Shown in pieces: positions 1-64,000 of a DNA stretch of 64,000 nucleotides. The stretch comes from Streptomyces sp. NRRL WC-3742. Its GTDB lineage: Bacteria > Actinomycetota > Actinomycetes > Streptomycetales > Streptomycetaceae. A program made the position numbers and the translations under genes. Location of the stretch: positions 62,001 to 126,000 of the forward strand of contig NZ_JOCF01000006.1 in NCBI RefSeq assembly GCF_000720635.1, read 5' to 3'. The notes beneath the pieces are model-generated. The model saw only the letters and a list, made by a program, of their open reading frames with translations. It was not told the origin of the DNA and searched no databases. How positions within the stretch are numbered: position 1 is the stretch's first letter; the number at the start of each line of letters is the position of its first letter.

Positions 1-228
1 CTTCTTGGCCTCCAGGCCGAAACCGGTGGCCCGGTGGCGGCGCAGGCCCTCGATCTCGGTGAACGTGCCCGGGTCGAAGAGCAGGTCGATGCGCTCGCGG
101 GCGGTCAGCTTGCCCTTGGCGTGCTGCGCGGCGGTGGCCTGCTCGCTCGGGCCGGCCAGCACCCGGGCCTTCAGCTCGGCCAGCTCGGCGGCGCGGTGTG
201 CGGTGGTGGTCTCGTCCGTGGCGGTCAT
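1..228 (-). CDS. Acyl-CoA carboxylase beta (carboxyltransferase) subunit, N-terminal fragment
   Basis: The reverse strand encodes 76 residues beginning MTATDETTTAHRAAELAELK and running off the left edge. The stretch with AKGKLTARERIDLLFDPGTF is the hallmark N-terminus of acetyl/propionyl-CoA carboxylase beta subunits, which move CO2 from carboxybiotin to acyl-CoA to give malonyl- or methylmalonyl-CoA. Known of the family: the remaining ~450 residues hold the two crotonase-like halves, outside this window. As the first gene leftward of the polyketide cluster it could supply extender units, or it could be a housekeeping subunit; the substrate cannot be judged from this fragment. Repeated TTCGTGG heptamers lie just upstream of the start. 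Confidence 0.85.
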   Translation of the reverse strand, partial: MTATDETTTAHRAAELAELKARVLAGPSEQATAAQHAKGKLTARERIDLLFDPGTFTEIEGLRRHRATGFGLEAKK

Positions 229-247
229 CCGCGTCCTCCCGGGGCGG

Positions 248-277
248 TTCGTGGGGCGTTCGTGGGGCGGTTCGTGG
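248..277. repeat. Three TTCGTGG heptamers between the divergent carboxylase and SnoaL-like genes
   Basis: TTCGTGG occurs at 248-254, 259-265 and 271-277, with periods of 11 and 12 bp (CCACGAA on the reverse strand). Heptamers about one helical turn apart are the layout bound by SARP activators. The repeat ends about 20 bp upstream of the carboxylase start codon. A regulatory role is inferred from geometry only, because the sequence is not the TCGAGC-type motif. Confidence 0.35.
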
Positions 278-427
278 TGCGGTCGGAGGTGGCGAGGATG
301 CGAGCGGCCACTAGAGCGGGGCTCGATCCCAGGGCCCGACCCGTGCTCCAGCCGCCCTTCAGGGCCTCCCGGCAGGGTGGGGCGCAACCGCCCCGACCAG
401 GGGCATCGCGACGCGAGGAGAGGCACT

Positions 428-880
428 GTGTCTCAGCCGGTTCGGACGGCCCCGGTCCAGGTCAGCGGGGATCTCTACGCGGAGGTGCGCACCTTCTACG
501 CCTGGCAGATGCGCCGGGTCGACAACCTCGACATCGACGGCTTCGCCGCCACCTTCACCGAGGACGGCGTCGTGGTGCACTCCAACGGCGCCAAGGCAGA
601 GGGCCGGGAGCAGATGATCGAGGGCATGCGGCGCAGCCTGCCGCGCTACCGCGACATCGCCCCCCGGCACTGGTTCGAGCACCTGCTCATCGAGCCGGTG
701 GAGGGCGGCGAGGAGGGCGAACTCAACGTCTCCTACTACACGTTGGTGGCTCTGACCGACCGCGCGGGCGGCATCACCTTCGAGCCGACCTTCACCGTGG
801 AGGACGTGCTGGTGCGTCGGGACGGCCGGCTGCTCACCAAGTACCGGGAGATCCACCGCGACGCGCCGGCCGAGCAGTGA
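428..880 (+). CDS. SnoaL-like / NTF2-fold small enzyme
   Basis: 150 aa from a GTG start placed directly after a GAGGAGAGG ribosome site; the open frame extends further upstream but lacks a signal there. The N-terminal stretch LYAEVRTFYAWQMRRVDN followed by FAATFTEDGVVVHSNG is typical of the SnoaL-like branch of the NTF2 superfamily, a cone-shaped fold used by polyketide cyclases, hydroxylases and dehydratases. It is the first rightward gene of the PKS cluster and is divergent from the carboxylase gene. Likely role: cyclisation or tailoring of the aromatic polyketide. The family covers many reactions, so the exact step is not assignable. Confidence 0.7.
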   Translation: MSQPVRTAPVQVSGDLYAEVRTFYAWQMRRVDNLDIDGFAATFTEDGVVVHSNGAKAEGREQMIEGMRRSLPRYRDIAPRHWFEHLLIEPVEGGEEGELNVSYYTLVALTDRAGGITFEPTFTVEDVLVRRDGRLLTKYREIHRDAPAEQ

Positions 881-903
881 ACCCGTAGAGGGACCAATAC
901 AAC

Positions 904-940
904 GGTGCGGCAGGGGAGTTCGAGTCTCCCCTGCCGCACC
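904..940. terminator. Bidirectional terminator shaped like a tRNA acceptor/T-arm minihelix
   Basis: A perfect 15-bp inverted repeat (904-918 with 926-940) closes a 7-nt loop TTCGAGT, between the convergent ends of the SnoaL-like gene (880) and the MBL hydrolase gene (981). It should end transcription from both sides. The loop and first pair match the tRNA T-loop consensus. Confidence 0.75.
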
Positions 941-980
941 TTTCGCGTTGTCGAGCGTTGTCAAGCGCTGTGGCGCGTTG

Positions 981-1913
981 TCACGCGTGGCAGGCCGGCA
1001 ATCCGCCGTGGAAGCGGACCATCTCGCCGAAGGCCGCCGCCACGTCGATCCGCGCGCCCGGCGCCAGCCCCCGCAGCTCGCCGTACGCGCGGTGCAGGTT
1101 GGCCACCAGCCGTTCGCCGTCCAGGAGTTCGGCGAACTCGCCGGGGTCGGCTGCCTCCGCCGTCTGGAACGGGGTGAGGCCGTCGCGCAGGCCGTCCTGG
1201 GCGAGGGCGCCCAGCCAGCGCAGGTACGCCTCGGTGGCGTCGATCAACTCCGGTCCGCCGACCGGGCCGTGGCCGGGCACCACGACCTGCGGGCCGAGCG
1301 CCCGCAGCCGGGCCAGGGCCCGCAGGGAGCCCTCGAGGGAGCCCATCAGCACGAACGGCGTCACGCCGGACCAGACCACGTCGCCGGTGAACAGCACCCG
1401 CCGCTGCGGCACCCAGGCGACCACGTCGTCGGCGGTGTGCGCGGGGCCGACCTGGAGCAGCTCCACCGTCAGGTCCCCGGCGCGCAGGGTGAGGGTGTCG
1501 CGGAACGTCAGGTCGGGCAGGGCGAGTTCGATGTGGCCCCACTCGACCTGCGGCCACAGGTGGCACAGGCCCAGGCCCGACTCGGCCATGTCGGAGCGGG
1601 TCTGCTCCCCGGCGACGACGGTGGCGCGCGGGGCGAAGTGGGAGTTGCCGAAGACGTGGTCGCCGTGGAAGTGGGTGTTGACCACGAAGTCCGGCCCGTC
1701 CGGGGCGATCCGCAGCACCTCCTCCCGCAGCCGCAGGGCGCGGGACTCGGTGGCGACGGTGTCGACCAGGACGGCCCGGCCGCCGGCGGTGATCAGCCCG
1801 GCGTTGTTCAGGCACCACCCGCCGGGCGGCTGCTCGAAGGCGTACACGCCCTCGGCGACGGCCCGCAGGGAGAGACCGGGAGGGGAGAGAACGGGCAGGG
1901 CAGGGGCGGTCAT
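981..1913 (-). CDS. Metallo-beta-lactamase-fold hydrolase
   Basis: 310 aa. The zinc-binding signature NTHFHGDH (HFHGDH near residues 81-86) is followed by HTADD, GDVVW and GHGP, the ordered metal ligands of the MBL superfamily. No signal peptide, so cytoplasmic. It is the last gene of a leftward operon (ketoreductase, flavin reductase, MBL), and its ATG overlaps the flavin reductase stop (ATGA). In type II PKS clusters such hydrolases act as thioesterases or lactone/ester hydrolases on chain release or tailoring; which applies here is inference. The downstream hairpin at 904-940 ends the operon. Confidence 0.8.
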   Translation of the reverse strand: MTAPALPVLSPPGLSLRAVAEGVYAFEQPPGGWCLNNAGLITAGGRAVLVDTVATESRALRLREEVLRIAPDGPDFVVNTHFHGDHVFGNSHFAPRATVVAGEQTRSDMAESGLGLCHLWPQVEWGHIELALPDLTFRDTLTLRAGDLTVELLQVGPAHTADDVVAWVPQRRVLFTGDVVWSGVTPFVLMGSLEGSLRALARLRALGPQVVVPGHGPVGGPELIDATEAYLRWLGALAQDGLRDGLTPFQTAEAADPGEFAELLDGERLVANLHRAYGELRGLAPGARIDVAAAFGEMVRFHGGLPACHA

Positions 1914-2443
1914 GCGGCCTCCCGGGCCTGGGGCAGCCGGGCGAAGCGGCCGCCGTGGAAGAGGAGCGGACGGGCCTCCGGCGGGCCCTGGTGGACGGCG
2001 GCGACCCGGCCGATCAGCAGCGCGTGGTCCCCCGCCTCGACGACGTTCTCGAGCCGGCAGGCGAAGGAGGCGGCGGCACCCGGAAGCAGGGCGTCGCCGG
2101 TGACGCCCTCGACGGCGCCCAGGCGCCGCACCGCGGCCTGGCCCACCGGCCGGTCGGGCCGGGCGAACTCGGAGGCCAGGTCCTGCTGTTCCTCGGTGAG
2201 GACGTTCACCGCGAAGCTGCCGGCCCGCTCGATCCAGGGCCGCATCCGCCCGTCGGCCTTGACGGAGACGAGCAGCAGCAGGGGCTCCAGCGAGACGGAG
2301 GTCAGGCTGTTGAGGGTCATCACGATGGTGTCCGACCCGAAGCCCTGGGTCAGCAGGGTGACTCCGGTGGGGAAGGTGCCCATCGCCGTGCGGAAGGCGG
2401 TCGCGTCGGGTGCGGTCAGGAGGGCGTTGCCCGTGGGTGCCAT
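1910..2443 (-). CDS. NAD(P)H:flavin oxidoreductase (ActVB/HpaC-like)
   Basis: 177 aa, the usual size for short-chain flavin reductases. The region MGTFPTGVTLLTQGFGSDTI followed by MTLNSLTSVSLEP and the later SFAVNVL is the standard FMN-binding signature of the HpaC/ActVB family. It supplies reduced FMN to a partner oxygenase, here very probably the flavin-dependent monooxygenase at 3981-5099. It sits between the ketoreductase and MBL genes in one operon and overlaps the MBL start by four bases. This pairing matches ActVA-ORF5/ActVB of actinorhodin biosynthesis, where the pair oxygenates the aromatic ring. Confidence 0.85.
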   Translation of the reverse strand: MAPTGNALLTAPDATAFRTAMGTFPTGVTLLTQGFGSDTIVMTLNSLTSVSLEPLLLLVSVKADGRMRPWIERAGSFAVNVLTEEQQDLASEFARPDRPVGQAAVRRLGAVEGVTGDALLPGAAASFACRLENVVEAGDHALLIGRVAAVHQGPPEARPLLFHGGRFARLPQAREAA

Positions 2444-2473
2444 GGTGACGGCTCCTTCTCTGTGGGGGAGGGG

Positions 2474-3259
2474 TTAGTAATTGCCCAGCCCGCCGCAGAC
2501 GTTGAGCGCCTGGGCGGTGATCGAGGCGGCGGTGTCCGTCACCAGGTAGCCGACGAGGCCGGCGACCTCCTCGGGGGTGGAGTAGCGGCCGAGCGGGATC
2601 TTGGCGTTGAACTTCTCCTGGATCTCCTGCTCGGTGACGCCGTAGTGCCCGGCGTAGCCCTGGCGGACCTTGACGGCCATCGGCGTCTCCACGTAGCCGG
2701 GGCAGACGGCGTTGACGGTGACCCCGGTCTTGGCGAGCTCGATGCCCACGGCCTTGGTGAAGCCGACCACGCCGTGCTTGGAGGCCGAGTACGGGGCGGC
2801 CAGCGCCACGCCCTGCTTGCCGCCGGTGGAGGCGATGCTGATGACCCGGCCCCAGCCGCGCTCGACCATGCCGCCGGTGGCCAGCACCTCCTTGGTGACC
2901 CGGAAGACGCTGTTGAGGTTGGTGTCGATGACGTCCAGCCAGAGGGACTCCTCCAGCTTGGCCGTCTCCCCGCCGCCGCCCCGGCCAGCGTTGTTGACCA
3001 GGATGTCGATGCGGCCGTACTCGGCCACGGCCGCGGCGACGGCCGCCCTGACCTCCTCGGTGGAGGAGACGTCGGCGGCGGCGCCGCTCGCCTCCAGGCC
3101 CTCCTCGCGCAGCCGCTTCACCAGGGTGGCGACGTTCTCGGCGCTGCGCGCCACCCCGAAGACCGCGACGCCCTGGCGGGCGAGCAGTTCCGTCACGGCC
3201 AGGCCGATCCCGCTGGTCGCCCCGGTGACGAAGGCGACCTTCCGTCCGGTGTCCGTCAT
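2474..3259 (-). CDS. Type II PKS ketoreductase (ActIII-like SDR)
   Basis: 261 aa, the same length as actinorhodin ActIII and ending in the same GGLGNY. It has the cofactor motif TGATSGIG (residues 12-19), NNAG (89-92), Asn114, Ser144, Tyr157 and Lys161, the tetrad at the same numbers as ActIII. These enzymes reduce the C9 ketone of the nascent ACP-bound polyketide with NADPH and so steer first-ring cyclisation. The stereocontrol motif, 94-PGG-96 in ActIII, reads 94-GGG-96 here. It is the first gene of a leftward operon and diverges from the SRPBCC gene. The C9 assignment rests on this similarity. Confidence 0.9.
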   Translation of the reverse strand: MTDTGRKVAFVTGATSGIGLAVTELLARQGVAVFGVARSAENVATLVKRLREEGLEASGAAADVSSTEEVRAAVAAAVAEYGRIDILVNNAGRGGGGETAKLEESLWLDVIDTNLNSVFRVTKEVLATGGMVERGWGRVISIASTGGKQGVALAAPYSASKHGVVGFTKAVGIELAKTGVTVNAVCPGYVETPMAVKVRQGYAGHYGVTEQEIQEKFNAKIPLGRYSTPEEVAGLVGYLVTDTAASITAQALNVCGGLGNY

Positions 3260-3432
3260 CTCCGCACTCCCCTTCTCGGTGGAAATCCACGGCGACGGTG
3301 GCCGCGTCGCCTTGCGGGGGCCTCGACTGCCGCTGGACCGACGGGAGTTGAGGCGCGCCCCAGCCCTGGTCGAGAGGCACGCGCGAGGGTGGCGCCGTCC
3401 AGAGACCGTAGGCAGGAGAGAGGGTCGGGCCC
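3260..3432. promoter_or_regulatory. Divergent promoter region, ketoreductase operon / SRPBCC operon
   Basis: 173 bp between two outward-facing cluster operons, so it must hold both promoters. A TCGAGAG at 3370-3376 resembles a SARP half-site, but no second heptamer lies exactly 11 bp away, so a SARP box is not claimed. Confidence 0.5.
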
Positions 3433-3915
3433 ATGACGGAGACGTCGCTTCCGGACGTGCGTAAGACGGTGACGGTGGCCGCGAGTGTCGAGCAGTGCTT
3501 CGCGGTGTTCACCGGGCACCCGCAGGACTGGTGGCCGCCGAGCCACGTGCTGGTCAAGAAGGAGCGCGCGGGCCTGGCCTTCGAGCCGGGCGTCGGCGGG
3601 CGCTACTACGAGTGGGACGTCGAGGGCACCGAGATCGCCTGGGGCACCGTGCTGGTCTGGGAGCCGCCGCACCGCCTGGCGATGACCTGGCGGATCGACC
3701 CCAACTGGCAGTCGATCACCGACGACGAGCGCGCCAGCGAGATCGAGGTCGAGTTCACGGCGGTCGACGAGCACACCACCCTCGTCGAGCTGGCCCACGT
3801 GAAGCTGCACAAGCACGGCGAGGGCGCCGAGCGGATCTTCCGCGCGCTGGACGGGCCGAGCCCGGGCGAGACGCTGGCGCTGTTCGCCAAGGCCATCGAG
3901 AAGCACGTCGGCTGA
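3433..3915 (+). CDS. SRPBCC (AHSA1-like) domain protein
   Basis: 160 aa with a single START/SRPBCC helix-grip domain: VRKTVTVAASVEQCFAVFT at the start, the central GGRYYEWDVEGTEIAWGTV and WEPPHRLAMTWRI, and a C-terminal helix. The fold binds hydrophobic ligands and includes polyketide cyclases and AHSA1-like proteins. It is first in a rightward operon with the flavin monooxygenase and racemase. Likely a cyclase or ligand-binding helper for the aromatic product; the sequence alone does not fix the reaction. The ATG at 3433 has an AGGAGAG purine tract about 15 bp upstream. Confidence 0.65.
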   Translation: MTETSLPDVRKTVTVAASVEQCFAVFTGHPQDWWPPSHVLVKKERAGLAFEPGVGGRYYEWDVEGTEIAWGTVLVWEPPHRLAMTWRIDPNWQSITDDERASEIEVEFTAVDEHTTLVELAHVKLHKHGEGAERIFRALDGPSPGETLALFAKAIEKHVG

Positions 3916-3937
3916 CGATCAGTCAGGAACGGAAGGC

Positions 3938-3970
3938 CGAAGAAGGACCGAAGAAGGACCGAAGAAGGGG
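3938..3970 (+). repeat. Three tandem 11-bp purine-rich units before the monooxygenase start
   Basis: CGAAGAAGGAC occurs at 3938-3948 and 3949-3959, then CGAAGAAGGGG at 3960-3970, ending 10 bp before the ATG at 3981. Each unit contains a Shine-Dalgarno-like AAGAAGG core. They may act as a multi-register ribosome site, or simply be a slippage product. Confidence 0.4.
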
Positions 3971-3980
3971 GACCACCGAG

Positions 3981-5099
3981 ATGTCCATCGCCACACCGCC
4001 GGCCCAGCTGTCCGCCGAGGCCGTCGAGAAGCTGCGCCTGCTCGCCGCCGAGCACGCCGCCGAGGCCGACCGCACCCGGGTGCTCGCGCCCGAGGTCGCC
4101 GACGCGATCCGCGCGGCCGGCTTCGCCCGGCACTTCGTCTCCGCCCGCTTCGGCGGCGCCGAGGGCACCTTCGGCGAGCTGACGCAGGCCGTGCTGAGCG
4201 TCGCCGAGGGCTGCCCGGCCACGGCCTGGTGCGCCTCGCTCAGCGCCTACTCCGCCCGCTTCGCCTCCCACCTGCCGCAGGAGGGCCACCACGCACTGTG
4301 GGGCGCCGGGGCGGACACCGTCATCGCGACGGCGCTGATCCCCTCCGGCAAGGCCGAGCGGGTCGGCGACGGCTGGCGCGTGGACGGCCTCTGGCAGTAC
4401 GTGAGCGGCATCGACTTCGCCGACTGGGTGCTGGTCTGCGCCGTCGTCGCGGGCGAGGTCCAGGGCCCGCCGCAGATGCGGTTCTTCGCCGTGCCGGCCG
4501 GCCGCTACACCGTGCGCCCCACCTGGGACAGCATCGGCATGCGCGCCACCTCCAGCCACACCATCGCTCTGGAGGGCGTGCTCGTGCCCGAGCACCTGTC
4601 CTTCGACCGCACCGACATCATGACCGGCCGCAACGTGAACTCCGACCTGTCCGCCCACAACGTGCCCTTCCAGGGTGTGGGCAGTCTGACGTTCATCGCG
4701 CCCGTGGTCGGCGCGGCCGCCGGCGCCCTGAACGCCGCCGCCGCCACGCTCACCGGCCGCAAGCGCAACCCGGGCGGCGAGCTGGCCGTGGTCCGCGCCT
4801 CCGGCCGGATCGACGCCGCGAAGCTGCTCGTCGCCCAGAACGCCGAGGTCCTCGACGGGCGGCTGTTCGACCAGGCGCACCTGGCCCGTAACGAGCGCAA
4901 CGCCACCTACTGCGCCGAGGTCGTGCCCGAGGCCGTGGGCCTGCTGGTGCGCGCCGCCGGGACCAGCGGCCTGGGCGAGGGCCACCCGCTCCAGCGCTTC
5001 TGGCGGGACGTCACCTCCGCGGCCAGCCACGTCGCCCTGCAGTACGACACCGCGGCCCGCAAGAACTACGCGGCGGTCCTGCTCGGCCCGGAGTCCTGA
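3981..5099 (+). CDS. Flavin-dependent monooxygenase, acyl-CoA dehydrogenase fold (ActVA-ORF5-like)
   Basis: 372 aa, the usual size of group D two-component monooxygenases. The domain order is that of the acyl-CoA dehydrogenase fold: N-terminal helices, the FMN region VAEGCPATAWCASLSAYSA, beta domain VDGLWQYVSGIDFADWVL, the TWDSIGMRATSSHTI segment, and a C-terminal helical bundle ending in the ASHVALQYDTA region. Such enzymes use reduced FMN from a separate reductase to hydroxylate phenolic rings; the reductase is the ActVB-like product at 1910-2443. It is translated after the SRPBCC gene and three bases before the racemase. A role in quinone formation or ring hydroxylation is inferred from actinorhodin-type pathways. 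Confidence 0.85.
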   Translation: MSIATPPAQLSAEAVEKLRLLAAEHAAEADRTRVLAPEVADAIRAAGFARHFVSARFGGAEGTFGELTQAVLSVAEGCPATAWCASLSAYSARFASHLPQEGHHALWGAGADTVIATALIPSGKAERVGDGWRVDGLWQYVSGIDFADWVLVCAVVAGEVQGPPQMRFFAVPAGRYTVRPTWDSIGMRATSSHTIALEGVLVPEHLSFDRTDIMTGRNVNSDLSAHNVPFQGVGSLTFIAPVVGAAAGALNAAAATLTGRKRNPGGELAVVRASGRIDAAKLLVAQNAEVLDGRLFDQAHLARNERNATYCAEVVPEAVGLLVRAAGTSGLGEGHPLQRFWRDVTSAASHVALQYDTAARKNYAAVLLGPES

Positions 5100-5102
5100 G
5101 CG

Positions 5103-6269
5103 GTGCCCGGCAGCGGCCCACTGGCGGGCCTGAGGGTCGTCGAACTCGCGGCCATCGGGCCCGCCCCGTACGCCTGCATGATGCTGGCCGACCTCGGCGC
5201 GGAGGTCGTCCGCGTGGACCGCGCGGACGGCGCGCGGTCCTTCGCCGCCTGGCACACCGTCCTGGACCGGGGCCGGCGCTCCATCGCCCTGGACCTCAAG
5301 GACCCGAGGGCCGTCGAGGTGGTGCTCGCCCTGGTGCGCCGCTCCGACGTGCTGATCGAGGGCTTCCGCCCCGGCGTCGCCGAACGCCTGGGCCTGGGCC
5401 CCGACGCCTGCCGGGCCGCCAACCCGCGCCTGGTCTACGGCCGGATGACCGGCTGGGGCCAGGACGGGCCCCTGGCCCAGACCCCCGGGCATGACATCAA
5501 CTACATCGCGCTCACCGGCGCCCTCGACGCGATCGGCCGCGCCGGCGGCCCGCCCGTGCCGCCGCTCAACCTGCTCGGCGACTTCGCCGGCGGAGGCATG
5601 CTGCTCGTCAACGGCGTCCTGTCCGCCCTGTACGAGCGGCTGAGCTCCGGCCAGGGCCAGGTCGTGGACGCCGCGATCGTCGACGGCGTCTCCGGGATGC
5701 TCGGCATGCTCGTCGGCATGACCGGCGACGGCCAGTGGCACGAGGCGCGCGGCGCCAACCTGCTCGACGGCGGCGCGCCCTTCTACGACGTCTACGCCTG
5801 CGCCGACGGCGGCCACGTGGCCGTCGGCGCCCTGGAGGAGCGCTTCTACCGCGCCCTCCTCGAGGGCCTCGGCCTGGCCGGGGAGCCCCTGCCCGACCGC
5901 GCCGACGAGGCCAACTGGCCCGAACTGCGCCGCCGTTTCGCCGAGCGCTTCGCCACCGCGACCCGTGAGGACTGGACGGCCCGCTTCGAGGGCACCGAAG
6001 CCTGCGTCACCCCGGTGCTGGGCCTCGCCGAGGCGGCCCGCCACCCCCACGCCGTGGCCCGCCGCGGCTTCCTGTCCACCGCCGGGCTCCACCAGCCCGC
6101 CCCCGCCCCGCGCTTCGGGCGCAGCGAGGCCCCCGAGCCCGCCGCCGCACCCGCGCCGGGGGAGCACACCCGCGCCATCCTCGCCGAGTGCGGCCTGAGT
6201 GCCGACGGCGTCGAGGAGCTGCTCTCCGCCGGCGCGGCCCGTTCGAGCGCCGGTCCAGGCCCGCGCTAG
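5103..6269 (+). CDS. Alpha-methylacyl-CoA racemase / family III CoA-transferase
   Basis: 388 aa, GTG start three bases after the monooxygenase stop. The N-terminus has LRVVELAAIGPAPYACMMLA and DRGRRSIALDLKDP, typical of family III CoA-transferases. The GHDINYIALTGAL motif gives His130, and LLGDFAGGGM gives Asp160, with the spacing of the His/Asp pair of mycobacterial 2-methylacyl-CoA racemase (H126/D156). This favours a racemase epimerising 2-methylacyl-CoA over a true CoA-transferase, which uses an Asp near DxLIEGFRP (here SDVLIEGFRP is also present). Next to citramalate synthase, it fits a branched starter unit such as 2-methylbutyryl-CoA; that is inference. Confidence 0.75.
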   Translation: MPGSGPLAGLRVVELAAIGPAPYACMMLADLGAEVVRVDRADGARSFAAWHTVLDRGRRSIALDLKDPRAVEVVLALVRRSDVLIEGFRPGVAERLGLGPDACRAANPRLVYGRMTGWGQDGPLAQTPGHDINYIALTGALDAIGRAGGPPVPPLNLLGDFAGGGMLLVNGVLSALYERLSSGQGQVVDAAIVDGVSGMLGMLVGMTGDGQWHEARGANLLDGGAPFYDVYACADGGHVAVGALEERFYRALLEGLGLAGEPLPDRADEANWPELRRRFAERFATATREDWTARFEGTEACVTPVLGLAEAARHPHAVARRGFLSTAGLHQPAPAPRFGRSEAPEPAAAPAPGEHTRAILAECGLSADGVEELLSAGAARSSAGPGPR

Positions 6270-6308
6270 CCGCTCCCCGGACCGTGACCTGACCAGCCGC
6301 CCGGACGC

Positions 6309-6339
6309 CAGTTCCAGGGCCTCCTGCGGCCCGGAACTG
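6309..6339 (+). other. Hairpin in the citramalate synthase leader
   Basis: CAGTTCC-a-GGGCC at 6309-6321 pairs with GGCCC-GGAACTG at 6328-6339 around a 6-nt loop, with one bulged base. It ends just before the AAGGAGG ribosome site of the gene at 6356. It may be an intercistronic terminator/attenuator or a stabilising stem. Confidence 0.5.
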
Positions 6340-6355
6340 AGAGAAGGAGGAGGCA

Positions 6356-8056
6356 ATGGCCGAGCGGCGGTTCCAGCTCTACGACACGACCCTGCGCGAC
6401 GGAACGCAGCAGAAGGGGATGACGCTGACGGTCGAGGACAAACTCGCCGTCGCACGCCGTCTGGACGCCTTCGGGGTCGGCTTCATCGAGGGCGGCTGGC
6501 CGGGCGCGGTGCCCCGCGACACCGAGTTCTTCCGCCGGGCCCGTACCGAACTCAACCTGTCCTCGGCCCAGTTGGTCGCCTTCGGGGCCACCAGGAAGCC
6601 CGCCTCCCTGGTCTCCGTCGACCCCCAGGTACGGGCCCTGCTCGACGCCCAGACCCCGGTGGTCACCCTCGTCGCCAAGGCGCACCCGCGCCACGTCGAC
6701 CTGGCGCTGCGCACCAACCTGGCCGAGAACCTGGCGATGATCGGCTCCACCGTGCGCCACCTCGTCTCGGCCGGGCGGCGGGTCTTCCTGGACGCCGAGC
6801 ACTACTTCGACGGCTACCGGCTCAACCGGGAGTACGCCCTGGAGGTCGTGCGCATCGCCGCCGATGCCGGGGCCGAGACCGTCGTCCTGTGCGACACCAA
6901 CGGCGGCTGCCTGCCCGACGAGGTGCGCGCCGTCGTCGCCGACACCCTGGAGGCCACCGGCGTGCCGCTGGGCATCCACTGCCACGACGACACCGGCTGC
7001 GCCGTCGCCAACACCCTGGCCGCCGTCGACGCCGGAGCCGACCACGTCCAGGGCACCGCGCACGGCTACGGCGAGCGCTGCGGCAACGCCAACCTGTTCA
7101 CCGTGTCCGCCAACCTGGTGCTCAAGCGGGGCCTACAGGTCGTACGCCCCGACCAGCTGCGCGCGATGGCGCTGATCGGCCACTCCGTCGCCGAGCTGAC
7201 CGGCGTGCCCGGCCACCCGGCCGCGCCCTACCTGGGCTCGTCCGCCTTCGCCCACAAGGCCGGTCTGCACGCCTCCGCGCTGCGGATCGACCCCGACCTC
7301 TACCAGCACACCGACCCGGCGCTGGTCGGCGGCGAGATGCGCACCCTCGTCTCCGACCTCGGCGGCCGCTCCTCGATCGAGCTCAAGGCCCGCTCCCTCG
7401 GCTACCGGCTGGACGCCGCCTCCGACGTGGTCGCCCGCACCGCCGCCCGGGTCAAGGAGCTGGAGCACCTCGGCTACGCCTTCGAGTCCGCGGACGCCTC
7501 CTTCGAGCTGATGCTGCTCGACGAACTGGCGGACGGGCAGGTGGAGCCGCCCTTCGAGGTCGCCTCCTGGCGCGTCGGCGTGGACCGGCTGCCCACCGGC
7601 GCGATCCGCACCGAGGGCTCGGTGCGGCTGGTGGTCAACGGCATCCCGCTGATCGCCTCCGGCGAGGGCAACGGCCCGGTCAACGCCCTGGACCGGGCGC
7701 TGCACAAGGCGCTGGAGCCGTTCTTCCCCGAGCTGGCCGGCCTGGAGCTGGTCGACTACCAGGTGCGCGTCCTGGCAGGCGACAACGGCGGCGGCGGAAA
7801 GGGCAGCGGCGGGAAGGGCAGCGGCGGGAAGGGCAACGCCGGCAAGGGCAGCGGGGGCAAGGGCAGCGCCGCCCGTGCCCGGGTGCTCGTCACCTTCCGG
7901 CACGGTGACCGGACCTGGGGGACGGTCGGGGTGGACGAGAACACCGTGGCCGCCTCCTGGCGGGCCCTGCTGGACGCCGTCCACTACGTCCTGCGCACGG
8001 GGGCGGCCGCCGGGCCCGTCCCCGTCGTCGCCCCGGCCATAGCCGCAGCCGGCTGA
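6356..8056 (+). CDS. cimA: Citramalate synthase (DRE-TIM metallolyase)
   Basis: 566 aa. The DRE-TIM motif is YDTTLRDGTQQKG near residue 8, with the metal-binding GIHCHDDTGCAVANT and GTAHGYGERCGNANL of the citramalate/isopropylmalate synthase family. It condenses pyruvate with acetyl-CoA to (R)-citramalate, a threonine-independent route to 2-oxobutyrate and isoleucine-type carbon. The C-terminal regulatory domain is interrupted at about residues 478-506 by a Gly-Lys-Ser linker of repeated GKGSG units. An excellent AAGGAGG ribosome site precedes the ATG. Lying between a 2-methylacyl-CoA racemase and a starter KASIII, it probably makes precursor for a propionyl or 2-methylbutyryl starter. LeuB/LeuCD-type partners are not in the window. 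Confidence 0.85.
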   Translation: MAERRFQLYDTTLRDGTQQKGMTLTVEDKLAVARRLDAFGVGFIEGGWPGAVPRDTEFFRRARTELNLSSAQLVAFGATRKPASLVSVDPQVRALLDAQTPVVTLVAKAHPRHVDLALRTNLAENLAMIGSTVRHLVSAGRRVFLDAEHYFDGYRLNREYALEVVRIAADAGAETVVLCDTNGGCLPDEVRAVVADTLEATGVPLGIHCHDDTGCAVANTLAAVDAGADHVQGTAHGYGERCGNANLFTVSANLVLKRGLQVVRPDQLRAMALIGHSVAELTGVPGHPAAPYLGSSAFAHKAGLHASALRIDPDLYQHTDPALVGGEMRTLVSDLGGRSSIELKARSLGYRLDAASDVVARTAARVKELEHLGYAFESADASFELMLLDELADGQVEPPFEVASWRVGVDRLPTGAIRTEGSVRLVVNGIPLIASGEGNGPVNALDRALHKALEPFFPELAGLELVDYQVRVLAGDNGGGGKGSGGKGSGGKGNAGKGSGGKGSAARARVLVTFRHGDRTWGTVGVDENTVAASWRALLDAVHYVLRTGAAAGPVPVVAPAIAAAG

Positions 8057-8093
8057 CGGCCGACGACTGACGGAAGCAGACAAGGGAGCCATC

Positions 8094-9122
8094 GTGCGCG
8101 TCGAAGACATCTTCATCCGGGGGACCGCGATCAGGCTCCCCGCGACCCTGCTGGTCGCCGACGCGGTCGCCGCCGGCGCCTGCCCGGCGAAGATCGCCAC
8201 CGCCACGGACATGCTGTCCGTCGCCCACTCGCCCGAGGAGTCCGCCGCCGAGATGGCCGTCACGGCCGCCCGTACGGCCCTCGCCCGGGCCGGAACCACC
8301 CCCGAGGACATCGACCTCATCCTGCACGCCGACACCTACCACCAGGGCCAGGACCTCTGGCCGGTGGCCTCCTACGTCCAGCGCGAGACCGGGCGCAGCA
8401 CCTGCCCGGCGCTGGAGGTGCGCCAGATGTCCAACGGCGGCCTCGGCGCGCTCGACCTGGCCACCGCCTACCTGAGCGCCGACCACAACCGCTGCGACGC
8501 GCTGCTCACCACCGCCGACCGCTTCTGCCCGCCCGGCATCGACCGCTGGCGCACCGACCCGGGCACGCCGTACGCGGACGGGGCGACGGCGCTCGTGCTC
8601 TCGCGCCGCGGCGGGTACGCCCGGCTGCGCTCCCTGGCGCTGCACGCCGACGCCGAGCTGGAGCCGATGCACCGCGGGGAGGAACCGTTCAGCCCCGCGC
8701 CGTTCAGCCACCGCATCCCGGTGGACTTCGAGGAGGCCAAGCGCGCCTTCCTGCGCGATGTCGGGATGTCCTTCGCGATCAGCAAGGCCCACGCGGGCCA
8801 GCAGACGGCGCTGAAGCAGGCGCTGTCCGACGCCGAGATGGAACTGGCCGACGCGGACTGGGTGCTGCTGCCGCACTTCGGGCGCCGGCGCCTGCAGGCC
8901 ATCTACTTCGAGCCCTTCGGCATCGAGCCGGAGCGCACCACCTGGGACTGGAGCCGCACCGTAGGCCACCTCGGCGCGGGCGACCAGTTCGCGGGCCTGG
9001 ACCGCCTGGTGGTCTCCGGCCGGGCCCGGCCCGGGGACCGGGTGGTGATGGTCAGCGTCGGCGCCGGCTACAGCTGGGGCGCGGCGGTGGTGGACATCCT
9101 CGACCGGCCCCATTGGGCCTGA
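8094..9122 (+). CDS. KASIII-like acyltransferase with Ser nucleophile (DpsC/CerJ type)
   Basis: 342 aa, GTG start. The thiolase fold matches FabH homologues, but the active-site Cys is replaced by Ser113 in EVRQMSNGGLGAL. His261 (LLPHFGRR) is kept, and the FabH Asn position falls in GHLGAGDQF, where Asp297 is available. Ser in place of Cys is known from DpsC, which selects the propionyl starter in daunorubicin biosynthesis, and Asp in place of Asn from CerJ-type acyltransferases. So it probably loads or transfers an acyl group rather than acting as primary-metabolism FabH. It follows citramalate synthase in the same direction and ends at a hairpin terminator (9153-9176). Confidence 0.8.
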   Translation: MRVEDIFIRGTAIRLPATLLVADAVAAGACPAKIATATDMLSVAHSPEESAAEMAVTAARTALARAGTTPEDIDLILHADTYHQGQDLWPVASYVQRETGRSTCPALEVRQMSNGGLGALDLATAYLSADHNRCDALLTTADRFCPPGIDRWRTDPGTPYADGATALVLSRRGGYARLRSLALHADAELEPMHRGEEPFSPAPFSHRIPVDFEEAKRAFLRDVGMSFAISKAHAGQQTALKQALSDAEMELADADWVLLPHFGRRRLQAIYFEPFGIEPERTTWDWSRTVGHLGAGDQFAGLDRLVVSGRARPGDRVVMVSVGAGYSWGAAVVDILDRPHWA

Positions 9123-9152
9123 CGAACGATCAGATCAGTTGACACGAAAGGG

Positions 9153-9176
9153 AGTCGGGCTCCGCTGAGCCCGACT
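9153..9176 (+). terminator. Hairpin terminator after the KASIII-like gene
   Basis: AGTCGGGCTC at 9153-9162 pairs perfectly with GAGCCCGACT at 9167-9176 across a 4-nt loop, 30 bp after the stop codon and immediately before a SARP-type promoter. Confidence 0.75.
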
Positions 9177-9186
9177 GCACCAGCGC

Positions 9187-9218
9187 TCGAGCCCGATTCG
9201 AGCGGACCTTGGCATTCT
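9187..9218 (+). promoter_or_regulatory. SARP box and -10 element for the aromatase/cyclase unit
   Basis: Heptamers TCGAGCC (9187-9193) and TCGAGCG (9198-9204) are spaced exactly 11 bp, the direct-repeat layout bound by ActII-ORF4 and DnrI-type SARPs. CATTCT at 9213-9218 lies 8 bp after the second repeat, the known spacing to the -10 box in SARP-driven promoters. It sits between a terminator and the gene at 9262. Confidence 0.75.
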
Positions 9219-9261
9219 CGAACCGGCCGCCGCGTGCGGCGTGAACGAAGGAGAGCTCGCC

Positions 9262-10278
9262 GTGGCGCCCACCGCTGCGACCGACCAGACCGTACCCACC
9301 GAGCGGCCCGAGACGCCCACCCGCGTCACGGAGCACGCCGTCACCGTCTCCGCCCCGCCGGCCGCCGTCTTCGCGCTCGTCGCCGACGTGGCCGGCTGGC
9401 CCCAGCTGTTCGGGCCGACCGTGCACGCGGAGGTGGTGGAGGAGAACGTCCTCACCGACGGCCGCAGCGAGCAGCTGCTGCGCATCTGGGCCACCGCCAA
9501 CGGCAGGGCCAGGACGTGGACCTCCCGCCGCACCCTGGACCGAGCGGCCGGGCGGATCGCCTTCCGCCAGGTCGTCTCCGCCCCGCCCGTCGAGGCCATG
9601 GGCGGCGACTGGGTCATCCGGCAGGCCGACGGGAGCGGCGACACCCACGTCACCCTGCTGCACGACTACCGCGCCGTCGACGACGCCCCCGAGGCCGTCG
9701 CCCTGATCGAGAGCGCCGTCGACCACAACAGCCGCGCGGAGCTCGCCGCCCTCAAGGCCGGAGCCGAACAGGGCCCGCAGGACGACGAGTTGTGCTTCAC
9801 CTTCAGCGACTCCGAGCACATCGACGGCTCCGCCCAGGACGTCTTCGACTTCCTGAACCGCGCCGACCTGTGGCCCGAGCGTCTGCCGCACGTCGCCCGC
9901 CTGGACCTCACCGAGGACGAGCCCGGCATCCAGCACATGGAGATGGACACCCGCAGCCCCGACGGCTCGGTGCACACCACCGTCTCCGTGCGCGTCGTCT
10001 TCCCCGAGCGGCGGACCATCGTCTACAAGCAGCTGCGCGTTCCGGCCGCCATGGCCGGCCACACCGGCCGCTGGGAGATCGAGCCCGCCGCGGACGGGAA
10101 GGGCGTCGTCGCCACCTCCTGGCACACCGTCACCCTCGACCCGGACGGCGTGCGCGAGCTGCTCGGCGAGGACGCCACCCTCGCCCAGGCCCGCGAACTC
10201 GTGCGCAAGGCGCTGGGCACCAACAGCTCCACCACCCTGCGCCACGCCCGCCGGTACGCCGAGGAATCCTCCTCCTGA
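9262..10278 (+). CDS. Didomain aromatase/cyclase (ActVII-like)
   Basis: 338 aa from the GTG at 9262, which follows GAAGGAGAG at proper distance; the earlier in-frame GTG at 9241 would place the ribosome site inside the gene. Two SRPBCC domains occur in tandem: residues about 20-160 (TEHAVTVSAPPAAVFALVADV, WPQLFGPTVHAEVV) and 175-320 (FSDSEHIDGSAQDVFDFL, WPERLPHVARLDL). This matches didomain aromatase/cyclases, which shape and aromatise the first ring after C9 reduction, in keeping with the ActIII-like ketoreductase. Preceded by its own SARP-type promoter and followed by a terminator, it seems to be a separately switched unit. Confidence 0.88.
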   Translation: MAPTAATDQTVPTERPETPTRVTEHAVTVSAPPAAVFALVADVAGWPQLFGPTVHAEVVEENVLTDGRSEQLLRIWATANGRARTWTSRRTLDRAAGRIAFRQVVSAPPVEAMGGDWVIRQADGSGDTHVTLLHDYRAVDDAPEAVALIESAVDHNSRAELAALKAGAEQGPQDDELCFTFSDSEHIDGSAQDVFDFLNRADLWPERLPHVARLDLTEDEPGIQHMEMDTRSPDGSVHTTVSVRVVFPERRTIVYKQLRVPAAMAGHTGRWEIEPAADGKGVVATSWHTVTLDPDGVRELLGEDATLAQARELVRKALGTNSSTTLRHARRYAEESSS

Positions 10279-10295
10279 TGTCCCTCCAGCGAGCG

Positions 10296-10326
10296 GAGAG
10301 CCGAGGCCGTCCGGGCCTCGGCTCTC
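10296..10326 (+). terminator. Hairpin terminator after the aromatase/cyclase
   Basis: GAGAGCCGAGGCC (10296-10308) pairs perfectly with GGCCTCGGCTCTC (10314-10326) around a 5-nt loop, 18 bp past the stop codon. A downstream promoter for the FAAL gene is therefore expected within 10327-10412. Confidence 0.75.
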
Positions 10327-10412
10327 CCGCGTTCCCAGCGCAAGGCTTCCTCGAGGGGCCGGGCGCACCATGCAGCCATGGAGGCGACAACCATGACGCG
10401 CGAGGGGGACGC

Positions 10413-12161
10413 ATGACCGGCTTCCGGAACTTCGCGGAACAGATCCAGGCCAGGGCCGCCGAGGCGCCGGGCAGGGAGGCACTGATCCTCCTGCCCGAGT
10501 ACGAGGGCAGGAGCCAGGCCGAGGCGGTGTCCTACCGGGCCCTGGACTCCGGGGCCCGGCGCCTGGCCGGCTGGCTCCAGGACCGGGGCGCCACCGGGGA
10601 GCGGGTGCTGCTCGCCCACTCCGACCGGCGGCTGTTCGCGATCAGCCTGCTCGCCTGCCTGTACGCGGGCGCGATCGCCGTGCCCACCGCGCCGCCGCGC
10701 GGCCGGGGCCACCACGCCGAGCGGATCGCCGGGATCGTCAAGGACGCCGCGCCCTGCCTGGCGCTCACCGACGCGGCCGAGGCCCCCGACCTGTCCCGGC
10801 TGCTGGCCGGCCAGGGCCACGGCTCCATCCCCTGCCTGGCCGCCGACGTGGTCCCGCCCTCGGCGCCCTTCACCGCGCCGCAGCTGGGCCCCGACTCGGT
10901 CGCCCTGCTGCAGTACACCTCCGGCTCCACCCGCGAGCCGCGCGGCGTCGTCGTCACCCACGGCAGCCTGACGGCCAACCAGCGGGCGATCGGGGCGGCG
11001 CTGCGCACCGGCCCGGCGGACGTGTTCGGCGGCTGGCTGCCCTTCCACCACGACCTCGGGCTGATCGGCCAGCTGCTCCACCCGCTGTGGCTGGGCGCCA
11101 CCTCGGTGCTGCTCACCCCGGAGGCGTTCGTCAAGCGCCCGCTGCGCTGGCTGGAGGCCATCTCGCGCTACGGCGTGACCGTCAGCGCGGCCCCCGACTT
11201 CGCTTACGACCTGTGCGTGCGGCGCACCGACGAGCACCCGCTGCCGGCCGGGCTGGACCTCTCCGGCTGGCGGGCCGCGGTGGACGGCGGCGAGCCGATC
11301 CGCTCGGCCACCTGGCGGGCCTTCGCCGAGCGCTTCGCCCCGGCCGGGTTCCGGGCCGAGGCCCTGACCGCCGGCTACGGCCTGGCCGAGGCGACCCTGC
11401 TGGTCGCCCTGGACACCGAGGGCGTCACCGGGGCGCGCACCCACCGCGAGGTGGACGCGGCCGCGCTGGAGCGCAACCGGCTGGTCGACGCCAGAACGGG
11501 CCGGCCCTCCAGATCGCTGGTGCCCGTGGGCCTGCCCGTGGAGCTGGACCTGCGCATCGTCGATCCGCAGAGCCTCGCGACCCTGCCCGACGGCCGGATC
11601 GGCGAGATCTGGGTGCGCGGCCAGGGCGTGGCCGCCGGCTACTGGCGCCGCCGCGGCGAGAGCGCCCAGACCTTCGGCCAGACCACCGCGGAGGGCGAGG
11701 CCGGCTACCTGCGCACCGGGGACCTCGGCGTCCTCCAGGACGGGCTGCTGCACGTCACCGGCCGACTCAAGGACGTGATCGTGGTGGCGGGCCGCAACCT
11801 CTACCCGCAGGACCTGGAGCAGACGGTGCAGCGCGTCAGTGCGATGTTCGGCTCGGCCACCGCTTTCGGCGTGCCCGGCGAGCGCGAACAGGTCGTCGTC
11901 ATCCAGGAACTGCGCGCCCAGAGCCGCTACCGCGTCGACTTCGCGGGGCTGACCGCGGCCGTCAAGGACTGCCTGGCCCGGGAGTTCGAGCTCCAGACCG
12001 GCGCCGTCCTCCTGGTGCGCCCGGGCACCGTGCGCCGCACCACCAGCGGCAAGGTCGAACGGGCGGCCATGCGCAAGCTCTTCCTGGACGGCCGGCTCAA
12101 GCCGCTGCACCAGGAAGTGAAGTCCGAAGTGGAACAGTTGCTCGTCAGGAGTCGTCCATGA
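10413..12161 (+). CDS. Fatty-acyl-AMP ligase (FAAL)
   Basis: 582 aa, ATG after GAGGGGGAC. Adenylation motifs are visible in order: LLQYTSGSTREPRGVVV (phosphate loop), WLPFHHDLGLIGQLL (typical of FAALs), the GYGLAEATL motif, YLRTGDLGVL, GRLKDVIVVAGRNLYPQDLE and the C-terminal RRTTSGKVER lysine region. FAALs activate a fatty or short acyl acid as acyl-AMP and pass it to an ACP rather than to CoA. It overlaps the acyl-CoA dehydrogenase gene by ATGA. The FAAL, dehydrogenase and ACP trio is a common way to make an unsaturated acyl-ACP; here it probably prepares a starter for the KASIII-like enzyme. The acid substrate is unknown. Confidence 0.85.
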   Translation: MTGFRNFAEQIQARAAEAPGREALILLPEYEGRSQAEAVSYRALDSGARRLAGWLQDRGATGERVLLAHSDRRLFAISLLACLYAGAIAVPTAPPRGRGHHAERIAGIVKDAAPCLALTDAAEAPDLSRLLAGQGHGSIPCLAADVVPPSAPFTAPQLGPDSVALLQYTSGSTREPRGVVVTHGSLTANQRAIGAALRTGPADVFGGWLPFHHDLGLIGQLLHPLWLGATSVLLTPEAFVKRPLRWLEAISRYGVTVSAAPDFAYDLCVRRTDEHPLPAGLDLSGWRAAVDGGEPIRSATWRAFAERFAPAGFRAEALTAGYGLAEATLLVALDTEGVTGARTHREVDAAALERNRLVDARTGRPSRSLVPVGLPVELDLRIVDPQSLATLPDGRIGEIWVRGQGVAAGYWRRRGESAQTFGQTTAEGEAGYLRTGDLGVLQDGLLHVTGRLKDVIVVAGRNLYPQDLEQTVQRVSAMFGSATAFGVPGEREQVVVIQELRAQSRYRVDFAGLTAAVKDCLAREFELQTGAVLLVRPGTVRRTTSGKVERAAMRKLFLDGRLKPLHQEVKSEVEQLLVRSRP

Positions 12162-13876
12162 TCGAAGGGGACCGGATCACCCGGCTGGAGAAGGCTTTCG
12201 GGCCGCTCTTCAGCGCCGACAATCCGATGGGCCAGCACGGCCTGCTCGCCGCCGACGCGCGCGGCGAGGTGCTGGCCGAGGCCGAGCGGGTGCTCGACGA
12301 GTTCGGCTTCAACGCCGAGTTCGTGCCCGCCGAGCTCGACGGGCGACTGACCAGACTGGACGAGCTGGGCCGGGTGCTGCGCCCGGTGTTCCGCCGCGAC
12401 GCCTCCTTGGGCTTCGGCTACGGGCTCAGCTGCTTCTTCGCCGCCGTCCCCGTGTGGGCCGGCGGCGACGGCGGCCAGCGCGCCCTGGCCGCCCGGCTGC
12501 TCCTCGAGGGCCGGCGGATCGCGGTCGTGCGGCACGAGGTGGCGCACGGCAACGCGTTCGTCCGCGAGGAGTTCGCGGCCGAGCCGAAGGCCGGCGGCTT
12601 CGTCCTCAACGGCACCAAGAGCGTGATCGCCAACGCCCGCACCGCCGGGGGCCTGGTCGTCTTCGCCCGCACCGGCGGCGAGGTGCCCGGCCGCGCCCAC
12701 TCGGTGCTGCTGCTGGACCGCGAGGCCCTGCCCGAGGCGGCCGTCGAGTACCTGGGTCGGCACGACACCACAGGGATGCGCAGCGTGGAGTTCGGCGGCA
12801 TCCGCGTCACCGACTGCCCGGTGCCGGGCTCCGCCCTGGTCGGCGGGCTCGGCGAGGGGTACGAGCTGTCGCTGCGCTCCTCGCTGGTGATCCGCGGGCT
12901 GATCCCGTCGATCGTGCTGGCCGGCGGGGACACGGCGCTGCGCACGGTGGCCCGCTTCGCCACCCGCCGGCGTGCGGACGGCCGCTCCTCGCTGGACGTG
13001 CAGCACGTCAAGGACGTCCTCACGGGCGCCTTCCTGGACCTGCTGGTCAGCGACTGCCTGTCGCTGGTGGCCACCCGGGCCCTGCACCTGCTGCCCAAGC
13101 AGATGAGCGCCTACGCGGCCACGGCCGCCTACCTGGCGCCCAAGCTGGTCGCGGAGGCGATGGAGGAGATGTCGGCCGTGCTGGGGGAGGAGACCTTCGC
13201 CGAGGACGGCGCGTACGCGATGTTCCGCAAGCAGCTGCGGGACCTGCCGGTCACCTCGCTCGGGCACGCGGGCAGCGCCGGACGGCAGGTCAGCATCCTG
13301 CCGCAGCTGCCCTTCTTCGCCCGGCACGCCTGGTTCGCCGACCCGGAGGCCCCGCCCGCGCTGTTCCGGCTGGAGGGCGACCTGCCACCGCTGAGCCTGG
13401 CGGACGCGGCCCTGCTCGGCGACGGTGACCCTCTCGCGGCCACTTTGGTGGCATGCACCGATCAACTGGAGAACGGCGGGCTGCTCTCCGACGCCGGCCC
13501 GGACGGCCCCGCCCTGCGCTTCCTCGCCCGCGCCTTCACCATCGAACTCGACGACCTGCGCAAGGCGTTCACCCGCATCGCCCTGGACGACCGCAAGGCC
13601 ATGGTCAGCCCGCACGCCTTCGGCCAGGCCGACCGCTACACCCTGGTGCTGGCCGCCGCCGCCTGCCTCGGCGTGTGGCGCGAGCAGCGCGACGGCGAGG
13701 ACGACTTCCTCGCCGACCCCAGCTGGGTCACCGCCGCCCTCTACCGCCTCGGCCGCCGCCTGGGCCTGCCGCTGCCCGATCGCCCCTCCGGAACCGAACA
13801 GCGGGTCCTGGCCGAGGTCCTGGCCCGCCTGCACGGCCGCCGCAGCCTCGACCTGTACGGGTCGGCGCTGGCCTGA
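12158..13876 (+). CDS. Acyl-CoA dehydrogenase-family flavoprotein (likely acyl-ACP desaturating)
   Basis: 572 aa, about 190 longer than classical acyl-CoA dehydrogenases. The core includes VRHEVAHGNAFVREEF, FVLNGTKSVIANARTAGGLVVFAR and DTTGMRSVEFGGIRVTDC (beta domain), followed by the helical FAD-binding half. A C-terminal extension beyond about residue 420 (LRFLARAFTIELDDLRKAFT onward) is helical and of unknown function. It is translationally coupled to the FAAL and followed by the ACP-AT gene. FAAL-linked members of this group act on acyl-ACP to put in a double bond; that role is inferred from context. It is distinct from the oxygenase-type relative at 3981. Confidence 0.75.
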   Translation: MIEGDRITRLEKAFGPLFSADNPMGQHGLLAADARGEVLAEAERVLDEFGFNAEFVPAELDGRLTRLDELGRVLRPVFRRDASLGFGYGLSCFFAAVPVWAGGDGGQRALAARLLLEGRRIAVVRHEVAHGNAFVREEFAAEPKAGGFVLNGTKSVIANARTAGGLVVFARTGGEVPGRAHSVLLLDREALPEAAVEYLGRHDTTGMRSVEFGGIRVTDCPVPGSALVGGLGEGYELSLRSSLVIRGLIPSIVLAGGDTALRTVARFATRRRADGRSSLDVQHVKDVLTGAFLDLLVSDCLSLVATRALHLLPKQMSAYAATAAYLAPKLVAEAMEEMSAVLGEETFAEDGAYAMFRKQLRDLPVTSLGHAGSAGRQVSILPQLPFFARHAWFADPEAPPALFRLEGDLPPLSLADAALLGDGDPLAATLVACTDQLENGGLLSDAGPDGPALRFLARAFTIELDDLRKAFTRIALDDRKAMVSPHAFGQADRYTLVLAAAACLGVWREQRDGEDDFLADPSWVTAALYRLGRRLGLPLPDRPSGTEQRVLAEVLARLHGRRSLDLYGSALA

Positions 13877-13926
13877 AACTCTCCGGGCCCGCGCCCGCCC
13901 CCGACCACCGCGAAGGAGTCCCTCCC

Positions 13927-15168
13927 GTGAACACCCCCCACCCGTCCGCACCGGAACCCGACTACCACGGCTGGCTGAGCGAGCGGCTGCGCCACTACCT
14001 GGGCCGCGACATCGCCGAGGACGTCCCGTTCACCACCTACGACCTCGACTCGGTCGCCGCACTGAGCCTCTACGGCGACATCGAGCAGGAGTTCGGCCCC
14101 GTGCTGGACCCGACCGACATCTGGCTCTACCCCACCATCCAGGAGCTCGCCGCCTACCTGGAGCTGCGCGACATCCGCCTCGGCAGCGGCCAGCAGGTGC
14201 GCGCCGCCTTCGTCTTCACCGGCCAGGGCTCCCAGCACCCGGGCATGACCTCCGGGCTCTACCTCAACTCGACCGGCTACCGCCGCTTCCTGGACGAGGC
14301 CGCCGCCGCGCTGTCCCCGTACACCGGCGTCTCCGTCGTCGACCTGATGCTCAGCCGCGACCGGCGCGTGCACCAGACCGCCTACACCCAGCCCGCCCTG
14401 TTCGCCGTCGAGTACGCCCTCGCCCGCACCCTGGAGGAGGCCGGCGTCCAGCCCGTCGCCGTCCTCGGCCACGGCATCGGCGAGTTCGCCGCGGCCGTGA
14501 TCTCCGGCGCCCTGACGCTGGCGGACGCGGCCAAACTGGTCACCGTCCGCGGCGCGTTCATGCAGTACCTGCCCGCCGGCGGCGGCATGACCGCCACCTG
14601 CCTGGCGCCCTACGAGGCCGCCGAACTGATCGTCGACGAGCCCGGGGTGGCGATCGGCGCGATCAACGCCGCCAAGGCGACCGTCCTGTCCGGCGAACTG
14701 GAGGGCCTGCGCCGCATCGAGCGCAAGCTGGAGGAGCGGGGCATCGCCTGCAAGGCGCTGGAGGTCACCCACGCCTTCCACTCGCCGCTGATGGAGCCGA
14801 TGCTCGCCAAGTTCGAGGCCGTCACCCGCCGGCTGCCCGGTGGCGCCTCCCGGCTGCCGTACTACTCGACCGTGCGCGGCCGCCTGACGAGCGAGCCGCT
14901 GTATGCGCCGTACTGGACGGCCCAGGTCACCTCGCCCGTGCGCTTCGCCGACGCCGCCCGGCAGATGGTCGACCAGCAGGCCCTGACCCACATCGTGGAG
15001 ATCGGCCCCAAGGTGGTGCTCACCCCGTTCCTGCGCCGCATCGCCGGCAACGAGGGCCCCTCCTGCCTGGGCATGTGCCGGGGCCCGCAGACCAACGCCG
15101 TCGACCTCGCGGGGGTGCTCTCCGCCCTGGACGCCGGCCCGCTGGCCCACCCCCTGGTGAGGGCCTGA
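13927..15168 (+). CDS. ACP-acyltransferase fusion with degenerate AT active site
   Basis: 413 aa, GTG start. Residues 12-85 form an acyl carrier domain with the phosphopantetheine serine in YDLDSVAAL (Ser42). Residues 93-395 form a FabD-like acyltransferase: VFTGQGSQHPGM, NAAKATVLSG and HAFHSPLMEPML are intact. The nucleophile motif GHSxGE, however, reads GHGIGE (181-186): Gly183 (codon GGC, 14473-14475) replaces the catalytic Ser. Normal AT self-acylation should be impossible. The fusion follows the FAAL and dehydrogenase, so its ACP may carry the activated starter while the AT domain serves as docking or proofreading scaffold. An intact separate AT is at 24896-26674. Confidence 0.82.
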   Translation: MNTPHPSAPEPDYHGWLSERLRHYLGRDIAEDVPFTTYDLDSVAALSLYGDIEQEFGPVLDPTDIWLYPTIQELAAYLELRDIRLGSGQQVRAAFVFTGQGSQHPGMTSGLYLNSTGYRRFLDEAAAALSPYTGVSVVDLMLSRDRRVHQTAYTQPALFAVEYALARTLEEAGVQPVAVLGHGIGEFAAAVISGALTLADAAKLVTVRGAFMQYLPAGGGMTATCLAPYEAAELIVDEPGVAIGAINAAKATVLSGELEGLRRIERKLEERGIACKALEVTHAFHSPLMEPMLAKFEAVTRRLPGGASRLPYYSTVRGRLTSEPLYAPYWTAQVTSPVRFADAARQMVDQQALTHIVEIGPKVVLTPFLRRIAGNEGPSCLGMCRGPQTNAVDLAGVLSALDAGPLAHPLVRA

Positions 15169-15169
15169 G

Positions 15170-16003
15170 ATGGCGGCAGCGGGAGGGGGACTCCCGCGGC
15201 CGCGCCAGATGGCCGGGCCGGACGGCCCCTGGGACCCCGTGCGCCAGGACCTCGCCGGCACCGGCACGGCCCTGGTGTACGGGGTGCTCACCCAGTGGAG
15301 CGTCCACCTGCGCGAGCCGGAGCGGCTGCGGGAGGTGCTCGGTCGGGACTGGCCGCGCTACCAGCGCATCGGCCATGCCCGGGCGAAGGAGCGCTTCCTG
15401 GCCTCGCGGCTGCTGCTGCGCCGCACGGCCGCCGAGGTGATCGGCACCACCCCGGACCAGGTGGACCTGGCGTACGAGCCCGGCGGCCGCCCGTACGTGC
15501 GCGGCTGCGACCAGATCGACGTCAGCCTCAGCCACACCCAGGACGTCCTGGTGGTCGGCGTCACCCGGCGCGGCCGCATCGGCGTGGACGTGGAGCTGGC
15601 CGACCGGCGGATGGCGGGCACGGCCTCGGAGGCCCAGGGCTTCACGCCGTACGAGCGCGAGGCGCTGGACGCGGACGCGGCGGAGCGCCGCAACGACCTG
15701 CTGGTGCGGCTGTGGACGCTCAAGGAGGCGTACAGCAAGGCGCGCGGGCAGGGGCTGCGGTTCCGCTTCACCGAGTTCGGCTTCGCGCTGGACGGCGAGC
15801 AGGCGCGGCTGGTCAGACCGGACGGCGGGCCGGTCGCGGACGGCTCGGCCTGGACGTTCGGCACGGTCGCCCTGGAGGGGCGCTTCGTGGTCAGCGTCGC
15901 CGTGTTCGACGCGGGCTTCGGCAGCGGCAGCGACCTGTCGGTGCAGACGGTGCTGGACGAGGGGCTGCTGGAGGCGCTGCTGAACTCCTCGGGGCGCAGC
16001 TAG
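15170..16003 (+). CDS. 4'-phosphopantetheinyl transferase (Sfp type)
   Basis: 277 aa, starting one base after the previous stop. The Sfp-family motifs are in order: KERFLASRLLLRR, VSLSHTQD, GVDVELADR (metal-binding acidic pair) and LWTLKEAYSKARGQGL. It attaches phosphopantetheine from CoA to the serine of carrier proteins, here the ACP at 24528-24782 and the ACP domain at 13927-15168. It closes the FAAL, dehydrogenase, ACP-AT operon and converges on the response regulator gene, with only 21 bp between stop codons. Confidence 0.9.
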   Translation: MAAAGGGLPRPRQMAGPDGPWDPVRQDLAGTGTALVYGVLTQWSVHLREPERLREVLGRDWPRYQRIGHARAKERFLASRLLLRRTAAEVIGTTPDQVDLAYEPGGRPYVRGCDQIDVSLSHTQDVLVVGVTRRGRIGVDVELADRRMAGTASEAQGFTPYEREALDADAAERRNDLLVRLWTLKEAYSKARGQGLRFRFTEFGFALDGEQARLVRPDGGPVADGSAWTFGTVALEGRFVVSVAVFDAGFGSGSDLSVQTVLDEGLLEALLNSSGRS

Positions 16004-16024
16004 AGTTCGCCCACGGGCCCAGCC

Positions 16025-16639
16025 CTACGGGATCCAGCCGGCGTCCTCCGCGATGCGGATGGCGTCGACCCGGTTGCGGGCGTTGAGCTTGGTGACGATG
16101 GCGGTCAGGTAGTTCTGGACGGTGCCCTTGGAGAGGTACAGCGAGGCGGCGATCTCGGTGACGGCGGCGCCGTGCGCGGCCTGCCGCAGCACCTCCAGCT
16201 CGCGCGGGGACAGCGGGTTGGCCGGCGCGTCCCAGGCGGACATCGCCAGCTGAGGGTCTATCACCCGCTGGCCCTGCGCCACCGCCCGTACCGAGCGGGC
16301 GAGTTGCTCGGGCGGGGCGTCCTTGAGGAGGAAGCCGCACACGTGCGCGGCCATCGCCCGGCGCAGGGTGCCGGGACGGCCGAGGCTGGTGAGGATCAAC
16401 GCCCGGCAGCTGGGCAGGCGTTCGCGCAGGGCGGCCGCCGCGGTGAGGCCGTCCATGCCGGGCAGGTCGATGTCGATGACCGCGACGTCGGGCCTGGTCT
16501 CGAGCGCCGTCTTCACGATGATGTCGCCCCGGTCCACCGAGGCGACCACCTCGAAGTCCGGCTCGAGCTCGAGCAGGGCGACCAGCGCGCCGCGGATCAT
16601 CTGCACGTCCTCGGCGAGGAGGATCTTCGTCGACAACAT
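16025..16639 (-). CDS. LuxR/NarL-family response regulator
   Basis: 204 aa. The receiver domain has acidic pocket E10-D11, phosphoacceptor Asp56 in VIDIDLPGMDG, and the conserved Lys in FLLKDAPPEQL. The C-terminal HTH is NPLSPRELEVLRQAAHGAAVTEIAASLYLSKGTVQNYLTAIVTKL, a LuxR-type DNA-binding domain (shown in part: LSPRELEVLRQAAHG). It is encoded directly after the histidine kinase, with a GAGGGA ribosome site. The pair is downstream of the YcaO gene and on its strand, so it may regulate the RiPP cassette or the surrounding cluster; the target is not evident. Confidence 0.9.
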   Translation of the reverse strand: MLSTKILLAEDVQMIRGALVALLELEPDFEVVASVDRGDIIVKTALETRPDVAVIDIDLPGMDGLTAAAALRERLPSCRALILTSLGRPGTLRRAMAAHVCGFLLKDAPPEQLARSVRAVAQGQRVIDPQLAMSAWDAPANPLSPRELEVLRQAAHGAAVTEIAASLYLSKGTVQNYLTAIVTKLNARNRVDAIRIAEDAGWIP

Positions 16640-16695
16640 GCAATCCCTCGTGGTCGGGGTCCGTGGTCGGGTTCGCCCGGTGCCGGAAAATTCTC

Positions 16696-17877
16696 TCAGG
16701 CCACCGCCTGCGGAACGTCATTGGGAGTGGCGGTGGCCGGCACCTGGGGCTTGAGCGGTGCCTCGACCAGCAGGTGGAACCGGCCGTCCTCCCGGACGCC
16801 CGCCTCCACCCGGCCGCCGATGGCGGCCAGCCGGGTTTCCAGGTTCCCGATCCCACTGCCGCTCCAGGGGGCCGGCGGCTGGACGGTCTTGGCCACGCCG
16901 TCGTTCACCAGACGGAGAAAAACCGTTTCTTCGTCGGAGTGGGCACGGATTTCGCAGTGCTGCACTCTGCTGTGGCGCAGGATGTTGGTCACCCCCTCGC
17001 GCAGCGCGGTGGCCAGCACGGTGTCCACCACCGGGTGCATCCGCGAGCAGGTGACCTCCACCTCGGCCTTCACGTCCGCCGACTTCAGCGTCGAGGCGAC
17101 GGAGTCGACCTCGGCCGCCAGGGACATCTCCCGGTAGCCGCTGGCCACCAGCCGTACGTCGGCCAGCGCCTGCCGGGAGATGTCCAGCACCCCGGCGATC
17201 TCCTCCCGCGCCCGGTCGGGCCGGCTGGTGACCAGCCGATTGACCAGCTCGGTCTTGAGGGTGATCGACGAGAGGCTGTAGCCGAGCAGGTCGTGCAGGT
17301 CCCGGGCGAAGCGCAGCCGTTCCTGGAGCACCGCCGCCCGGGCGCGTTCCTCCCGGGAGGAGAAGACCTCCTCCACGAGGTCGGCCAGCCGGGTGAGTCC
17401 GTAGATGACCAGGCCCGTCAGCATGGTCGACTGCAGTACGTAGACCGTCAGCAGCGGTGCCACGCCCGTGATCCAGGCTTCGGCGAACGCCGACAGACAG
17501 CAGACGGCGTACAGCGTCCACCCGAGCCGCCGGGGGAGCAGCAGCAGGCAGGAGCCGGCCAGGCACCCCAGCATCCCGCCCCAGTCGGCGCCGAAGAGCA
17601 GCATCGGACCGACGGTGAACGCCGCCTGCCAGAGCAGCATCACGATCCGCCGCCGCATCGGCCACCGGCGGGCCTTCGAGGAGGAGTTGAGGAGCTGGAT
17701 GGAGAAGACGGCTGCGGCGCACGCCAGGGCCACCAGGGCCTTGCGGCCTCCGAAGCTGTCCCGCAGCACGTTGTTGAAGGCGATCAGGCAGAAGCAGAAG
17801 AGGGCGAAGACGGTGATGCCCCGGGCCAATCGGGGGGCCGGGAGATCGGCCGAGGACGTGCCCGTTCTGCCAGCCAT
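16696..17877 (-). CDS. Sensor histidine kinase (HisKA_3)
   Basis: 393 aa from the ATG at 17877, chosen for the GGGGGGAAG tract in front of it; earlier ATGs at 17892 and 17916 lack one. Five or six hydrophobic segments fill the first 170 residues. The dimerisation/phosphoacceptor box is RFARDLHDLLGYSLSSITL with the phosphorylated His, followed by the REGVTNILRHS N-box and SGSGIGNLETRL G-box. It belongs to the DesK/NarX-like class that pairs with LuxR regulators. No large extracellular sensing domain is present, so the signal is probably membrane-borne. It lies 140 bp after the YcaO gene. Confidence 0.88.
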   Translation of the reverse strand: MAGRTGTSSADLPAPRLARGITVFALFCFCLIAFNNVLRDSFGGRKALVALACAAAVFSIQLLNSSSKARRWPMRRRIVMLLWQAAFTVGPMLLFGADWGGMLGCLAGSCLLLLPRRLGWTLYAVCCLSAFAEAWITGVAPLLTVYVLQSTMLTGLVIYGLTRLADLVEEVFSSREERARAAVLQERLRFARDLHDLLGYSLSSITLKTELVNRLVTSRPDRAREEIAGVLDISRQALADVRLVASGYREMSLAAEVDSVASTLKSADVKAEVEVTCSRMHPVVDTVLATALREGVTNILRHSRVQHCEIRAHSDEETVFLRLVNDGVAKTVQPPAPWSGSGIGNLETRLAAIGGRVEAGVREDGRFHLLVEAPLKPQVPATATPNDVPQAVA

Positions 17878-18016
17878 ACCGCTTCCCCCCATGTCAGCGC
17901 CCCGGTCGGCGTGCATGCTACCGCGCGCTCAGGCAGAGCGTCACGGAAACGTACGGGACCGTCGCCGTCCGTTCAAGCTTCTTGTCGTATGAACATATGA
18001 AGACTCAGCCAACTCG

Positions 18017-20287
18017 TCAGACGAACAAGGGAATCGGGTTGAGCTCCGCGTCGACGGTCGGCCCGGTGAGTAAACCGAGCCGTACCGGCACGTCGAAGAT
18101 ACGACCCGGGGCGAATCTCGCCCAGAAGTGGCGCATCCCGGGGGCGATGACCTTGACGACCGGGATCGCCACGTCGGGCCGGGTCTGGTCGAGCACGAGC
18201 AATTCCATCCCCTTCGCCCGGACCAGCCGTTCCGCCTCCGCCACGTCCTCCCGCAGGTCCCCGGACGGCCGGTAGTCGTAGTCCGAGGGCCCGCGCGGAA
18301 CCTGACCGGAATCGGGCAGCAGATATGGCTGGTTCGCGACGGTCGCCGTCGACCACCAGGCGACCAGGTCCGGATCGGTCGTCCGCGGAGCACCGTCCGG
18401 GCTGCCCCCGGACGGGAGGAACTGACCCATTTCGGTCAGGGCCCTCCGCAGCGCCAGCCTCGGATCGTGGTGCGCCCCGAAGCCGAACGTGATCTCCTCC
18501 GCCGGCCGTCCCACCTGGCGGGACAGCGCCACGAACACCGGGATCCCGAAGTCCGAGGTGACGTCCAGCACCCAGACCTGGCGGCCCGTCATCGCGTACG
18601 CCTGGCGCAGCGTCGCCGTCCACGGGTCGTCGAAGGCGTCCAGGTCCACCGCCGGGTGGCGGGTGCGGTTGTACCACCACAGCGCCACCGCGTCCCGCTC
18701 CACCAGCTCCAGAAAGCCCTGGACGATCGCGTCCTCCAGGCTGCTGCCCGCCGCGTTCCCGTTGGAGTCCGCCCACAGCCCGTCCGAGGGCCGCCCCGGC
18801 GCGTTGCCGTAGTACAGCAGGGAGGTCGGCAGCAGCCGCTGCCGGCCGGTGGTGAGCGACTGCACCGGGGTCCAGTCCACCGGCCTGTCGGGGTCGAACC
18901 GCTCCGGCACCTGCTGGAACGCCGAACCGCTCGCGTTCCAGCGCGCCCGCTCCCGGAACTGCCGCTCCGAGTACAGCTGGCAGTCGTTCGGGTGCAGCGC
19001 CACCGGGCCCAGGGCGCGCATCGATTCGCGCACCACCGGCTCGTCCCCCTGTCGCGTCCCGCTGTAGCGCTCGGCCGCCTCGCACAGCGCCCCCACCTTG
19101 GCATCCAGCTCGGTGGCGCCCTTGCCGCCGCTCAGCGAGCGCAGCCCGGCCCGCAGCCCGCCCAGCGAACCGCTGCGCATCGCCAGATTGCGGCCCGACA
19201 CGTAGCGGTTGATCCCCACCGGCGCCCACTCGTCCCGGCGGACCTCCTCGACGATGCCCGTCACCGGGCTCACCAGGTGCTCGTGCCGGCGCAGCATCTC
19301 CGCCGGGGCCAGCGCCCGGTGCCCGCCCCCCGTCTCCGGCGACTTCGGGCGCGGCCGCACCACCAGCGGGCCCAGCACCTGCCGCGCCACCAGGTCCGGA
19401 TCGCCGCAGTCCGGGCACTGCGGGCGCCGGACCACCGCGTGGTGACGGCTGCGCAGCGTCGCCGTGTCCAGGGTGCAGACCGCGTCGTCCTCGACGCCCC
19501 GCGCCCCCGCCAGCCACCTCGCCGCCGCCAGCACCGCCGCCTGCAGGCCCATCGCCCGCCCGGCCGCCAGCGACGCCTCCGGCCGCGCCACCGGCCCCGG
19601 GCGGCCCAGCGCCCGCTGCAACGGGATCTCGGAGCGCCGGTGGCCCCACAACCGGTGCGCCAGACAGGACCAGCAGGGGCCCGCGGCCGGGCGGAACACC
19701 GGCCCGATCCACGGCTGCGCCCCGCACGGGCGCGCCAGCAGCCAGGGCGCCCCCGCCGCCAGGTGCTCGGCGTTGATCCGCTCCAGCTCCGGGTGCAGGT
19801 AGTCGTCCGTCAGCACCAGGGTCAGCACCTCGCTGCCCGGCCCGGCCTCCTCGCCCCTCGCGAGCACCCGCAGCCCCGAGTCCCGGCACGCCTGGCGCGC
19901 CGGCTCCGGCTCCGGGCGGCCCAGCGTCACCACCCTGACGGCCGCCCGCGCGAGCGAACTGTCGGCCCCGTCCAGGCCGAGCAGGTCCCAGTACGCGAGC
20001 GCCGCCTCGTCCTCCGCCGGCCGGTGGTAGCCCAGCAGCTTGGCCTGGGCGAGACGGGCCAGGACGCGGCCCGCCTCCCCGGGAGTCATCGTGTCCGCCG
20101 CCTCGTCGAGCACCCGCTCCAGCGAGCGGGTGCCGTCCAGCAGCGGGGCGAGGCGCTCGACGAGCCGCCCGGCCACCGCCGTGACGCCGTTGGCGGAGAG
20201 CAGGTACGTCGCCTCGCCCGGTACCACTTCAGCCCGCAGATGCCGCTTGAACCCCAGCGGCAGACCTCTGCCCCCCGTGTCCGCCAT
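18017..20287 (-). CDS. Fused TOMM cyclodehydratase: RRE, ThiF-like (zinc) and YcaO domains
   Basis: 756 aa. Residues about 8-95 form a PqqD/RRE-like leader-binding domain. The middle part is an ocin-ThiF-like domain with two zinc pairs, CWSC (about 205-208) and CPDC (about 291-294). From about 350 to the end is the YcaO domain with AAERYSGTRQGDE and SLEDAIVQGFLELVERDAVALWW, ending NPIPLFV, a variant of the Pro-rich YcaO C-terminus. Such proteins use ATP to turn Cys, Ser or Thr of a precursor peptide into azolines. The precursor gene is immediately upstream, five bases away. No FMN dehydrogenase is nearby, so azolines may stay unoxidised or be processed elsewhere. Confidence 0.85.
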   Translation of the reverse strand: MADTGGRGLPLGFKRHLRAEVVPGEATYLLSANGVTAVAGRLVERLAPLLDGTRSLERVLDEAADTMTPGEAGRVLARLAQAKLLGYHRPAEDEAALAYWDLLGLDGADSSLARAAVRVVTLGRPEPEPARQACRDSGLRVLARGEEAGPGSEVLTLVLTDDYLHPELERINAEHLAAGAPWLLARPCGAQPWIGPVFRPAAGPCWSCLAHRLWGHRRSEIPLQRALGRPGPVARPEASLAAGRAMGLQAAVLAAARWLAGARGVEDDAVCTLDTATLRSRHHAVVRRPQCPDCGDPDLVARQVLGPLVVRPRPKSPETGGGHRALAPAEMLRRHEHLVSPVTGIVEEVRRDEWAPVGINRYVSGRNLAMRSGSLGGLRAGLRSLSGGKGATELDAKVGALCEAAERYSGTRQGDEPVVRESMRALGPVALHPNDCQLYSERQFRERARWNASGSAFQQVPERFDPDRPVDWTPVQSLTTGRQRLLPTSLLYYGNAPGRPSDGLWADSNGNAAGSSLEDAIVQGFLELVERDAVALWWYNRTRHPAVDLDAFDDPWTATLRQAYAMTGRQVWVLDVTSDFGIPVFVALSRQVGRPAEEITFGFGAHHDPRLALRRALTEMGQFLPSGGSPDGAPRTTDPDLVAWWSTATVANQPYLLPDSGQVPRGPSDYDYRPSGDLREDVAEAERLVRAKGMELLVLDQTRPDVAIPVVKVIAPGMRHFWARFAPGRIFDVPVRLGLLTGPTVDAELNPIPLFV

Positions 20288-20292
20288 CGCGG

Positions 20293-20580
20293 TCAGCCGA
20301 CCAGCGCCGCGGACCAGCTGCCGGTGCAGTTCGAGGCGAACCCCACGCCCGGCACGTCCAGCTCCTCGATCAGGACGGTGTCGGCGTCCCCGACCAGTCC
20401 GGCCAGGTAGATCGGCTCCCCGGCCGACAGCCCGAACTCGGCCAGCACGGCCACCGGGTCGGCCGCGTAGCGCTGCGCCAGCTCCGGCTCCAGACCGCTG
20501 CGGACGGTCAACTCGGCGAAACGGCGGTCCTCCTGGGTGACGCTCACGCGGGCACTGGTGTCGCGGGCGATGGTCTTCAT
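20293..20580 (-). CDS. Candidate TOMM/RiPP precursor peptide with NHLP-like leader
   Basis: 95 aa, ATG preceded by AGGAGGCACCCC. The N-terminal two thirds resemble nitrile-hydratase-like leaders: the stretch LEPELAQRYAADPVAVLAEF is a typical helical DPxAVLxEFGL motif. After IEELDVPGVG comes the tail FASNCTGSWSAALVG with one Cys, one Thr and several Ser, the residues a YcaO cyclodehydratase acts on. The gene is five bases upstream of that enzyme and probably co-transcribed. The leader/core boundary is not certain; DVPGVG or a site just before it is a guess. The product has not been recognised as any known RiPP. Confidence 0.7.
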   Translation of the reverse strand: MKTIARDTSARVSVTQEDRRFAELTVRSGLEPELAQRYAADPVAVLAEFGLSAGEPIYLAGLVGDADTVLIEELDVPGVGFASNCTGSWSAALVG

Positions 20581-20822
20581 GGGGTGCCTCCTGAGTCGCG
20601 ATACCGACCGGTCGTGGTCCCGTTCGGTTGTGGACCAGGAGTCTGCGGAAAAGCCGGGCCCCGGGCCCAGTGGCGGACTCACCCTCGCGGCATGACATTT
20701 TCACGGTTCCCCTCGTGACGCCCTCACTGGGCCTCACGGCGTGCTGGTGCCAGGCTCGACCCCATGCTTCGACCACGACCGCCGGGGGACGACCGACGGG
20801 AGGCCGGAAAGGGGAGAACACC
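20581..20822. promoter_or_regulatory. Divergent promoter region, RiPP precursor / SARP activator
   Basis: 242 bp between the RiPP cassette (leftward) and the SARP gene (rightward). TCGACCC (20756-20762) and TCGACCA (20769-20775) are near-identical but 13 bp apart, so they do not have the canonical 11-bp SARP spacing. A GGGCCC-rich palindrome lies near 20660-20675. Co-regulation of both units from here is plausible, not shown. Confidence 0.45.
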
Positions 20823-21617
20823 ATGGACATCAAGATCCTGGGGCCGTTGTCGGCCACTGAGTACGGAGTGTCGATCGTTCCGAGTGCGGCCAAGCCGCGC
20901 CAGATCCTCGCACTGCTCGCACTTCAGGCGGACCGGGTGGTCACCGTACCCACCCTGATGGAGGAGATCTGGGGGACCGAGGTGCCGCGCAGCGCCGCGA
21001 CCACCCTCCAGACGTACATCCTCCAGCTGCGCCGCCGCATCGCCCTCGCCCTCGCCGGCGACAGCGACACCCACGCCAAGGAGGTGCTGGTCACCCAGCA
21101 CGGCGGCTACCTGCTGCGCGTCCAGCCCGGACAGACCGACGTCCAGGAGTTCGAGCAGCTCGCCGCCTCCGGCCGCGCCGCCTACGACGCCGCCGACTAC
21201 CGGGCCGCCTCCGAACTCCTCGGCGGCGCCCTCGCCCTCTGGCAGGGCCCGGCCCTGGTGGACGTCAAGGTCGGCGACGTCCTCGAACTGGAGGTGCTGC
21301 GCATGGAGGAGGGCCGGATGGCCGCCCTGGAGCGCCGCCTCGACGCCGACCTGCGCCTGGGCCGGCACAACGAGCTCATCGCCGAACTGCGCGTCCTGAC
21401 CGCCCGGCACCCCATGCACGAGTCCTTCTGCGGGCAGCTGATGCTCGCCACCCACCGGGCCGGCGGCGCCTGGCGCGCCCTCGAGGCGTACCAGCGGCTG
21501 CGCACCACGCTGGTGGACGAACTCGGGCTGGAACCCTCACCGCGCCTGCAGCGGCTGCACCGCGCCGTCCTCCAGGGCGACCCGGAGCTCGACCTGGTGG
21601 CGACCACCAGCTTCTGA
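20823..21617 (+). CDS. SARP-family pathway activator
   Basis: 264 aa, the length of the small SARPs such as ActII-ORF4 and DnrI. The N-terminal winged-helix OmpR-like DNA-binding domain runs from MDIKILGPL through KPRQILALLALQADRVV and ATTLQTYILQLRRRI. The bacterial transcriptional activation domain follows (FEQLAASGRAAYDAADYRAA onward to ELGLEPSPRLQRLHRAVL). SARPs recruit RNA polymerase at direct repeats about 11 bp apart; suitable repeats lie before the KS-alpha gene and before the aromatase/cyclase gene. It stands directly upstream of the minimal PKS and is the most likely cluster switch. Confidence 0.92.
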   Translation: MDIKILGPLSATEYGVSIVPSAAKPRQILALLALQADRVVTVPTLMEEIWGTEVPRSAATTLQTYILQLRRRIALALAGDSDTHAKEVLVTQHGGYLLRVQPGQTDVQEFEQLAASGRAAYDAADYRAASELLGGALALWQGPALVDVKVGDVLELEVLRMEEGRMAALERRLDADLRLGRHNELIAELRVLTARHPMHESFCGQLMLATHRAGGAWRALEAYQRLRTTLVDELGLEPSPRLQRLHRAVLQGDPELDLVATTSF

Positions 21618-21977
21618 GTCGCCTCTGCTGAACTGCCCGGCTCCGAAGGCGAGTTCTCGCAGCTCACGCACACTCCACGAACACCCGAGCGGCCGTCGAG
21701 GGCCCGCCCGAACCATGGCGGAACCGGTGAACGGCGGCACGCCACAAGCGGGAAGACGCCGCCAAGGCACAGCCCGCCCGGGGCGGAAGACGGGAATCAG
21801 CCCCAACTCCGCCCCGGGCCACCGGAACACCGGAGCACCGGAGCACCGGAGCACCTGAACACCGGAAGCACCGACACAGCCAGCGGCCCGACCGAAGGGA
21901 ACCACAGTGGTCCGCACCGTTCCGACCGGCAGCAGCCCGCAGCTGCGGCCGGCCACCCAGAAGGCGAGGTGAAGCAG
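21618..21977 (+). promoter_or_regulatory. Promoter region of the minimal PKS with a SARP box and short tandem repeats
   Basis: 360 bp without a gene. CCGAGCG (21685-21691) and TCGAGGG (21696-21702) are 11 bp apart, and AACCAT at 21711-21716 lies 8 bp further as a weak -10, matching SARP promoter geometry. At 21820-21876 a run of about six imperfect CACCGGAG units occurs. The AAGGCGAGG ribosome site closes the region. Confidence 0.65.
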
Positions 21978-23246
21978 ATGCGCAGAGTCGTGATCACGGG
22001 CCTCGGGGTCGTCGCCCCCGGCGGCGTCGGCGTGAAGAACTACTGGGAGCTGCTCACCGCGGGCCGCACGGCCACCCGCACCATCTCCTTCTACGACGCC
22101 TCCCCGTTCCGCTCCCGGGTCGCCGCCGAGTGCGACTTCGACCCCCGCGCCGCGGGCCTGAGCCCGCAGGAGATCCGCCGGCTCGACCGGGCCGCGCAGT
22201 TCGCGGTCGTCTCCACCCGCGAGGCCATCGCCGACAGCGGCCTCGACCTCGCCGCCCTCGACCCCTCCCGGGTCGGCACCTCGCTGGGCAGCGCGGTCGG
22301 CTGCACCACCAGCCTGGAGCGCGAGTACGTCGTCGTCAGCGACGGCGGCAAGAAGTGGAACGTCGACCACGAGTACGCCGTCCCCGAGCTGTACCGGCAC
22401 TTCGTGCCCAGCTCGATGGCCGCCGAGGTCGGCTACGCCGCCGGCGCCGAAGGCCCGGCCGTGGTCGTCTCCACCGGCTGCACCTCCGGCCTGGACTCGC
22501 TCGGCCACGCCGTCGAGCTCATCCGCGAGGGCACCACGGACGTGATGGTCGCCGGCGCCACCGAGGCCCCGATCTCCCCGATCACCTCGGCCTGCTTCGA
22601 CGCCATCCACGCCACCACCCCGCGCAACGACACCCCCGAGAGCGCCTGCCGGCCCTTCGACCGCACCCGCAGCGGCCTGGTCCTCGGCGAGGGCGCGGCC
22701 ATCCTCATCCTCGAGGAGCTGGAGAGCGCCCGCCGGCGCGGTGCCCACATCTACGCAGAGATCGCCGGCTTCGCCTCCCGCTGCAACGCCTTCCACATGA
22801 CCGGCCTCAAGGAGGACGGCCGGGAGATGTCGCAGGCCATCGACGCGGCCATGGACGAGGCCCGCCTCGGACCGGACGCCCTCGACTACATCAACGCCCA
22901 CGGCTCCGGCACCAAGATGAACGACCGCCACGAGACCGGCGCCTTCAAGCGCAGCCTCGGCGAGCACGCCTACGCCACCCCGATCAGCTCCATCAAGTCG
23001 ATGATCGGCCACTCCCTCGGCGCCATCGGCTCCCTGGAGATCGCCGCCTGCGCCCTGGCCATGGAACACGGCGTCCTGCCGCCCACCGCCAACCTGCACG
23101 AGCCCGACCCGGAACTCGACCTCGACTACATCCCGCTGGTCGCCCGGGAGCAGAAGACGGACACCGTGCTCAGCGTCGGCAGCGGCTTCGGCGGGTTCCA
23201 GAGCGCGATGGTGCTGGCCCGGCCGGAGAGGAAGGACGCAGCATGA
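21978..23246 (+). CDS. Type II PKS ketosynthase alpha (KS-alpha)
   Basis: 422 aa from ATG 21978, with GCGAGG before it; a GTG nine bases upstream is less well placed. The active site is VVSTGCTSGLDSLGHA with Cys168, and the decarboxylation histidines lie in INAHGSGTKMND and SMIGHSLGAIG. It extends the chain from malonyl-ACP in a heterodimer with the chain length factor, whose gene overlaps by ATGA. It heads the KS-alpha, CLF, ACP, AT operon, probably SARP-driven. Length and motifs are normal for the family. Confidence 0.95.
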   Translation: MRRVVITGLGVVAPGGVGVKNYWELLTAGRTATRTISFYDASPFRSRVAAECDFDPRAAGLSPQEIRRLDRAAQFAVVSTREAIADSGLDLAALDPSRVGTSLGSAVGCTTSLEREYVVVSDGGKKWNVDHEYAVPELYRHFVPSSMAAEVGYAAGAEGPAVVVSTGCTSGLDSLGHAVELIREGTTDVMVAGATEAPISPITSACFDAIHATTPRNDTPESACRPFDRTRSGLVLGEGAAILILEELESARRRGAHIYAEIAGFASRCNAFHMTGLKEDGREMSQAIDAAMDEARLGPDALDYINAHGSGTKMNDRHETGAFKRSLGEHAYATPISSIKSMIGHSLGAIGSLEIAACALAMEHGVLPPTANLHEPDPELDLDYIPLVAREQKTDTVLSVGSGFGGFQSAMVLARPERKDAA

Positions 23247-24460
23247 GCGCCACCACCGTCGTCACCGGCCTGGGCATCGCCGCGCCCACCGGGCTCGGCA
23301 CCGAGGACTACTGGAAGGCCACCCTCGCCGGTGAGAGCGGCATCCGCCCCATCACCCGCTTCGACGCCGACCAGTACCCCTCCCGCCTCGCCGGGGAGGT
23401 GCCCGGCTTCGTCGCCGAGGACCACGTCCCCAGCCGGCTGATGCCCCAGACCGACCACATGACCCGCCTCGCGCTCGCCGCCACCGAATGGGCCGTCAAC
23501 GACGCCGGCCTCGAGGCCGGCCAGCTCCCCGAGTTCGGCATGGGCGTGGTCACCGCGGCCTCCGGCGGCGCCGTCGAGTTCGGCCAGCGCGAGCTCCAGC
23601 AGCTCTGGAGCAAGGGCAAGGAGTACGTCAGCGCGTACCAGTCCTTCGCCTGGTTCTACGCCGTCAACACCGGCCAGATCTCCATCCGCCACAAGATGCG
23701 CGGTCCCAGCGGCGTCCTGCTCAGCGAGCAGGCCGGAGGCATCGACTCCCTCGGCCACGCCCGCCGCCACGTCCGCAAGGGCATCCCGCTGGTCGTCTCC
23801 GGCGGCGTCGACGCGGCCGTCTGCCCCTGGGGCTGGCTGCCGCAGATCGCCTCCGGGCGTCTGAGCACCGTCAACGACCCGGCCCGCGCCTTCCTGCCCT
23901 TCAGCGCGGACGCCGCCGGCCACGTCGCCGGCGAGGGCGGCGCCATCCTCGTCGTCGAGGACGCCGACTCCGCCCGTGAGCGCGGCGCCCGTCAGATCTA
24001 CGGCGAGGTCGCCGGCTACGCCGCCACCCTCGACCCCGCCCCCGGCTCCGGCCGCCCGCCCGGGCTGCGCCGCGCCGCCGAGACGGCCCTCGCAGACGCG
24101 GGCCTCACCCCGGCCGACGTGGACGTGGTCTTCGCCGACGCCGCCGGCGTCCCCGAACTCGACCGCGCCGAGGCCGAGGCCATCACCGGGATCTTCGGCG
24201 ACCGGGCCGTGCCCGTCACCGCGCCCAAGACCATGACCGGGCGCCTGCTCGCCGGCGGCTCCGCCCTGGACGTCGCCACCGCGCTGCTCTCCCTGCGCGA
24301 CGGCGTCGTCCCGCCCACCGTCAACGTGGGCGCCGCCGCCCCCGAGTACCGGCTCGACCTGGTCACCGAGGTCCGCGAGGCGCGGCTGCGCACCGCACTG
24401 GTGCTCACCCGCGGGTACGGCGGCTTCAACGCCGCGCTCGTGGTCCGCAAGGCGTCCTGA
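23243..24460 (+). CDS. Chain length factor (KS-beta)
   Basis: 405 aa. It has the same thiolase fold as KS-alpha but with Gln163 in place of the active-site Cys, in VLLSEQAGGIDSLGHA, the signature of chain length factors. It pairs with KS-alpha and, by gating the shared tunnel, sets the polyketide length. It is translationally coupled to KS-alpha (ATGA). Chain length cannot be read with confidence here, although the ActIII-like ketoreductase and didomain cyclase suggest an octaketide-like first-ring path. Confidence 0.94.
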   Translation: MSATTVVTGLGIAAPTGLGTEDYWKATLAGESGIRPITRFDADQYPSRLAGEVPGFVAEDHVPSRLMPQTDHMTRLALAATEWAVNDAGLEAGQLPEFGMGVVTAASGGAVEFGQRELQQLWSKGKEYVSAYQSFAWFYAVNTGQISIRHKMRGPSGVLLSEQAGGIDSLGHARRHVRKGIPLVVSGGVDAAVCPWGWLPQIASGRLSTVNDPARAFLPFSADAAGHVAGEGGAILVVEDADSARERGARQIYGEVAGYAATLDPAPGSGRPPGLRRAAETALADAGLTPADVDVVFADAAGVPELDRAEAEAITGIFGDRAVPVTAPKTMTGRLLAGGSALDVATALLSLRDGVVPPTVNVGAAAPEYRLDLVTEVREARLRTALVLTRGYGGFNAALVVRKAS

Positions 24461-24527
24461 AACCGTCGACGCCCCGCCCGCTCCTGTTTCGAGGAACCCC
24501 ACCACCCGTACGCAGAGAGGACCCGTC

Positions 24528-24782
24528 ATGCCCATCACGACCGAACTCACCCTCACCGACCTGACCCGGATGCTGCGCGAGTGCGCCGGTGAGGAGGAGG
24601 GCATTGACCTCGACGGCGACGTCATCGACACCCCGTTCATCGAGCTCGGCTACGACTCGCTGGCGCTCCTCCAGGTCATCGGGCAGGTCCAGCGCGAGTA
24701 CGGCGTGATCATCCCGGACGACGCCGTCGTCGACGCCGAGACCCCCCGCGCGCTGCTCCAGCTGATCAACGGCGCCGCCTGA
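24528..24782 (+). CDS. Type II PKS acyl carrier protein
   Basis: 84 aa, ATG after AGAGAGGACC. Four-helix carrier with the phosphopantetheine site in FIELGYDSLALLQVIGQV and a helix III region VIIPDDAVVDAETPRALL, as in actinorhodin-type ACPs. It holds the growing chain for KS-alpha/CLF and must be activated by the PPTase at 15170-16003. Standard third gene of the minimal PKS. Confidence 0.94.
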   Translation: MPITTELTLTDLTRMLRECAGEEEGIDLDGDVIDTPFIELGYDSLALLQVIGQVQREYGVIIPDDAVVDAETPRALLQLINGAA

Positions 24783-24790
24783 GCCGCCGC

Positions 24791-24824
24791 CGGCCGCCGC
24801 CCCGCCCGAACGGCGGGGCGGCCG
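24791..24824 (+). terminator. GC-rich hairpin between ACP and AT genes
   Basis: CGCCCCGCC pairs with GGCGGGGCG across CGAAC, extended by CGGCC/GGCCG with a small bulge. It may lower read-through into the AT gene. Confidence 0.5.
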
Positions 24825-24895
24825 CGTTCCTGGTTTCCGCCGTCGCCCGAGTCTCGCCCCGCCCCGCCTCGCCTCGCCTCGCAAGGAGAGCACGG

Positions 24896-26674
24896 ATGTC
24901 GCTCACCGCACGTACCGCCGTGACCCGCCGGCTGACCGTCGAGGCCGGCGGCGCCCCCCTCACCCGCACCTCCGCCGACGTGGCCGGACCCCTCCTGGAC
25001 GCCCTCGGCGGACTCCCCGTCCGCCTGCCCGCCCGGACCGTCCTCTACATCGGCGGCTTCCCCGCCCCGCCCCACCACGTGCCCGACCACTTCCTCGACC
25101 TGCCCGTGCGCACCGCCGTCACCCCCGGCGAGGCCACCCGCCTCGCCCACGAGGACCTCCAGGCCAAGCGCACCGACCGCGCCCTCCTCGCCACCCTCGA
25201 CGACCCGGCCACCGGCACCCTCACCGCCCAGGTGCTGCGCCGCGCCGCCGAGGCCCTCGCCGACGGGGACACCGTCGTCGGGCTCCTCGAGTTCGCCCCC
25301 GGCGGCCACTTCACCGCCGAACAGCCCGTCCTGCGCCCGCTGCGCCACGGCGGCCACCGGCCCGACCCCGACACGCCCCGGCTGGTGATCTGGTCCGGCC
25401 TCGACACCGGCGACGAGACCCGGGTGCGCGGCGAACTCCTCACCCTCGTCGAGCGCCTCGACCCCGAGGGCTTCGCCGCCCTGCCCACCGCCCCGCCGCA
25501 CGGCCGGGCCCTCGGCCCCGTCCGCGCCACCGCCGTCACCACCGCGCACGAGGCCCCCGCCGCCATCGCCAAGGCCCGTACCGTCACCACCCGCCACCCC
25601 AGGCCCGTCGCGCTGCTGTTCCCCGGGCAGGGCTCGCAGCACACCGCGATGGCCGCCGGACTGTACGGGCGGGAGCCGGTGTTCACCGCCGCGATCGACG
25701 CCGTGTTCGAGCTGCTGGAGGAGGTCGGCCCGGCGATCCGCGCCGACTGGCTCGGCGCGCTCGAGGGGCGGGCGCCCACGATCGGGATCGACGACGTGCG
25801 CCGTGCCCAGCCGCTGCTGTTCGCCGTCGACTACGCCCTCGGGCGGATGGTCCTCGGCTGGGGCGTACGGCCCGCGGCCGTGCTCGGGCACAGCGCCGGG
25901 GAACTGGTCGCCGCCACGCTCGCCGGGGTGGTCTCGCTCTCCGACGCCGTCGGGATGATGCGCGAACGCGTCGTCCAGGCCGTGAAGATCCCGCCCGGCG
26001 GGATGCTCGCCGTCGGCGCCGCCGAGCGCGTCCTGCGGCCGTACCTGACGGGCGACGTGGCCATCGCCGCCGTCAACGCGGCGCAGCAGACCATGCTGGC
26101 CGGCTCCACCGAGGTGCTGGCCGAGGTCGCCGAGCGGCTGCGGGCCGACGGGCACATCGCCGTCGCCGTCCCGGCCACCAGCCCGTTCCACTCCCCGGCG
26201 ATGGCCCCGGCCTCCGACCTCGTCGAACTCGCGTACCGGGGCGTGCAGTTCGCCGAACCGGCGCTGCCGTTCTACTCCGGGTACACCGGGGACCTGATGA
26301 CGGCCACCGAGGCCCTCAGCCCCCGCTACTGGGCCCGGCAGATCACCGACACCGTCAACTTCGCCCCCGCGCTGGACCAGCTCCTCGCCACCGAGGACGT
26401 GCTGCTGGTGGAGGCGGGGCCGCGCCAGACCCTCACCGCCTTCGCCCGCCGCCACCGGGCCGTGCGCCTGGGCGCCAGCGCGGCCGTGCCGCTGCTGCCG
26501 GCGCGCGGTGGCGGCGGCGAGGACGACCGGCGCTCGGTGCTCGCGGCTGCGGCGGCCATCTGGTCCGAGGGCCACGACCTCGACCTGGACGCGCTGGCGC
26601 ACCTGTGGACCTGGCACCCGGAGGCGGCCCCGGCCCAGCAGCCGGCTCCGGCCCCGGCTCCGGTCACGGCCTGA
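24896..26674 (+). CDS. Acyltransferase with an unassigned 230-residue N-terminal domain
   Basis: 592 aa. Residues about 237-545 are a FabD/PKS-type AT with LLFPGQGSQHTAM, intact nucleophile Ser333 in AVLGHSAGELVAAT, INAAQQTMLAG-like motif (VNAAQQTMLAG) and PFHSPAM His. It should transfer a malonyl or other acyl group from CoA to ACP. The first 230 residues (for example VLYIGGFPAPPHHVPDHFLD, VVGLLEFAPGGHFT) match no domain I recognise. The C-terminus is a Pro-Ala tail. It ends the minimal PKS operon. Most aromatic PKS clusters borrow the host FabD, so a dedicated AT suits a non-acetate starter, as in frenolicin-type pathways (inference). Confidence 0.82.
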   Translation: MSLTARTAVTRRLTVEAGGAPLTRTSADVAGPLLDALGGLPVRLPARTVLYIGGFPAPPHHVPDHFLDLPVRTAVTPGEATRLAHEDLQAKRTDRALLATLDDPATGTLTAQVLRRAAEALADGDTVVGLLEFAPGGHFTAEQPVLRPLRHGGHRPDPDTPRLVIWSGLDTGDETRVRGELLTLVERLDPEGFAALPTAPPHGRALGPVRATAVTTAHEAPAAIAKARTVTTRHPRPVALLFPGQGSQHTAMAAGLYGREPVFTAAIDAVFELLEEVGPAIRADWLGALEGRAPTIGIDDVRRAQPLLFAVDYALGRMVLGWGVRPAAVLGHSAGELVAATLAGVVSLSDAVGMMRERVVQAVKIPPGGMLAVGAAERVLRPYLTGDVAIAAVNAAQQTMLAGSTEVLAEVAERLRADGHIAVAVPATSPFHSPAMAPASDLVELAYRGVQFAEPALPFYSGYTGDLMTATEALSPRYWARQITDTVNFAPALDQLLATEDVLLVEAGPRQTLTAFARRHRAVRLGASAAVPLLPARGGGGEDDRRSVLAAAAAIWSEGHDLDLDALAHLWTWHPEAAPAQQPAPAPAPVTA

Positions 26675-26734
26675 GCCGCCTGCCCGAGCCGCCTGCCCGA
26701 GCTGTCCGCCTGAGCTGCCCGCCCGAGTTGTCCC
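26673..26734 (+). repeat. Imperfect 13-bp tandem repeat at the AT stop codon
   Basis: Units at 26673-26685 and 26686-26698 are identical (GAGCCGCCTGCCC), with three diverged units to 26734. It begins inside the TGA of the AT gene. No function is apparent. Confidence 0.5.
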
Positions 26735-26810
26735 AAGCCTCCGGGCCCGCCCCGTCGCCCCCTGCGGGACGGGCCCGGACCTCTCCGGCACCCCTCGCCG
26801 GCCCAACGCT

Positions 26811-26844
26811 CCGTGCCCGTCCCGCGCCCCCGGGACGGGCACGG
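26811..26844. terminator. Bidirectional terminator at the end of the PKS cluster
   Basis: A perfect 14-bp stem, CCGTGCCCGTCCCG (26811-26824) with CGGGACGGGCACGG (26831-26844), and a 6-nt loop. It lies between the convergent AT and SecD-like lipoprotein genes. Confidence 0.85.
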
Positions 26845-26855
26845 CACTTTCGCGA

Positions 26856-27767
26856 TCAGCCGGGGCTGGTCGTCGCGCCCGCAGGGGTGAGGCCGACGGT
26901 CAGGTGGTCGGAGAGCTGGGCGGCGAGCCGCTTGGCCTCGTCCTGGGTGAAGGTGCCGGAGATCACCGCGCTGCCGTCCGTGATGGCCGAGCGCACCGCC
27001 GGGTGGGAGGCGACCAGCCCGTCCACCACGATCGCGAACTGGTTGGTCGGCGTGTCCGTGCCCGAGAGCCGCCCGGTGACCTCCGCGAACGCCTTCGCCC
27101 CGGCGTCGTCGAAGGTCAGCATGATCTGCCAACCGCCGCTGTTCTGCGGGTCGAGGGCAGTCTCCGCCTTCTTGACGTTCTTCCCGTCCACGGCGACCGG
27201 GCCGAGCGCGAGCTTCTCCCAGTGGCCGCCGCTCTCCGTGGTGCGGGAGCAGGCGACGGCCTCCGCCGTGGGCGACGTCTGACGGTCGGTGCGCTGCGCC
27301 GGATCGGCGCAGTCGAGCGCGAGGTAGGCGGCCGTCAGGCCGGGCGGCACGACGCCTTCGGCCGTCGGCCCCACGACGGTGCCCGCCGGGGCCCCGGTGG
27401 GCGGGCCGGACGGGGCGACCGCGAGCACGGGCCGGAAGGCGAGTTCGCCCTGCGTGGCCAGGGCCGCGAGCTCGTCGCCGGTGGCGTTCACGGCGGTCAC
27501 CGTGATCTTCCCGGCCGCAGCCTCGATCTGCGGGGCGGTCAGGCCGAGCACGGCGGCCCGCTTTCTCAACTGCTCGGCGGTCTCCTGGAGTTCGGCTGCG
27601 GTGGCGTCCCGCTTCGGCGTGTAGGTCGCGGTCGTGCGCGGCCCCTTCGGAACCGCTGACGGGCTCGCGGACGTCGAAGCCGCCGTACCGCCCCCGCTCG
27701 TACACGCCGTGAGCAGCACCGCCACCGTCGCACCGGACAGGAGAACGCCGTACCTGACTGTCGCCAT
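26856..27767 (-). CDS. Lipoprotein with SecD-like (P1 head) domain
   Basis: 303 aa from ATG 27767, which has GGGAGGAAG upstream. The signal ends in a lipobox VLLTAC with Cys22, so the mature protein should be anchored outside the membrane. The body carries features of SecD periplasmic domains: ATAAELQETAEQLRKRAAVLG, the IEAAAGKITVTAVNATGDEL strand-helix, and WQIMLTFDDAGAKAFAEVTG. It lacks SecD transmembrane segments, so it is not a complete translocase subunit. Divergent from a small membrane protein gene. A role in export folding is only suggested by the domain. Confidence 0.75.
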   Translation of the reverse strand: MATVRYGVLLSGATVAVLLTACTSGGGTAASTSASPSAVPKGPRTTATYTPKRDATAAELQETAEQLRKRAAVLGLTAPQIEAAAGKITVTAVNATGDELAALATQGELAFRPVLAVAPSGPPTGAPAGTVVGPTAEGVVPPGLTAAYLALDCADPAQRTDRQTSPTAEAVACSRTTESGGHWEKLALGPVAVDGKNVKKAETALDPQNSGGWQIMLTFDDAGAKAFAEVTGRLSGTDTPTNQFAIVVDGLVASHPAVRSAITDGSAVISGTFTQDEAKRLAAQLSDHLTVGLTPAGATTSPG

Positions 27768-27843
27768 GACCCCAGTCTTCCTCCCAACGACCATGCCAAT
27801 CGGTCGAGTTAACCGACATGTGACCTACGGAAAGGCCGTGGCC

Positions 27844-28134
27844 GTGTTCATCGTGATCGTTCTCCTCCTCGCCGGTGTCGGCCTGGTCCTGATGGGCTAC
27901 GAGAAGCTGCACACCGCCGTCCCCACCTGCTTCGGCAAACCCATGGAGCCCGGCCAGATCTGCTACGCCCGGGACGCCGGCACTCCGGGGGACGGCATGC
28001 CCAAGCCCCAGAACTCCACGTACGCCGAACAGCTGGACAGCCTGACCAGCGGCGGCTGGACGGCCATCGGCATCGGCGTGGTCCTGATCGTGATCGCCCT
28101 GCTGGTGGCGGCCTCCGTGGCGGCGAGCGAGTAG
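27844..28134 (+). CDS. Small two-span membrane protein, unknown function
   Basis: 96 aa from the GTG at 27844, eight bases after GGAAAGG; an ATG at 27793 would add 17 residues and cannot be excluded. It has an N-terminal span (FIVIVLLLAGVGLVLMGY), a roughly 45-residue outside loop with two Cys (TCFGKPMEPGQICYA, perhaps a disulfide) and a C-terminal span (GIGVVLIVIALLVAASVA). Not recognised. It is divergent from the SecD-like lipoprotein gene and may share its regulation. Confidence 0.6.
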   Translation: MFIVIVLLLAGVGLVLMGYEKLHTAVPTCFGKPMEPGQICYARDAGTPGDGMPKPQNSTYAEQLDSLTSGGWTAIGIGVVLIVIALLVAASVAASE

Positions 28135-28356
28135 CAGCGAGCGAGTAGCGGCGAGCGAGCGGCCCCGGGCGCAAGCCCGGTGGGCCGGGCGGCTGACGGC
28201 GCATCGAGCGGGCATCGAATGGCGCAGGATCGCGGCCCGACCGTTCGCCCACGATACGGGCCTCGCGGAGGATGGGGGAGGCCGGGGAATCGAACAGTCC
28301 TGCGCGTGGGTGGGATGGCCCCTGGCGACAGCTTCCGAAGAGTGAGGAGTGCGCTT

Positions 28357-29316
28357 GTGGTGAGTTCCGCACGCCCCCGGCGAGCCGCCCTGGCGGCCGT
28401 CCTGGGCCCGGGGGTAGCGCTGGCGGTGATGGTCCCGTCCGTCCCGTCGGCCGCCGCTCCGGAGGCCGGCAAGCTGCCGCCCTTCCCGGTGGCCGAGGTG
28501 CTGGACGGGGAGAAGAAGCTCGCGTCGGTGAAGGAGGTCACCTCCCTGTGCGAACGGGTGAAGGCGTGCGACTTCCGGATGCACGGCGCGCCGCGCGAGT
28601 ACGTGAGCGCGGTGCTGTCGGTCGGCAACGCGGCGATCAACTGCACCGACTCGGACATGGTGATCGATCGCACCGTCACCTTCGTGACCAGCAGCACGGA
28701 CAACATCGCCGGCCAGATCTCTGGCAAGGCCGCCATCGAGGGCGGGGTGGACACCACGGTGACCGTCTCCGGCTCGGGCACGGCCACGGCCGGGATGGTC
28801 AACGGCATCACCAACTTCGGGCCCAACAAGGACAAGGGCCCGTACACCGAGGACCAGGGCAAGAACACGATCGAGGGCACGGGCACGGTCGCGGGCTCCA
28901 ACGCCCTGCACCTGGGGGCCAAGGCGACCTTCGAGCTGGCCTTCCAGGCGTCCTTCTCCCGGCAGTGGCAGGCGGTGACCACCGAGTCCACCAAGGTGCA
29001 GTTCACCGTCAGCCCCGGGGACGAGCTCCAGTTCGGGGTGGTGAACGCGATGTCCCGCACCTCGGGCGTGCTCAAGGTGAACGACACCGGAAAGCTGATC
29101 AAGAACGTGACGGTGGACAGCCCGTCGAGCGTCAACGTCAGCTCGGTGGTGGCGCAGACGTACTCCGTCCCGGACAAGTGCCTGTCCCTGCGCCCCCCGG
29201 GGCGCTCCCTCGGCGGCGGGCTGACGGCGGTGGCACCGGAGCGGGCGGAGAGCGCGCGTCGGGCGCCGGACGCGGTCTATGTCCGCGCGGAAAACGGCAG
29301 TTGGAGGAAGCGATGA
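28357..29316 (+). CDS. Secreted protein of the NCT/SELAF family, paralogue 1
   Basis: 319 aa from GTG 28357, with GAGGAG seven bases upstream. A Sec signal peptide (RRAALAAVLGPGVALAVMVP, cleavage near SAAAPE) leads to an all-beta-looking mature protein. Landmarks shared with the next gene: LSVGNAAINCT, DNIAGQISGKAAIEGG, AKATFELAFQASFSRQW, SPGDELQFGVVNAMSR, LIKNVTVDSPSSVNVSSVVA and a late C-x-S-x-RPPGR. The Ser/Thr-rich alternating strands and the FELAFQA segment recall aerolysin-type proteins, but no match is claimed. Overlaps the second paralogue by ATGA. Confidence 0.7.
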   Translation: MVSSARPRRAALAAVLGPGVALAVMVPSVPSAAAPEAGKLPPFPVAEVLDGEKKLASVKEVTSLCERVKACDFRMHGAPREYVSAVLSVGNAAINCTDSDMVIDRTVTFVTSSTDNIAGQISGKAAIEGGVDTTVTVSGSGTATAGMVNGITNFGPNKDKGPYTEDQGKNTIEGTGTVAGSNALHLGAKATFELAFQASFSRQWQAVTTESTKVQFTVSPGDELQFGVVNAMSRTSGVLKVNDTGKLIKNVTVDSPSSVNVSSVVAQTYSVPDKCLSLRPPGRSLGGGLTAVAPERAESARRAPDAVYVRAENGSWRKR

Positions 29317-30185
29317 AGCGGGTTTCCCTGCCAGTGGCACTGGTCGCGGTGGTCCTGGGCGCTGTGCCCGCATCCGCCGACCCGGCCCCGGCCTCCGATG
29401 ATGCCGCCACGATCGCCTCCAAGTGCGGTGAGGAGTACGGCTGTTCGTACCGCATCCTGCCGGAGGTGTCGCGCGAGTACGCGGCGGCCGTGCTGTCGGT
29501 CGGCAACGCGGTGGTCAACTGCACCGGCAAGCCGATCGACATCGAACGCAATGTCGTCCTCGAGTCGAGCACCACGGACAACATCGCGGGCCAGATCTCC
29601 GGCAAGGCCGCGCTGGAGGGCGTGATCGACAACACCACCGACGCCTCGGCGAGCGCCGGTGTCAGCAACAAGACCGAGGTCACCCACATCGACCACACCG
29701 CGCCGACCGACAAGGGCCCCAACCAGGACATCACCAACGGCGGGACCTTCACCATCGGCGGCACGGTGAGCGGCGCCGGGCAGCTCAAGCTCAGCGCGAA
29801 GGCGTCCTTCGAACTCGCCTTCCAGGCCACCTACTCGCACGAGTGGAAGCGGAGCATCAGCGAGACCACGCAGGTGAAGTTCACCGTGCGCTCGGGCGAC
29901 GAGCTGCAGTTCGGCGTCCTCAACGCGATGAACCGCACGGTGGGGGAGCTGCGGGTGGACTCCATCGGCAAGCTGATCAAGAACATCGTCGTGGACAGCC
30001 CGTCCAGCGTGAACGTCAGCACCGTCGTGGCGCAGACCTTCAGCGCCAAGGACCACTGCCTGTCGATCCGCCCGCCGGGGCGCGCGCTGCCGGACGGACT
30101 GGTCGAGGTGCCGTCGCGTACCCCCGACGCCGTCCCGACAGCCCGCTACCGGCTGGTCGGCGGCGCCTGGGAGGCTCTCGGCTGA
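29313..30185 (+). CDS. Secreted protein of the NCT/SELAF family, paralogue 2
   Basis: 290 aa, coupled to paralogue 1 by ATGA; GGAGGAAG precedes the ATG. Signal peptide MKRVSLPVALVAVVLGAVPA, cleavage near ASADPA. It shares LSVGNAVVNCT, DNIAGQISGKAALEG, AKASFELAFQATYSHEW, RSGDELQFGVLNAMNR, LIKNIVVDSPSSVNVSTVVA and SIRPPGR with paralogue 1, so the pair arose by tandem duplication and has since diverged, mostly in the central 60 residues. Two conserved Cys pairs suggest disulfides. Exported; function unknown, possibly a two-component pore or surface complex. Confidence 0.7.
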   Translation: MKRVSLPVALVAVVLGAVPASADPAPASDDAATIASKCGEEYGCSYRILPEVSREYAAAVLSVGNAVVNCTGKPIDIERNVVLESSTTDNIAGQISGKAALEGVIDNTTDASASAGVSNKTEVTHIDHTAPTDKGPNQDITNGGTFTIGGTVSGAGQLKLSAKASFELAFQATYSHEWKRSISETTQVKFTVRSGDELQFGVLNAMNRTVGELRVDSIGKLIKNIVVDSPSSVNVSTVVAQTFSAKDHCLSIRPPGRALPDGLVEVPSRTPDAVPTARYRLVGGAWEALG

Positions 30186-30192
30186 CGACGCG

Positions 30193-30234
30193 GATCGGCC
30201 GCCCACCCCTTCGCCCCGGGGTGGGCGGCCGATC
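30193..30234. terminator. Bidirectional terminator between convergent secreted-protein genes
   Basis: A perfect 17-bp stem (30193-30209 with 30218-30234) closes an 8-nt loop. It separates the NCT/SELAF pair from the fusion gene at 30242. Confidence 0.85.
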
Positions 30235-30241
30235 TCGTTCG

Positions 30242-31582
30242 TTACGGGTCGAGGAGCTCGGTGCGCGCCTGAACCCCCGCCGGCGGAGCCTCGGCGGTGA
30301 GCAGCCGCTTGTCCGTCCCCGCGCCGTTGTCCGGCGTGTCGGCGGTCGGACGGGCGGAGCCGCAGCGCTTCAGCTCCGTCTCGGTGAGCGGCCCGCTGCG
30401 CTGGTAGTAGCGGTCCGGCATCGCGGTGGACGGCACGTCGAAGGTCGCGTCCAGCCGGTACTTGTTACGGGAGTTGGTGAAGCTGCCCACCACCCGCTCG
30501 CGCGCCGGCTGCACCTCGGTCCAGCTCATCTCCCCGGGCTGGATGGTCGGGTTGAGCACCTTGGTGGTGGTCCGGCTCCAGGTCAGCGGCTGGCTGGTGG
30601 ACACCGCCGCGCTGTTGCCGCCCGCCGCGCTGTACCCGGCGGCCGCCTGCGCGGCCAGGTTGGGCCGGCTCACCGAGATGTCGGAGCGGCTCGGCACCAG
30701 CGGGGTGCCCTTGAGCGCGTAGTACTGCGTCAGGTTGTCGTACGGCGGCTCGGTGACCTCCACCTTGCGGTCGTCGACGACGGAGTTGCGGGTGCAGTTG
30801 ATGTACACCTCGCCGACGATCCGGGTCTGGCCGTAGTACGGGTACGAGTACTGCCTGTCCACCGTGAACACGCAGTTGCCCGCGTTGCCCTCGCAGTCGT
30901 CCACCGCGATGCCCGGCTCCAGCGGCTCGTTTCCCTTGTACGCCTTGGGGCCGGGCATCTGCTCCTTGCGGATGCGCTGGTCGACCGGCGCCGGGGTCTG
31001 CTTGGCGCCCACGTTGGTGATCAGCGGGCCGCAGGAGAGCGAGTCGCGCTTCTCGGCGGACTCGAAGGAGACCATCGGGTTGTCCTCCGGGGCGGTGAAC
31101 TCGAAGCTGCGCCCGGTGGTCCAGTTGGCGGTGCCGACGGTGTCGCTGCCCTTGGTGGTGACCTGCGGGTCGGGCGGGTTGCCGGGGGCGATCAGCGCGA
31201 CGTTGTACGTCTGGCCGTCCTTGAGCTGTTCGGCCGTGCAGCGGCGGTCCACGCCCGGGCTGTCGTCCCAGGTGAGCGTGACGTGGGAGCCGTTCTTCAC
31301 CCCCCAGAGGCGGGCGCGCAGGACGAGGGCGGCGCCGTTCCAGTTGAGCGAGGCGGCCTGGTAGCCGCTCGGGTGCTGGGCGAGGGCCTTGCCGAAGACC
31401 ACGCCGTTGTTCTCCGGCGACCAGTCGGTGTGCCCGGCCGCTGTGCCGTTGTCGGGGGCGACGGGCTGCGCGAAGGTGCCGTTGAGCACCGGGACGTCCA
31501 CGGTGTCGGCGGCCCGCGCGGGCGGGGCGGCGGTGAGCGCGACGAGCCCGGCGGTCAGCAGGGCGGGAGCGAGTCGGCGCAT
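30242..31582 (-). CDS. Secreted fusion protein: DUF642-like N-domain plus NCT/SELAF-like C-domain
   Basis: 446 aa, ATG overlapping the upstream stop (TGATG). Signal peptide APALLTAGLVALTAAPPARA. Residues about 30-205 match the upstream gene product (NGTFAQPVAPDN, GYQAASLNWNG, HVTLTWDDSPG, GRSFEFTAPED, CGPLITNVGAKQT). Residues about 240-420 match the two convergent paralogues (IVGEVYINCTRNSV, DRKVEV, DNLTQYYALKG, LTWSRTTTKVLN, IQPGEMSWTEV, VVGSF). The protein thus joins domains that occur singly in its neighbours. Extracellular; the N-domain resembles carbohydrate- or surface-binding beta sandwiches (DUF642-like). Function unknown. Confidence 0.72.
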   Translation of the reverse strand: MRRLAPALLTAGLVALTAAPPARAADTVDVPVLNGTFAQPVAPDNGTAAGHTDWSPENNGVVFGKALAQHPSGYQAASLNWNGAALVLRARLWGVKNGSHVTLTWDDSPGVDRRCTAEQLKDGQTYNVALIAPGNPPDPQVTTKGSDTVGTANWTTGRSFEFTAPEDNPMVSFESAEKRDSLSCGPLITNVGAKQTPAPVDQRIRKEQMPGPKAYKGNEPLEPGIAVDDCEGNAGNCVFTVDRQYSYPYYGQTRIVGEVYINCTRNSVVDDRKVEVTEPPYDNLTQYYALKGTPLVPSRSDISVSRPNLAAQAAAGYSAAGGNSAAVSTSQPLTWSRTTTKVLNPTIQPGEMSWTEVQPARERVVGSFTNSRNKYRLDATFDVPSTAMPDRYYQRSGPLTETELKRCGSARPTADTPDNGAGTDKRLLTAEAPPAGVQARTELLDP

Positions 31583-32505
31583 CAGCAGAACCACCACTGG
31601 CTCGGCGGGACGACGGCGTCACCGGGTTTGACCGAGCCGGTCAGCGCGTTCGGCAGGGCGCACAGGTCGTTCGCCGCCGCGTTCGGCTCCTGGTCGCGGG
31701 GCACCTTGTTGAAGTTCTCCACGGCCTGGGTCTCCTTGTCGATCCCGGCGTGCTCCTTCTCGCCCGTGCCGGCCACCTCGGCCAGGCAGTCGCGGTTGGA
31801 GGGCGGGCACTTGTCGATCTTGTCCTTGTTGTCCGCGGAGGTCTTGCACCCGGGGTCGTCGGGCTTGTCCTTGCACGGGTCGCTGGACCCGGTGCTCTGC
31901 GGCGAGCCGAGCGGCGGGGCGGTCTGCTTGGCGGCGACGTTGGTGATCAGCGCGCCGCAGCCGGGACTATCGGCGTCGGTGGAGGCGAAGGTGACCTTGG
32001 GGGCGTCCTCGGCGGCGGTGAAGGAGTAGCTGCGGCCGTAGAACCAGTTCGCCTTGCTGTTGGGGGCGTTGCTGGTGAACGCGCCGGGCGTGTTGGCGTC
32101 GCCGGCCACGGTCACGCTGTACGCCCGTTTGGCGTTGCTGGTGCCCACGCACTTGTCCGGGTTGTCGTCCCAGGTGAGGGTGACGGTGGCGCCCCTGCGG
32201 ATGCCGGGCAGCTTGGTGCTGATGGCGATGCCCTTGCCGTTCCAGCCGAGGCTGGCGGCCTGGTAGCCGTTGCGGTGCTCGGCGCGGGCGGCGGAGGCCA
32301 GGGCGCCGGGGCTGTCCCAGTTGTCGACGCCCTTCGCGAAGCTCTGGCCGTCGGGGACGGTGGGGGAGGAGAAGGTGCCGTTCACCACCACGGCCGGCTC
32401 GGTGTCCTCCGCCCCCGCCGGTACGGGGGTCGCCAGGGCGATGGCGCCACCGAGGGTGACGGCCAGGAGTCTGGCTCGATGCGTCCGCAGCACGGTGTCT
32501 CCCAC
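31582..32505 (-). CDS. Secreted DUF642-like protein with acidic/basic linker tail
   Basis: 307 aa, GTG start. Signal peptide LLAVTLGGAIALATPVPAGA. Residues about 35-205 are the same beta-sandwich domain as in the downstream fusion protein: VVNGTFSSPTVPDG, GYQAASLGWNGKG, TVTLTWDDNPDKC, GRSYSFTAAED, CGALITNVAAKQT. In place of the second domain it has a Cys-containing Lys/Asp/Pro-rich region (DPCKDKPDDPGCKTSADNKD) and a C-terminus ending in WWFC. First gene of a two-gene leftward operon and divergent from the first RCC1 gene. Predicted extracellular partner or binding module. Confidence 0.7.
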   Translation of the reverse strand: MGDTVLRTHRARLLAVTLGGAIALATPVPAGAEDTEPAVVVNGTFSSPTVPDGQSFAKGVDNWDSPGALASAARAEHRNGYQAASLGWNGKGIAISTKLPGIRRGATVTLTWDDNPDKCVGTSNAKRAYSVTVAGDANTPGAFTSNAPNSKANWFYGRSYSFTAAEDAPKVTFASTDADSPGCGALITNVAAKQTAPPLGSPQSTGSSDPCKDKPDDPGCKTSADNKDKIDKCPPSNRDCLAEVAGTGEKEHAGIDKETQAVENFNKVPRDQEPNAAANDLCALPNALTGSVKPGDAVVPPSQWWFC

Positions 32506-32832
32506 TCAAATCGGCATAGAGCTCTGGTCATTGGGGGCGGGGGCTTCCTGTCGATCATTGGGCCCCCGGGTCATGCTTCGGGGGCCGGCTACGCGCCGCA
32601 ACCGAGGACGGTCCGATAGGGCGAAGGCGAACGATCGGGCTGGTCCGTAGGTGTGGAAACTCCTCCGCATCCGCACGGACGTTCTCTTAAACGGGCAGAC
32701 ATGCCGATGATCCGCTCATCACTCCAGCCCGTGGCCGGGCGGCGCCCGCGCGCCGTCCGGCCGGGCCCACGAGGCACGCCCTGTCACCCCTGCGACCGCG
32801 CCCTGTGGCCGTCCTATGACCGTGAGGACCAG
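32506..32832. promoter_or_regulatory. 327-bp divergent intergenic region, secreted operon / RCC1 genes
   Basis: No plausible gene. It should contain outward promoters for the DUF642-like operon and the RCC1 operon. A GGGCCCCCGGG-type inverted stretch lies near 32560-32595. AGGA eight bases before the RCC1 ATG is the only clear ribosome signal. Confidence 0.4.
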
Positions 32833-34080
32833 ATGCTCCCGCTGCACCGCACGTTCCGCCGTCTGCCCGTGACCGCCCTCCCCGCCGCCGCCCTCGGCCT
32901 CGCCCTGATCGGCAGCGCCGCCCTGCCCACCTCCGCCGCCTCCGCCTACGACCTGCGGCTGCGCTCCTGGGGCCTGAACACCAGCGGCCAGCTCGGCGAC
33001 GGCACCAAGACCCAGCGCCTCACCCCCACCTCGGTGGTCGGCCTCTCCGGCGCCGAACTCAACGCCGTCGCCGCCGGAGGCACCGGCGGCTCCACCGGCT
33101 CCGGCTTCGGCCTCGCCCTGCTCGCCAACGGCACCGTCGAAGCCTGGGGCAAGAACGACAAGGGCCAGCTCGGCAACGGCTCCACCGCCGCCACCGACGA
33201 ATGGGCCGTCCCCGGCCTGGTCGCCGGGCTCGGCGGCGTCGAGGCGATCGCCGCCGGAGGCTCCCACGCCCTCGCCCTCCTCAAGGACGGCACCGTCAAG
33301 GCGTGGGGCCTCAACGACAAGGGCCAGCTCGGCGACGGCACCATCGCCAACGCCAACCTGCCCGTGGTCGTCGCCGGACTGGACGACGTCAAGGCCATCG
33401 CCGCGGGCGACACCTTCAGCATGGCCCTGCTCAAGGACGGCACCGTCAAGACCTGGGGCAACAACGACAAGGGCCAGCTCGGCATCACCGCCAAGCCCGC
33501 CCTCGCCAGCGCCCCCGTCCCCGCCCCGACCCCGGCCACCCGCACCACCGCCGCCCCCGTCCCCGAGCTGACCACCGTCAAGGGCATCACCGCCGGCGCC
33601 TCCCACGCCCTCGCGCTGCTCGCCGACGGCACCGTGATGGCCTGGGGCCTCAACGACAAGGGCCAGCTGGGCGACGACACCACCGCCAACAAGCCCTACC
33701 CCGTCCCCGTGGTGGAGCTCAAGAACGTCACCGGGCTCTCCGCCGGCGCCTCCCACAGCCTCGCGCTGCTCACCGACAAGACCCTGCGCGGGTGGGGCCT
33801 CAACGACAAGGGACAGGTCGGCGACGGCACCACCACCCAGCGCAACACCAGCGTGCCCGTCACCGGCGTCACCAACGTGATCGGCGTCGCCGCCGGGGCC
33901 GCCCACACCCTGGCCGTGCTCTCCGACGGCACCGTCCAGGCGTGGGGCCTCAACGACAAGGGCCAGTTGGGCGACGGCACCACCACCCAGCGCCTCACCG
34001 CCGTGCAGGTGCTGGCCAAGTCCGGCAGCGTCGCCATCGTCGCCGCCCCCTCCAACGGCAGCTTCAGCCTGGCGCGTTGA
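32833..34080 (+). CDS. Secreted RCC1-repeat beta-propeller protein 1
   Basis: 415 aa, ATG with AGGA upstream. Signal peptide LPVTALPAAALGLALIGSAA, cleavage near TSAASA. The mature part is a run of about seven RCC1 units, each with SWGLN/AWGLNDKGQLGDGT and a following IAAGGSHALALLKDGTV, which would close a seven-bladed propeller. Several units are almost identical even at DNA level (AACGACAAGGGCCAGCTCGG recurs), so the array expanded recently. One unit carries a Pro/Ala/Thr-rich insert (APTPATRTTAAPVPE). RCC1 folds act as binding platforms; no enzymatic role is visible. Confidence 0.85.
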   Translation: MLPLHRTFRRLPVTALPAAALGLALIGSAALPTSAASAYDLRLRSWGLNTSGQLGDGTKTQRLTPTSVVGLSGAELNAVAAGGTGGSTGSGFGLALLANGTVEAWGKNDKGQLGNGSTAATDEWAVPGLVAGLGGVEAIAAGGSHALALLKDGTVKAWGLNDKGQLGDGTIANANLPVVVAGLDDVKAIAAGDTFSMALLKDGTVKTWGNNDKGQLGITAKPALASAPVPAPTPATRTTAAPVPELTTVKGITAGASHALALLADGTVMAWGLNDKGQLGDDTTANKPYPVPVVELKNVTGLSAGASHSLALLTDKTLRGWGLNDKGQVGDGTTTQRNTSVPVTGVTNVIGVAAGAAHTLAVLSDGTVQAWGLNDKGQLGDGTTTQRLTAVQVLAKSGSVAIVAAPSNGSFSLAR

Positions 34081-34112
34081 CCTCTCCTCCCCATCCAGCA
34101 GGAAGGCACCAC

Positions 34113-35321
34113 ATGAGAATCCGCCCGCTGCTCGCCACCGCCGTCGCCGCACTCACCGCCCTCGGCCTCGCCGTCGTGCCCGCCGGCACCGCCCACGCCC
34201 AGGAGAAGCGCCTCAAGTCCTGGGGCAACAACCGCTCCGGCCAACTCGGCGACGGCACCTGGGCGGACTTCCGCCCCGCCGCCACCACCGTCCTCGGCCT
34301 CACCAGCGCCGAGGTCGTCAAGATCGCGGCCGGAGGCAGCAGCCCCACCAACGGCCACGGGCTCGCCCTGCTCACCGACCGTACGGTCCAGTCCTGGGGC
34401 GCCAACACCAACGGCCAGCTCGGTGACGGCTCGGTCTTCGGCCACAACGCCCCCGGCCAGGTCGTCAACCTCTCCAACGCCACCGACATCGCCGGCGGCG
34501 GCGCCCACAGCCTCGCCCTGCTCGCCGACCAGACCGTCGTCGCCTGGGGCAAGAACAACTACGGCCAGCTCGGCAACGGCACCAACATGGACAGCAGCGT
34601 GCCCGTGCGCGTCGAGGGCCTCAACAAGGTCATCGCCATCGCCGGCGGCCTCAACCACAGCATCGCCCTGCGCGAGGACGGCACCGTCTGGGCCTGGGGC
34701 TACAACATCAACGGCCAGCTCGGCGACGGCACTTCGGCCAGCCGCAACGTTCCCTCCCCGGTCGCCAACCTGAGCGGCGTCACCCGCATCGCGGCCGGCT
34801 GCAACCACAACCTCGCCCTGATCGGCCCGCCCAGCGGCCCCTCCAAGCCCACCAGCGGCAACTCCGTCAAGGCGTGGGGCTACAACGCCACCGGCCAGCT
34901 CGGCGACAACAGCACCATCAACCGCTACACCCCCGTCGACATCCAGGGCATCTGGCTCGGCGGCGTCTCCCAGCTCGCCGCCGGCTGCAACCACAGTCTC
35001 GCCGTCACCGACAGCGACAACAAGCTCAAGGCGTGGGGCCAGAACACCTCCGGCCAGATCGGCGACGGCACCACCGACTACCGCATCACCCCCGTCCCCG
35101 TCCCCGGCGTCACGGGAGTCCAACTCGTCACCGGCGGCCGCGAACACACCGTCGCCCTCCTCGGCAACAACACCGTCCAGTCCTGGGGCGCCAACGGCTC
35201 CGGCCAACTCGCCAACGGCACCACCACCGACAGCCCCACCCCCGTCACCTCCCTCACCGCCCTCACCGGCGTCGACAAACTCGCCGCCCCGGTAGCCGGC
35301 GACTTCACCCTCGCCAACTGA
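34113..35321 (+). CDS. Secreted RCC1-repeat beta-propeller protein 2
   Basis: 402 aa, ATG after GCAGGAAGG. Signal peptide MRIRPLLATAVAALTALGLA, cleavage near AHAQEK. RCC1 units contain SWGNNRSGQLGDGT, SWGANTNGQLGDGS, AWGKNNYGQLGNGT, AWGYNINGQLGDGT, AWGYNATGQLGDNS, AWGQNTSGQIGDGT and SWGANGSGQLANGT: seven blades. Units are more diverged than in the upstream copy, and the turn residues differ (NxNGQ in place of NDKGQ). It lies 32 bp after the first RCC1 gene and is probably co-transcribed; a strong terminator follows. Confidence 0.85.
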   Translation: MRIRPLLATAVAALTALGLAVVPAGTAHAQEKRLKSWGNNRSGQLGDGTWADFRPAATTVLGLTSAEVVKIAAGGSSPTNGHGLALLTDRTVQSWGANTNGQLGDGSVFGHNAPGQVVNLSNATDIAGGGAHSLALLADQTVVAWGKNNYGQLGNGTNMDSSVPVRVEGLNKVIAIAGGLNHSIALREDGTVWAWGYNINGQLGDGTSASRNVPSPVANLSGVTRIAAGCNHNLALIGPPSGPSKPTSGNSVKAWGYNATGQLGDNSTINRYTPVDIQGIWLGGVSQLAAGCNHSLAVTDSDNKLKAWGQNTSGQIGDGTTDYRITPVPVPGVTGVQLVTGGREHTVALLGNNTVQSWGANGSGQLANGTTTDSPTPVTSLTALTGVDKLAAPVAGDFTLAN

Positions 35322-35340
35322 CCCCACCCGACGGAACGGT

Positions 35341-35375
35341 GGGGCCCGGAAGGCGCAACTCACCTTCCGGGCCCC
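35341..35375. terminator. Bidirectional terminator between RCC1 and RHS genes
   Basis: GGGGCCCGGAAGG (35341-35353) pairs perfectly with CCTTCCGGGCCCC (35363-35375) around a 9-nt loop, followed by a short T-rich tail. Confidence 0.85.
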
Positions 35376-35406
35376 TTCGTTCATCGGGTGGGTGTTCCTG
35401 GTGCTC

Positions 35407-38400
35407 CTAGTCGTACCAGAACGAGACGACCCTCCCGTCGGGGCCGATGATCCCGCCCTTTCCTCCGCCGGGGGTCCTGTACTGCACGCCCCACTGGCCC
35501 TTGCCGAACTCCTCCCTGTACGCGTCCAGGCCCTTCTTGCCTCCCGGCTTCAACAGCCCCGCCGCCCAGTCGTTCGCGTCGGCCAGGTACTGCTCGGGAG
35601 AGATGTTCAGGGACTTGGCGTGCTTGTCCCAGTGGTACTCGAAGCTTGCCTCGGGAGTGCCCAGCGTCCCCTCGTGCCAGGTCTCGAGGTCGAGCGGGCA
35701 CTTGCCCGCGTTGTGGACCAGCACCGGGGCGTCGCCCGCCAGCACGTAGTACGTGTGGAGGTCGGCGACGGTGAGGTTGTCGGCCCGCTGGGGCTCGGTG
35801 TCGTAGGTGCGGGTGGCGAGGACGGTCAGCAGGCCGTGGTCGGCGGTGGTGAGCCGGTCGCCGGGCTTGAGGTCCTCGGCCGCCGTCCAGCGCTTGGTGC
35901 TGTCGTCCCAGTAGGGGTGGTGGGCCGTGGAAGTGAGGCTCCTGGCGCCGTTCTCGCCGTTCTCGCCGTTCCTGCCGTCCTCACCCTGCCGCGGGGCCAG
36001 GGTGAGGTCGGTGAACCGGGAGTCGTCGGGGGTGACGATCTTGTCGACGACCGGTTTCCCGGTGGTCTCGCCGGTCTGGGGGTCGGTGGCGGCGACCACG
36101 TCGCCCGGTTGGAGGTCGCCGATCGGCTTGGTGGAGCCGTCGGCCATCAGGACCGGCGTCCGGACCGGGAAGCTGTTGCAGCCGGCGATGCGGCTGCTCG
36201 GGCCGACGGAGCCTTCGCTGCTGCCCTTGGCGCCCTTGGCACCCTTGCCGACCTGGGACGCGCCGCTCTTGGCGGCGTTGACGGCACCGTTCAGGCCGCC
36301 CACCATCTCGCCGGGACCGAAGGGAGCGAAGTTCTCGATCTCGTAGTCGAGCCGCGCGTTCCAGAGCTTCGTGAAGACCTGGGAGTCGAAGCAGGAATCG
36401 ACCGCCCAGCAGGCGTTGAGCGCGGCCGCCTTGTACTGGATCTGGTCCTCTTCCTCCGCCCTGGGCTTTCCGAAGCGGACGTGGTCCCGGTAGAGGTTGT
36501 CGAGGTTCTTGACGGTCTGCTTGAGGACCTTCTGGTAGTCCGGGATGCTCGGGAACGCGATGTTCCCGGGCAGGTAGACCATCGGGTCCTTCCAGACGGT
36601 CACGTTCCATTCGCCGCCGTCGAGGCCCCACGCCTCCTGGACGTTGTGGCCGTCCGGGGTGCGGCAGGGACCCGTGCCGCCGCAGGTGCCGTCCGGGCGC
36701 AGGCCCGTGGGGTCGCTGAGGTTGACGGGGTTGTTGTCGCTGTAGGCGTAGCCGTTCCACTGCTGGGGGTCGGCGGCGACGAAGAGCGGATCGGGGCTGA
36801 TGAATCGGCCGGTGGACGGGTCGTACTGGCGGGCGCCGAGATTGGTGAGCCCGGTGGTGTCGTCCTTGCTGCCGCCGACGAAGCCCTTGGTGCCGGCCCA
36901 CTGGTCGGCTGCGGGTTGGGTGCCGCGCGGGCCGCCGAAGGGGTCGGTGGGGCGGCGGGTGACGGTCATGGCGGCGTCGGTGGCGATCTGGACGCCGTTG
37001 GTGCCGTGGGGGTCGGCCGCCTGGATGAGGACGGTGCCGCCGCCGGTGGGGGCGGTGGTGCGGGTGTAGGTGAGGCCGCCGGGGGCGGTGAGGGAGCGGA
37101 CGTTGCTGGTGTTGCCGGCGGTGTCGGTGGTGAGTTCGTCGGTGGGGAGGTTGAGGGTGGTCTTGCCGGGGTTGCGGCGGATGAGCTGGTTGCCGTCGGC
37201 GTCGTAGAGGTAGCTGGTGGCGCCGGCCTGGCCGGTCCTGGTGAGGGTGTCGAGCTTGTCCTCGCCGTTCCAGGTCAGGGTGGTGGTGCCGCCGGTGTCG
37301 GTGATGGCGGCGGTGTTGCCCTTGGCGTCGTACTGGTAGCCGACGGCCTTGGTTCCGGCCGGGCTCTTCGTGGTGGAGGTGAGCAGGGCGTGGGGCCCGC
37401 CGGTGCCGCCGCCGGTGTTGGGCGCGGTGGTGGGGGAGTTGGGGTTCTTGGCGGCTCCGAAGGTCTGGGTGGTCGTGGTGTCGCCCAGGCTGTTGCCGGT
37501 GATGTCGTGCTGGACGAGTGAGGTGCGGTTGCCGGTGGCGTCGTAGGTGTAGGTGTTCCAGTACGGGGCCGGACCACCGACCGTACGGCCGCCGGGGCTG
37601 ACGGCGGCTGGGCCGGTGGCGTTGGTGCAACCGCCCACGCCGGGGACGGTGGTGGAGCTGCCGGTGCCGTGGGTGGCGCCGGAGGAGTCCGTCCAGTCGG
37701 CGGTGGTCTGGGCGCCGCCGGTGTCCGTCCAGGCGCCGGTGAGACGGCTGAGGTGGTCGTAGGTGAAGCACTGGGTGTCGGTGGCGGCCGCGTCCTGGAC
37801 GTCCGTGACGGAGGTCAGCCGGCCCGACGGGGCGTAGGTGTAGCTGGTCTGGTCGGCGGAGACGGTGCCGTTCTGCCGGTCGACGAAGCTGTTGATCACC
37901 CGCCCGGTCGCCCAGTCGTACTGCTGGGTCGCCACCACCTGGGTGCCGTACGGTCCGGCCGTGGTGCGGATCGGGCGGGCCAGTGCGTCGTACTCGACCT
38001 TCGCGACGACGGCCTTCTTCAGGCTGGCGGAGGAGGTGAGCAGGCCCGTGACCGTACGGCCGTAGCTGACGGACTCGGCGGGCAGCCCTCCGGCGGCCGG
38101 GATGTCCAGCCCCGTGAGGGCGCCGAGGACCGGGCTGTAGGTGTAGCCACTCGTGTAACTGCCCGCCAGTGCGCCCTCGTTGGAGGGGATGCTGACGGTG
38201 CTGCCCTGAGGGCGGTAGGCGGTGTCGTAGCCGGTGACGGCCGTCGTGTACGCCGCGCCGTTCGCCCCGCCGACGTAGCGGGTGCTGGAGGTGGTCAGGC
38301 CCTTGGCGAGGGTGTCGTAGGTCCAGGAGGCCAGCTGGTTGGTGAGTGCGACGCCGCCGTTGAACAGGCCCGTCCTGCGGCCGAGTTGGTCGTAGGTGTA

Positions 38401-41400
38401 GGTGAGCGTGGTGCCCTTGGCGTCCACGGTGTGGTCGACGCGGGAGTCGGCGTCGTAGAAGGTCCGGCTGACGCCCGTGTCCGGGTCGGACAGGGAGGTC
38501 TGCCGGCCGCGCAGGTCGTAGGTGCGGCTCCAGGCGTTGCCGCTGCTGTCGGTGCGGGTGCCGACCTGGCCGTCGGCCGTGTAGCCGTACGTGGTCACGT
38601 CCGCGTCGGCCGGGTTGCCGGTCGGTGTGGGCGTGCGGTACTGCCACAGGGCGACGGTGTGCCCGCGGGCGTCCGTGACCGTGGAGACCGGCGTGCCGCC
38701 GGCGGGCGGCGTGACGTCCACCCGGTCGGCGCCCGGATAGGCGGAGGTGGTGGCCCACTGGAGGTTGCCGTTGGAGCGGAGCTCGGCGCGCAGGACGCGC
38801 CCGTTGCCGTCGTAGGTGTTCCACGTCTGGGCGGGCACCTGGCCGTCCGCCGCCGGGACGAAGACCGCCTCGGTGGGGAAGGACTTCTCCTCGTAGTACG
38901 GCGCAGAGGTCTTGATCACCCAGCCGTGGGTGTCGTACGCGGTGTCGGTGATCAGCCGCCCGGTGGGCTTGGCGTCGCTGGTGCTCTGCGTCTGGCGGGG
39001 GCGGCCGAGGCCGTCGTAGATCTGGATGCTCGCCGAGTAGGTGGAGGCGTCGTCGTTGAGCGCCTCCGTCCTGACGGTGGAAGGTGCGCCGCCGCCGTTG
39101 AGGCCGTAGGTGAAGCGCTTGCTCGGCAGGGCGCCGGTGGGCCGGTCGGGGGCCCAGGCGGCGGTGACGCGGCCGAGCTGGTCGTACTGGGCGGTGGTGA
39201 CGCGGCCGTTGACGTCGGTGCTGGTCAGCGGCGTGCCGCGGGCCGGGTCCCTGGTGGTGACGGTCGTCCAGCCCAGCGGGTTGGTGGTGCGGACCTCGGT
39301 GGGCAGACGGCTGGAGGCGGGGTTGAGCGTGGTGGTGGTGACGGCGGGGGTGACGGTGGGCGCGGCGAGCTGTGCGCCGTCGCGGCCGTAGGTGGAGCCG
39401 TCGGTGGTGGCCGTGGTCAGGGCGCGGCCGTAGGCGTCGAAGGTGCCGCTGCCGGTGAGCGCGTAGACGGGGTTGCCGGAGGCGTCGAGGCTGTCCAGGG
39501 CCTGGGAGCTGGTCGGGTCACCGGTGGCGCCGGCCTGCTTGAAGGGCTTGCCGTCGTAGAGCGTGCGGGTGGCGGAGAGCAGGTTGCCGGGCTGGGAACA
39601 GGAGCTCCGGTAGGTGGCCTTCTCGGCTGCGAGGGAGCGGAGTTGGGGGTTGTCACTGGCGGCGTAGGTGAGGGTGGTGCAGGTCTCGGGGGTGGCGGCG
39701 GTGCCGTCGCCCTGGTCGTCGACCTTGACGACGCGGTTGCCGTTGGCCGGCTCGGTGGTCGTCACCGTGGTCGTGGTGCGCCAACTGCCGTCCGACAGGA
39801 GGGACTTGGCGACGGCGGTGGTTTGGGAGTCCGGCTGCCAGGAGTAGAGCTTGGGCGCGCCGGCGCTCTGGGCGTGCGAGGCGGTGCTGGTCTGTCCGCC
39901 GTACAGGGCGCCGGAGATGGCGGTGACGGTGCCGCCGGCCTGGTCGAAGGTCTCGGAGGCGACGACCCGGCCTGCGAGCTGGGCGCTGTCGGGGGTCGTT
40001 CCGCCGAGCGGGTTGGCCACGTCGGGGACGGTGCGCAGCGTCCTGCCGTCGGCGAGGTAGTCGCCGGCCATGCCGCGCAGGTAGGTGGTGCGGGACTGGG
40101 TCTTGGGGGCCTCGCCGGGGGCGGCGTTGCCGGTGGTGGTCACGACCGTCCGGTAGCCGCGGAACTGGTCCCAGGTGCGGACCTTGGGGTCGGTGAACTC
40201 GGCGTCGTTGCGGTGCCAGGCCGCGCCGCCGCCGTAGGTGTACTCGGTGGTGCGGGCGACGGCGGGGGTGCTGACGAGGTCCTGTTCGGTGACGCTCCTG
40301 ACGAGCGGCTTGTCGAACCAGTCGCTGACCGGGTCCTTGGAGCTCTGCTTGGGCAGGTACCAGTGGACGGGCTGGCAGGCCATCGCGTTGGCGTCCTCGG
40401 AGGCCGGCATGTGGCCGTTGACCCGGGAGCACTCGGGGTCGCTGTAGGCGACGTCGATGCGTTCGCCGGTCTCGGTGGTGATGCCCTGGATGCGCGGGCG
40501 CATGAACATCGGCGAGGCGGGCACGAGGCCGTCGACGCGGTTGGCGCGCATCGTGTACTGGAAGCGGACGGACGGCAGGGTCTTCAGCTCGGCCTGGCCG
40601 TTGCTGGGCACCCGCTGGACGGAGTCCAGTTGCAGCAGGTGCTTGGTGGAGTCGCCGGGGTCGGCGAGCTGCTGCGCGAGGTTGTACGTGTCGACGGTGC
40701 GGGGCCCGGCGTCGGTCTGGACCTGGGTGCTGATCGAGGTGAGGCGCTTGGTGGTGAAGAAGGTCGGCGCCACGTTGGTGCAGGTGTCGTCGGCGCAGAT
40801 CTGGTCGATCGGGGTGTCCGGCCAGGCGTCCGCGTTGGCGGTGGTGCGCTGGTCCTCGGTGCACTTGATCGCGTCGGTGGCGATGCAGCGCTCGGCGGTG
40901 GTGAACACGACCTTCGCCGCCGGGGTGCCCGCGCCCTTGGCGGCCACCTGGTCGGCCAGGCGCTGGCCGTAGGCGATCTCCTTGAGGTACGCGGCGCGCT
41001 GGTAGTCGGTCAGCGCCCCGCCGCCCTGGACGCGTCCGCGCTGGTACTTGTTGCCCTCGGTCGCGTACGTGTAGGTGGTGAGGTTGCCGTGCGGGTCGAC
41101 GGAGTGGTCCAGCTGCCAGCGCCAGGCCATCTGGCACCAGGAGTTCTTGCCCTGGGCGGCGCTGTAGCAGGGGTCGCCGCTGTTGGGGGAGTACACGGGC
41201 ATCGTCAGCACGGAGTTGGCGGCCGGGTCGCTGCCGTCGCCGCCGGGCAGGTGGTTGGCGCCGAAGTAGTACTGGACGCCGTCGGGCGTGGTGATCCGCC
41301 AGTACTCGCGGCCGTTGTAGTCCACGTCGCCCGCGCCCTTGGGGGCGCCGGTCAGCTGCTCGACCTTGGTGCCGTCGTCGGCGGCCAGGTGCCAGGTGCC

Positions 41401-42621
41401 GTTGGGGGCGTCGTCGTGCACGAGCGGGCCGGAGTGGCCGCCGAAGGACAGGACGGCGTTCTGGCTGCCCCAGCACTGGTCGGGCGAGCCGGTGATCCCG
41501 GCCTTGTCGCAGCTGCGGTAGGAGCGCTCGATGAACCCGGGGTCGTAGGACCAGCCGTCGCCTATCCAGGACGGCTGCGCGTTGGAGGCGGAGGTCTTGC
41601 CGTCCACCTCCGCCGAGCTGTAGCCCAGCGCGACGGTGGGAGCCGCGCCGCCGAGGGCGGGCGGCACCTGGATCGGGTAACTGTAGGTGAAACTCCCCGT
41701 GTTGGAGCCTGCCGACCAGGCCGAGGAGGGGGACAGGGAGGAGGCCGTGTAGTCGCCCAGCGAGCCGGAGGGCGAGGCCGCCGTGGTGAGCACCAGCGCG
41801 CCGCCGCCGTCGGCCGCCAGTGACTCACCGGCCTTCGCCCCCGTACGGGCCGCCGGGAGGGTGAGCTCGGCGGTGATCTCGCCGCGCCCGTCGGCCTTCG
41901 CCTCGACGGGCGTCTGGGTACGGCACTCGGGCTTGTCGGGCGTGGTCAACGCGCAGGCGGGCAGGGCGATCAGCGCCGCCCGGTCGGCCCAGCCGCCGGC
42001 CCGCAGGGCCTTCAGGTCCAGGGTGACGCGGGCCGCGTGGCCCTCGCTCTCGGGCGCGGCGTCGCTGACCGCGACCAGCGGGCTGTCGACGCCCGCCGCC
42101 CTGCCCTTGTCCTGGCCGAGGACCTGCACGGTGACGGAGGTGGCGCTCTGCGCCGTCCCGGCTCCGGGCGCGACCCGAACGGCCAGGCCGCCGGCCTTCG
42201 TTCCGGTCGTCCCGCCGGAGGCGGGCGAGGCGCCGCCGGTCGCCCTGCGGGCGGCCTCCGCCTCGGCGCCGTCCGGTCCGAGGGCGACCGTCGCCTTCCC
42301 GGTCACCACCGCGGGCGCCACCTGCGGCGTCCAACTCGCGGGGGAGGGGGCGGGGTTGCCGCCCGGGGGCTTGGCGTCCGCGCCCTTCACCGGCGTGGTC
42401 CGGGCGCCCAGCGGGGTGTTCGGGGGCGTCCACACCTCCCCCTCCGGTGCGGGGAACGTCCAGGCCGCGGCCTGCGGTGCGGCCAGGCCCGAGACGGTCA
42501 GAGCGAGGGCGAGCGTGTACAGCAGCGGCCGTTTCCGCCGTCCACCGGATCCTCCGCCCGACCCTCCGCCCGATCCTCCGCCGCCTCCGGAATCCCGGTT
42601 CCGGGCATGCAGAATTGCCAT
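35407..42621 (-). CDS. RHS/YD-repeat polymorphic toxin with Hint domain and C-terminal toxin
   Basis: 2404 aa from ATG 42621, chosen for GGAGG seven bases upstream. A Gly-Ser-rich n-region precedes the signal core (LLYTLALALTVSGLAAPQAA). Residues about 350-800 resemble the SpvB/TcdB-like N-terminal shell, and about 1050-1950 hold many YD repeats (YDQLGRVTAA, YDGLGRPRQT, YDLRGRQTSL). The RHS core ends with GARQYDPSTGRFISPDPLF and DPTGL. A Hint domain (CNSFPVRTPVLMADG to VLVHN, about 36180-35710) follows, able to release the last ~100 residues. That C-terminal domain (YHWDKHAKSLNISPEQYL, GIIGPDGRVVSFWYD) is a likely toxin of unknown class. No immunity gene follows. Confidence 0.88.
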   Translation of the reverse strand: MAILHARNRDSGGGGGSGGGSGGGSGGRRKRPLLYTLALALTVSGLAAPQAAAWTFPAPEGEVWTPPNTPLGARTTPVKGADAKPPGGNPAPSPASWTPQVAPAVVTGKATVALGPDGAEAEAARRATGGASPASGGTTGTKAGGLAVRVAPGAGTAQSATSVTVQVLGQDKGRAAGVDSPLVAVSDAAPESEGHAARVTLDLKALRAGGWADRAALIALPACALTTPDKPECRTQTPVEAKADGRGEITAELTLPAARTGAKAGESLAADGGGALVLTTAASPSGSLGDYTASSLSPSSAWSAGSNTGSFTYSYPIQVPPALGGAAPTVALGYSSAEVDGKTSASNAQPSWIGDGWSYDPGFIERSYRSCDKAGITGSPDQCWGSQNAVLSFGGHSGPLVHDDAPNGTWHLAADDGTKVEQLTGAPKGAGDVDYNGREYWRITTPDGVQYYFGANHLPGGDGSDPAANSVLTMPVYSPNSGDPCYSAAQGKNSWCQMAWRWQLDHSVDPHGNLTTYTYATEGNKYQRGRVQGGGALTDYQRAAYLKEIAYGQRLADQVAAKGAGTPAAKVVFTTAERCIATDAIKCTEDQRTTANADAWPDTPIDQICADDTCTNVAPTFFTTKRLTSISTQVQTDAGPRTVDTYNLAQQLADPGDSTKHLLQLDSVQRVPSNGQAELKTLPSVRFQYTMRANRVDGLVPASPMFMRPRIQGITTETGERIDVAYSDPECSRVNGHMPASEDANAMACQPVHWYLPKQSSKDPVSDWFDKPLVRSVTEQDLVSTPAVARTTEYTYGGGAAWHRNDAEFTDPKVRTWDQFRGYRTVVTTTGNAAPGEAPKTQSRTTYLRGMAGDYLADGRTLRTVPDVANPLGGTTPDSAQLAGRVVASETFDQAGGTVTAISGALYGGQTSTASHAQSAGAPKLYSWQPDSQTTAVAKSLLSDGSWRTTTTVTTTEPANGNRVVKVDDQGDGTAATPETCTTLTYAASDNPQLRSLAAEKATYRSSCSQPGNLLSATRTLYDGKPFKQAGATGDPTSSQALDSLDASGNPVYALTGSGTFDAYGRALTTATTDGSTYGRDGAQLAAPTVTPAVTTTTLNPASSRLPTEVRTTNPLGWTTVTTRDPARGTPLTSTDVNGRVTTAQYDQLGRVTAAWAPDRPTGALPSKRFTYGLNGGGAPSTVRTEALNDDASTYSASIQIYDGLGRPRQTQSTSDAKPTGRLITDTAYDTHGWVIKTSAPYYEEKSFPTEAVFVPAADGQVPAQTWNTYDGNGRVLRAELRSNGNLQWATTSAYPGADRVDVTPPAGGTPVSTVTDARGHTVALWQYRTPTPTGNPADADVTTYGYTADGQVGTRTDSSGNAWSRTYDLRGRQTSLSDPDTGVSRTFYDADSRVDHTVDAKGTTLTYTYDQLGRRTGLFNGGVALTNQLASWTYDTLAKGLTTSSTRYVGGANGAAYTTAVTGYDTAYRPQGSTVSIPSNEGALAGSYTSGYTYSPVLGALTGLDIPAAGGLPAESVSYGRTVTGLLTSSASLKKAVVAKVEYDALARPIRTTAGPYGTQVVATQQYDWATGRVINSFVDRQNGTVSADQTSYTYAPSGRLTSVTDVQDAAATDTQCFTYDHLSRLTGAWTDTGGAQTTADWTDSSGATHGTGSSTTVPGVGGCTNATGPAAVSPGGRTVGGPAPYWNTYTYDATGNRTSLVQHDITGNSLGDTTTTQTFGAAKNPNSPTTAPNTGGGTGGPHALLTSTTKSPAGTKAVGYQYDAKGNTAAITDTGGTTTLTWNGEDKLDTLTRTGQAGATSYLYDADGNQLIRRNPGKTTLNLPTDELTTDTAGNTSNVRSLTAPGGLTYTRTTAPTGGGTVLIQAADPHGTNGVQIATDAAMTVTRRPTDPFGGPRGTQPAADQWAGTKGFVGGSKDDTTGLTNLGARQYDPSTGRFISPDPLFVAADPQQWNGYAYSDNNPVNLSDPTGLRPDGTCGGTGPCRTPDGHNVQEAWGLDGGEWNVTVWKDPMVYLPGNIAFPSIPDYQKVLKQTVKNLDNLYRDHVRFGKPRAEEEDQIQYKAAALNACWAVDSCFDSQVFTKLWNARLDYEIENFAPFGPGEMVGGLNGAVNAAKSGASQVGKGAKGAKGSSEGSVGPSSRIAGCNSFPVRTPVLMADGSTKPIGDLQPGDVVAATDPQTGETTGKPVVDKIVTPDDSRFTDLTLAPRQGEDGRNGENGENGARSLTSTAHHPYWDDSTKRWTAAEDLKPGDRLTTADHGLLTVLATRTYDTEPQRADNLTVADLHTYYVLAGDAPVLVHNAGKCPLDLETWHEGTLGTPEASFEYHWDKHAKSLNISPEQYLADANDWAAGLLKPGGKKGLDAYREEFGKGQWGVQYRTPGGGKGGIIGPDGRVVSFWYD

Positions 42622-42920
42622 CGCCGAACCTCCACATGACGAATCGCCATCTGACGGTACGTCAGATAGATTCACGCTTAACGATGTCGGGGCTCGACGA
42701 TAGGCGCGCATCGAATCCTCGGGACAGGCAGTTCATCCGCACACCGACGAACTTTGCCAAGACTTGACCGATCGTGCTGGAACCATTCCGGACATGTCCT
42801 TCCAAGGTGACGGCGGCGGACGGGATTCCGGTTTGACCGGGGCGCTGTGCGGGTTGCATCGTTCCCACCCGAACGTTGCGTCGACCGTGGCGCGGTGACC
42901 GGGAGGAAAAGCGAACTGAC
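42622..42920. promoter_or_regulatory. 299-bp divergent region, RHS toxin / VCBS-ricin protein
   Basis: No convincing gene. It holds promoters for both large secreted proteins and a GGGAGG tract 15 bp before the ATG at 42921. No operator-like palindrome stands out. Confidence 0.4.
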
Positions 42921-45900
42921 ATGTCCGACAAGGTAGTTACGCATCAAATGGCGCCACCGTCACCATCGGTCCGCAAACGCGTGCTCCGGCTGGCCGCGCT
43001 CGGCGTCAGCGGCGTCCTGGGCCTCACGCTGCTCACACCGGCCGCGTTCGCGGTGGGCGCGGCACCCGGTGGGCCGACCGGCGGCTCGCACGTGCCCACG
43101 TCCCTGCCGCCGCTCACCCCCAACGGGCCCGCCCCGCACCGGACCGAGCAGCAGCAGGCCGCGCTCGACGCCCTCGCCAAGGCGAAGTCGACCGGCGGAT
43201 CGGTGGTCGTCGACGCGATGACCACCGAGGTGTCCAGGACCACCGCCGAGCCGAACGGCCGCCTGACCACCACCGACAGCGCCCAGCCCGTACGCGCCAA
43301 GCAGGGCGGCGGGTGGGCCGACATCGACGCGACGCTTCGCCGCAACGCCGACGGCACGCTCGGCCCGGCCGTGGCCAGTACCCCCGTGTCCTTCTCCGGC
43401 GGAGGCACCGGCCCGATGGCCACCGTCGCCACCGCGGACGGCAGGAAACTCGCCGTCGGTGCCCCGTTCGCCCTGCCCAGGCCGACGCTCAGCGTCGACA
43501 CCGCCACCTACGCGGACGTGCTGCCCGGCGTCGACCTGAAGCTGACCGCGCTGCCGGTCGGCGGCTGGCGCGACGTGATCGTCGTCCGCACGCCCGAGGC
43601 GGCGGCCAACCCGGCGCTCAGGACCCTGCGCTTCCCGGTCACCGCCCAGGGCCTGAGCGTCGCCTCGGACGACAAGGGCGCGATCACGGTCAAGGACGAC
43701 AAGGGCGCGCTGCGCTTCCGTTCGCCCGCACCCCTGCAGTGGGACTCCTCCAGGCCCGCCGCCACCACCGCAACCCCGAACGCCGGCAAGGCGGTTGCCG
43801 CTCCGGCCGCCGAGGACGCCGCCGCCCAGGGCGCCCCGTCCACGGCCGAGGCCCCCGGCGACGGCGCCAACGTCGCCTCGATCGGCGCCAGGGCCACCAA
43901 CGAGGCCATCGAGCTGACCCCGGACCCGAAGGCCCTCGGCTCCGGCAGCGGCCCGTGGTACCTGGACCCGACGCTGGTCGCCGTCACCAGCTACAGCCAG
44001 GGCTCGGTCGAGGTCCAGGAGAACCACAAGGACGCCAAGAACTTCAACACCAAGTCCAACCTCTCGACGGGCTACTGCGGTTACCACAGCTCGGACCCGA
44101 GCCAGGACTGCGGCAAGGAGGGCCGCCAGCGGGCCTACTTCGCGATCGGCGTCAACCCGGCGATCTACAACGTCCCCGGCGGCGCCCAGGTCCCGCCCAC
44201 CCTCTACACCTCCACCCTCAACGCCCAGGTCAACGTGGCCTCCAGCCCGGGCACCCCGACCAGCCTCGGCGTCTTCTCGGCCCCGACGGGCATCAACGGG
44301 GACACCAACTGGAACGCGCAGCCCTGCGGGACCAACGGCAACCTCGTGATGGACGGCTGCAGTTGGGTCGGCGGCCAGCAGATCACCGGCACCGGCCCGA
44401 TGTCCGTGGACGTCACCGACATGATGAAGCGCGCCGCCGCCGGGCAGTGGGGCCAGTGGACCATCGCCATCGCCCCCAGCGACAGCGAGTGGAACAAGTT
44501 CTTCCGCCACGCCGTCGCCAACAACCCGAGCATCACGACGAGTTACGACATCACGCCCACCGTCTGGTGGCCGCACGCCGGCCCCGCCCCCGGCTTCGCC
44601 GACACGGGCGGCACGGCCGAGTGCAACTCCGGCGGTGCCAACCCCTGGGACAACCCGGGCTGGGTCGGCAACAACCAGAACATCTACCTGAACGCCAGCA
44701 GCTACTCCCCGGCCGGGCAGCCGCTCTACACCGGCTTCCAGATGTGGGACGACAACGACCCCAACTACAGCATCGGCCCCAACAACGGCAGCTGGGCTGG
44801 CAGTTACAACAACCCGGCGCCCAGCCTGGCGGTCGGCTCGCTCAGCGACGGGCACCAGTACGGCTGGGTCGCCCGCTCGACCGACAGCCTGCTGACCTCG
44901 CCCAGCAGCGCGATGTGCTTCTTCCGGGTGGACCGGACCAACCCGCGCGTCAGCATCGGCTCCACCGACTTCCCGCCCTCCGGCACCCCCAACCCCAACC
45001 CGGCCAAGTACGCGGGCGACTGGGGCACCTTCACCCTCAACGCCGAGGACCCGGCACCCGGCCCCGGCCTGTGGGCCTCCGGCGTCGCCTGCATCCGCGT
45101 CAGCCCGGACCCGACGCCCGTCGTCGGGTTCCAGTGCAACCGCCCCGACACCGTCAAGCCCGGCCAGCCGTACGGCTTCCAGCCGCGCAACTGGGGCACC
45201 AACACCCTCTACGCCTGGGCGATGGACATCGCGGGCAACTACAGCCAGCCCGCCGTCTACAACTTCTACGTGCCCTGGAAGCCCGGCACCCAGCCGGTGT
45301 TCGGCGACGTGAACAACGACCAGAAGCCCGACATCGTCCTGGTCGACAGGACCGGCGACCTGCGCGTCATCGGCGCCACCTCGGACCCGTCGACCTCACT
45401 GGCAGCCCCGGCCGCGGCCGCCCCCGGCGCCCGTGACTACGGCACCACCTGGGCCGACTTCCGGATCAGCCACCACGGCACCTTCGCCGTCGGCCAGCCC
45501 GTCGACGAGATCGTCACCCACTTCGACAACCCCGACAAGCCCGGCGCGTCGATCCTCAGGAACTCGATCTACGTGATCCCCAACGACGGCACCGGACGCC
45601 TCGACACCCTCACACCGATCGCCATCACCAACCGGCCCACGTGCAGGACCTACGGCACCGGCGCCCCGTGCGCGGGCTACAATGCGACCGACTGGAGCAG
45701 CGTCTCCCAGGTGCTCGCCTTCGGCACCCCCGAGGGTGAGGCCACCGCCGCCAAGCCCGGCGGCAGCACGGGCCAGAAGGTCATCTCCAGCCAGACCACC
45801 CTGCTGACCGTCGAGAACGGCAACCTCTACCTCTTCTCGCCGGACGGCCTCGCCGACCGCGTCAACAGCGCCACGCTGATCCCGACCGCCTCGGGCAGCT

Positions 45901-46718
45901 GGGCCGACCTAGAACTCCTCAACCCCGGCGCCGCCAACGGCGTCACCACCAGCACCGACAAGGCCAACCCGGGCCAGGTCAGCCAGACCACCCTGTGGGC
46001 CCGCAACCGCACCACCGGCGACGTCTTCGCCTACCCGCTGGCCTGGAAGGCCGACGGCACCGTCGACTACACCGCCCTGACCAAGCCCGACGCCGGCGTC
46101 AAGATCGGCTTCGGCGTGAACGCCGCGGATTACCCGCGCATCGGCGCCGGGGACGTCAACGCGGACGGCTCCCCGGACCTGTGGACCGTCGGCAACGACA
46201 ACGCCATCACCGTCTACCCGGGCCGGAGCGCCAACGGCACCGCGGGCAAGGTCGACGGCTTCGGCACTCCGAGCATGATCGGCTACGCCGACGCCAGCAC
46301 CTCGATCCACCCCGTGCTCTCGCCCGGGCAGTGCATCGACGCCTGGGGCGGCCCGCGCGACGGCGCCCAGCTCGCCCTCGGTGCCTGCTGGAACACGCCC
46401 AACCAGCGGTTCAACCTCGGCGCCGACGGCACGATCCGCGCGGGCGCGCTCTGCGTCTCCACCGCGGACGGCGCCACCGGCAACGGCACCCTCGTCCGCC
46501 TCGCCCGCTGCGAGGACAAGCCCACCCAGAAGTGGACCGTCCGCCCGGACGGCCGTTTCGTCAACAACGCGACCGTCACCGGCGGCGACCCGGACACCGG
46601 GCGCTGCATCGAACTGAACGGCTGGAAGACGGATCCGGGCACCTGGCTCGACATCTGGGACTGCCGCAACCTCCAGGACAACGTCCGCTGGAGCCTGCAG
46701 CCGGAACGCACTCCCTGA
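42921..46718 (+). CDS. Large secreted VCBS/FG-GAP and ricin-lectin protein
   Basis: 1265 aa. The signal peptide VLRLAALGVSGVLGLTLLTP ends near AFAVGA. The N-terminal 400 residues resemble those found in RHS-associated surface proteins (WADIDATLRRNADGTLGPAV, ADVLPGVDLKLTALPVGGWR). Calcium-binding VCBS/FG-GAP loops are GDVNNDQKPDIVLVD (near residue 800) and GDVNADGSPDLWTV (near 1080). From about 1130 to the end is a ricin-type lectin with QxW-like repeats (NQRFNLG, TQKWTV, DNVRWSL) and paired Cys. Divergent from the RHS toxin gene, so it may be a surface or delivery partner. The ribosome site is a little far from the ATG, so the start is moderately sure. Confidence 0.82.
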   Translation: MSDKVVTHQMAPPSPSVRKRVLRLAALGVSGVLGLTLLTPAAFAVGAAPGGPTGGSHVPTSLPPLTPNGPAPHRTEQQQAALDALAKAKSTGGSVVVDAMTTEVSRTTAEPNGRLTTTDSAQPVRAKQGGGWADIDATLRRNADGTLGPAVASTPVSFSGGGTGPMATVATADGRKLAVGAPFALPRPTLSVDTATYADVLPGVDLKLTALPVGGWRDVIVVRTPEAAANPALRTLRFPVTAQGLSVASDDKGAITVKDDKGALRFRSPAPLQWDSSRPAATTATPNAGKAVAAPAAEDAAAQGAPSTAEAPGDGANVASIGARATNEAIELTPDPKALGSGSGPWYLDPTLVAVTSYSQGSVEVQENHKDAKNFNTKSNLSTGYCGYHSSDPSQDCGKEGRQRAYFAIGVNPAIYNVPGGAQVPPTLYTSTLNAQVNVASSPGTPTSLGVFSAPTGINGDTNWNAQPCGTNGNLVMDGCSWVGGQQITGTGPMSVDVTDMMKRAAAGQWGQWTIAIAPSDSEWNKFFRHAVANNPSITTSYDITPTVWWPHAGPAPGFADTGGTAECNSGGANPWDNPGWVGNNQNIYLNASSYSPAGQPLYTGFQMWDDNDPNYSIGPNNGSWAGSYNNPAPSLAVGSLSDGHQYGWVARSTDSLLTSPSSAMCFFRVDRTNPRVSIGSTDFPPSGTPNPNPAKYAGDWGTFTLNAEDPAPGPGLWASGVACIRVSPDPTPVVGFQCNRPDTVKPGQPYGFQPRNWGTNTLYAWAMDIAGNYSQPAVYNFYVPWKPGTQPVFGDVNNDQKPDIVLVDRTGDLRVIGATSDPSTSLAAPAAAAPGARDYGTTWADFRISHHGTFAVGQPVDEIVTHFDNPDKPGASILRNSIYVIPNDGTGRLDTLTPIAITNRPTCRTYGTGAPCAGYNATDWSSVSQVLAFGTPEGEATAAKPGGSTGQKVISSQTTLLTVENGNLYLFSPDGLADRVNSATLIPTASGSWADLELLNPGAANGVTTSTDKANPGQVSQTTLWARNRTTGDVFAYPLAWKADGTVDYTALTKPDAGVKIGFGVNAADYPRIGAGDVNADGSPDLWTVGNDNAITVYPGRSANGTAGKVDGFGTPSMIGYADASTSIHPVLSPGQCIDAWGGPRDGAQLALGACWNTPNQRFNLGADGTIRAGALCVSTADGATGNGTLVRLARCEDKPTQKWTVRPDGRFVNNATVTGGDPDTGRCIELNGWKTDPGTWLDIWDCRNLQDNVRWSLQPERTP

Positions 46719-46734
46719 CGCACCGCTCCACAAA

Positions 46735-46776
46735 CGAGGGGCCCGGCCCGGGACGTTTCCCGGGCCGGGCCCCTCG
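46735..46776. terminator. Bidirectional terminator, perfect 19-bp stem
   Basis: 46735-46753 pairs without mismatch to 46758-46776 across the loop CGTT. It lies between the convergent ricin-lectin and ilvE genes. Confidence 0.9.
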
Positions 46777-46790
46777 CTCGTGCCCTCGGG

Positions 46791-47897
46791 TCAGACGACG
46801 CGGTGGAGCCAGCCGTGGGTGTCCGGGGTGCGGCCGTACTGGATGTCGAGGATGTGCTCGCGGATGGCGAGGGTGTGCTTGCCGGGGGTGGCGTTGCCGA
46901 CGGTGAAGTCGGCGGTGGGGGACTTGAAGGCGGTGATGGGGGTGATGACCGCGGCGGTGCCAGCGGCGAAGACCTCGGTGACGGTGCCGTCGGCCGCGCC
47001 GTTGCGCAGGTCGGTGAGGCTGAAGGGGCGCTCGACCGGGGTGAGGTCGAAGTCGTCGGCGAGGGCGAGGACGGTGTCGCGGGTGAGGCCGTCGAGGATG
47101 GTGCCCAGGCCCGGGGTGACGAGTTCGCCGGCGGAGGTGACGACGAACAGGTTCATCGTCCCGGACTCCTCCAGGTTGCCGTCGCCGCCGGTGTCGTCCA
47201 GGTAGAGCACCTGGTCGCAGCCGTTGCGGCGGGCCTCCATCTGGGCGGCGAGGCTGCCCGCGTAGTTGCCGCCGCACTTCGCGGCGCCGGTGCCGCCGCG
47301 GCCCGCGCGGGTGTACTCGCCGCTGACCCAGAGGGTGATGCCGGTGACGCCGCCGGAGAAGTACGGCCCGGCCGGGCCCGCGATGACCGAGTAGGTGACG
47401 TGCTCGGCGGGCCGGACGCCCAGGAACGCCTCGGAGGCGAACATGAACGGGCGCACGTAGAGGCTGCCCTCGCCCTCCGCCTCGGGCACCCACGCCCGGT
47501 CGGCGCGGACGAGTTCCTCGACGCTGGTGAGGAAGTCCTCCTCCGGCAGCTGCGGCAGGGCGAGGCGCTCGGCGGAGCGGGCGAAGCGGCGGGCGTTGAA
47601 CCCGGGGCGGAAGAGCCAGATGCTCCCGTCCGCGTGCCGGTACGCCTTGAGGCCCTCGAAGATCTCCTGCGCGTAGTGCAGCACCGCCGCGCTGGGGTGC
47701 AGGGAGTACGGCGCCAGCGGCTCGACGCGCCGCTCGTGCCAGCCGTTGTCGGGGGTCCAGACGGCGGTGGCCATGTGGTCGGTGAAGTGCTTGCCGAAGC
47801 CGGGGTCGCTGAGGATGTCGCGGCGTGCCTCCTCGGGGACGGGGCCGGTCGTCCGGGTGAGGGGGTAGGCGGGGCGTCCGGTCTCGGCAGGGCTCAT
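46791..47897 (-). CDS. ilvE: Branched-chain amino acid aminotransferase
   Basis: 368 aa from ATG 47897, with AGGAG six bases upstream; a longer frame starting at 47942 lacks this. Fold type IV PLP enzyme: YAQEIFEGLKAYRHADGSIW, FRPGFNARRFARSAERLALP, GGTGAAKCGGNYAGSL with the Schiff-base Lys, then LDDTGGDGNLEESGTMNLF. It exchanges amino groups between branched-chain amino acids and 2-oxoglutarate. A housekeeping enzyme, but it could link isoleucine-type carbon (from the citramalate route at 6356) with the polyketide starter; that link is speculative. Confidence 0.93.
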   Translation of the reverse strand: MSPAETGRPAYPLTRTTGPVPEEARRDILSDPGFGKHFTDHMATAVWTPDNGWHERRVEPLAPYSLHPSAAVLHYAQEIFEGLKAYRHADGSIWLFRPGFNARRFARSAERLALPQLPEEDFLTSVEELVRADRAWVPEAEGEGSLYVRPFMFASEAFLGVRPAEHVTYSVIAGPAGPYFSGGVTGITLWVSGEYTRAGRGGTGAAKCGGNYAGSLAAQMEARRNGCDQVLYLDDTGGDGNLEESGTMNLFVVTSAGELVTPGLGTILDGLTRDTVLALADDFDLTPVERPFSLTDLRNGAADGTVTEVFAAGTAAVITPITAFKSPTADFTVGNATPGKHTLAIREHILDIQYGRTPDTHGWLHRVV

Positions 47898-48026
47898 CGT
47901 CAACTCCTGGGCGCGGAGGGGGCCGTGGTCGGGTCCGGTCATGCTAACGCCGCCCCGTGGAGGCGGGGCGGCGCTATCCGCGATGAGAGATCGTCCCGGT
48001 GCCTGCCACCTGGCGGCCGGAGGTGG

Positions 48027-49151
48027 TCAGCCCTTCTCGACCCGGGCGGTCCAGCGTTGCTCGACGTTGCTGAAGCGCCAGTAGGCGAGGGCGCAGGCCC
48101 AGACGACGACGAACATCCCGACCAGGATGTAGCCGACGTTGTCGAGGCTGATGTCGGCGATCCAGCCGGTGACGGGGTCGGTGAGGTCCAGCTTCTCGTG
48201 CAGGACGCCGACCAGCTCGATCGTGCCGATGACGAAGGCGACGGCGATGGAGAGCCCGGTGATGGTCAGGTTGTAGTACACCTTGCGGACCGGGTTGGAG
48301 AACGCCCAGTGGTACGCGAAGTTCATGAACGTGCCGTCGAGGGTGTCGAAGAGGCACATCCCGGCGGCGAACAGCAGCGGCAGGCAGACGATCGCGTACC
48401 AGGGCAGGCCCGAGGCCGCACCCGAGCCCGCCATCACCATCAGCGCCACCTCGGTGGCGGTGTCGAAGCCCAGGCCGAACAGCAGGCCCACCGGGTACAT
48501 CTGGCCGGGGCGGCGGATGGACTTGGTGAGCCGGCCGAGGATGCGGTTCATGAAACCGCGCTCGTCCAGGTGCTTCTCCAGCTGCTTCTCGTCGAAGTTC
48601 CCGGCCCGCATGGCCCGGTAGACCCGGTAGATCCCGACCAGCGCGACCAGGTTGATCGCGGCGATCAGGTACAGGAACGTCCCGGAGACGCTGGTGCCGA
48701 TGACGCCCAGCCACTGGTGGGTCGTCGACTCCTGGTCCACCAGGGTGCCGGCGACCTTCGCCCCGCCGGCCACCAGGGCGGCCATCGCCATCACGATGCT
48801 GGAGTGGCCCAGGGCGAACCAGAACCCGACGGAGACCGGGCGCTGCCCGTCGGCCATCAGCTTGCGGGTGGTGTTGTCGATCGCGGTGATGTGGTCGGCG
48901 TCGAAGGCGTGGCGCATGCCGAGGGTGTAGGCGGTGATGCCGAGGCCGACCCCGAACGCCTGGTTACCGACGGTGTAGTGGTTCGGCACGATCAGCAGGA
49001 ACAGCATGCCGAAGCCGACCACGTGCATGCCGAGGATGACGGCCAGCAGGCTCGCGGTGCGGACGGTGTCCTTGCGCTCCCACCGCGGGGGTGTCGTCCG
49101 TGACGGGGTCTCGTCCATGACGGTCATGACGGGCGGGCGTGTCCCACTCAC
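48027..49151 (-). CDS. Nickel/cobalt permease (NiCoT family)
   Basis: 374 aa with about eight membrane spans. The signature motifs are in order: LGMRHAFDADHITAIDN (metal-selecting helix II), FWFALGHSSIVMAMA, GLLFGLGFDTATEVALM and GMCLFDTLDGTFMNFAY. These proteins import Ni2+ or Co2+ with high affinity. Start codon uncertain: GTG 49151 is used, with ATG 49127 as an alternative. A possible Nur box lies about 110 bp upstream (49260-49274), which would fit nickel-dependent repression. Confidence 0.9.
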   Translation of the reverse strand: MSGTRPPVMTVMDETPSRTTPPRWERKDTVRTASLLAVILGMHVVGFGMLFLLIVPNHYTVGNQAFGVGLGITAYTLGMRHAFDADHITAIDNTTRKLMADGQRPVSVGFWFALGHSSIVMAMAALVAGGAKVAGTLVDQESTTHQWLGVIGTSVSGTFLYLIAAINLVALVGIYRVYRAMRAGNFDEKQLEKHLDERGFMNRILGRLTKSIRRPGQMYPVGLLFGLGFDTATEVALMVMAGSGAASGLPWYAIVCLPLLFAAGMCLFDTLDGTFMNFAYHWAFSNPVRKVYYNLTITGLSIAVAFVIGTIELVGVLHEKLDLTDPVTGWIADISLDNVGYILVGMFVVVWACALAYWRFSNVEQRWTARVEKG

Positions 49152-49561
49152 TTCTCGCTCAACTCTCGCTCACTTCTCGGGACGGGCGGTTCTGCCCCCG
49201 GTGAGAGAGGCGGGGAACACCGTAGGGTCTCGGCTCGCTTCCGGACAAGCCTGCGCACCTGCGAAGACTTTGCAACAGGGTCGCGCGGGCGGCGGCCGCG
49301 GGGTGGAGCGGGGTGAACGCGTGCGCTTCCGGAGGACGTAGGAGGGGCGGGAGCGTTCCGGCCGGGCGTTCCAGGCTGACGGGAAAGCGCAGGTCAGAGG
49401 GGGTGGAAGCGTTCCAGCGTCCCGTATCGGCCGGTAGGGCTGGCGGCCGTGGCGGGCGGCGGGCCAGAGTTCCGGTCGTCGGGGTCCGGCGGCTTCGCTC
49501 CACCGCCCGGCGGCTTCCTCGTCTCCTTCGCCTCCTTCCTCTCACGCTCACGGGGTTCTCC
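49152..49561. promoter_or_regulatory. 410-bp divergent region, nickel permease / lipoprotein
   Basis: No gene recognised. It holds the promoter of the nickel permease with the Nur-like site at 49260-49274 and TCTCGCTC direct repeats at about 49150-49180, and the promoter of the lipoprotein gene. No clear ribosome site precedes the lipoprotein ATG. Confidence 0.4.
49260..49274 (-). promoter_or_regulatory. Putative Nur (nickel Fur-family) box
   Basis: TGCGA-N5-TTGCA, one base from the tGCaa-N5-ttGCa arrangement reported for Streptomyces Nur. It lies upstream of a nickel-permease gene. The consensus is recalled from the literature, so confidence is moderate. Confidence 0.45.
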
Positions 49562-50353
49562 ATGTCCTCTCGTCGTACCTTCGTCCTGCCCGCGGCCCTC
49601 GCACTGGGCGCCGTCCTCGCCCTCACCGCCTGCGGTCCGGACAGCGGCGACGCCGGAGCCGCGCCGCAGGCGTCCGCCCCGGCCTCCGCCCCGGGTGCGC
49701 CGGCCCCGGGTGACTCCGCCGCCCCGGGCACCGCTGCGGGTGGCACCGCTTCGGGCGGCACTGCTGCGGGCGGCACCGCTCCGGGGGGCGCCACCAAAGC
49801 ACCCGCGTCGGCTCCGACTCCGGCGCGACCGGCCAACCCGGGCGGTGGCACCGGGGGCGCCGGCGGCGGAGCCGGCGAGGACGACCCGTACGGCTACAGC
49901 CACCTCTGCACCAACGAACAGCTGACGGTGAAGGTGAGCGCCCGGGCCGAGGCTCCGTCCCAGCGGGTCATCGAGGTCCACAACAAGGGCCCCAAGGCGT
50001 GCGGCCTCGACTACTACCCCGAGATCAGCATCGGCGACTCGCACGCCGCCTACCGCGACCAGGACATCCTGCCGATGGTGCCCAGCGGCCTCGGCGGCCC
50101 GCCCGCGTACGTGGTCGGCGCGGGCAAGGTCGCGTACGCGGTCGTCGACCTCAACCCGGGCGGCGCCTCCGGCGGCGCGGCCGGCAAGGTCGACGAGCTG
50201 AACGTCCTGGCGCGCAGCGGCCTGCCCACCGCCTACCGGATCAACGCCCCGCTGACGCCCGGCACCAAGGTCTCCAAGCCCAAGCTCGGCCTCTACCGCT
50301 CCACCGTCCCGGACGCGGCCGCCTCGGCGGCCACGGCGGACCACCAGTTGTGA
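49562..50353 (+). CDS. Lipoprotein with DUF4232-like domain
   Basis: 263 aa. Lipobox VLALTAC with Cys24. A low-complexity spacer of Pro/Ala/Gly/Thr (repeated GGTA) runs to about residue 110, followed by a compact beta domain beginning HLCTNEQLTVKVSARAEAPS with ALVVHNKGPKACGL-like features (here EVHNKGPKACGLDYYPEISI) typical of DUF4232. Anchored outside the membrane. It is followed by a gene for a membrane-tethered HTH protein, so the two may form a surface-sensing pair. Function unknown. Confidence 0.75.
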   Translation: MSSRRTFVLPAALALGAVLALTACGPDSGDAGAAPQASAPASAPGAPAPGDSAAPGTAAGGTASGGTAAGGTAPGGATKAPASAPTPARPANPGGGTGGAGGGAGEDDPYGYSHLCTNEQLTVKVSARAEAPSQRVIEVHNKGPKACGLDYYPEISIGDSHAAYRDQDILPMVPSGLGGPPAYVVGAGKVAYAVVDLNPGGASGGAAGKVDELNVLARSGLPTAYRINAPLTPGTKVSKPKLGLYRSTVPDAAASAATADHQL

Positions 50354-50472
50354 GCCGCGGTCAGGACCTCCTCGCGCCGGGCCCGGACGACAGCGTCTGG
50401 GCTCCGGCCGGTACGGTGAGCTGCGAGTTCGGTCAGGGGGCCGAGCCCGGCGGCGGTACGGGGAGGCAAGGC

Positions 50473-51774
50473 GTGGGCGTGGAGGCCGACGGGTTCGCGG
50501 CGATGCTGAGCGAGCTGAAGGAACGGTCGGGGCGCAGCTACGGCGTGCTCGCGTCCAGGCTGCACGTCAGCACGTCGACGCTGCACCGGTACTGCAACGG
50601 CGCGGCCGTACCGGCGGAGTACGCGCCGGTGGAACGCTTCGCCCGGGTCTGCGGGGCGGAGCCCGCGGAGCTGGTCGAGCTGCACCGGCGGTGGATACTG
50701 GCCGACGCGGCGAGGCGGCGGGAGCCGGGCGGCGCGGGCGGCGGGCAGGGCGCGAAGGCGGCGGAGGCTTCCGTGGCCGAGTCGTCGGCTGCGGCTGTTG
50801 TTCCGGCCGCCGCTGCGACCGTTGCTCCGGCTGCTGTTCCGGCCGCTGATCCGGCCGCCGTTCCTGCGGTCGAGGAGCCCGGGCCGGTGAACGAGCCGGT
50901 CGCCGGGGCCGGGGGCCGCTCCCGGTGGTCGCGCTCGCGGGTGCTGGTGGGCGCGGCGGCCCTGGTGGTGCTGGCCGCCGCCGTACCGGCGTACCTGATG
51001 CACAGCGACGGGCAGCGCTCGGCAGACGCTGCGGGTCAGGCGGGCACGACGACGCCTCCGACCGCCGCCGCTCCCGCTTCGGCTCCCGCCTCCGCACCTG
51101 CCGCCGTGGCCGCGCCCGCGTCGGCCTCGGCCGCTCCGCCGCCCCAGGCGCCGCCCGCCCCCTTCCACGTCAGCGTCCTGGCCACCGACTGGCAGAATCC
51201 CTGCGAGCAGTGGTTCCTCTCGCCCCGCCCGCCCGGCAAGGTGACCCCGCCGCCGACGATGTTCGCCGCCAACGACAGCTGGGCGGCCGCCCAGGAGGCC
51301 GTTCCGGCCGGTCACCTGCACCTCCAGCTGACGGCGCTGGGGGACAGCAGCCAGGTGGTGGTGCTGAACACGATCTCGATCGAGGTGGTCAGCACCCAGC
51401 CGGCGTTCAAGGGGTACGCGTACACCCCGGGCTCGGGCTGCGGCGGCGGGCTGGAGCCCTCCTCCTTCGACGTGGACCTGGACTCCTCCCCGCCCCGGAT
51501 CGTGGCGGTTCCCGAGACGGGTAAGAAGACCGCCCTCAACTTCCCGTTCAAGGTGTCGAATACCGATCCGCAGGTGATCAACATCGACGCGACCACCAAG
51601 AGCCAGGACGTCTCCTGGAACATCGTGCTGACGTACACCGCGGAGAACGGCCTTCAGGGCCGGATGACGGTGAACGACCACGACAAGGCGTTCCGCACGG
51701 TCGGGATGAAGGGCGCGCCGGCGTACTTCCTCAACGAGCGGACCTGGACCAAGACCTCGAACGACGTGCCCTGA
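50473..51774 (+). CDS. Membrane-tethered helix-turn-helix protein
   Basis: 433 aa from GTG 50473, six bases after GGGAGG. Residues 1-85 contain an XRE-like HTH (FAAMLSELKERSGRSYGVLA, LHVSTSTLHRYCNGAAVPAE). An Ala/Pro-rich linker leads to one transmembrane span (VLVGAAALVVLAAAVPAYLM), then a Pro/Ala-rich stretch and an outside domain of about 200 residues (WQNPCEQWFLSPRPPGKVTP onward). The layout, DNA-binding inside and sensor domain outside, recalls one-component transmembrane regulators. Similar Streptomyces proteins are widespread and poorly studied. Ligand and target unknown. Confidence 0.75.
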   Translation: MGVEADGFAAMLSELKERSGRSYGVLASRLHVSTSTLHRYCNGAAVPAEYAPVERFARVCGAEPAELVELHRRWILADAARRREPGGAGGGQGAKAAEASVAESSAAAVVPAAAATVAPAAVPAADPAAVPAVEEPGPVNEPVAGAGGRSRWSRSRVLVGAAALVVLAAAVPAYLMHSDGQRSADAAGQAGTTTPPTAAAPASAPASAPAAVAAPASASAAPPPQAPPAPFHVSVLATDWQNPCEQWFLSPRPPGKVTPPPTMFAANDSWAAAQEAVPAGHLHLQLTALGDSSQVVVLNTISIEVVSTQPAFKGYAYTPGSGCGGGLEPSSFDVDLDSSPPRIVAVPETGKKTALNFPFKVSNTDPQVINIDATTKSQDVSWNIVLTYTAENGLQGRMTVNDHDKAFRTVGMKGAPAYFLNERTWTKTSNDVP

Positions 51775-51786
51775 TCCGGGCCCGTC

Positions 51787-51821
51787 GCACTACTTCCGTA
51801 GTGGCACTACGGAAGTAGTGC
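51787..51821. repeat. Double palindrome A (17-bp perfect inverted repeat, 1-nt centre)
   Basis: Arm 51787-51803 is the exact complement of 51805-51821. Each arm is itself a smaller palindrome, CACTAC-TTCC-GTAGTG. It lies after the HTH gene and before the GNAT gene. A related element is at 53613-53646. Confidence 0.8.
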
Positions 51822-51981
51822 GGTGCCCCCGGGGGCAGGGCCTCGGTTCTTCTTCGGCTGTCGCGGTAAATGGGCGAGAATTTCCGCAGTAAATCGGGTC
51901 CGCGGACATTTCCCGGAAAGTTCTCGGAATTTCTCGGCGAATTGAGGAACCGTCACCGCGCCATTCGGCGTTCGGGCAGAC

Positions 51982-52503
51982 ATGAGCCAAGAACGGATAT
52001 CCCTGCGCCCGGTCGCCGAGTCCGACCTCCCGCAGTTCCTCGACCTCCTCAACAACCCCGACGCCATGGGCGAGCATCTGTGGTTCGGCTGGCGTCAGCC
52101 CGACCGCATCCGCCGCGTCTGGGCCGAGAACGGCCTGCTCACCGACGAGCAGTGGACCCTCGCGGTCACCGTGGACGGGGAGTTCTGCGGCTATGCCGCC
52201 GCCATGCGGGAGCGCGCGGCGCCGACGTCCTGGCACTGGAGCCTGGGGGCCCAACTCCTCCCCGAGGCGCGTGGTCGGGGTATCGGCACCCGGGCCCACC
52301 GGCTTTTCGTCGACTATCTGTTCGCCCATTCGCCGGTGATGCGCCTGGAGGCGGAGACCGAGGCCGGGAACCGGGCCGAGCAGCGGACCCTGGAGAAGGT
52401 CGGATTCGTCCGTGAGGGAGTGAAGCGGGCGCACACCTTCCGGGATGGCGAATGGCGGGACGTGGTGCTCTACAGCCTGCTGCGCACCGACCCCCGCCCG
52501 TAG
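51982..52503 (+). CDS. GNAT acetyltransferase (RimJ/RimL-like)
   Basis: 173 aa. It has the N-terminal ISLRPVAESDLPQFLDLLNN of RimL-type GNATs, the acetyl-CoA loop LLPEARGRGIGTRAHRLFVD (motif A, RGRGIG) and the C-terminal NRAEQRTLEKVGFVREG (motif B). It transfers acetyl groups to an unknown amine. No obvious ribosome site. It lies alone between double palindrome A and the PadR gene. Confidence 0.85.
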   Translation: MSQERISLRPVAESDLPQFLDLLNNPDAMGEHLWFGWRQPDRIRRVWAENGLLTDEQWTLAVTVDGEFCGYAAAMRERAAPTSWHWSLGAQLLPEARGRGIGTRAHRLFVDYLFAHSPVMRLEAETEAGNRAEQRTLEKVGFVREGVKRAHTFRDGEWRDVVLYSLLRTDPRP

Positions 52504-52514
52504 GCCCTCCCCTT

Positions 52515-52538
52515 CGGAGCCGGAGCCGGAGCCGGAGC
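52515..52538 (+). repeat. Four CGGAGC hexamers
   Basis: A short perfect tandem array downstream of the GNAT stop, continuing into CGGAGG and GGCGGT units. Probably replication slippage in non-coding DNA. Confidence 0.6.
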
Positions 52539-52605
52539 CGGAGGCGGTGGCGGTGGGGCCGGACGGGTGATGCCCGGCCCTGCCGCTTCCGGGAACCATG
52601 TTTCG

Positions 52606-52626
52606 CATGCTAGCTTGCATTGCATG
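52606..52626 (+). promoter_or_regulatory. PadR promoter/operator, probably leaderless
   Basis: CATGC (52606-52610) and GCATG (52622-52626) form an inverted repeat around TAGCTT (52611-52616), a good -10. A start site 7-8 bp after the -10 would fall on the ATG at 52624. The operator-like repeat therefore overlaps promoter and start codon, as expected for autorepression. Confidence 0.5.
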
Positions 52627-53004
52627 GTACCTGGCATCGCACACAACGAGCGCGCAGCGGACCCGGCCGACGGGCCCGTGGCGACCCAGCTGCGCAAGGG
52701 CGTGCTCGAGTACTGCGTCCTGGCGCTGCTGCGGGACGGGCCGTGCTACGGCGTCGAGCTGCTGCAGGCGCTGGAGCGGTTCCCGATGCTGGCGACCAGT
52801 CAGGGGACGATCTACCCCCTGCTGTCCCGGCTGCGCCGCAGCGGGCTCGCCGACACGTTCCTACGCGACTCGCCGAGCGGTCCCTCCCGTCGCTACTACA
52901 CCCTCACCGATGCCGGCCGCAGCGCTCTGGAGGAGTTCGCCGCGCTGTGGCCGGCCTTCCGCGAAACCGTCGACCACGTCCTCTCCCCGGGAGACACCCC
53001 GTGA
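52624..53004 (+). CDS. PadR-family transcriptional regulator
   Basis: 126 aa from ATG 52624; earlier frame starts would read through the promoter. Winged-helix core: LEYCVLALLRDGPCYGVELLQ, TSQGTIYPLLSRLRRSGL, SRRYYTLTDAGRSAL, all diagnostic of PadR. PadR proteins usually repress adjacent transporter or membrane genes and their own. Its stop overlaps the GTG of the HAAS-domain gene (GTGA), the standard PadR/HAAS arrangement in Gram-positive bacteria. The Cys in ECYG-like positions (EYCVLA, GPCYG) may matter for ligand or redox sensing, but this is only noted. Confidence 0.9.
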   Translation: MVPGIAHNERAADPADGPVATQLRKGVLEYCVLALLRDGPCYGVELLQALERFPMLATSQGTIYPLLSRLRRSGLADTFLRDSPSGPSRRYYTLTDAGRSALEEFAALWPAFRETVDHVLSPGDTP

Positions 53005-53606
53005 ACAACCCCACCGAGCACCCCCTGGTCCGCGCCCACCTCGACGCCGTCGACCGGTACACCGCCCCGCTGCCCGCCGAACGCCGCCGTGAACTCCTCG
53101 CGGACCTGCGCGAGCACGTCGAGATCGCCCTCGCCGAGTGCGACCCCGCCGACGAGAACGCCGTCCGGCAGGTCCTCGACCGGCTCGGCAGCCCCCGGCG
53201 GATCGCCGACGCCGCGCTGGCCGAGGAGGGCGGCACCCGGCCCGAACCGGAGACCGGCCGCCGCACCAACCTCACCCTGCTCCTCGCGGTGCTGCCGATG
53301 CCGCTGCTCCTCGTCCCCGCGATCGGGCCGGTCCTCGCGCTGATCACCGCCGTCGTCGCCGCGATCCGGGTCGCGAAGTCCGTGCAGTGGACGCGCCGGG
53401 AGAAGAGGCAGGCGGCCCTGCTCCTGCTCAGTCCGATCCTCCTCACCCCGGTGGCTGCCGCCGTCGTCGCCGTCGCGTCGACCTCGGGCCTGAGCCCGGC
53501 CGGCGTCCTCACCGCCTGCGCCATCGGCTTCTGCCCCACCCTCGTCGCGGCCCTGCGCCTCTCCCGCTCCGCAGCCCGCCTGCGCACCGCCACCCTGGCC
53601 GGCTGA
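53001..53606 (+). CDS. HAAS-domain (DUF1700-like) membrane protein
   Basis: 201 aa, GTG overlapping the PadR stop. The cytoplasmic HAAS-like helical domain comes first (VDRYTAPLPAERRRELLADL, ENAVRQVLDRLGSPRRIADA), then a pair of spans (LLAVLPMPLLLVPAIGPVLA, ITAVVAAIRVA) and two further hydrophobic segments near 155-185. In other bacteria HAAS proteins work with PadR in envelope stress responses. The operon is bracketed by double palindromes A and B. Confidence 0.8.
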   Translation: MNNPTEHPLVRAHLDAVDRYTAPLPAERRRELLADLREHVEIALAECDPADENAVRQVLDRLGSPRRIADAALAEEGGTRPEPETGRRTNLTLLLAVLPMPLLLVPAIGPVLALITAVVAAIRVAKSVQWTRREKRQAALLLLSPILLTPVAAAVVAVASTSGLSPAGVLTACAIGFCPTLVAALRLSRSAARLRTATLAG

Positions 53607-53612
53607 GGCAGA

Positions 53613-53646
53613 GCACTACTTGCGTAGTGCCACTACGCAAGTAGTG
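53613..53646. repeat. Double palindrome B with a partial third unit
   Basis: 53613-53629 pairs with 53631-53646 (16 of 17 bases) around C53630. It is the same design as palindrome A, but TTCC/GGAA is replaced by TTGC/GCAA in both arms. A third, degenerate copy starts CACTACG at 53648. Confidence 0.8.
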
Positions 53647-53657
53647 GCACTACGTCC

Positions 53658-53879
53658 GTGGGTCGGGTCGGCACATGCCGGCCTCGCCGAGTCCCGGCGG
53701 CGCCGCAGCCGATCGAGTACGCGGCGCTGCGGGTCGAGGCGGTGCCCCAGCTCGGCACGGGTGACGGGCGGTGGTTCCATCGGCTGACCGCCCACCACCA
53801 CGCCGTCGACCCGCCCGTCTTCGACGGGCCCTCGGCACGGCAGATCTGGTCCGGGATCCTTGAGAACCGGTACCGGTGA
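53658..53879 (+). CDS. Possible small protein or gene remnant
   Basis: 73 codons with high third-position GC from about codon 19 on (IEYAALRVEAVPQLG, WFHRLTAHHHAVDPPVFDG), ending 10 bases before the next GNAT start. It follows palindrome B with no ribosome site. It may be the 3' end of a decayed gene. Not recognised. Confidence 0.3.
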   Translation: MGRVGTCRPRRVPAAPQPIEYAALRVEAVPQLGTGDGRWFHRLTAHHHAVDPPVFDGPSARQIWSGILENRYR

Positions 53880-53889
53880 GAGGAGCGGC

Positions 53890-54474
53890 ATGACCAGCGA
53901 CATCGCCAGTGACGACCCGCGGTTCGCCGCGTACGATCCCGACCCCGTCGAACGGCAGGCGCCGGTGGCGGCCATGGTGGCGGAGACGGTCGAGGCGGAC
54001 GTGCCAGTCCTGGCCGCGTTGCAGGCCCGGGCGCGCGGCGGGTCGGCGGGGGAGTGGGCGCAGCGAATCCGTCGGGGGCTCGGCGGTGAGCGAAGCCTGG
54101 TGGTCACCGCGAGGGTGGCGGACGAACTCGCCGGGTACGCGAACGTGGCCTTCCTGTCCGCAGATGAGCCCTCCGGCTACTACCTCACCGGCGTCACCGT
54201 CGATCCCGCCTGGCGGCGTCGCGGCCTGGGGAGGCTGCTGACCGAGTGGCGGATGGAGTGGGTGTGGGGGAGGCATGAGCCGGTGTGGTGCTTCGTCTCC
54301 GCCGAGAACCGCGCCTCGCTGGACCTGCACCGGGAGTTGGGGTTCGAGCGGGTGGCGTCCGGCCCGTCGTTCCAGGGCGTCACGTTCGCCTGCGGCGAGG
54401 GGTGGCTCCTGCGGGCGGACCCTCCAAGTCAGGGTCGACGGCGGAAGTCGAGCATGGAGAAGACCTTGTCGTAG
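53890..54474 (+). CDS. GNAT acetyltransferase
   Basis: 194 aa, ATG after GAGAGGAGCGGC. Acetyl-CoA loop in YYLTGVTVDPAWRRRGLGRL (motif A), then WCFVSAENRASLDLHRELGF (motif B). The last ~15 residues (SQGRRRKSSMEKTLS) lie over the 3' end of the convergent GNAT gene, a 46-bp tail-to-tail overlap. Substrate unknown. Confidence 0.85.
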   Translation: MTSDIASDDPRFAAYDPDPVERQAPVAAMVAETVEADVPVLAALQARARGGSAGEWAQRIRRGLGGERSLVVTARVADELAGYANVAFLSADEPSGYYLTGVTVDPAWRRRGLGRLLTEWRMEWVWGRHEPVWCFVSAENRASLDLHRELGFERVASGPSFQGVTFACGEGWLLRADPPSQGRRRKSSMEKTLS

Positions 54475-54995
54475 CGGCGTTCGCCGACCGCGACGAAGTC
54501 GGGCAGGCGGCCGTACTCGGTGAAGCCCAACGACCGGTAGAGGTGCAGGGCGTTGGCGTTGTCGCCACGGGCGTCCAGGGTGAGGACCTCGATTCCCGCC
54601 GCTCGGGCGTCCTCGATCAGGGCGGCGGTCAACGCCCGCCCAACGCCCCGGCCGTGGACGGCGGCATCGACCGCGAGCTTCTCCAGGTCCGCGTTCGGCC
54701 GATGGGTCGGCCGGGCGTAGCGGAGCCAGTACCCGAGCCCGACGAGCCGACGGTCCAGGTACGCCAGACGCAGGGAGCCGTCCCCGGCCCGTACGGCGGC
54801 GAGGACGTGGTCGAGCAGGTCCCCCACCTCGCCCGGGGAGGGCGGTTCGACCCAGCCGAGCGCGGCGCCCCCGCGTACCAGGTCGGCGAGGATCCGGTGC
54901 GCGGATTCGGCGAGCCGGCCCGCCAGTTCAGGATCGGACGCCACCTGCGCGGCGTCGAGGACGACGGGTGTGGTCGTCGTCGGGTCGCTGGTCAT
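54429..54995 (-). CDS. GNAT acetyltransferase
   Basis: 188 aa from ATG 54995 (55007 is an equally possible start; neither has a clear ribosome site). It has LEKLAVDAAVHGRGVGRALT (motif A) and LTLDARGDNANALHLYRSLG (motif B), a complete GNAT fold. It converges on, and overlaps, the rightward GNAT at 53890-54474. Substrate unknown. Confidence 0.83.
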   Translation of the reverse strand: MTSDPTTTTPVVLDAAQVASDPELAGRLAESAHRILADLVRGGAALGWVEPPSPGEVGDLLDHVLAAVRAGDGSLRLAYLDRRLVGLGYWLRYARPTHRPNADLEKLAVDAAVHGRGVGRALTAALIEDARAAGIEVLTLDARGDNANALHLYRSLGFTEYGRLPDFVAVGERRYDKVFSMLDFRRRP

Positions 54996-55078
54996 GATCG
55001 GCAGCATAGCCAGCAACCGAGTCGCTGCTGCGCACGAGCATGTTGGCCGCTGACCGACGTCCCCGGGACCACATGTGG

Positions 55079-55288
55079 TCAGGAGGGAAGATCGCCCGAG
55101 CGGACGGCCGCGACGAAGGCTCCCCAGGCGGAAGCCGAGAAAACGAGGGCCGGGCCCTGGGGGTCCTTGGAATCACGTACGGGGACGAGACCGGGGAATC
55201 CGGGGGCTACCTCGATGCAGGCGCCGCCGTTCCCGCCGCTGTAGCTGCTCTTGCGCCATGTGGTCGCGTCGAGCTCGTTCCTCATCAT
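55079..55288 (-). CDS. DUF397 small protein
   Basis: 69 aa. WRKSSYSGGNGGACIEVAPG and PVRDSKDPQGPALVFSASAW are diagnostic of DUF397, small actinobacterial proteins encoded beside XRE-DUF5753 regulators. AGGAG lies seven bases before the ATG at 55288. Its 5' part overlaps the regulator gene's 3' end by 116 bp in another frame. DUF397/DUF5753 pairs such as BldB-related modules affect development; the role of this one is unknown. Confidence 0.9.
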   Translation of the reverse strand: MMRNELDATTWRKSSYSGGNGGACIEVAPGFPGLVPVRDSKDPQGPALVFSASAWGAFVAAVRSGDLPS

Positions 55289-56120
55289 TCCTGAACTCCT
55301 CCAGCGCGTCGGCCATCCGGGTGAGCGACTCGGTCACCGACAGGGCCTCCCCGGTGAGCAGATCATAGCTGCGCCGATGCCTCGCCACTGTTTCCGGAGA
55401 GTCGCTCGCATGCCCTCGGTCGAGACTCTCCGAGTAGGTGTAGGTTCGACCATCAGGCATGTCCAGCAACATCATTGAGACGGTGAGGCTTGCCCCTCGA
55501 GGCGCGAACGGCGTGATCCTGATGCCGATGTTCGGGCGCTTGGCCATCGCCAGGAGATGCTCCATCTGGCGCCGCATCACACCTGGACCGCCGTAGACGG
55601 TCCGGATGGCACTCTCGTCCAGAATTGCGAGCAGGAGCGGCCCGTCTGGATCGAGAAATCGCTCCTGCCGCGCCAGTCGGGCCATCGTCCGCTGCCTGAT
55701 CAGGTCGCGGTTCCCAGCTGCATCGCTCGAAGCGAACACCGCCTCCGCGTACTCACGGCACTGCAGCAATCCGTCCACCACGGCGATGTGGAAGGTCCTT
55801 ACGGCCACCGCCTCGGACTCCCTGTCGACGTGACTCTGGAACCAATCCGGATGCTCGATATCCGCGTGCCAGTCCACCCGTTCCCAGAGGCGGACCAGCA
55901 AGCCCCCCATGTCCAGCTCTTCGTCGGCGAGCTCCACCATCCTTCGGTCCATCGCGCGCTTTCCGCTCTCGTAGCGGGTGATCTGTGTTCGGTGGCAGTG
56001 CAGGACCGTGCCCAACTCGTCCTGCTTGAGACCGGCCCGCTCGCGTGCGAAGCGGAGCGCCTCTCCGAACATCGCAGCCGGGCTCCTCGTCGTCCCGTTC
56101 TCAAGTCGCCGATGTGACAT
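55173..56120 (-). CDS. XRE-family regulator with DUF5753 domain
   Basis: 315 aa. The N-terminal HTH is FGEALRFARERAGLKQDELG followed by HRTQITRYESGKRAM. The DUF5753 ligand-like domain spans about 95-280 (VVDGLLQCREYAEAVFASSD, ESAIRTVYGGPGVMRRQMEH, TYTYSESLDRGHASDSPETV). About 30 Arg-rich residues (RRERRRLHRGSPRIPRSRPRT-like) extend past the usual end and overlap the DUF397 gene out of frame. Either this tail is real or it shows a lost stop codon. Confidence 0.88.
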   Translation of the reverse strand: MSHRRLENGTTRSPAAMFGEALRFARERAGLKQDELGTVLHCHRTQITRYESGKRAMDRRMVELADEELDMGGLLVRLWERVDWHADIEHPDWFQSHVDRESEAVAVRTFHIAVVDGLLQCREYAEAVFASSDAAGNRDLIRQRTMARLARQERFLDPDGPLLLAILDESAIRTVYGGPGVMRRQMEHLLAMAKRPNIGIRITPFAPRGASLTVSMMLLDMPDGRTYTYSESLDRGHASDSPETVARHRRSYDLLTGEALSVTESLTRMADALEEFRNDEERARRDHMAQEQLQRRERRRLHRGSPRIPRSRPRT

Positions 56121-56332
56121 CTCAGTTCCCCTCAGGCGATTTGGTCGCTACCGTACCTCCGCATTCCGCGTGCTGGTTCCGCAAAGCGATCTATCGCGCG
56201 CACAGCGTTACGGCGCGCTCCCTGCGTGCGCCCTTTTCCGCCCCTTGTCCCTCTTCCCCGGCTCCTCCAGCACCCCGTCGAACAGCAACTCAGGGCTGGC
56301 CCGAGGGGCCATCTTTCACCGATCATTCCGCC

Positions 56333-57232
56333 ATGACCACGCAAACGATCACCGCCACGGCCTCCGGCACCTGGAACCTCGGCGACCTCACCGTCAACCG
56401 CATCGGCTTCGGCACGATGCGCCTGCCCCAGTACGGCGCGGCCTTCGCGCCCGATGCCGTCCCGCGCGACCGCGAGCAGGCGATCCGCGTCCTGCGCCGG
56501 GCGGTGGAGCTGGGGGTGAACCACCTCGACACCGCCGCCTTCTACTTCTCCTCGCTGCGCTCCGCCAACGAACTGATCAACAGCGCCCTGGCGCCCTACT
56601 CCGACGACCTCGTCATCGTCACCAAGGTCGGCCCGGCCCGCGGCCGCTCCGGCGACTGGGAGGCGCACGCCAGGACCCCCGAGGAGTTGCGCGGCCAGGT
56701 CGAGGAGAACCTGCGGCAGCTGGGCCGCGACCACCTCGACGTGGTGAACCTGCGCATCCTCGGCACCGACTCCATAGCCGAGCGCTTCGGCGCGCTCGCC
56801 GACCTGCGCGAGGCGGGGCTCATCCGCCACCTGGGCCTGTCCAACATCCGCCCGCACCACCTGGCCGAGGCGCAGGCCATCGCGCCGGTGGTCTGCGTGC
56901 AGAACATGTACGGGCTCGGCGCCGCGCCCGAGCAGGAGGAGGTGCTGCGCCTGTGCGGCGAGCAGGGCATCGCCTTCGTGCCGTTCTACGCGATCGCCGG
57001 AAAGGGGCGCGAGACGGGCGCGGTCGCGTCCGAGGAGGGCGGGGTGCAGGCCGTCGCCGACCGCCACGGGGTGAGCGCCGCCCAGGTGCGGCTGGCGTGG
57101 ACGCTGCACCGGGGCCAGCACGTCCTCGCCATCCCCGGGACGGGCGACCTCGACCACCTCGCCCAGAACGTGGCGGCCGGTGCGCTGCGCCTCTCCGAGG
57201 AGGACCTGGCCGCGCTGAGCCCCTCGGAGTAG
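56333..57232 (+). CDS. Aldo/keto reductase
   Basis: 299 aa, (beta/alpha)8 fold. Conserved parts: NRIGFGTMRLPQYGAAF, VELGVNHLDTAAFYFS (catalytic Asp and Tyr), DLVIVTKVGPARG (catalytic Lys), IRHLGLSNIRPHHLAEA, and the C-terminal NADPH region VLAIPGTGDLDHLAQNV. The usual catalytic His position in the fourth strand reads DVVNLRILG, so His is Asn. Many predicted oxidoreductases of this subgroup, active on small aldehydes, have this change. Convergent with the TetR gene. Confidence 0.88.
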   Translation: MTTQTITATASGTWNLGDLTVNRIGFGTMRLPQYGAAFAPDAVPRDREQAIRVLRRAVELGVNHLDTAAFYFSSLRSANELINSALAPYSDDLVIVTKVGPARGRSGDWEAHARTPEELRGQVEENLRQLGRDHLDVVNLRILGTDSIAERFGALADLREAGLIRHLGLSNIRPHHLAEAQAIAPVVCVQNMYGLGAAPEQEEVLRLCGEQGIAFVPFYAIAGKGRETGAVASEEGGVQAVADRHGVSAAQVRLAWTLHRGQHVLAIPGTGDLDHLAQNVAAGALRLSEEDLAALSPSE

Positions 57233-57284
57233 GCCGGGGCGGTCCCGGGGGCCATCCGGCCCAGGGGCTTTCCCCGGGCGTTCG

Positions 57285-57875
57285 CTAGGCGCCGCCCCGC
57301 AGCAGGTCGATCGCCCCGCGCTCGGCCAACTCCTCCGCGTGGGCGGGCAGTTCGGAGCCCGCGTGGAGGTGGGGGCGGACGACGGCGAGGGGGAGGCCGA
57401 CGAGGGCGAGGGTGAGGCGGTCGTGGTCCAGCGGGGTGGACGTCCCGAGGCGTTCGGCCAGGGCCGCCGCGGCCTGCCGTACCCGCCGCCCGTCCTGCCG
57501 TTCGCGGCGCAGGTGCTCCTCGGACCACTCGGCCTTGCCGAAGGCTTCCGGGCCGTGCAGCAGGACGAGTGCCCGTTCGCGGTGGGCGCGGGACCAGGTG
57601 ACGACCTGGCGGGCGGCGGCTCCGGCGGCGAGGTGGGGGTCGGTGTGCTCCTCGAGGACGGGCAGGTAGGCGGCGTGGAACTCGCCCACCGTCCGTAGCC
57701 ACAACTCGGCCAGCAGGGCGAAGCGTTGGGGGAAGCGGTGGTACACGGACCCGTTGGGCGCACCGCTCTCGCGTGCGACGGCGGACATGGTGACGGCGGG
57801 CGGCCCGCCGGCGGCGGCGAGGCGGACGGCGGCGTCGAGGAGCGAGGCTTCGTCGTGGAGGGGTGGCCTGGGCAT
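57285..57875 (-). CDS. TetR-family repressor
   Basis: 196 aa from ATG 57875, which abuts the palindromic operator; longer frames would read through that site. TetR HTH: LLDAAVRLAAAGGPPAVTMS, VARESGAPNGSVYHRFPQRF. The C-terminal ligand domain has no assignable effector. It is divergent from the SRPBCC gene at 57941, which it probably represses together with itself. Confidence 0.88.
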   Translation of the reverse strand: MPRPPLHDEASLLDAAVRLAAAGGPPAVTMSAVARESGAPNGSVYHRFPQRFALLAELWLRTVGEFHAAYLPVLEEHTDPHLAAGAAARQVVTWSRAHRERALVLLHGPEAFGKAEWSEEHLRRERQDGRRVRQAAAALAERLGTSTPLDHDRLTLALVGLPLAVVRPHLHAGSELPAHAEELAERGAIDLLRGGA

Positions 57876-57899
57876 GAAGTGGAGAGTACTCTCCACTTC
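57876..57899. promoter_or_regulatory. Perfect 24-bp palindromic operator for the TetR regulator
   Basis: The half-site GAAGTGGAGAGT (57876-57887) is followed by its exact complement (57888-57899). It starts one base from the tetR ATG and 42 bp before the divergent SRPBCC gene. Confidence 0.85.
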
Positions 57900-57940
57900 A
57901 ATTGGAGAGAAGCATCCAAAACAAGAGGGGCTCACCCACC

Positions 57941-58435
57941 GTGCCCGTGCTCAACATCCACGAACGCACCATCCCCGCATCGGAGTCGACGGTCGGCGCC
58001 CTCCTCGACGGCCTCGCCGGCCCGGACGACCGGCTGTGGCCCGGGCCCGCCTGGCCCCGGATGTGCCTGGACGGCCCGCTCGCCGTCGGCGCCTCCGGCG
58101 GCCACGGGCCGGTCCGTTACCGCGTCGTCGGTCATCAGCCGGGCCTCTGGGTCCGGTTCCGGTTCACCGGCCCGCGCGGCTTCGACGGCTTCCACGAGTT
58201 CACCGTCCACCCCGCGCCCGAGGGGGACGGCACCCTCCTGCGCCACACCGTCGCCATGCGCCTGCACGGCCCCGGCCGCCTGACCTGGCCGCTCGCCTTC
58301 CGCCACCTGCACGACGCCCTGCTGGAGGACTGCCTCGACCAGGCCGTCCGCGCCTGCGGCGCCACCGTTCCCACCCCCGCCCGCTGGAGCCCGTACGTAC
58401 GGGCCCTGCGCAGCCTCGCCCGCCGAAGGCCGTGA
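57941..58435 (+). CDS. SRPBCC family protein
   Basis: 164 aa from GTG 57941. SRPBCC fold: VLNIHERTIPASESTVGALL, GPVRYRVVGHQPGLWVRFRF, GFDGFHEFTVHP and the C-terminal helix ALLEDCLDQAVRACG. It binds a small hydrophobic ligand or acts as a cyclase-like enzyme; function unknown. Probably controlled by the divergent TetR repressor through the palindrome at 57876-57899. Confidence 0.8.
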   Translation: MPVLNIHERTIPASESTVGALLDGLAGPDDRLWPGPAWPRMCLDGPLAVGASGGHGPVRYRVVGHQPGLWVRFRFTGPRGFDGFHEFTVHPAPEGDGTLLRHTVAMRLHGPGRLTWPLAFRHLHDALLEDCLDQAVRACGATVPTPARWSPYVRALRSLARRRP

Positions 58436-58456
58436 GGTCGCGGGGCCCGTGGGGCC

Positions 58457-58496
58457 GTGAGGTCGTGAGGTCGTGAGGTCGTGAGGTCGTGAGGTC
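58457..58496 (+). repeat. Five perfect GTGAGGTC octamers
   Basis: Tandem 8-bp units, with isolated copies just upstream (near 58434), between the SRPBCC and AraC genes. Non-coding; copy number could vary by slippage. Confidence 0.8.
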
Positions 58497-58632
58497 GTTT
58501 GCCACCGGACGGCTCGCCCCTTCCAGAGCCGATTCCGAGGTGTCAGCGGCTTGGCGGTGTACCGGCATACCGTTGTCGCACGGGGGAGAGAACCCCGCCC
58601 ACCCGGCGGGGGCGAATCGGAAGGAGGGGTCC

Positions 58633-59718
58633 GTGGTGGCGGGGAACGAGGCCGGGGGCCTGTCGGCGCGGGAGCGCTTCGAGAACTGGCGGGAACTGCT
58701 GCTCAGAACACGGGTGTGCGATGCGACCGTCGCCTCCATCGAGGATTTCACGGCGGAGGTGCGGCGGTTCGAGCTGGGGCCGGCGGCCCTGCTGGGCACG
58801 TCGTTCCCCCCGGCCCGGTTCCGGCGCACCGAGCGCATGATCCGACGCGCGGACGAGGAGCAGTACCACCTGACGGTGCTCACGGACGGCTTCCAGATCC
58901 TGTCCCGAGGCCGGGACCAGGCCGAGGTCAGGGTGGGCGACCTCGTCATGATCGACAGCTGGCACTCCTACGACCTGCGCTACTTCGGGGCCGACGGGCC
59001 GGGCCGGGAAGGGGGAACGGTCGCCGGTGTCGGCATCGACCTGCCCGCCTCGCTCATGCCGGTGCCCCCGGACCGCCTGCGCGGCCTGCTCGGGCGCGGC
59101 AGGTGCGGACGGCAGGGGACGGGCGCGCTGCTGGCGGAGTTCCTCCTCGGGCTCGACCGGCAGGCGGCCCGGCTGCGGCCCCTGGAGTCGGCGCGGCTCG
59201 GCACGGTCCTGGTCGACCTGGTGTCGGCCTGGGTCATCCGGGAGCTGGACGCCCTGGGCGAACTGTCGCCCACCGCCCGGGACCGGGTCACCGTGGAGGG
59301 CGCCAGGTCGTTCATCCGGCACAACCTCCACGACCCCGACCTGACCCCTGCGGCGGTCGCCGCCGCCCACCACATCTCCGTCAGCCACCTGCACCGCCTG
59401 TTCAGCGAGCACTCCCACGGCGAGACCGTCGCCGCCTTCATCCGCAGCCAGCGGATGGGCAGGGCGCACCGCGACCTCGCCGACCCCGCGCTGCACGCCG
59501 TGCCCATCCACGTCATCGCCGCACGCTGCGGGATCCTGCGCGCCTCCGACTTCGGCCGCTCCTTCAAGGCCGCCTACGGGCTCACGCCGCGCGAGCACCG
59601 CCGCCAGGCGCTGAGCGGGCACAGCGGACATGAGACGGAGTGCGCAGAGGCGAGGACGCGATGCGGATTGCCGGACCCGCCCACGGCCTACCGTGGGGGG
59701 CGTACGGGGGAAGCCTGA
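58633..59718 (+). CDS. AraC-family regulator with cupin-like AraC_binding_2 domain
   Basis: 361 aa from GTG 58633 after AAGGAGG. The N-terminal sensory domain runs to about residue 200 (FENWRELLLRTRVCDATVAS, QYHLTVLTDGFQILSRGRDQ, VRVGDLVMIDSWHSYDLRY). The C-terminal double HTH is FIRHNLHDPDLTPAAVAAAH, HISVSHLHRLF, and IAARCGILRASDFGRSFKAA with YGLTPREHRRQ. A one-component activator of unknown effector; it stands alone. Confidence 0.88.
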   Translation: MVAGNEAGGLSARERFENWRELLLRTRVCDATVASIEDFTAEVRRFELGPAALLGTSFPPARFRRTERMIRRADEEQYHLTVLTDGFQILSRGRDQAEVRVGDLVMIDSWHSYDLRYFGADGPGREGGTVAGVGIDLPASLMPVPPDRLRGLLGRGRCGRQGTGALLAEFLLGLDRQAARLRPLESARLGTVLVDLVSAWVIRELDALGELSPTARDRVTVEGARSFIRHNLHDPDLTPAAVAAAHHISVSHLHRLFSEHSHGETVAAFIRSQRMGRAHRDLADPALHAVPIHVIAARCGILRASDFGRSFKAAYGLTPREHRRQALSGHSGHETECAEARTRCGLPDPPTAYRGGRTGEA

Positions 59719-59851
59719 CGCGGATGTTCGAGAAGCGTCGGAGGGCCGGATGGAACCCCGCGAGGGGGAGGGTTCCATCCGGTGTCATACCGGTGTCGTT
59801 CGCGCTCGACGCCGAGGTGTTCCGGTGATCCGAGAAGAGGGGGAAGGGCCG

Positions 59852-59929
59852 ATGCTTCGCCGCCGGTGCGACCAGAACTGGACGGTCTGGACGAGCAGCC
59901 GGACCGATCAGTGGCGGAACGCTTTCTGA
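59852..59929 (+). CDS. Possible 25-residue peptide
   Basis: MLRRRCDQNWTVWTSSRTDQ is followed by WRNAF and a stop, with GGGGGAAGG before the ATG. It is followed by a terminator hairpin. Its length is too short to judge by composition; it could be a chance frame. Confidence 0.25.
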   Translation: MLRRRCDQNWTVWTSSRTDQWRNAF

Positions 59930-59943
59930 TTCCGGTACCTGTG

Positions 59944-59972
59944 ACCGCCCGTCGGCCCTGCCGGCGGGCGGT
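59944..59972. terminator. Hairpin terminator between AraC and HTH_38-MarR genes
   Basis: ACCGCCCG-t-CGGC pairs with GCCG-g-CGGGCGGT; a strong stem with one internal mismatch, between convergent transcription units. Confidence 0.7.
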
Positions 59973-59982
59973 TCGCGTTCCG

Positions 59983-60720
59983 TCAGCCGGAGTGTCCGCG
60001 CCGCCTGCGCTGGACGGCGCGGACGATGTCCGTCCCCGCCAGCTCCAGGAAGACGGACGCCTCGGTCATCCTCGCCCCGGCCGGGGTCCGCACGCCGAGC
60101 AGGTCCGCGCCGTTGCGGGCGAACTCGGCCAGCGCGGTGTTGCGTTGGGCGCTCGCGAGCATCGCCCGGTACCAGATGTCGTCGTCGACGACGTACCGCT
60201 CGCGGCTCTCGCCCTCGGGCCGCTCGCGCCGCACCAGCTCCTGCGCCTCCAGGTAGCCGATCGCCTTCGAGACCGAGGCCGGGCTCACCCCGAGCCGCTG
60301 CACCAGATCGGCGGCGGTCAGGCTGCCGCAGTCGGTGACGTAGAGGCAGGCGAGCACCCGGCCCACCATCCGCGGCATGCCGAGCTGCGCCAACAGCTCG
60401 GCGAGCTGCGTCGCGTACGCCTCCACCGCCGCCTGGTCGCGCCCGTCACCCGTGCCCGCGCCGCGCGCGTGGCCCGCGCCGCCCGCGCTCCCTTCCGGTA
60501 CGCGGGGAGCGGGGGCCTTGCTCCGCCGGGAGCGCCGTACGGTCGCGCGCTGCGCGTTGTCCGCGCGGTAGCCGGAGGGGCCGCCGTTGCGGGCGATCTC
60601 GCGGGTGATCGTGGAGGTCGGGCGGTCGAGCTGCCGGGCGATCTCCCCGTAGCCCAGCCGCGCGGTGAGCCCCGCGGCGATCAGGCGACGCTCTTCCTGG
60701 GTCAGTCTGGCGCCTGGCAC
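59983..60720 (-). CDS. Regulator with IS30-type HTH_38 and MarR-like winged-helix domains
   Basis: 245 aa from GTG 60720, six bases after GAGGAG. Residues 1-60 hold an HTH_38 domain as in IS30 transposases: LTQEERRLIAAGLTARLGYG, EIARQLDRPTSTITREIARN. A basic, Gly-rich linker follows. Residues 85-240 are a GbsR/MarR-type winged helix (GMPRMVGRVLACLYVTDCGS, LTAADLVQRLGVSPASVSKA, AQELVRRERPEGESRERYVV). No transposase catalytic domain is present. Probably a transcription factor with two DNA-binding modules, regulating the divergent serine hydrolase gene. Confidence 0.8.
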   Translation of the reverse strand: MPGARLTQEERRLIAAGLTARLGYGEIARQLDRPTSTITREIARNGGPSGYRADNAQRATVRRSRRSKAPAPRVPEGSAGGAGHARGAGTGDGRDQAAVEAYATQLAELLAQLGMPRMVGRVLACLYVTDCGSLTAADLVQRLGVSPASVSKAIGYLEAQELVRRERPEGESRERYVVDDDIWYRAMLASAQRNTALAEFARNGADLLGVRTPAGARMTEASVFLELAGTDIVRAVQRRRRGHSG

Positions 60721-60751
60721 GGGCGGCTCCTCTCGTCGCCGCCGAGTATTC

Positions 60752-60805
60752 CATTGCAACAGTCGGACGTCGAGCCGATTGCATTAGCCGACAGGGTCAT
60801 TGCAA
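60752..60805. promoter_or_regulatory. Three ATTGCA motifs in the regulator/serine hydrolase intergenic region
   Basis: CATTGCAA occurs at 60752-60759 and 60798-60805, with GATTGCAT at 60777-60784 between them. TTGCAA is self-complementary. These lie upstream of the HTH_38-MarR gene and within the 210-bp divergent region, making them candidate binding sites. Confidence 0.5.
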
Positions 60806-60930
60806 GGAACCAGTGGCTCTGAGCAGGAAGTTCATGTCTGACGGGCAGGCATGGCATTGATGGACCTGCGAACGGAAGCCTAAGGTTTTCCTCGTAGCGA
60901 AACACCGAACGACCACACGGGGAGCCCACC

Positions 60931-62139
60931 ATGAAGACCACCGTCCGCACCGCGATCAGCGCGACCGTCACCGCCACCGTCACCGCCGCCCTGCTGGCCT
61001 CGGCACCGGCCGCCTTCGCCGTCGGCGAGCAGCCGAAGGGCAACGGCCACGCCGGGGTCCAGGCCGTGCTCGACCGCGCGGTGACCGAGGCGGGCCTGCC
61101 GGGGGCCCGGGCCGAGGTCCGCGACGGCGACTCCACCTGGTTCGGGACGGCCGGCACCGCCGACCGGGCCACCGGCCGCGTGATGAAGCCCCAGGACCGC
61201 TTCCGGATCGGCAGCACCACCAAGACCTTCGTCTCCACCGTCGTCCTCCAGCTCGCCGCCGAGCAGCGGCTGAGCCTGGACGACAGCGTCGAGCGGTGGC
61301 TCCCTGGCCTGCTGGACGGCAACGGCTACGACGGCTCCGGGATCACCGTCCGCCAGCTGCTCAACCACACCAGCGGTGTCTTCAACTACGTCGGCGACCC
61401 GGAGCTCGGGAAGGAGTTCGTCGGCACGCCGTTCCTGCAGCACCGCTTCGACGACTTCACACCGCGTCAGCTCGTCGAGGTCGCCGTGGCCAACGGTCCG
61501 GTGTTCGCCCCGGGCACCGGGTTCGCGTACTCCGACACCAACTACGCGCTCGCCGGGATGATCGTCGAGCAGGTCACCGGGCGCAGCCTGGCCCAGGAGA
61601 TCACCGCGCGGATCACCGGCCCGCTGCACCTGAGGAGCACGTACGTCCCGGCCGCCGGGGACATGCGCATCCACGGCCCGCACGCCCGCCACTACTCCCA
61701 GCTGATGGCGACGGACGTCGACACCGCCCCGAGCTACGACGTGACCGACCTCAACCCCTCCTGGGGGTACGCCTCCGGCGACATGATCTCCACCAGCGGC
61801 GACCTCAACACCTTCTTCCGCGCCCTGCTCGAGGGGCGGCTGCTGCCGCAGGCCCAGCAGAACGAGATGTTCACGATGCTGGACCCGGGGGTCAACTGGA
61901 TCAAGGACTCGCAGTACGGCCTGGGCGTCGCCTCGCAGAAGCTGTCCTGCACCACGGTCTGGGGCATGGGCGGCGCGATCAACGGATCCTGGTCCTACAC
62001 CTTCGGCAGCCGCGACGGCCGCCACCTGCTCTCCACCGAGGTGAACGGCGACTGGGCCAAGGGCCCCATGGGCTCCCCGATCGGGGTCTTCACCCACGAG
62101 CTGGAGGCCGAGTTCTGCCCGGCGGCCGCCACCTCCTGA
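60931..62139 (+). CDS. Secreted serine hydrolase (class C beta-lactamase / DD-peptidase fold)
   Basis: 402 aa, ATG after GGGGAG. Signal peptide ATVTATVTAALLASAPAAFA. Catalytic SxxK is in FRIGSTTKTFVS, the Tyr motif in FAYSDTNYALAGM, and LLNHTSGVFNYVG is typical of the beta-lactamase/DD-carboxypeptidase family. The third motif may be in VWGMGGAINGSW. It acts outside the cell, probably on D-Ala-containing peptides or small esters; true beta-lactamase activity cannot be inferred. Divergent from the HTH_38-MarR regulator. Confidence 0.88.
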   Translation: MKTTVRTAISATVTATVTAALLASAPAAFAVGEQPKGNGHAGVQAVLDRAVTEAGLPGARAEVRDGDSTWFGTAGTADRATGRVMKPQDRFRIGSTTKTFVSTVVLQLAAEQRLSLDDSVERWLPGLLDGNGYDGSGITVRQLLNHTSGVFNYVGDPELGKEFVGTPFLQHRFDDFTPRQLVEVAVANGPVFAPGTGFAYSDTNYALAGMIVEQVTGRSLAQEITARITGPLHLRSTYVPAAGDMRIHGPHARHYSQLMATDVDTAPSYDVTDLNPSWGYASGDMISTSGDLNTFFRALLEGRLLPQAQQNEMFTMLDPGVNWIKDSQYGLGVASQKLSCTTVWGMGGAINGSWSYTFGSRDGRHLLSTEVNGDWAKGPMGSPIGVFTHELEAEFCPAAATS

Positions 62140-62284
62140 GAAGGCCCGGAGGATCGGCCCGCCAGGGCCCGGCCGGGGGGCCGGCCGGGTGACGGCGGGT
62201 TTGGCGACGCGGCGGCCACGGAACGACTTCCCGCCGTACCCGCATCGGCACGGCGCCCAGGCGTGCCCGACCCCGAGGGATGGC

Positions 62285-63595
62285 ATGGCTACCACGGACT
62301 CCCAGGGGCCCGCCCGGCAGGCGCGGGCGTTCCAGCTCGCGCGCCGGCCCAAACTGTGGCTCTTCCCGGGCATCCTGTGCGGCCTGCTGGCCGTCGTCCT
62401 CTCGCTGCTCTACATGGGTGGCATCGTCAATCCGACCGGGCACCTGCACCGGCTGCCGGTCGCCCTGGTGAACGAGGACCAGGGCCCGCCTCCGCCCGGC
62501 CGCACCGAGAACGTCGGCACGCTGCTGACCAAGGCCGTGGTGGCCGCGAGCCCCGGGACGACCGTCGACTGGAAGCGGATCGACGGCGCCGAACTCGACC
62601 GGCAACTCGCCTCCGGCAAGGTCTACGGCGCCCTGGTCGTCCCGAAGGACTTCACCACCGCCGTCACCGCGCTGGTGACCGGTCAGGCCACCGACCGGCC
62701 CACCCTGACCGTCCTCACCAACCCCGGTCTCGGCAGCCTCGGTTCCTCGATCGCCGCTCAGATCGCCCAGAACGCCGCCCATCAGGCATCGCTCGCCACC
62801 GGCAAGGACCTGCTCGCCGCCGTCCCGCCCGCGTCCGGCGCCACGGCCACCGGCCCGGACACCGGTGCCGTCGCCCGGCTGGTGCTCGCCGACCCGTTCG
62901 CCGTCACCACCCGGATCGGCCACCCGATCGGCAGCCACAGCGGCCTCGGCCTGAGCGCCTTCTACTACACGCTGCTGGCCGTGCTGACCGCCTTCATCGG
63001 CGGCAACATCATCCACAGCGGCGTCGACGGCGCGCTCGGCTACGCCGACAGCGAGATCGGCCCCTGGCACACCCGACGCCCGACCGTCCCGATCAGCCGC
63101 ACCCAGACCCTGCTGCTCAAGATGGTCATGACGGCCGGGATCATGCTGGTCACCACCAGCCTGGTGCTGCTCTGCACGGTCGGCATCCTCGGCATGGACG
63201 CCCCGCACACGGCGATGCTCTGGCTCTTCGCGTACTGCGCCAGCCTGGCCGTGGGCCTCGGCGTCCAGGCGATCAACGCGGCCTTCGGCGGGATCGGGCA
63301 GCTGGTGTCGATGTTCGTCTTCATCGCGCTCGCCCTGCCCTCCTCGGGCGCGACCGTGCCGCTCCAGGCGGTGCCCGGCTTCTACCGCTTCCTCGGCGCG
63401 TTCGAGCCGATGCGCCAACTGAGCGACGGCATCCGGGCGATCCTCTTCTTCGACGCCCGGGGCGACGCCGGCCTGGCCCGGGGCTGGGCGATGATCGCGG
63501 TCGGCCTGGTGCTGGCCCTCGTCTTCGGCTTCGCGATGACCCGGTACTACGACCGCAAGGGACTGCACCGCTGGACGCCGCAGCCGACCGACTAG
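62285..63595 (+). CDS. ABC-2/DUF3533-like membrane protein
   Basis: 436 aa. One N-terminal span (LWLFPGILCGLLAVVLSLLY), an outside domain of about 190 residues (LPVALVNEDQGPPPPGRTEN, GALVVPKDFTTAVTALVTGQ), then about five spans (FYYTLLAVLTAFIGGNII, TAGIMLVTTSLVLLCTVGIL, LVSMFVFIALALPSSG, MIAVGLVLALVFGFAM). This is the layout of YhgE/Pip and DUF3533 proteins related to ABC-2 permeases. No ATPase gene is adjacent. It could take part in export of lipids or small molecules. Confidence 0.8.
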   Translation: MATTDSQGPARQARAFQLARRPKLWLFPGILCGLLAVVLSLLYMGGIVNPTGHLHRLPVALVNEDQGPPPPGRTENVGTLLTKAVVAASPGTTVDWKRIDGAELDRQLASGKVYGALVVPKDFTTAVTALVTGQATDRPTLTVLTNPGLGSLGSSIAAQIAQNAAHQASLATGKDLLAAVPPASGATATGPDTGAVARLVLADPFAVTTRIGHPIGSHSGLGLSAFYYTLLAVLTAFIGGNIIHSGVDGALGYADSEIGPWHTRRPTVPISRTQTLLLKMVMTAGIMLVTTSLVLLCTVGILGMDAPHTAMLWLFAYCASLAVGLGVQAINAAFGGIGQLVSMFVFIALALPSSGATVPLQAVPGFYRFLGAFEPMRQLSDGIRAILFFDARGDAGLARGWAMIAVGLVLALVFGFAMTRYYDRKGLHRWTPQPTD

Positions 63596-63618
63596 TCCGG
63601 ACCTGACCTGACCAAGTA

Positions 63619-64000
63619 CTACCGGCTCCCGGCGGCCCGGCTGCTCGTCACGGTCACCTTGAGGTGCTTCATGATCGGCTGGTCGCTCTGCGTGCTGAAG
63701 TCGCCGATCGCGCACAGCACGTTCATCTCCGGCATGTACCCGGCCGCGCAGCCGCGCGGGATGTCGTACGGGACGGCCAGGTAGCCGTGCACCGAGCGGC
63801 TGCTGCCGTCCCTGGCGGTGCTGGTCACGTCCACCGGGTCGAACTCGGCGATGCCCCGCTCGCGCATGTCGTCCCGGTTGAGGAACACCAGCGTGCGCAG
63901 GTTCTTCACGCCCCGGTAGCGGTCGTTGTCCGAGTAGATGGTGGTGTTCCACTGGTCGTGCGAGCGCATGGTGCCCAGCGCCAGGGTGCCGGGGGCGGGG
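63619..64000 (-). CDS. FdhF/YdeP-family molybdopterin oxidoreductase, C-terminal fragment
   Basis: 127 residues reading in from the right edge to a TAG stop. LALGTMRSHDQWNTTIYSDN, YRGVKNLRTLVFLNRDDMRE and YDIPRGCAAGYMPEMNVLCA match the molybdopterin-dinucleotide-binding C-terminal domain of FdhF/YdeP-type oxidoreductases. The catalytic N-terminal part lies outside the window. Substrate unknown. Confidence 0.85.
   Translation of the reverse strand, partial: PAPGTLALGTMRSHDQWNTTIYSDNDRYRGVKNLRTLVFLNRDDMRERGIAEFDPVDVTSTARDGSSRSVHGYLAVPYDIPRGCAAGYMPEMNVLCAIGDFSTQSDQPIMKHLKVTVTSSRAAGSR

Follow-up and report, generated by a model that had tools for sequence, protein, structure and literature searches.

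Peptide autoinduction through a two-component system is already known. Lanthipeptide autoinduction (NisRK, SpaRK) and agr-type signalling bring together a peptide, its modifying enzyme, a histidine kinase (HK), a response regulator (RR) and an autoregulated operator. The cassette described here has the same five elements, the operator being a predicted one, but differs in that its enzyme is a YcaO protein instead of one of lanthionine or thiolactone chemistry, that its output is a SARP, that its partner clusters are of differing chemistry, and that it has no recognised exporter. The enzyme is homologous to the fused leader-binding/YcaO proteins of cyanobactins (LynD, TruD and MusD). Cyanobactin systems have proteases, whereas the cassette has no annotated one, and, unlike cyanobactin genes, it has HK, RR and SARP neighbours and precursors with LVIEDL-type motifs and unrelated cores. 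The precursor leader is similar to that of the putative TOMM peptides of the NHLP/TIGR04351 type, yet falls under the family cut-off, and many cassettes of the same kind have precursor candidates with no NHLP-type leader.

Goadvionin and the lipolanthines serve as models for hybrids of a RiPP with a polyketide or acyl chain. Goadsporin is a product with its own cluster and is not known to occur as a cassette within polyketide clusters alongside HK, RR and SARP genes. According to the main text of Cox et al. (2015; PMC4603692), this azole RiPP (a TOMM, from Streptomyces) promotes secondary metabolism and morphogenesis in actinomycetes at low concentration, an activity similar to the role proposed below for the cassette; in a word search of that main text, the terms ‘polyketide’, ‘SARP’ and ‘histidine kinase’ do not occur. 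No YcaO-made peptide pheromone controlling polyketide genes is among the matches listed from the open-licence PMC literature (without preprints), and the use of autoinduction by YcaO chemistry to switch on polyketide-type clusters seems to be new.

The cassette and its setting

The window, i.e. the whole stretch of 64,000 nucleotides that was analysed, belongs to a 156-kb contig of an 8.74-Mb genome. Its relevant genes are as follows.

5103-16003, + strand: starter/acyl genes of the PKS cluster, among them CoA transferase, HMGL/LeuA-like, KASIII, ACP-AT and PPTase genes
9241-10278, + strand: 345-aa ORF with no annotation of its own, within the starter/acyl gene block
about 10413-12161, + strand: FAAL, within the same block
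about 12158-13876, + strand: acyl-CoA dehydrogenase (ACAD), within the same block
15170-16003, + strand: PPTase (domain annotation)
16025-16639, - strand: RR of the NarL/LuxR type, receiver plus GerE (domain annotation)
16696-17916, - strand: membrane HK (HisKA_3), putative peptide sensor (domain annotation)
18017-20287, - strand: fused RRE/leader-binding/YcaO cyclodehydratase of the LynD/TruD type, 756 aa (Pfam, NCBIfam, structure-entry alignment)
20293-20580, - strand: precursor peptide, 95 aa, C-terminal tail FASNCTGSWSAALVG
20823-21617, + strand: SARP activator (BTAD plus Trans_reg_C), divergent from the precursor (domain annotation)
21969-23246, + strand: KSalpha (domain annotation)
21969-26674, + strand: type II PKS genes for KSalpha, CLF, ACP and an AT protein, the presumed targets

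Read away from the divergent SARP, the order is 95-aa precursor, fused RRE/YcaO protein, HK and RR, all inside a type II PKS cluster. An earlier note on this DNA had described a TOMM-type cassette in such a cluster, with PKS genes on either side and an intergenic region common to precursor and SARP. This description holds: the four genes lie between the PPTase and the SARP, KSalpha, CLF, ACP and AT stand on one side and KASIII, FAAL, ACAD and ACP-AT on the other, and the common intergenic region contains the key regulatory element. The note had also seen no dehydrogenase, protease or exporter belonging to the cassette, and here too the searches agree with it, the azoline dehydrogenase of other cassettes having no match anywhere on the 156-kb contig and no protease or exporter being found among the annotated genes of 16025-20822.

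The YcaO protein matches Pfam YcaO (E 7e-101) and exceeds the cut-offs of NCBIfam TIGR03604 (SagD) and TIGR03882 (leader-binding); its alignments with LynD (4v1t, E 1e-169) and TruD run from one end to the other, that with MusD covers two stretches, and all of this bears out the fused RRE/YcaO cyclodehydratase that had been proposed. By virtue of this fused protein encoded beside a precursor, the gene set qualifies as one for an azol(in)e-type RiPP (TOMM/LAP), with azoline formation as its predicted chemistry.

Precursor peptides and their cores

The window precursor consists of an NHLP-like leader, the recognition motif VLIEEL and a core of about DVPGVGFASNCTGSWSAALVG, in which Cys/Ser/Thr residues are available. 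Because its leader scores 44.3 bits against NCBIfam TIGR04351 (TOMM_nitrile_2), the curated cut-off of which is 65, the resemblance noted earlier is fairly called ‘NHLP-like’, whereas formal membership of the family does not hold.

The precursor search gave matches in 26 of 297 genomes (the window's own counted) and, in named genomes, 18 loci, the closest homologues among named sources being those of Kitasatospora. The operator-guided search described below led to precursor candidates without an NHLP leader at loci that the precursor search had overlooked. These are ORFs of 42-81 aa that start 70-142 nt downstream of the operator (213 nt in L158), with cores such as ALFTVCV, LCFCRAA and CICWS and an LVIEDL-type motif, the frequency of which is not an independent result because the ORF-picking script gave a bonus for such motifs. 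The L114 candidate has no LVIEDL-type motif, and the ORFs chosen by the script in L111 and L114 are implausible. Cores may be very short (LTFCTRQ in L102) or repeated, as in L031 (VTSSCNFTHGPIP four times, one copy changed) and L042 (FTNFTHA four times). The L151 locus has a precursor candidate (16194-16343) ahead of the HK and under an operator of its own, with YcaO some 12 kb away.

The operator between precursor and SARP

The intergenic region of the window and the start of the PKS genes contain the following elements.

20640-20645, - strand: putative -10 CAGACT of the precursor operon, 22 nt past CACTG (consensus CAnAnT over 63 loci)
20668-20704, - strand: composite operator, boxes 2 and 3, RTGAN5TCAY-N9-RTGAN6CACTG, the sole exact match in the 8.74-Mb genome
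20715-20729, + strand: mirror operator box 1, GTGAN6CACTG, facing the SARP
20751-20756, + strand: putative -10 CAGGCT of the SARP, 21 nt past the mirror CACTG, assigned by eye, SARP-side -10 elements being less regular
21686-21700, + strand: possible SARP box before KSalpha, a CGAG direct repeat with an 11-bp period, found by eye only and a candidate SARP site by the repeat rule of these activators

The three boxes occupy 20668-20682, 20692-20704 and 20715-20729. Upstream of the precursors, the operator is conserved amid otherwise dissimilar DNA: of the 48 loci that homology had yielded, 38 have an exact copy and 44 a copy with at most two mismatches, three further loci (L082, L086 and L093) have one extra spacer base (a 10-base spacer), and L100 has no operator. 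The chance expectation in the window is 0.03 matches at up to two mismatches. Across the 297 genomes, the pattern has 42 matches in 40 genomes (own counted) against 0 for a reversed-pattern control. By our own tally, 37 of the 42 lie at YcaO cassettes, 18 of them known and 19 overlooked by the precursor search; the other five stand before a SARP (G034, G043 and a second site in G044), at a precursor-HK pair (G035) and at a dehydrogenase-HK-RR set (G036). G036 and G043 have a YcaO elsewhere in the genome; G034 gave no YcaO match at E 1e-40.

Since the CAnAnT hexamer lies 22 nt past CACTG, the -35 region of the precursor promoter would coincide in part with box 3. Of the 46 loci with a divergent SARP, 28 have the mirror box (CAGTGN6TCA on the precursor strand, at a distance of 25 or 46-48 nt) turned towards it, against 0 of the 20 loci without such a SARP (Fisher p 1e-6); the remaining 18 of the 46 have no exact copy. 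Secondary operators with 0-2 mismatches precede distant SARPs in L094, L097 and L159 and, in L110-L113, a gene behind the RR with 30-37% identity to part of the azoline dehydrogenase. The conserved element thus appears to be the operator at the cassette's own promoter, where the RR would bind.

Conservation of the cassette

The final set comprises 70 loci, 67 of them with YcaO (48 found by homology, 19 via the operator). Precursor-like matches without a cassette of the window type (L098, L099 and L101), loci on short stretches only (L170 and L171) and L169, the YcaO of which is 40% identical, stands outside the family and has no HK, RR or SARP match, were left out; duplicate removal was limited to L030 (a copy of L078) and L047 (a copy of L090). 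Plasmid records matching at least 80% of YcaO numbered 20, and eight of these were examined (H3, near H2, is not one of the eight).

HK and RR genes, which in a RiPP autoinducer system should be encoded with the precursor and the modifying enzyme, are found near YcaO in 64 of the 67 loci (L169 excluded); 56 of the 67 have a SARP no more than 12 kb away, and 35 have a homologue of the azoline dehydrogenase, though the window's group does not; as the loci are related, these counts do not represent independent events. In neighbourhood maps, the order SARP, divergent precursor, YcaO, (dehydrogenase), HK and RR recurs in dozens of genomes, and because precursor, YcaO, HK and RR beside a SARP recur so widely, the arrangement is more than chance. 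The HK family has a hydrophobic N-terminal half, with 3-5 membrane segments in 53 of 60 members by a simple hydropathy count. Its sensor part is 31% identical and its kinase part 52%, which is only consistent with sensing of a signal, because sensor parts of HKs commonly diverge faster than kinase parts.

Partner clusters

The clusters beside the cassette differ in chemistry, yet they are not fully unrelated. In the plasmid record of NBC_00335, the cassette stands beside PABA-synthesis, diiron-oxygenase and KS-CLF genes; in those of NBC_01260, NBC_00008 and NBC_01003, beside Phe-aminomutase, acyl-carrier and sugar genes; in that of NBC_01351, beside an adenylation domain, a Trp halogenase and a Trp dioxygenase; and in that of NBC_00887, beside a VlmB-like protein. 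In each of these six annotated plasmid records, the stretch includes one or more ketosynthase-type genes. Near relatives of window genes occur in 22 (KSalpha), 31 (FAAL), 35 (ACAD) and 33 (PPTase) of the 67 loci, numbers that are lower bounds, many flanks being short. Where the flanks measure 7 kb or more on each side (37 loci), a ketosynthase match is present in 20 and a match to either a ketosynthase or the acyl pathway in 35; the cassette is therefore attached to several kinds of polyketide-like or acyl-type cluster, and the link between cassette and PKS put forward in the earlier note is upheld: cassettes lying for the most part far from PKS genes, the pattern that would have refuted it, are not what these loci show. 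On a quick YcaO tree (65 rows), KSalpha presence changes eight times against 18.4 in shuffles, i.e. it is clustered with some switching, part of which may reflect short flanks. Ten gene clusters shared among the neighbourhoods were annotated, and one is an MFS transporter, found in three loci; transporter genes also lie within the partner clusters of NBC_01260, NBC_01351 and NBC_01003.

Divergence of the core

Thirteen loci have a KSalpha more than 85% identical to that of the window, and their mean pairwise identities are 0.91 for KSalpha, 0.83 for the RR, 0.82 for CLF, 0.81 for the SARP, 0.64 for YcaO, 0.59 for the HK, 0.52 for the leader and 0.25 for the core, against 0.21 (sd 0.02) for shuffled cores. 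Where the partner PKS is the same, the core is, judging from these alignments, close to unconserved. Such variation fits a private signal; in a segment linked to an unchanging polyketide, one would expect a more constant sequence.

Do core and sensor change together? Once relatedness was removed (partial Mantel), core similarity and HK sensor similarity were not significantly correlated (r 0.049, with 79 of 500 permutations as high, some core boundaries being roughly cut), so that this test lends no support to coevolution of core and sensor. The core showed weak links with the kinase part (r 0.10; 12 of 500 permutations) and the RR (r 0.09; 17 of 500).

What the cassette may do

What is the significance of placing a peptide, its modifying enzyme and a two-component system beside the activator of so many different clusters? 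The cassette is most likely an on-switch of antibiotic-type clusters and not part of the antibiotic. We consider it rather probable that it is a portable azoline-peptide autoinducer, the RR of which would activate the SARP along with the peptide operon. A LynD-type enzyme would form one or more azolines in the precursor's C-terminal core, which is short and hypervariable; once mature, the peptide would exit the cell and be sensed by the membrane HK of the same operon; the phosphorylated RR would then bind the precursor-SARP operator and fire both divergent promoters, one of them providing positive feedback on the precursor-YcaO-HK-RR operon and the other leading to synthesis of the SARP, which would in turn switch on the PKS genes. 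These thoughts find support in the company of HK and RR (64/67) and of a nearby SARP (56/67), in the differing chemistry of the partners, in the conservation of the operator (42 matches against 0 for the reversed pattern), in a mirror box that accompanies divergent SARPs (28/46 against 0/20), in secondary operators that precede distant SARPs and a dehydrogenase-like gene, in the L151 precursor candidate that pairs with an HK under its own operator, in a core identity of 25% against 91% for KSalpha within one PKS family, and in the precedent of goadsporin, a TOMM, as described in the main text cited above.

Against an autoinducer stand the lack of a recognised exporter or maturation protease in the cassette and the lack of core-sensor covariation beyond relatedness, the 18 of 46 divergent-SARP loci without an exact mirror box and L100 without an operator, as well as G034, which has operator and SARP with no YcaO match, and L169, which has a YcaO with no HK, RR or SARP match. 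The ketosynthase or acyl-pathway genes at 35 of the 37 well-flanked loci also count against it, in that they allow for a chemical link. The chief rival, which we think unlikely but worth taking seriously, is that the locus makes two co-regulated products, the azoline peptide being an antibiotic or other effector, the two-component system sensing something else and the shared operator merely timing both. Two co-regulated products had been among the suggestions of the earlier note, and this part of it survives, although a signal role for the peptide was left unconsidered there. A second product would suit the operator shared with the SARP, the dehydrogenase homologue at 35 of the 67 loci and a cassette whose exporter-sensor pair is at most hypothetical; the repeated cores of L031 and L042, which count against a signal to the extent that they also suit a product made in quantity, point the same way. 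It would sit less easily with a core that is nearly unconserved beside the same PKS, with cores as short as LTFCTRQ, with a YcaO that is almost always accompanied by HK and RR in the analysed set, or with the L151 candidate, which is paired with an HK and not with YcaO.

Could the peptide instead be joined to the acyl or polyketide chain, as in the RiPP hybrids mentioned above? Such a product is favoured by FAAL, ACAD and PPTase genes closely related to those of the window near 31, 35 and 33 of the 67 loci, and the ketosynthase (20/37) and ketosynthase or acyl-pathway (35/37) matches of well-flanked loci keep a chemical link conceivable. In a hybrid, however, the core should be conserved where the polyketide pathway is the same, and in the 13 same-PKS loci it is 25% identical, near the shuffled level of 21%, against 91% for KSalpha; partner chemistry varies too (Trp halogenase and adenylation domain in one record, VlmB-like protein in another), though both of these records also have ketosynthase genes. 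The peptide-polyketide hybrid of the earlier note was therefore not supported, and we hold it to be quite improbable. An even slimmer chance is given to a role inside the cell, where the precursor or modified peptide would act on, e.g., the RR, HK or SARP: a cassette with no recognised exporter or protease and the same regulatory linkage would be in keeping with it, but the hydrophobic N-terminal half of the HK (3-5 membrane segments in 53/60) better suits a ligand outside the cell or in the membrane.

If the autoinducer is thus preferred, how far does it extend? Tentatively, with belief and doubt almost balanced, we propose that private, hypervariable azoline-peptide pheromones form a large family in which each has an HK of its own, and that they act as a plug-in on-switch for polyketide- or acyl-type antibiotic clusters across Streptomycetaceae via one conserved bidirectional operator, which would drive the peptide operon as well as the SARP. 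Under culture conditions, many antibiotic clusters stay silent. Should these cassettes indeed be on-switches, the inducer could be read from the DNA as the sequence of a short core peptide, and a single operator pattern would locate both the switch and its target cluster.

Relatives beyond the family

In a sample of the phylum, a search at E 1e-60 gave matches in 5 of 396 genomes (the window's own counted), four of the five being from the window's family. Neither a SARP nor an HK-RR pair adjoins the closest YcaO genes examined in the plasmid collection outside Streptomyces (those of Thalassospira and Nostoc), although in Nostoc a gene for a large sensor kinase is found downstream of YcaO.

Cassette variants and related arrangements in other loci

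Among the loci compared from other genomes and plasmids, core segments are repeated within the precursor, with four copies each in L031 and L042 and two each in L111 and L113. At least two adjacent HK matches lie within the cassette in L152, L157, L162 and L166, an arrangement that would suit the use of more than one signal or receptor. Adjoining the cassette on the NBC_00335 plasmid (L109:25599-29852) are a second YcaO and a TfuA-like protein, next to a further RR/HK pair, a set that is possibly a thioamide counterpart of the proposed autoinducer scheme.

The operator also stands immediately upstream of a SARP in L145 and L148, amid genes for AT-like and ACP-like proteins, a second SARP, a PPTase and an acyl-CoA dehydrogenase; YcaO is absent from these two stretches. 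NHLP-like peptides occur in L098, L099 and L101 (as a tandem pair in each of the first two), where their neighbours are five genes conserved as a set (clusters c33-c37) together with large proteins, roughly 950-1050 aa in length; this system is distinct from the cassette.

Other genes of the window

The presence of CoA transferase III, HMGL/LeuA-like and KASIII genes at 5103-10278 suggests that the type II PKS uses a dedicated, unusual starter unit. Two large genes adjoin each other elsewhere:

35407-42711, minus strand: pretoxin-HINT domain protein, 2434 aa, outside the PKS cluster
42876-46718, plus strand: ricin-type lectin domain protein, 1280 aa
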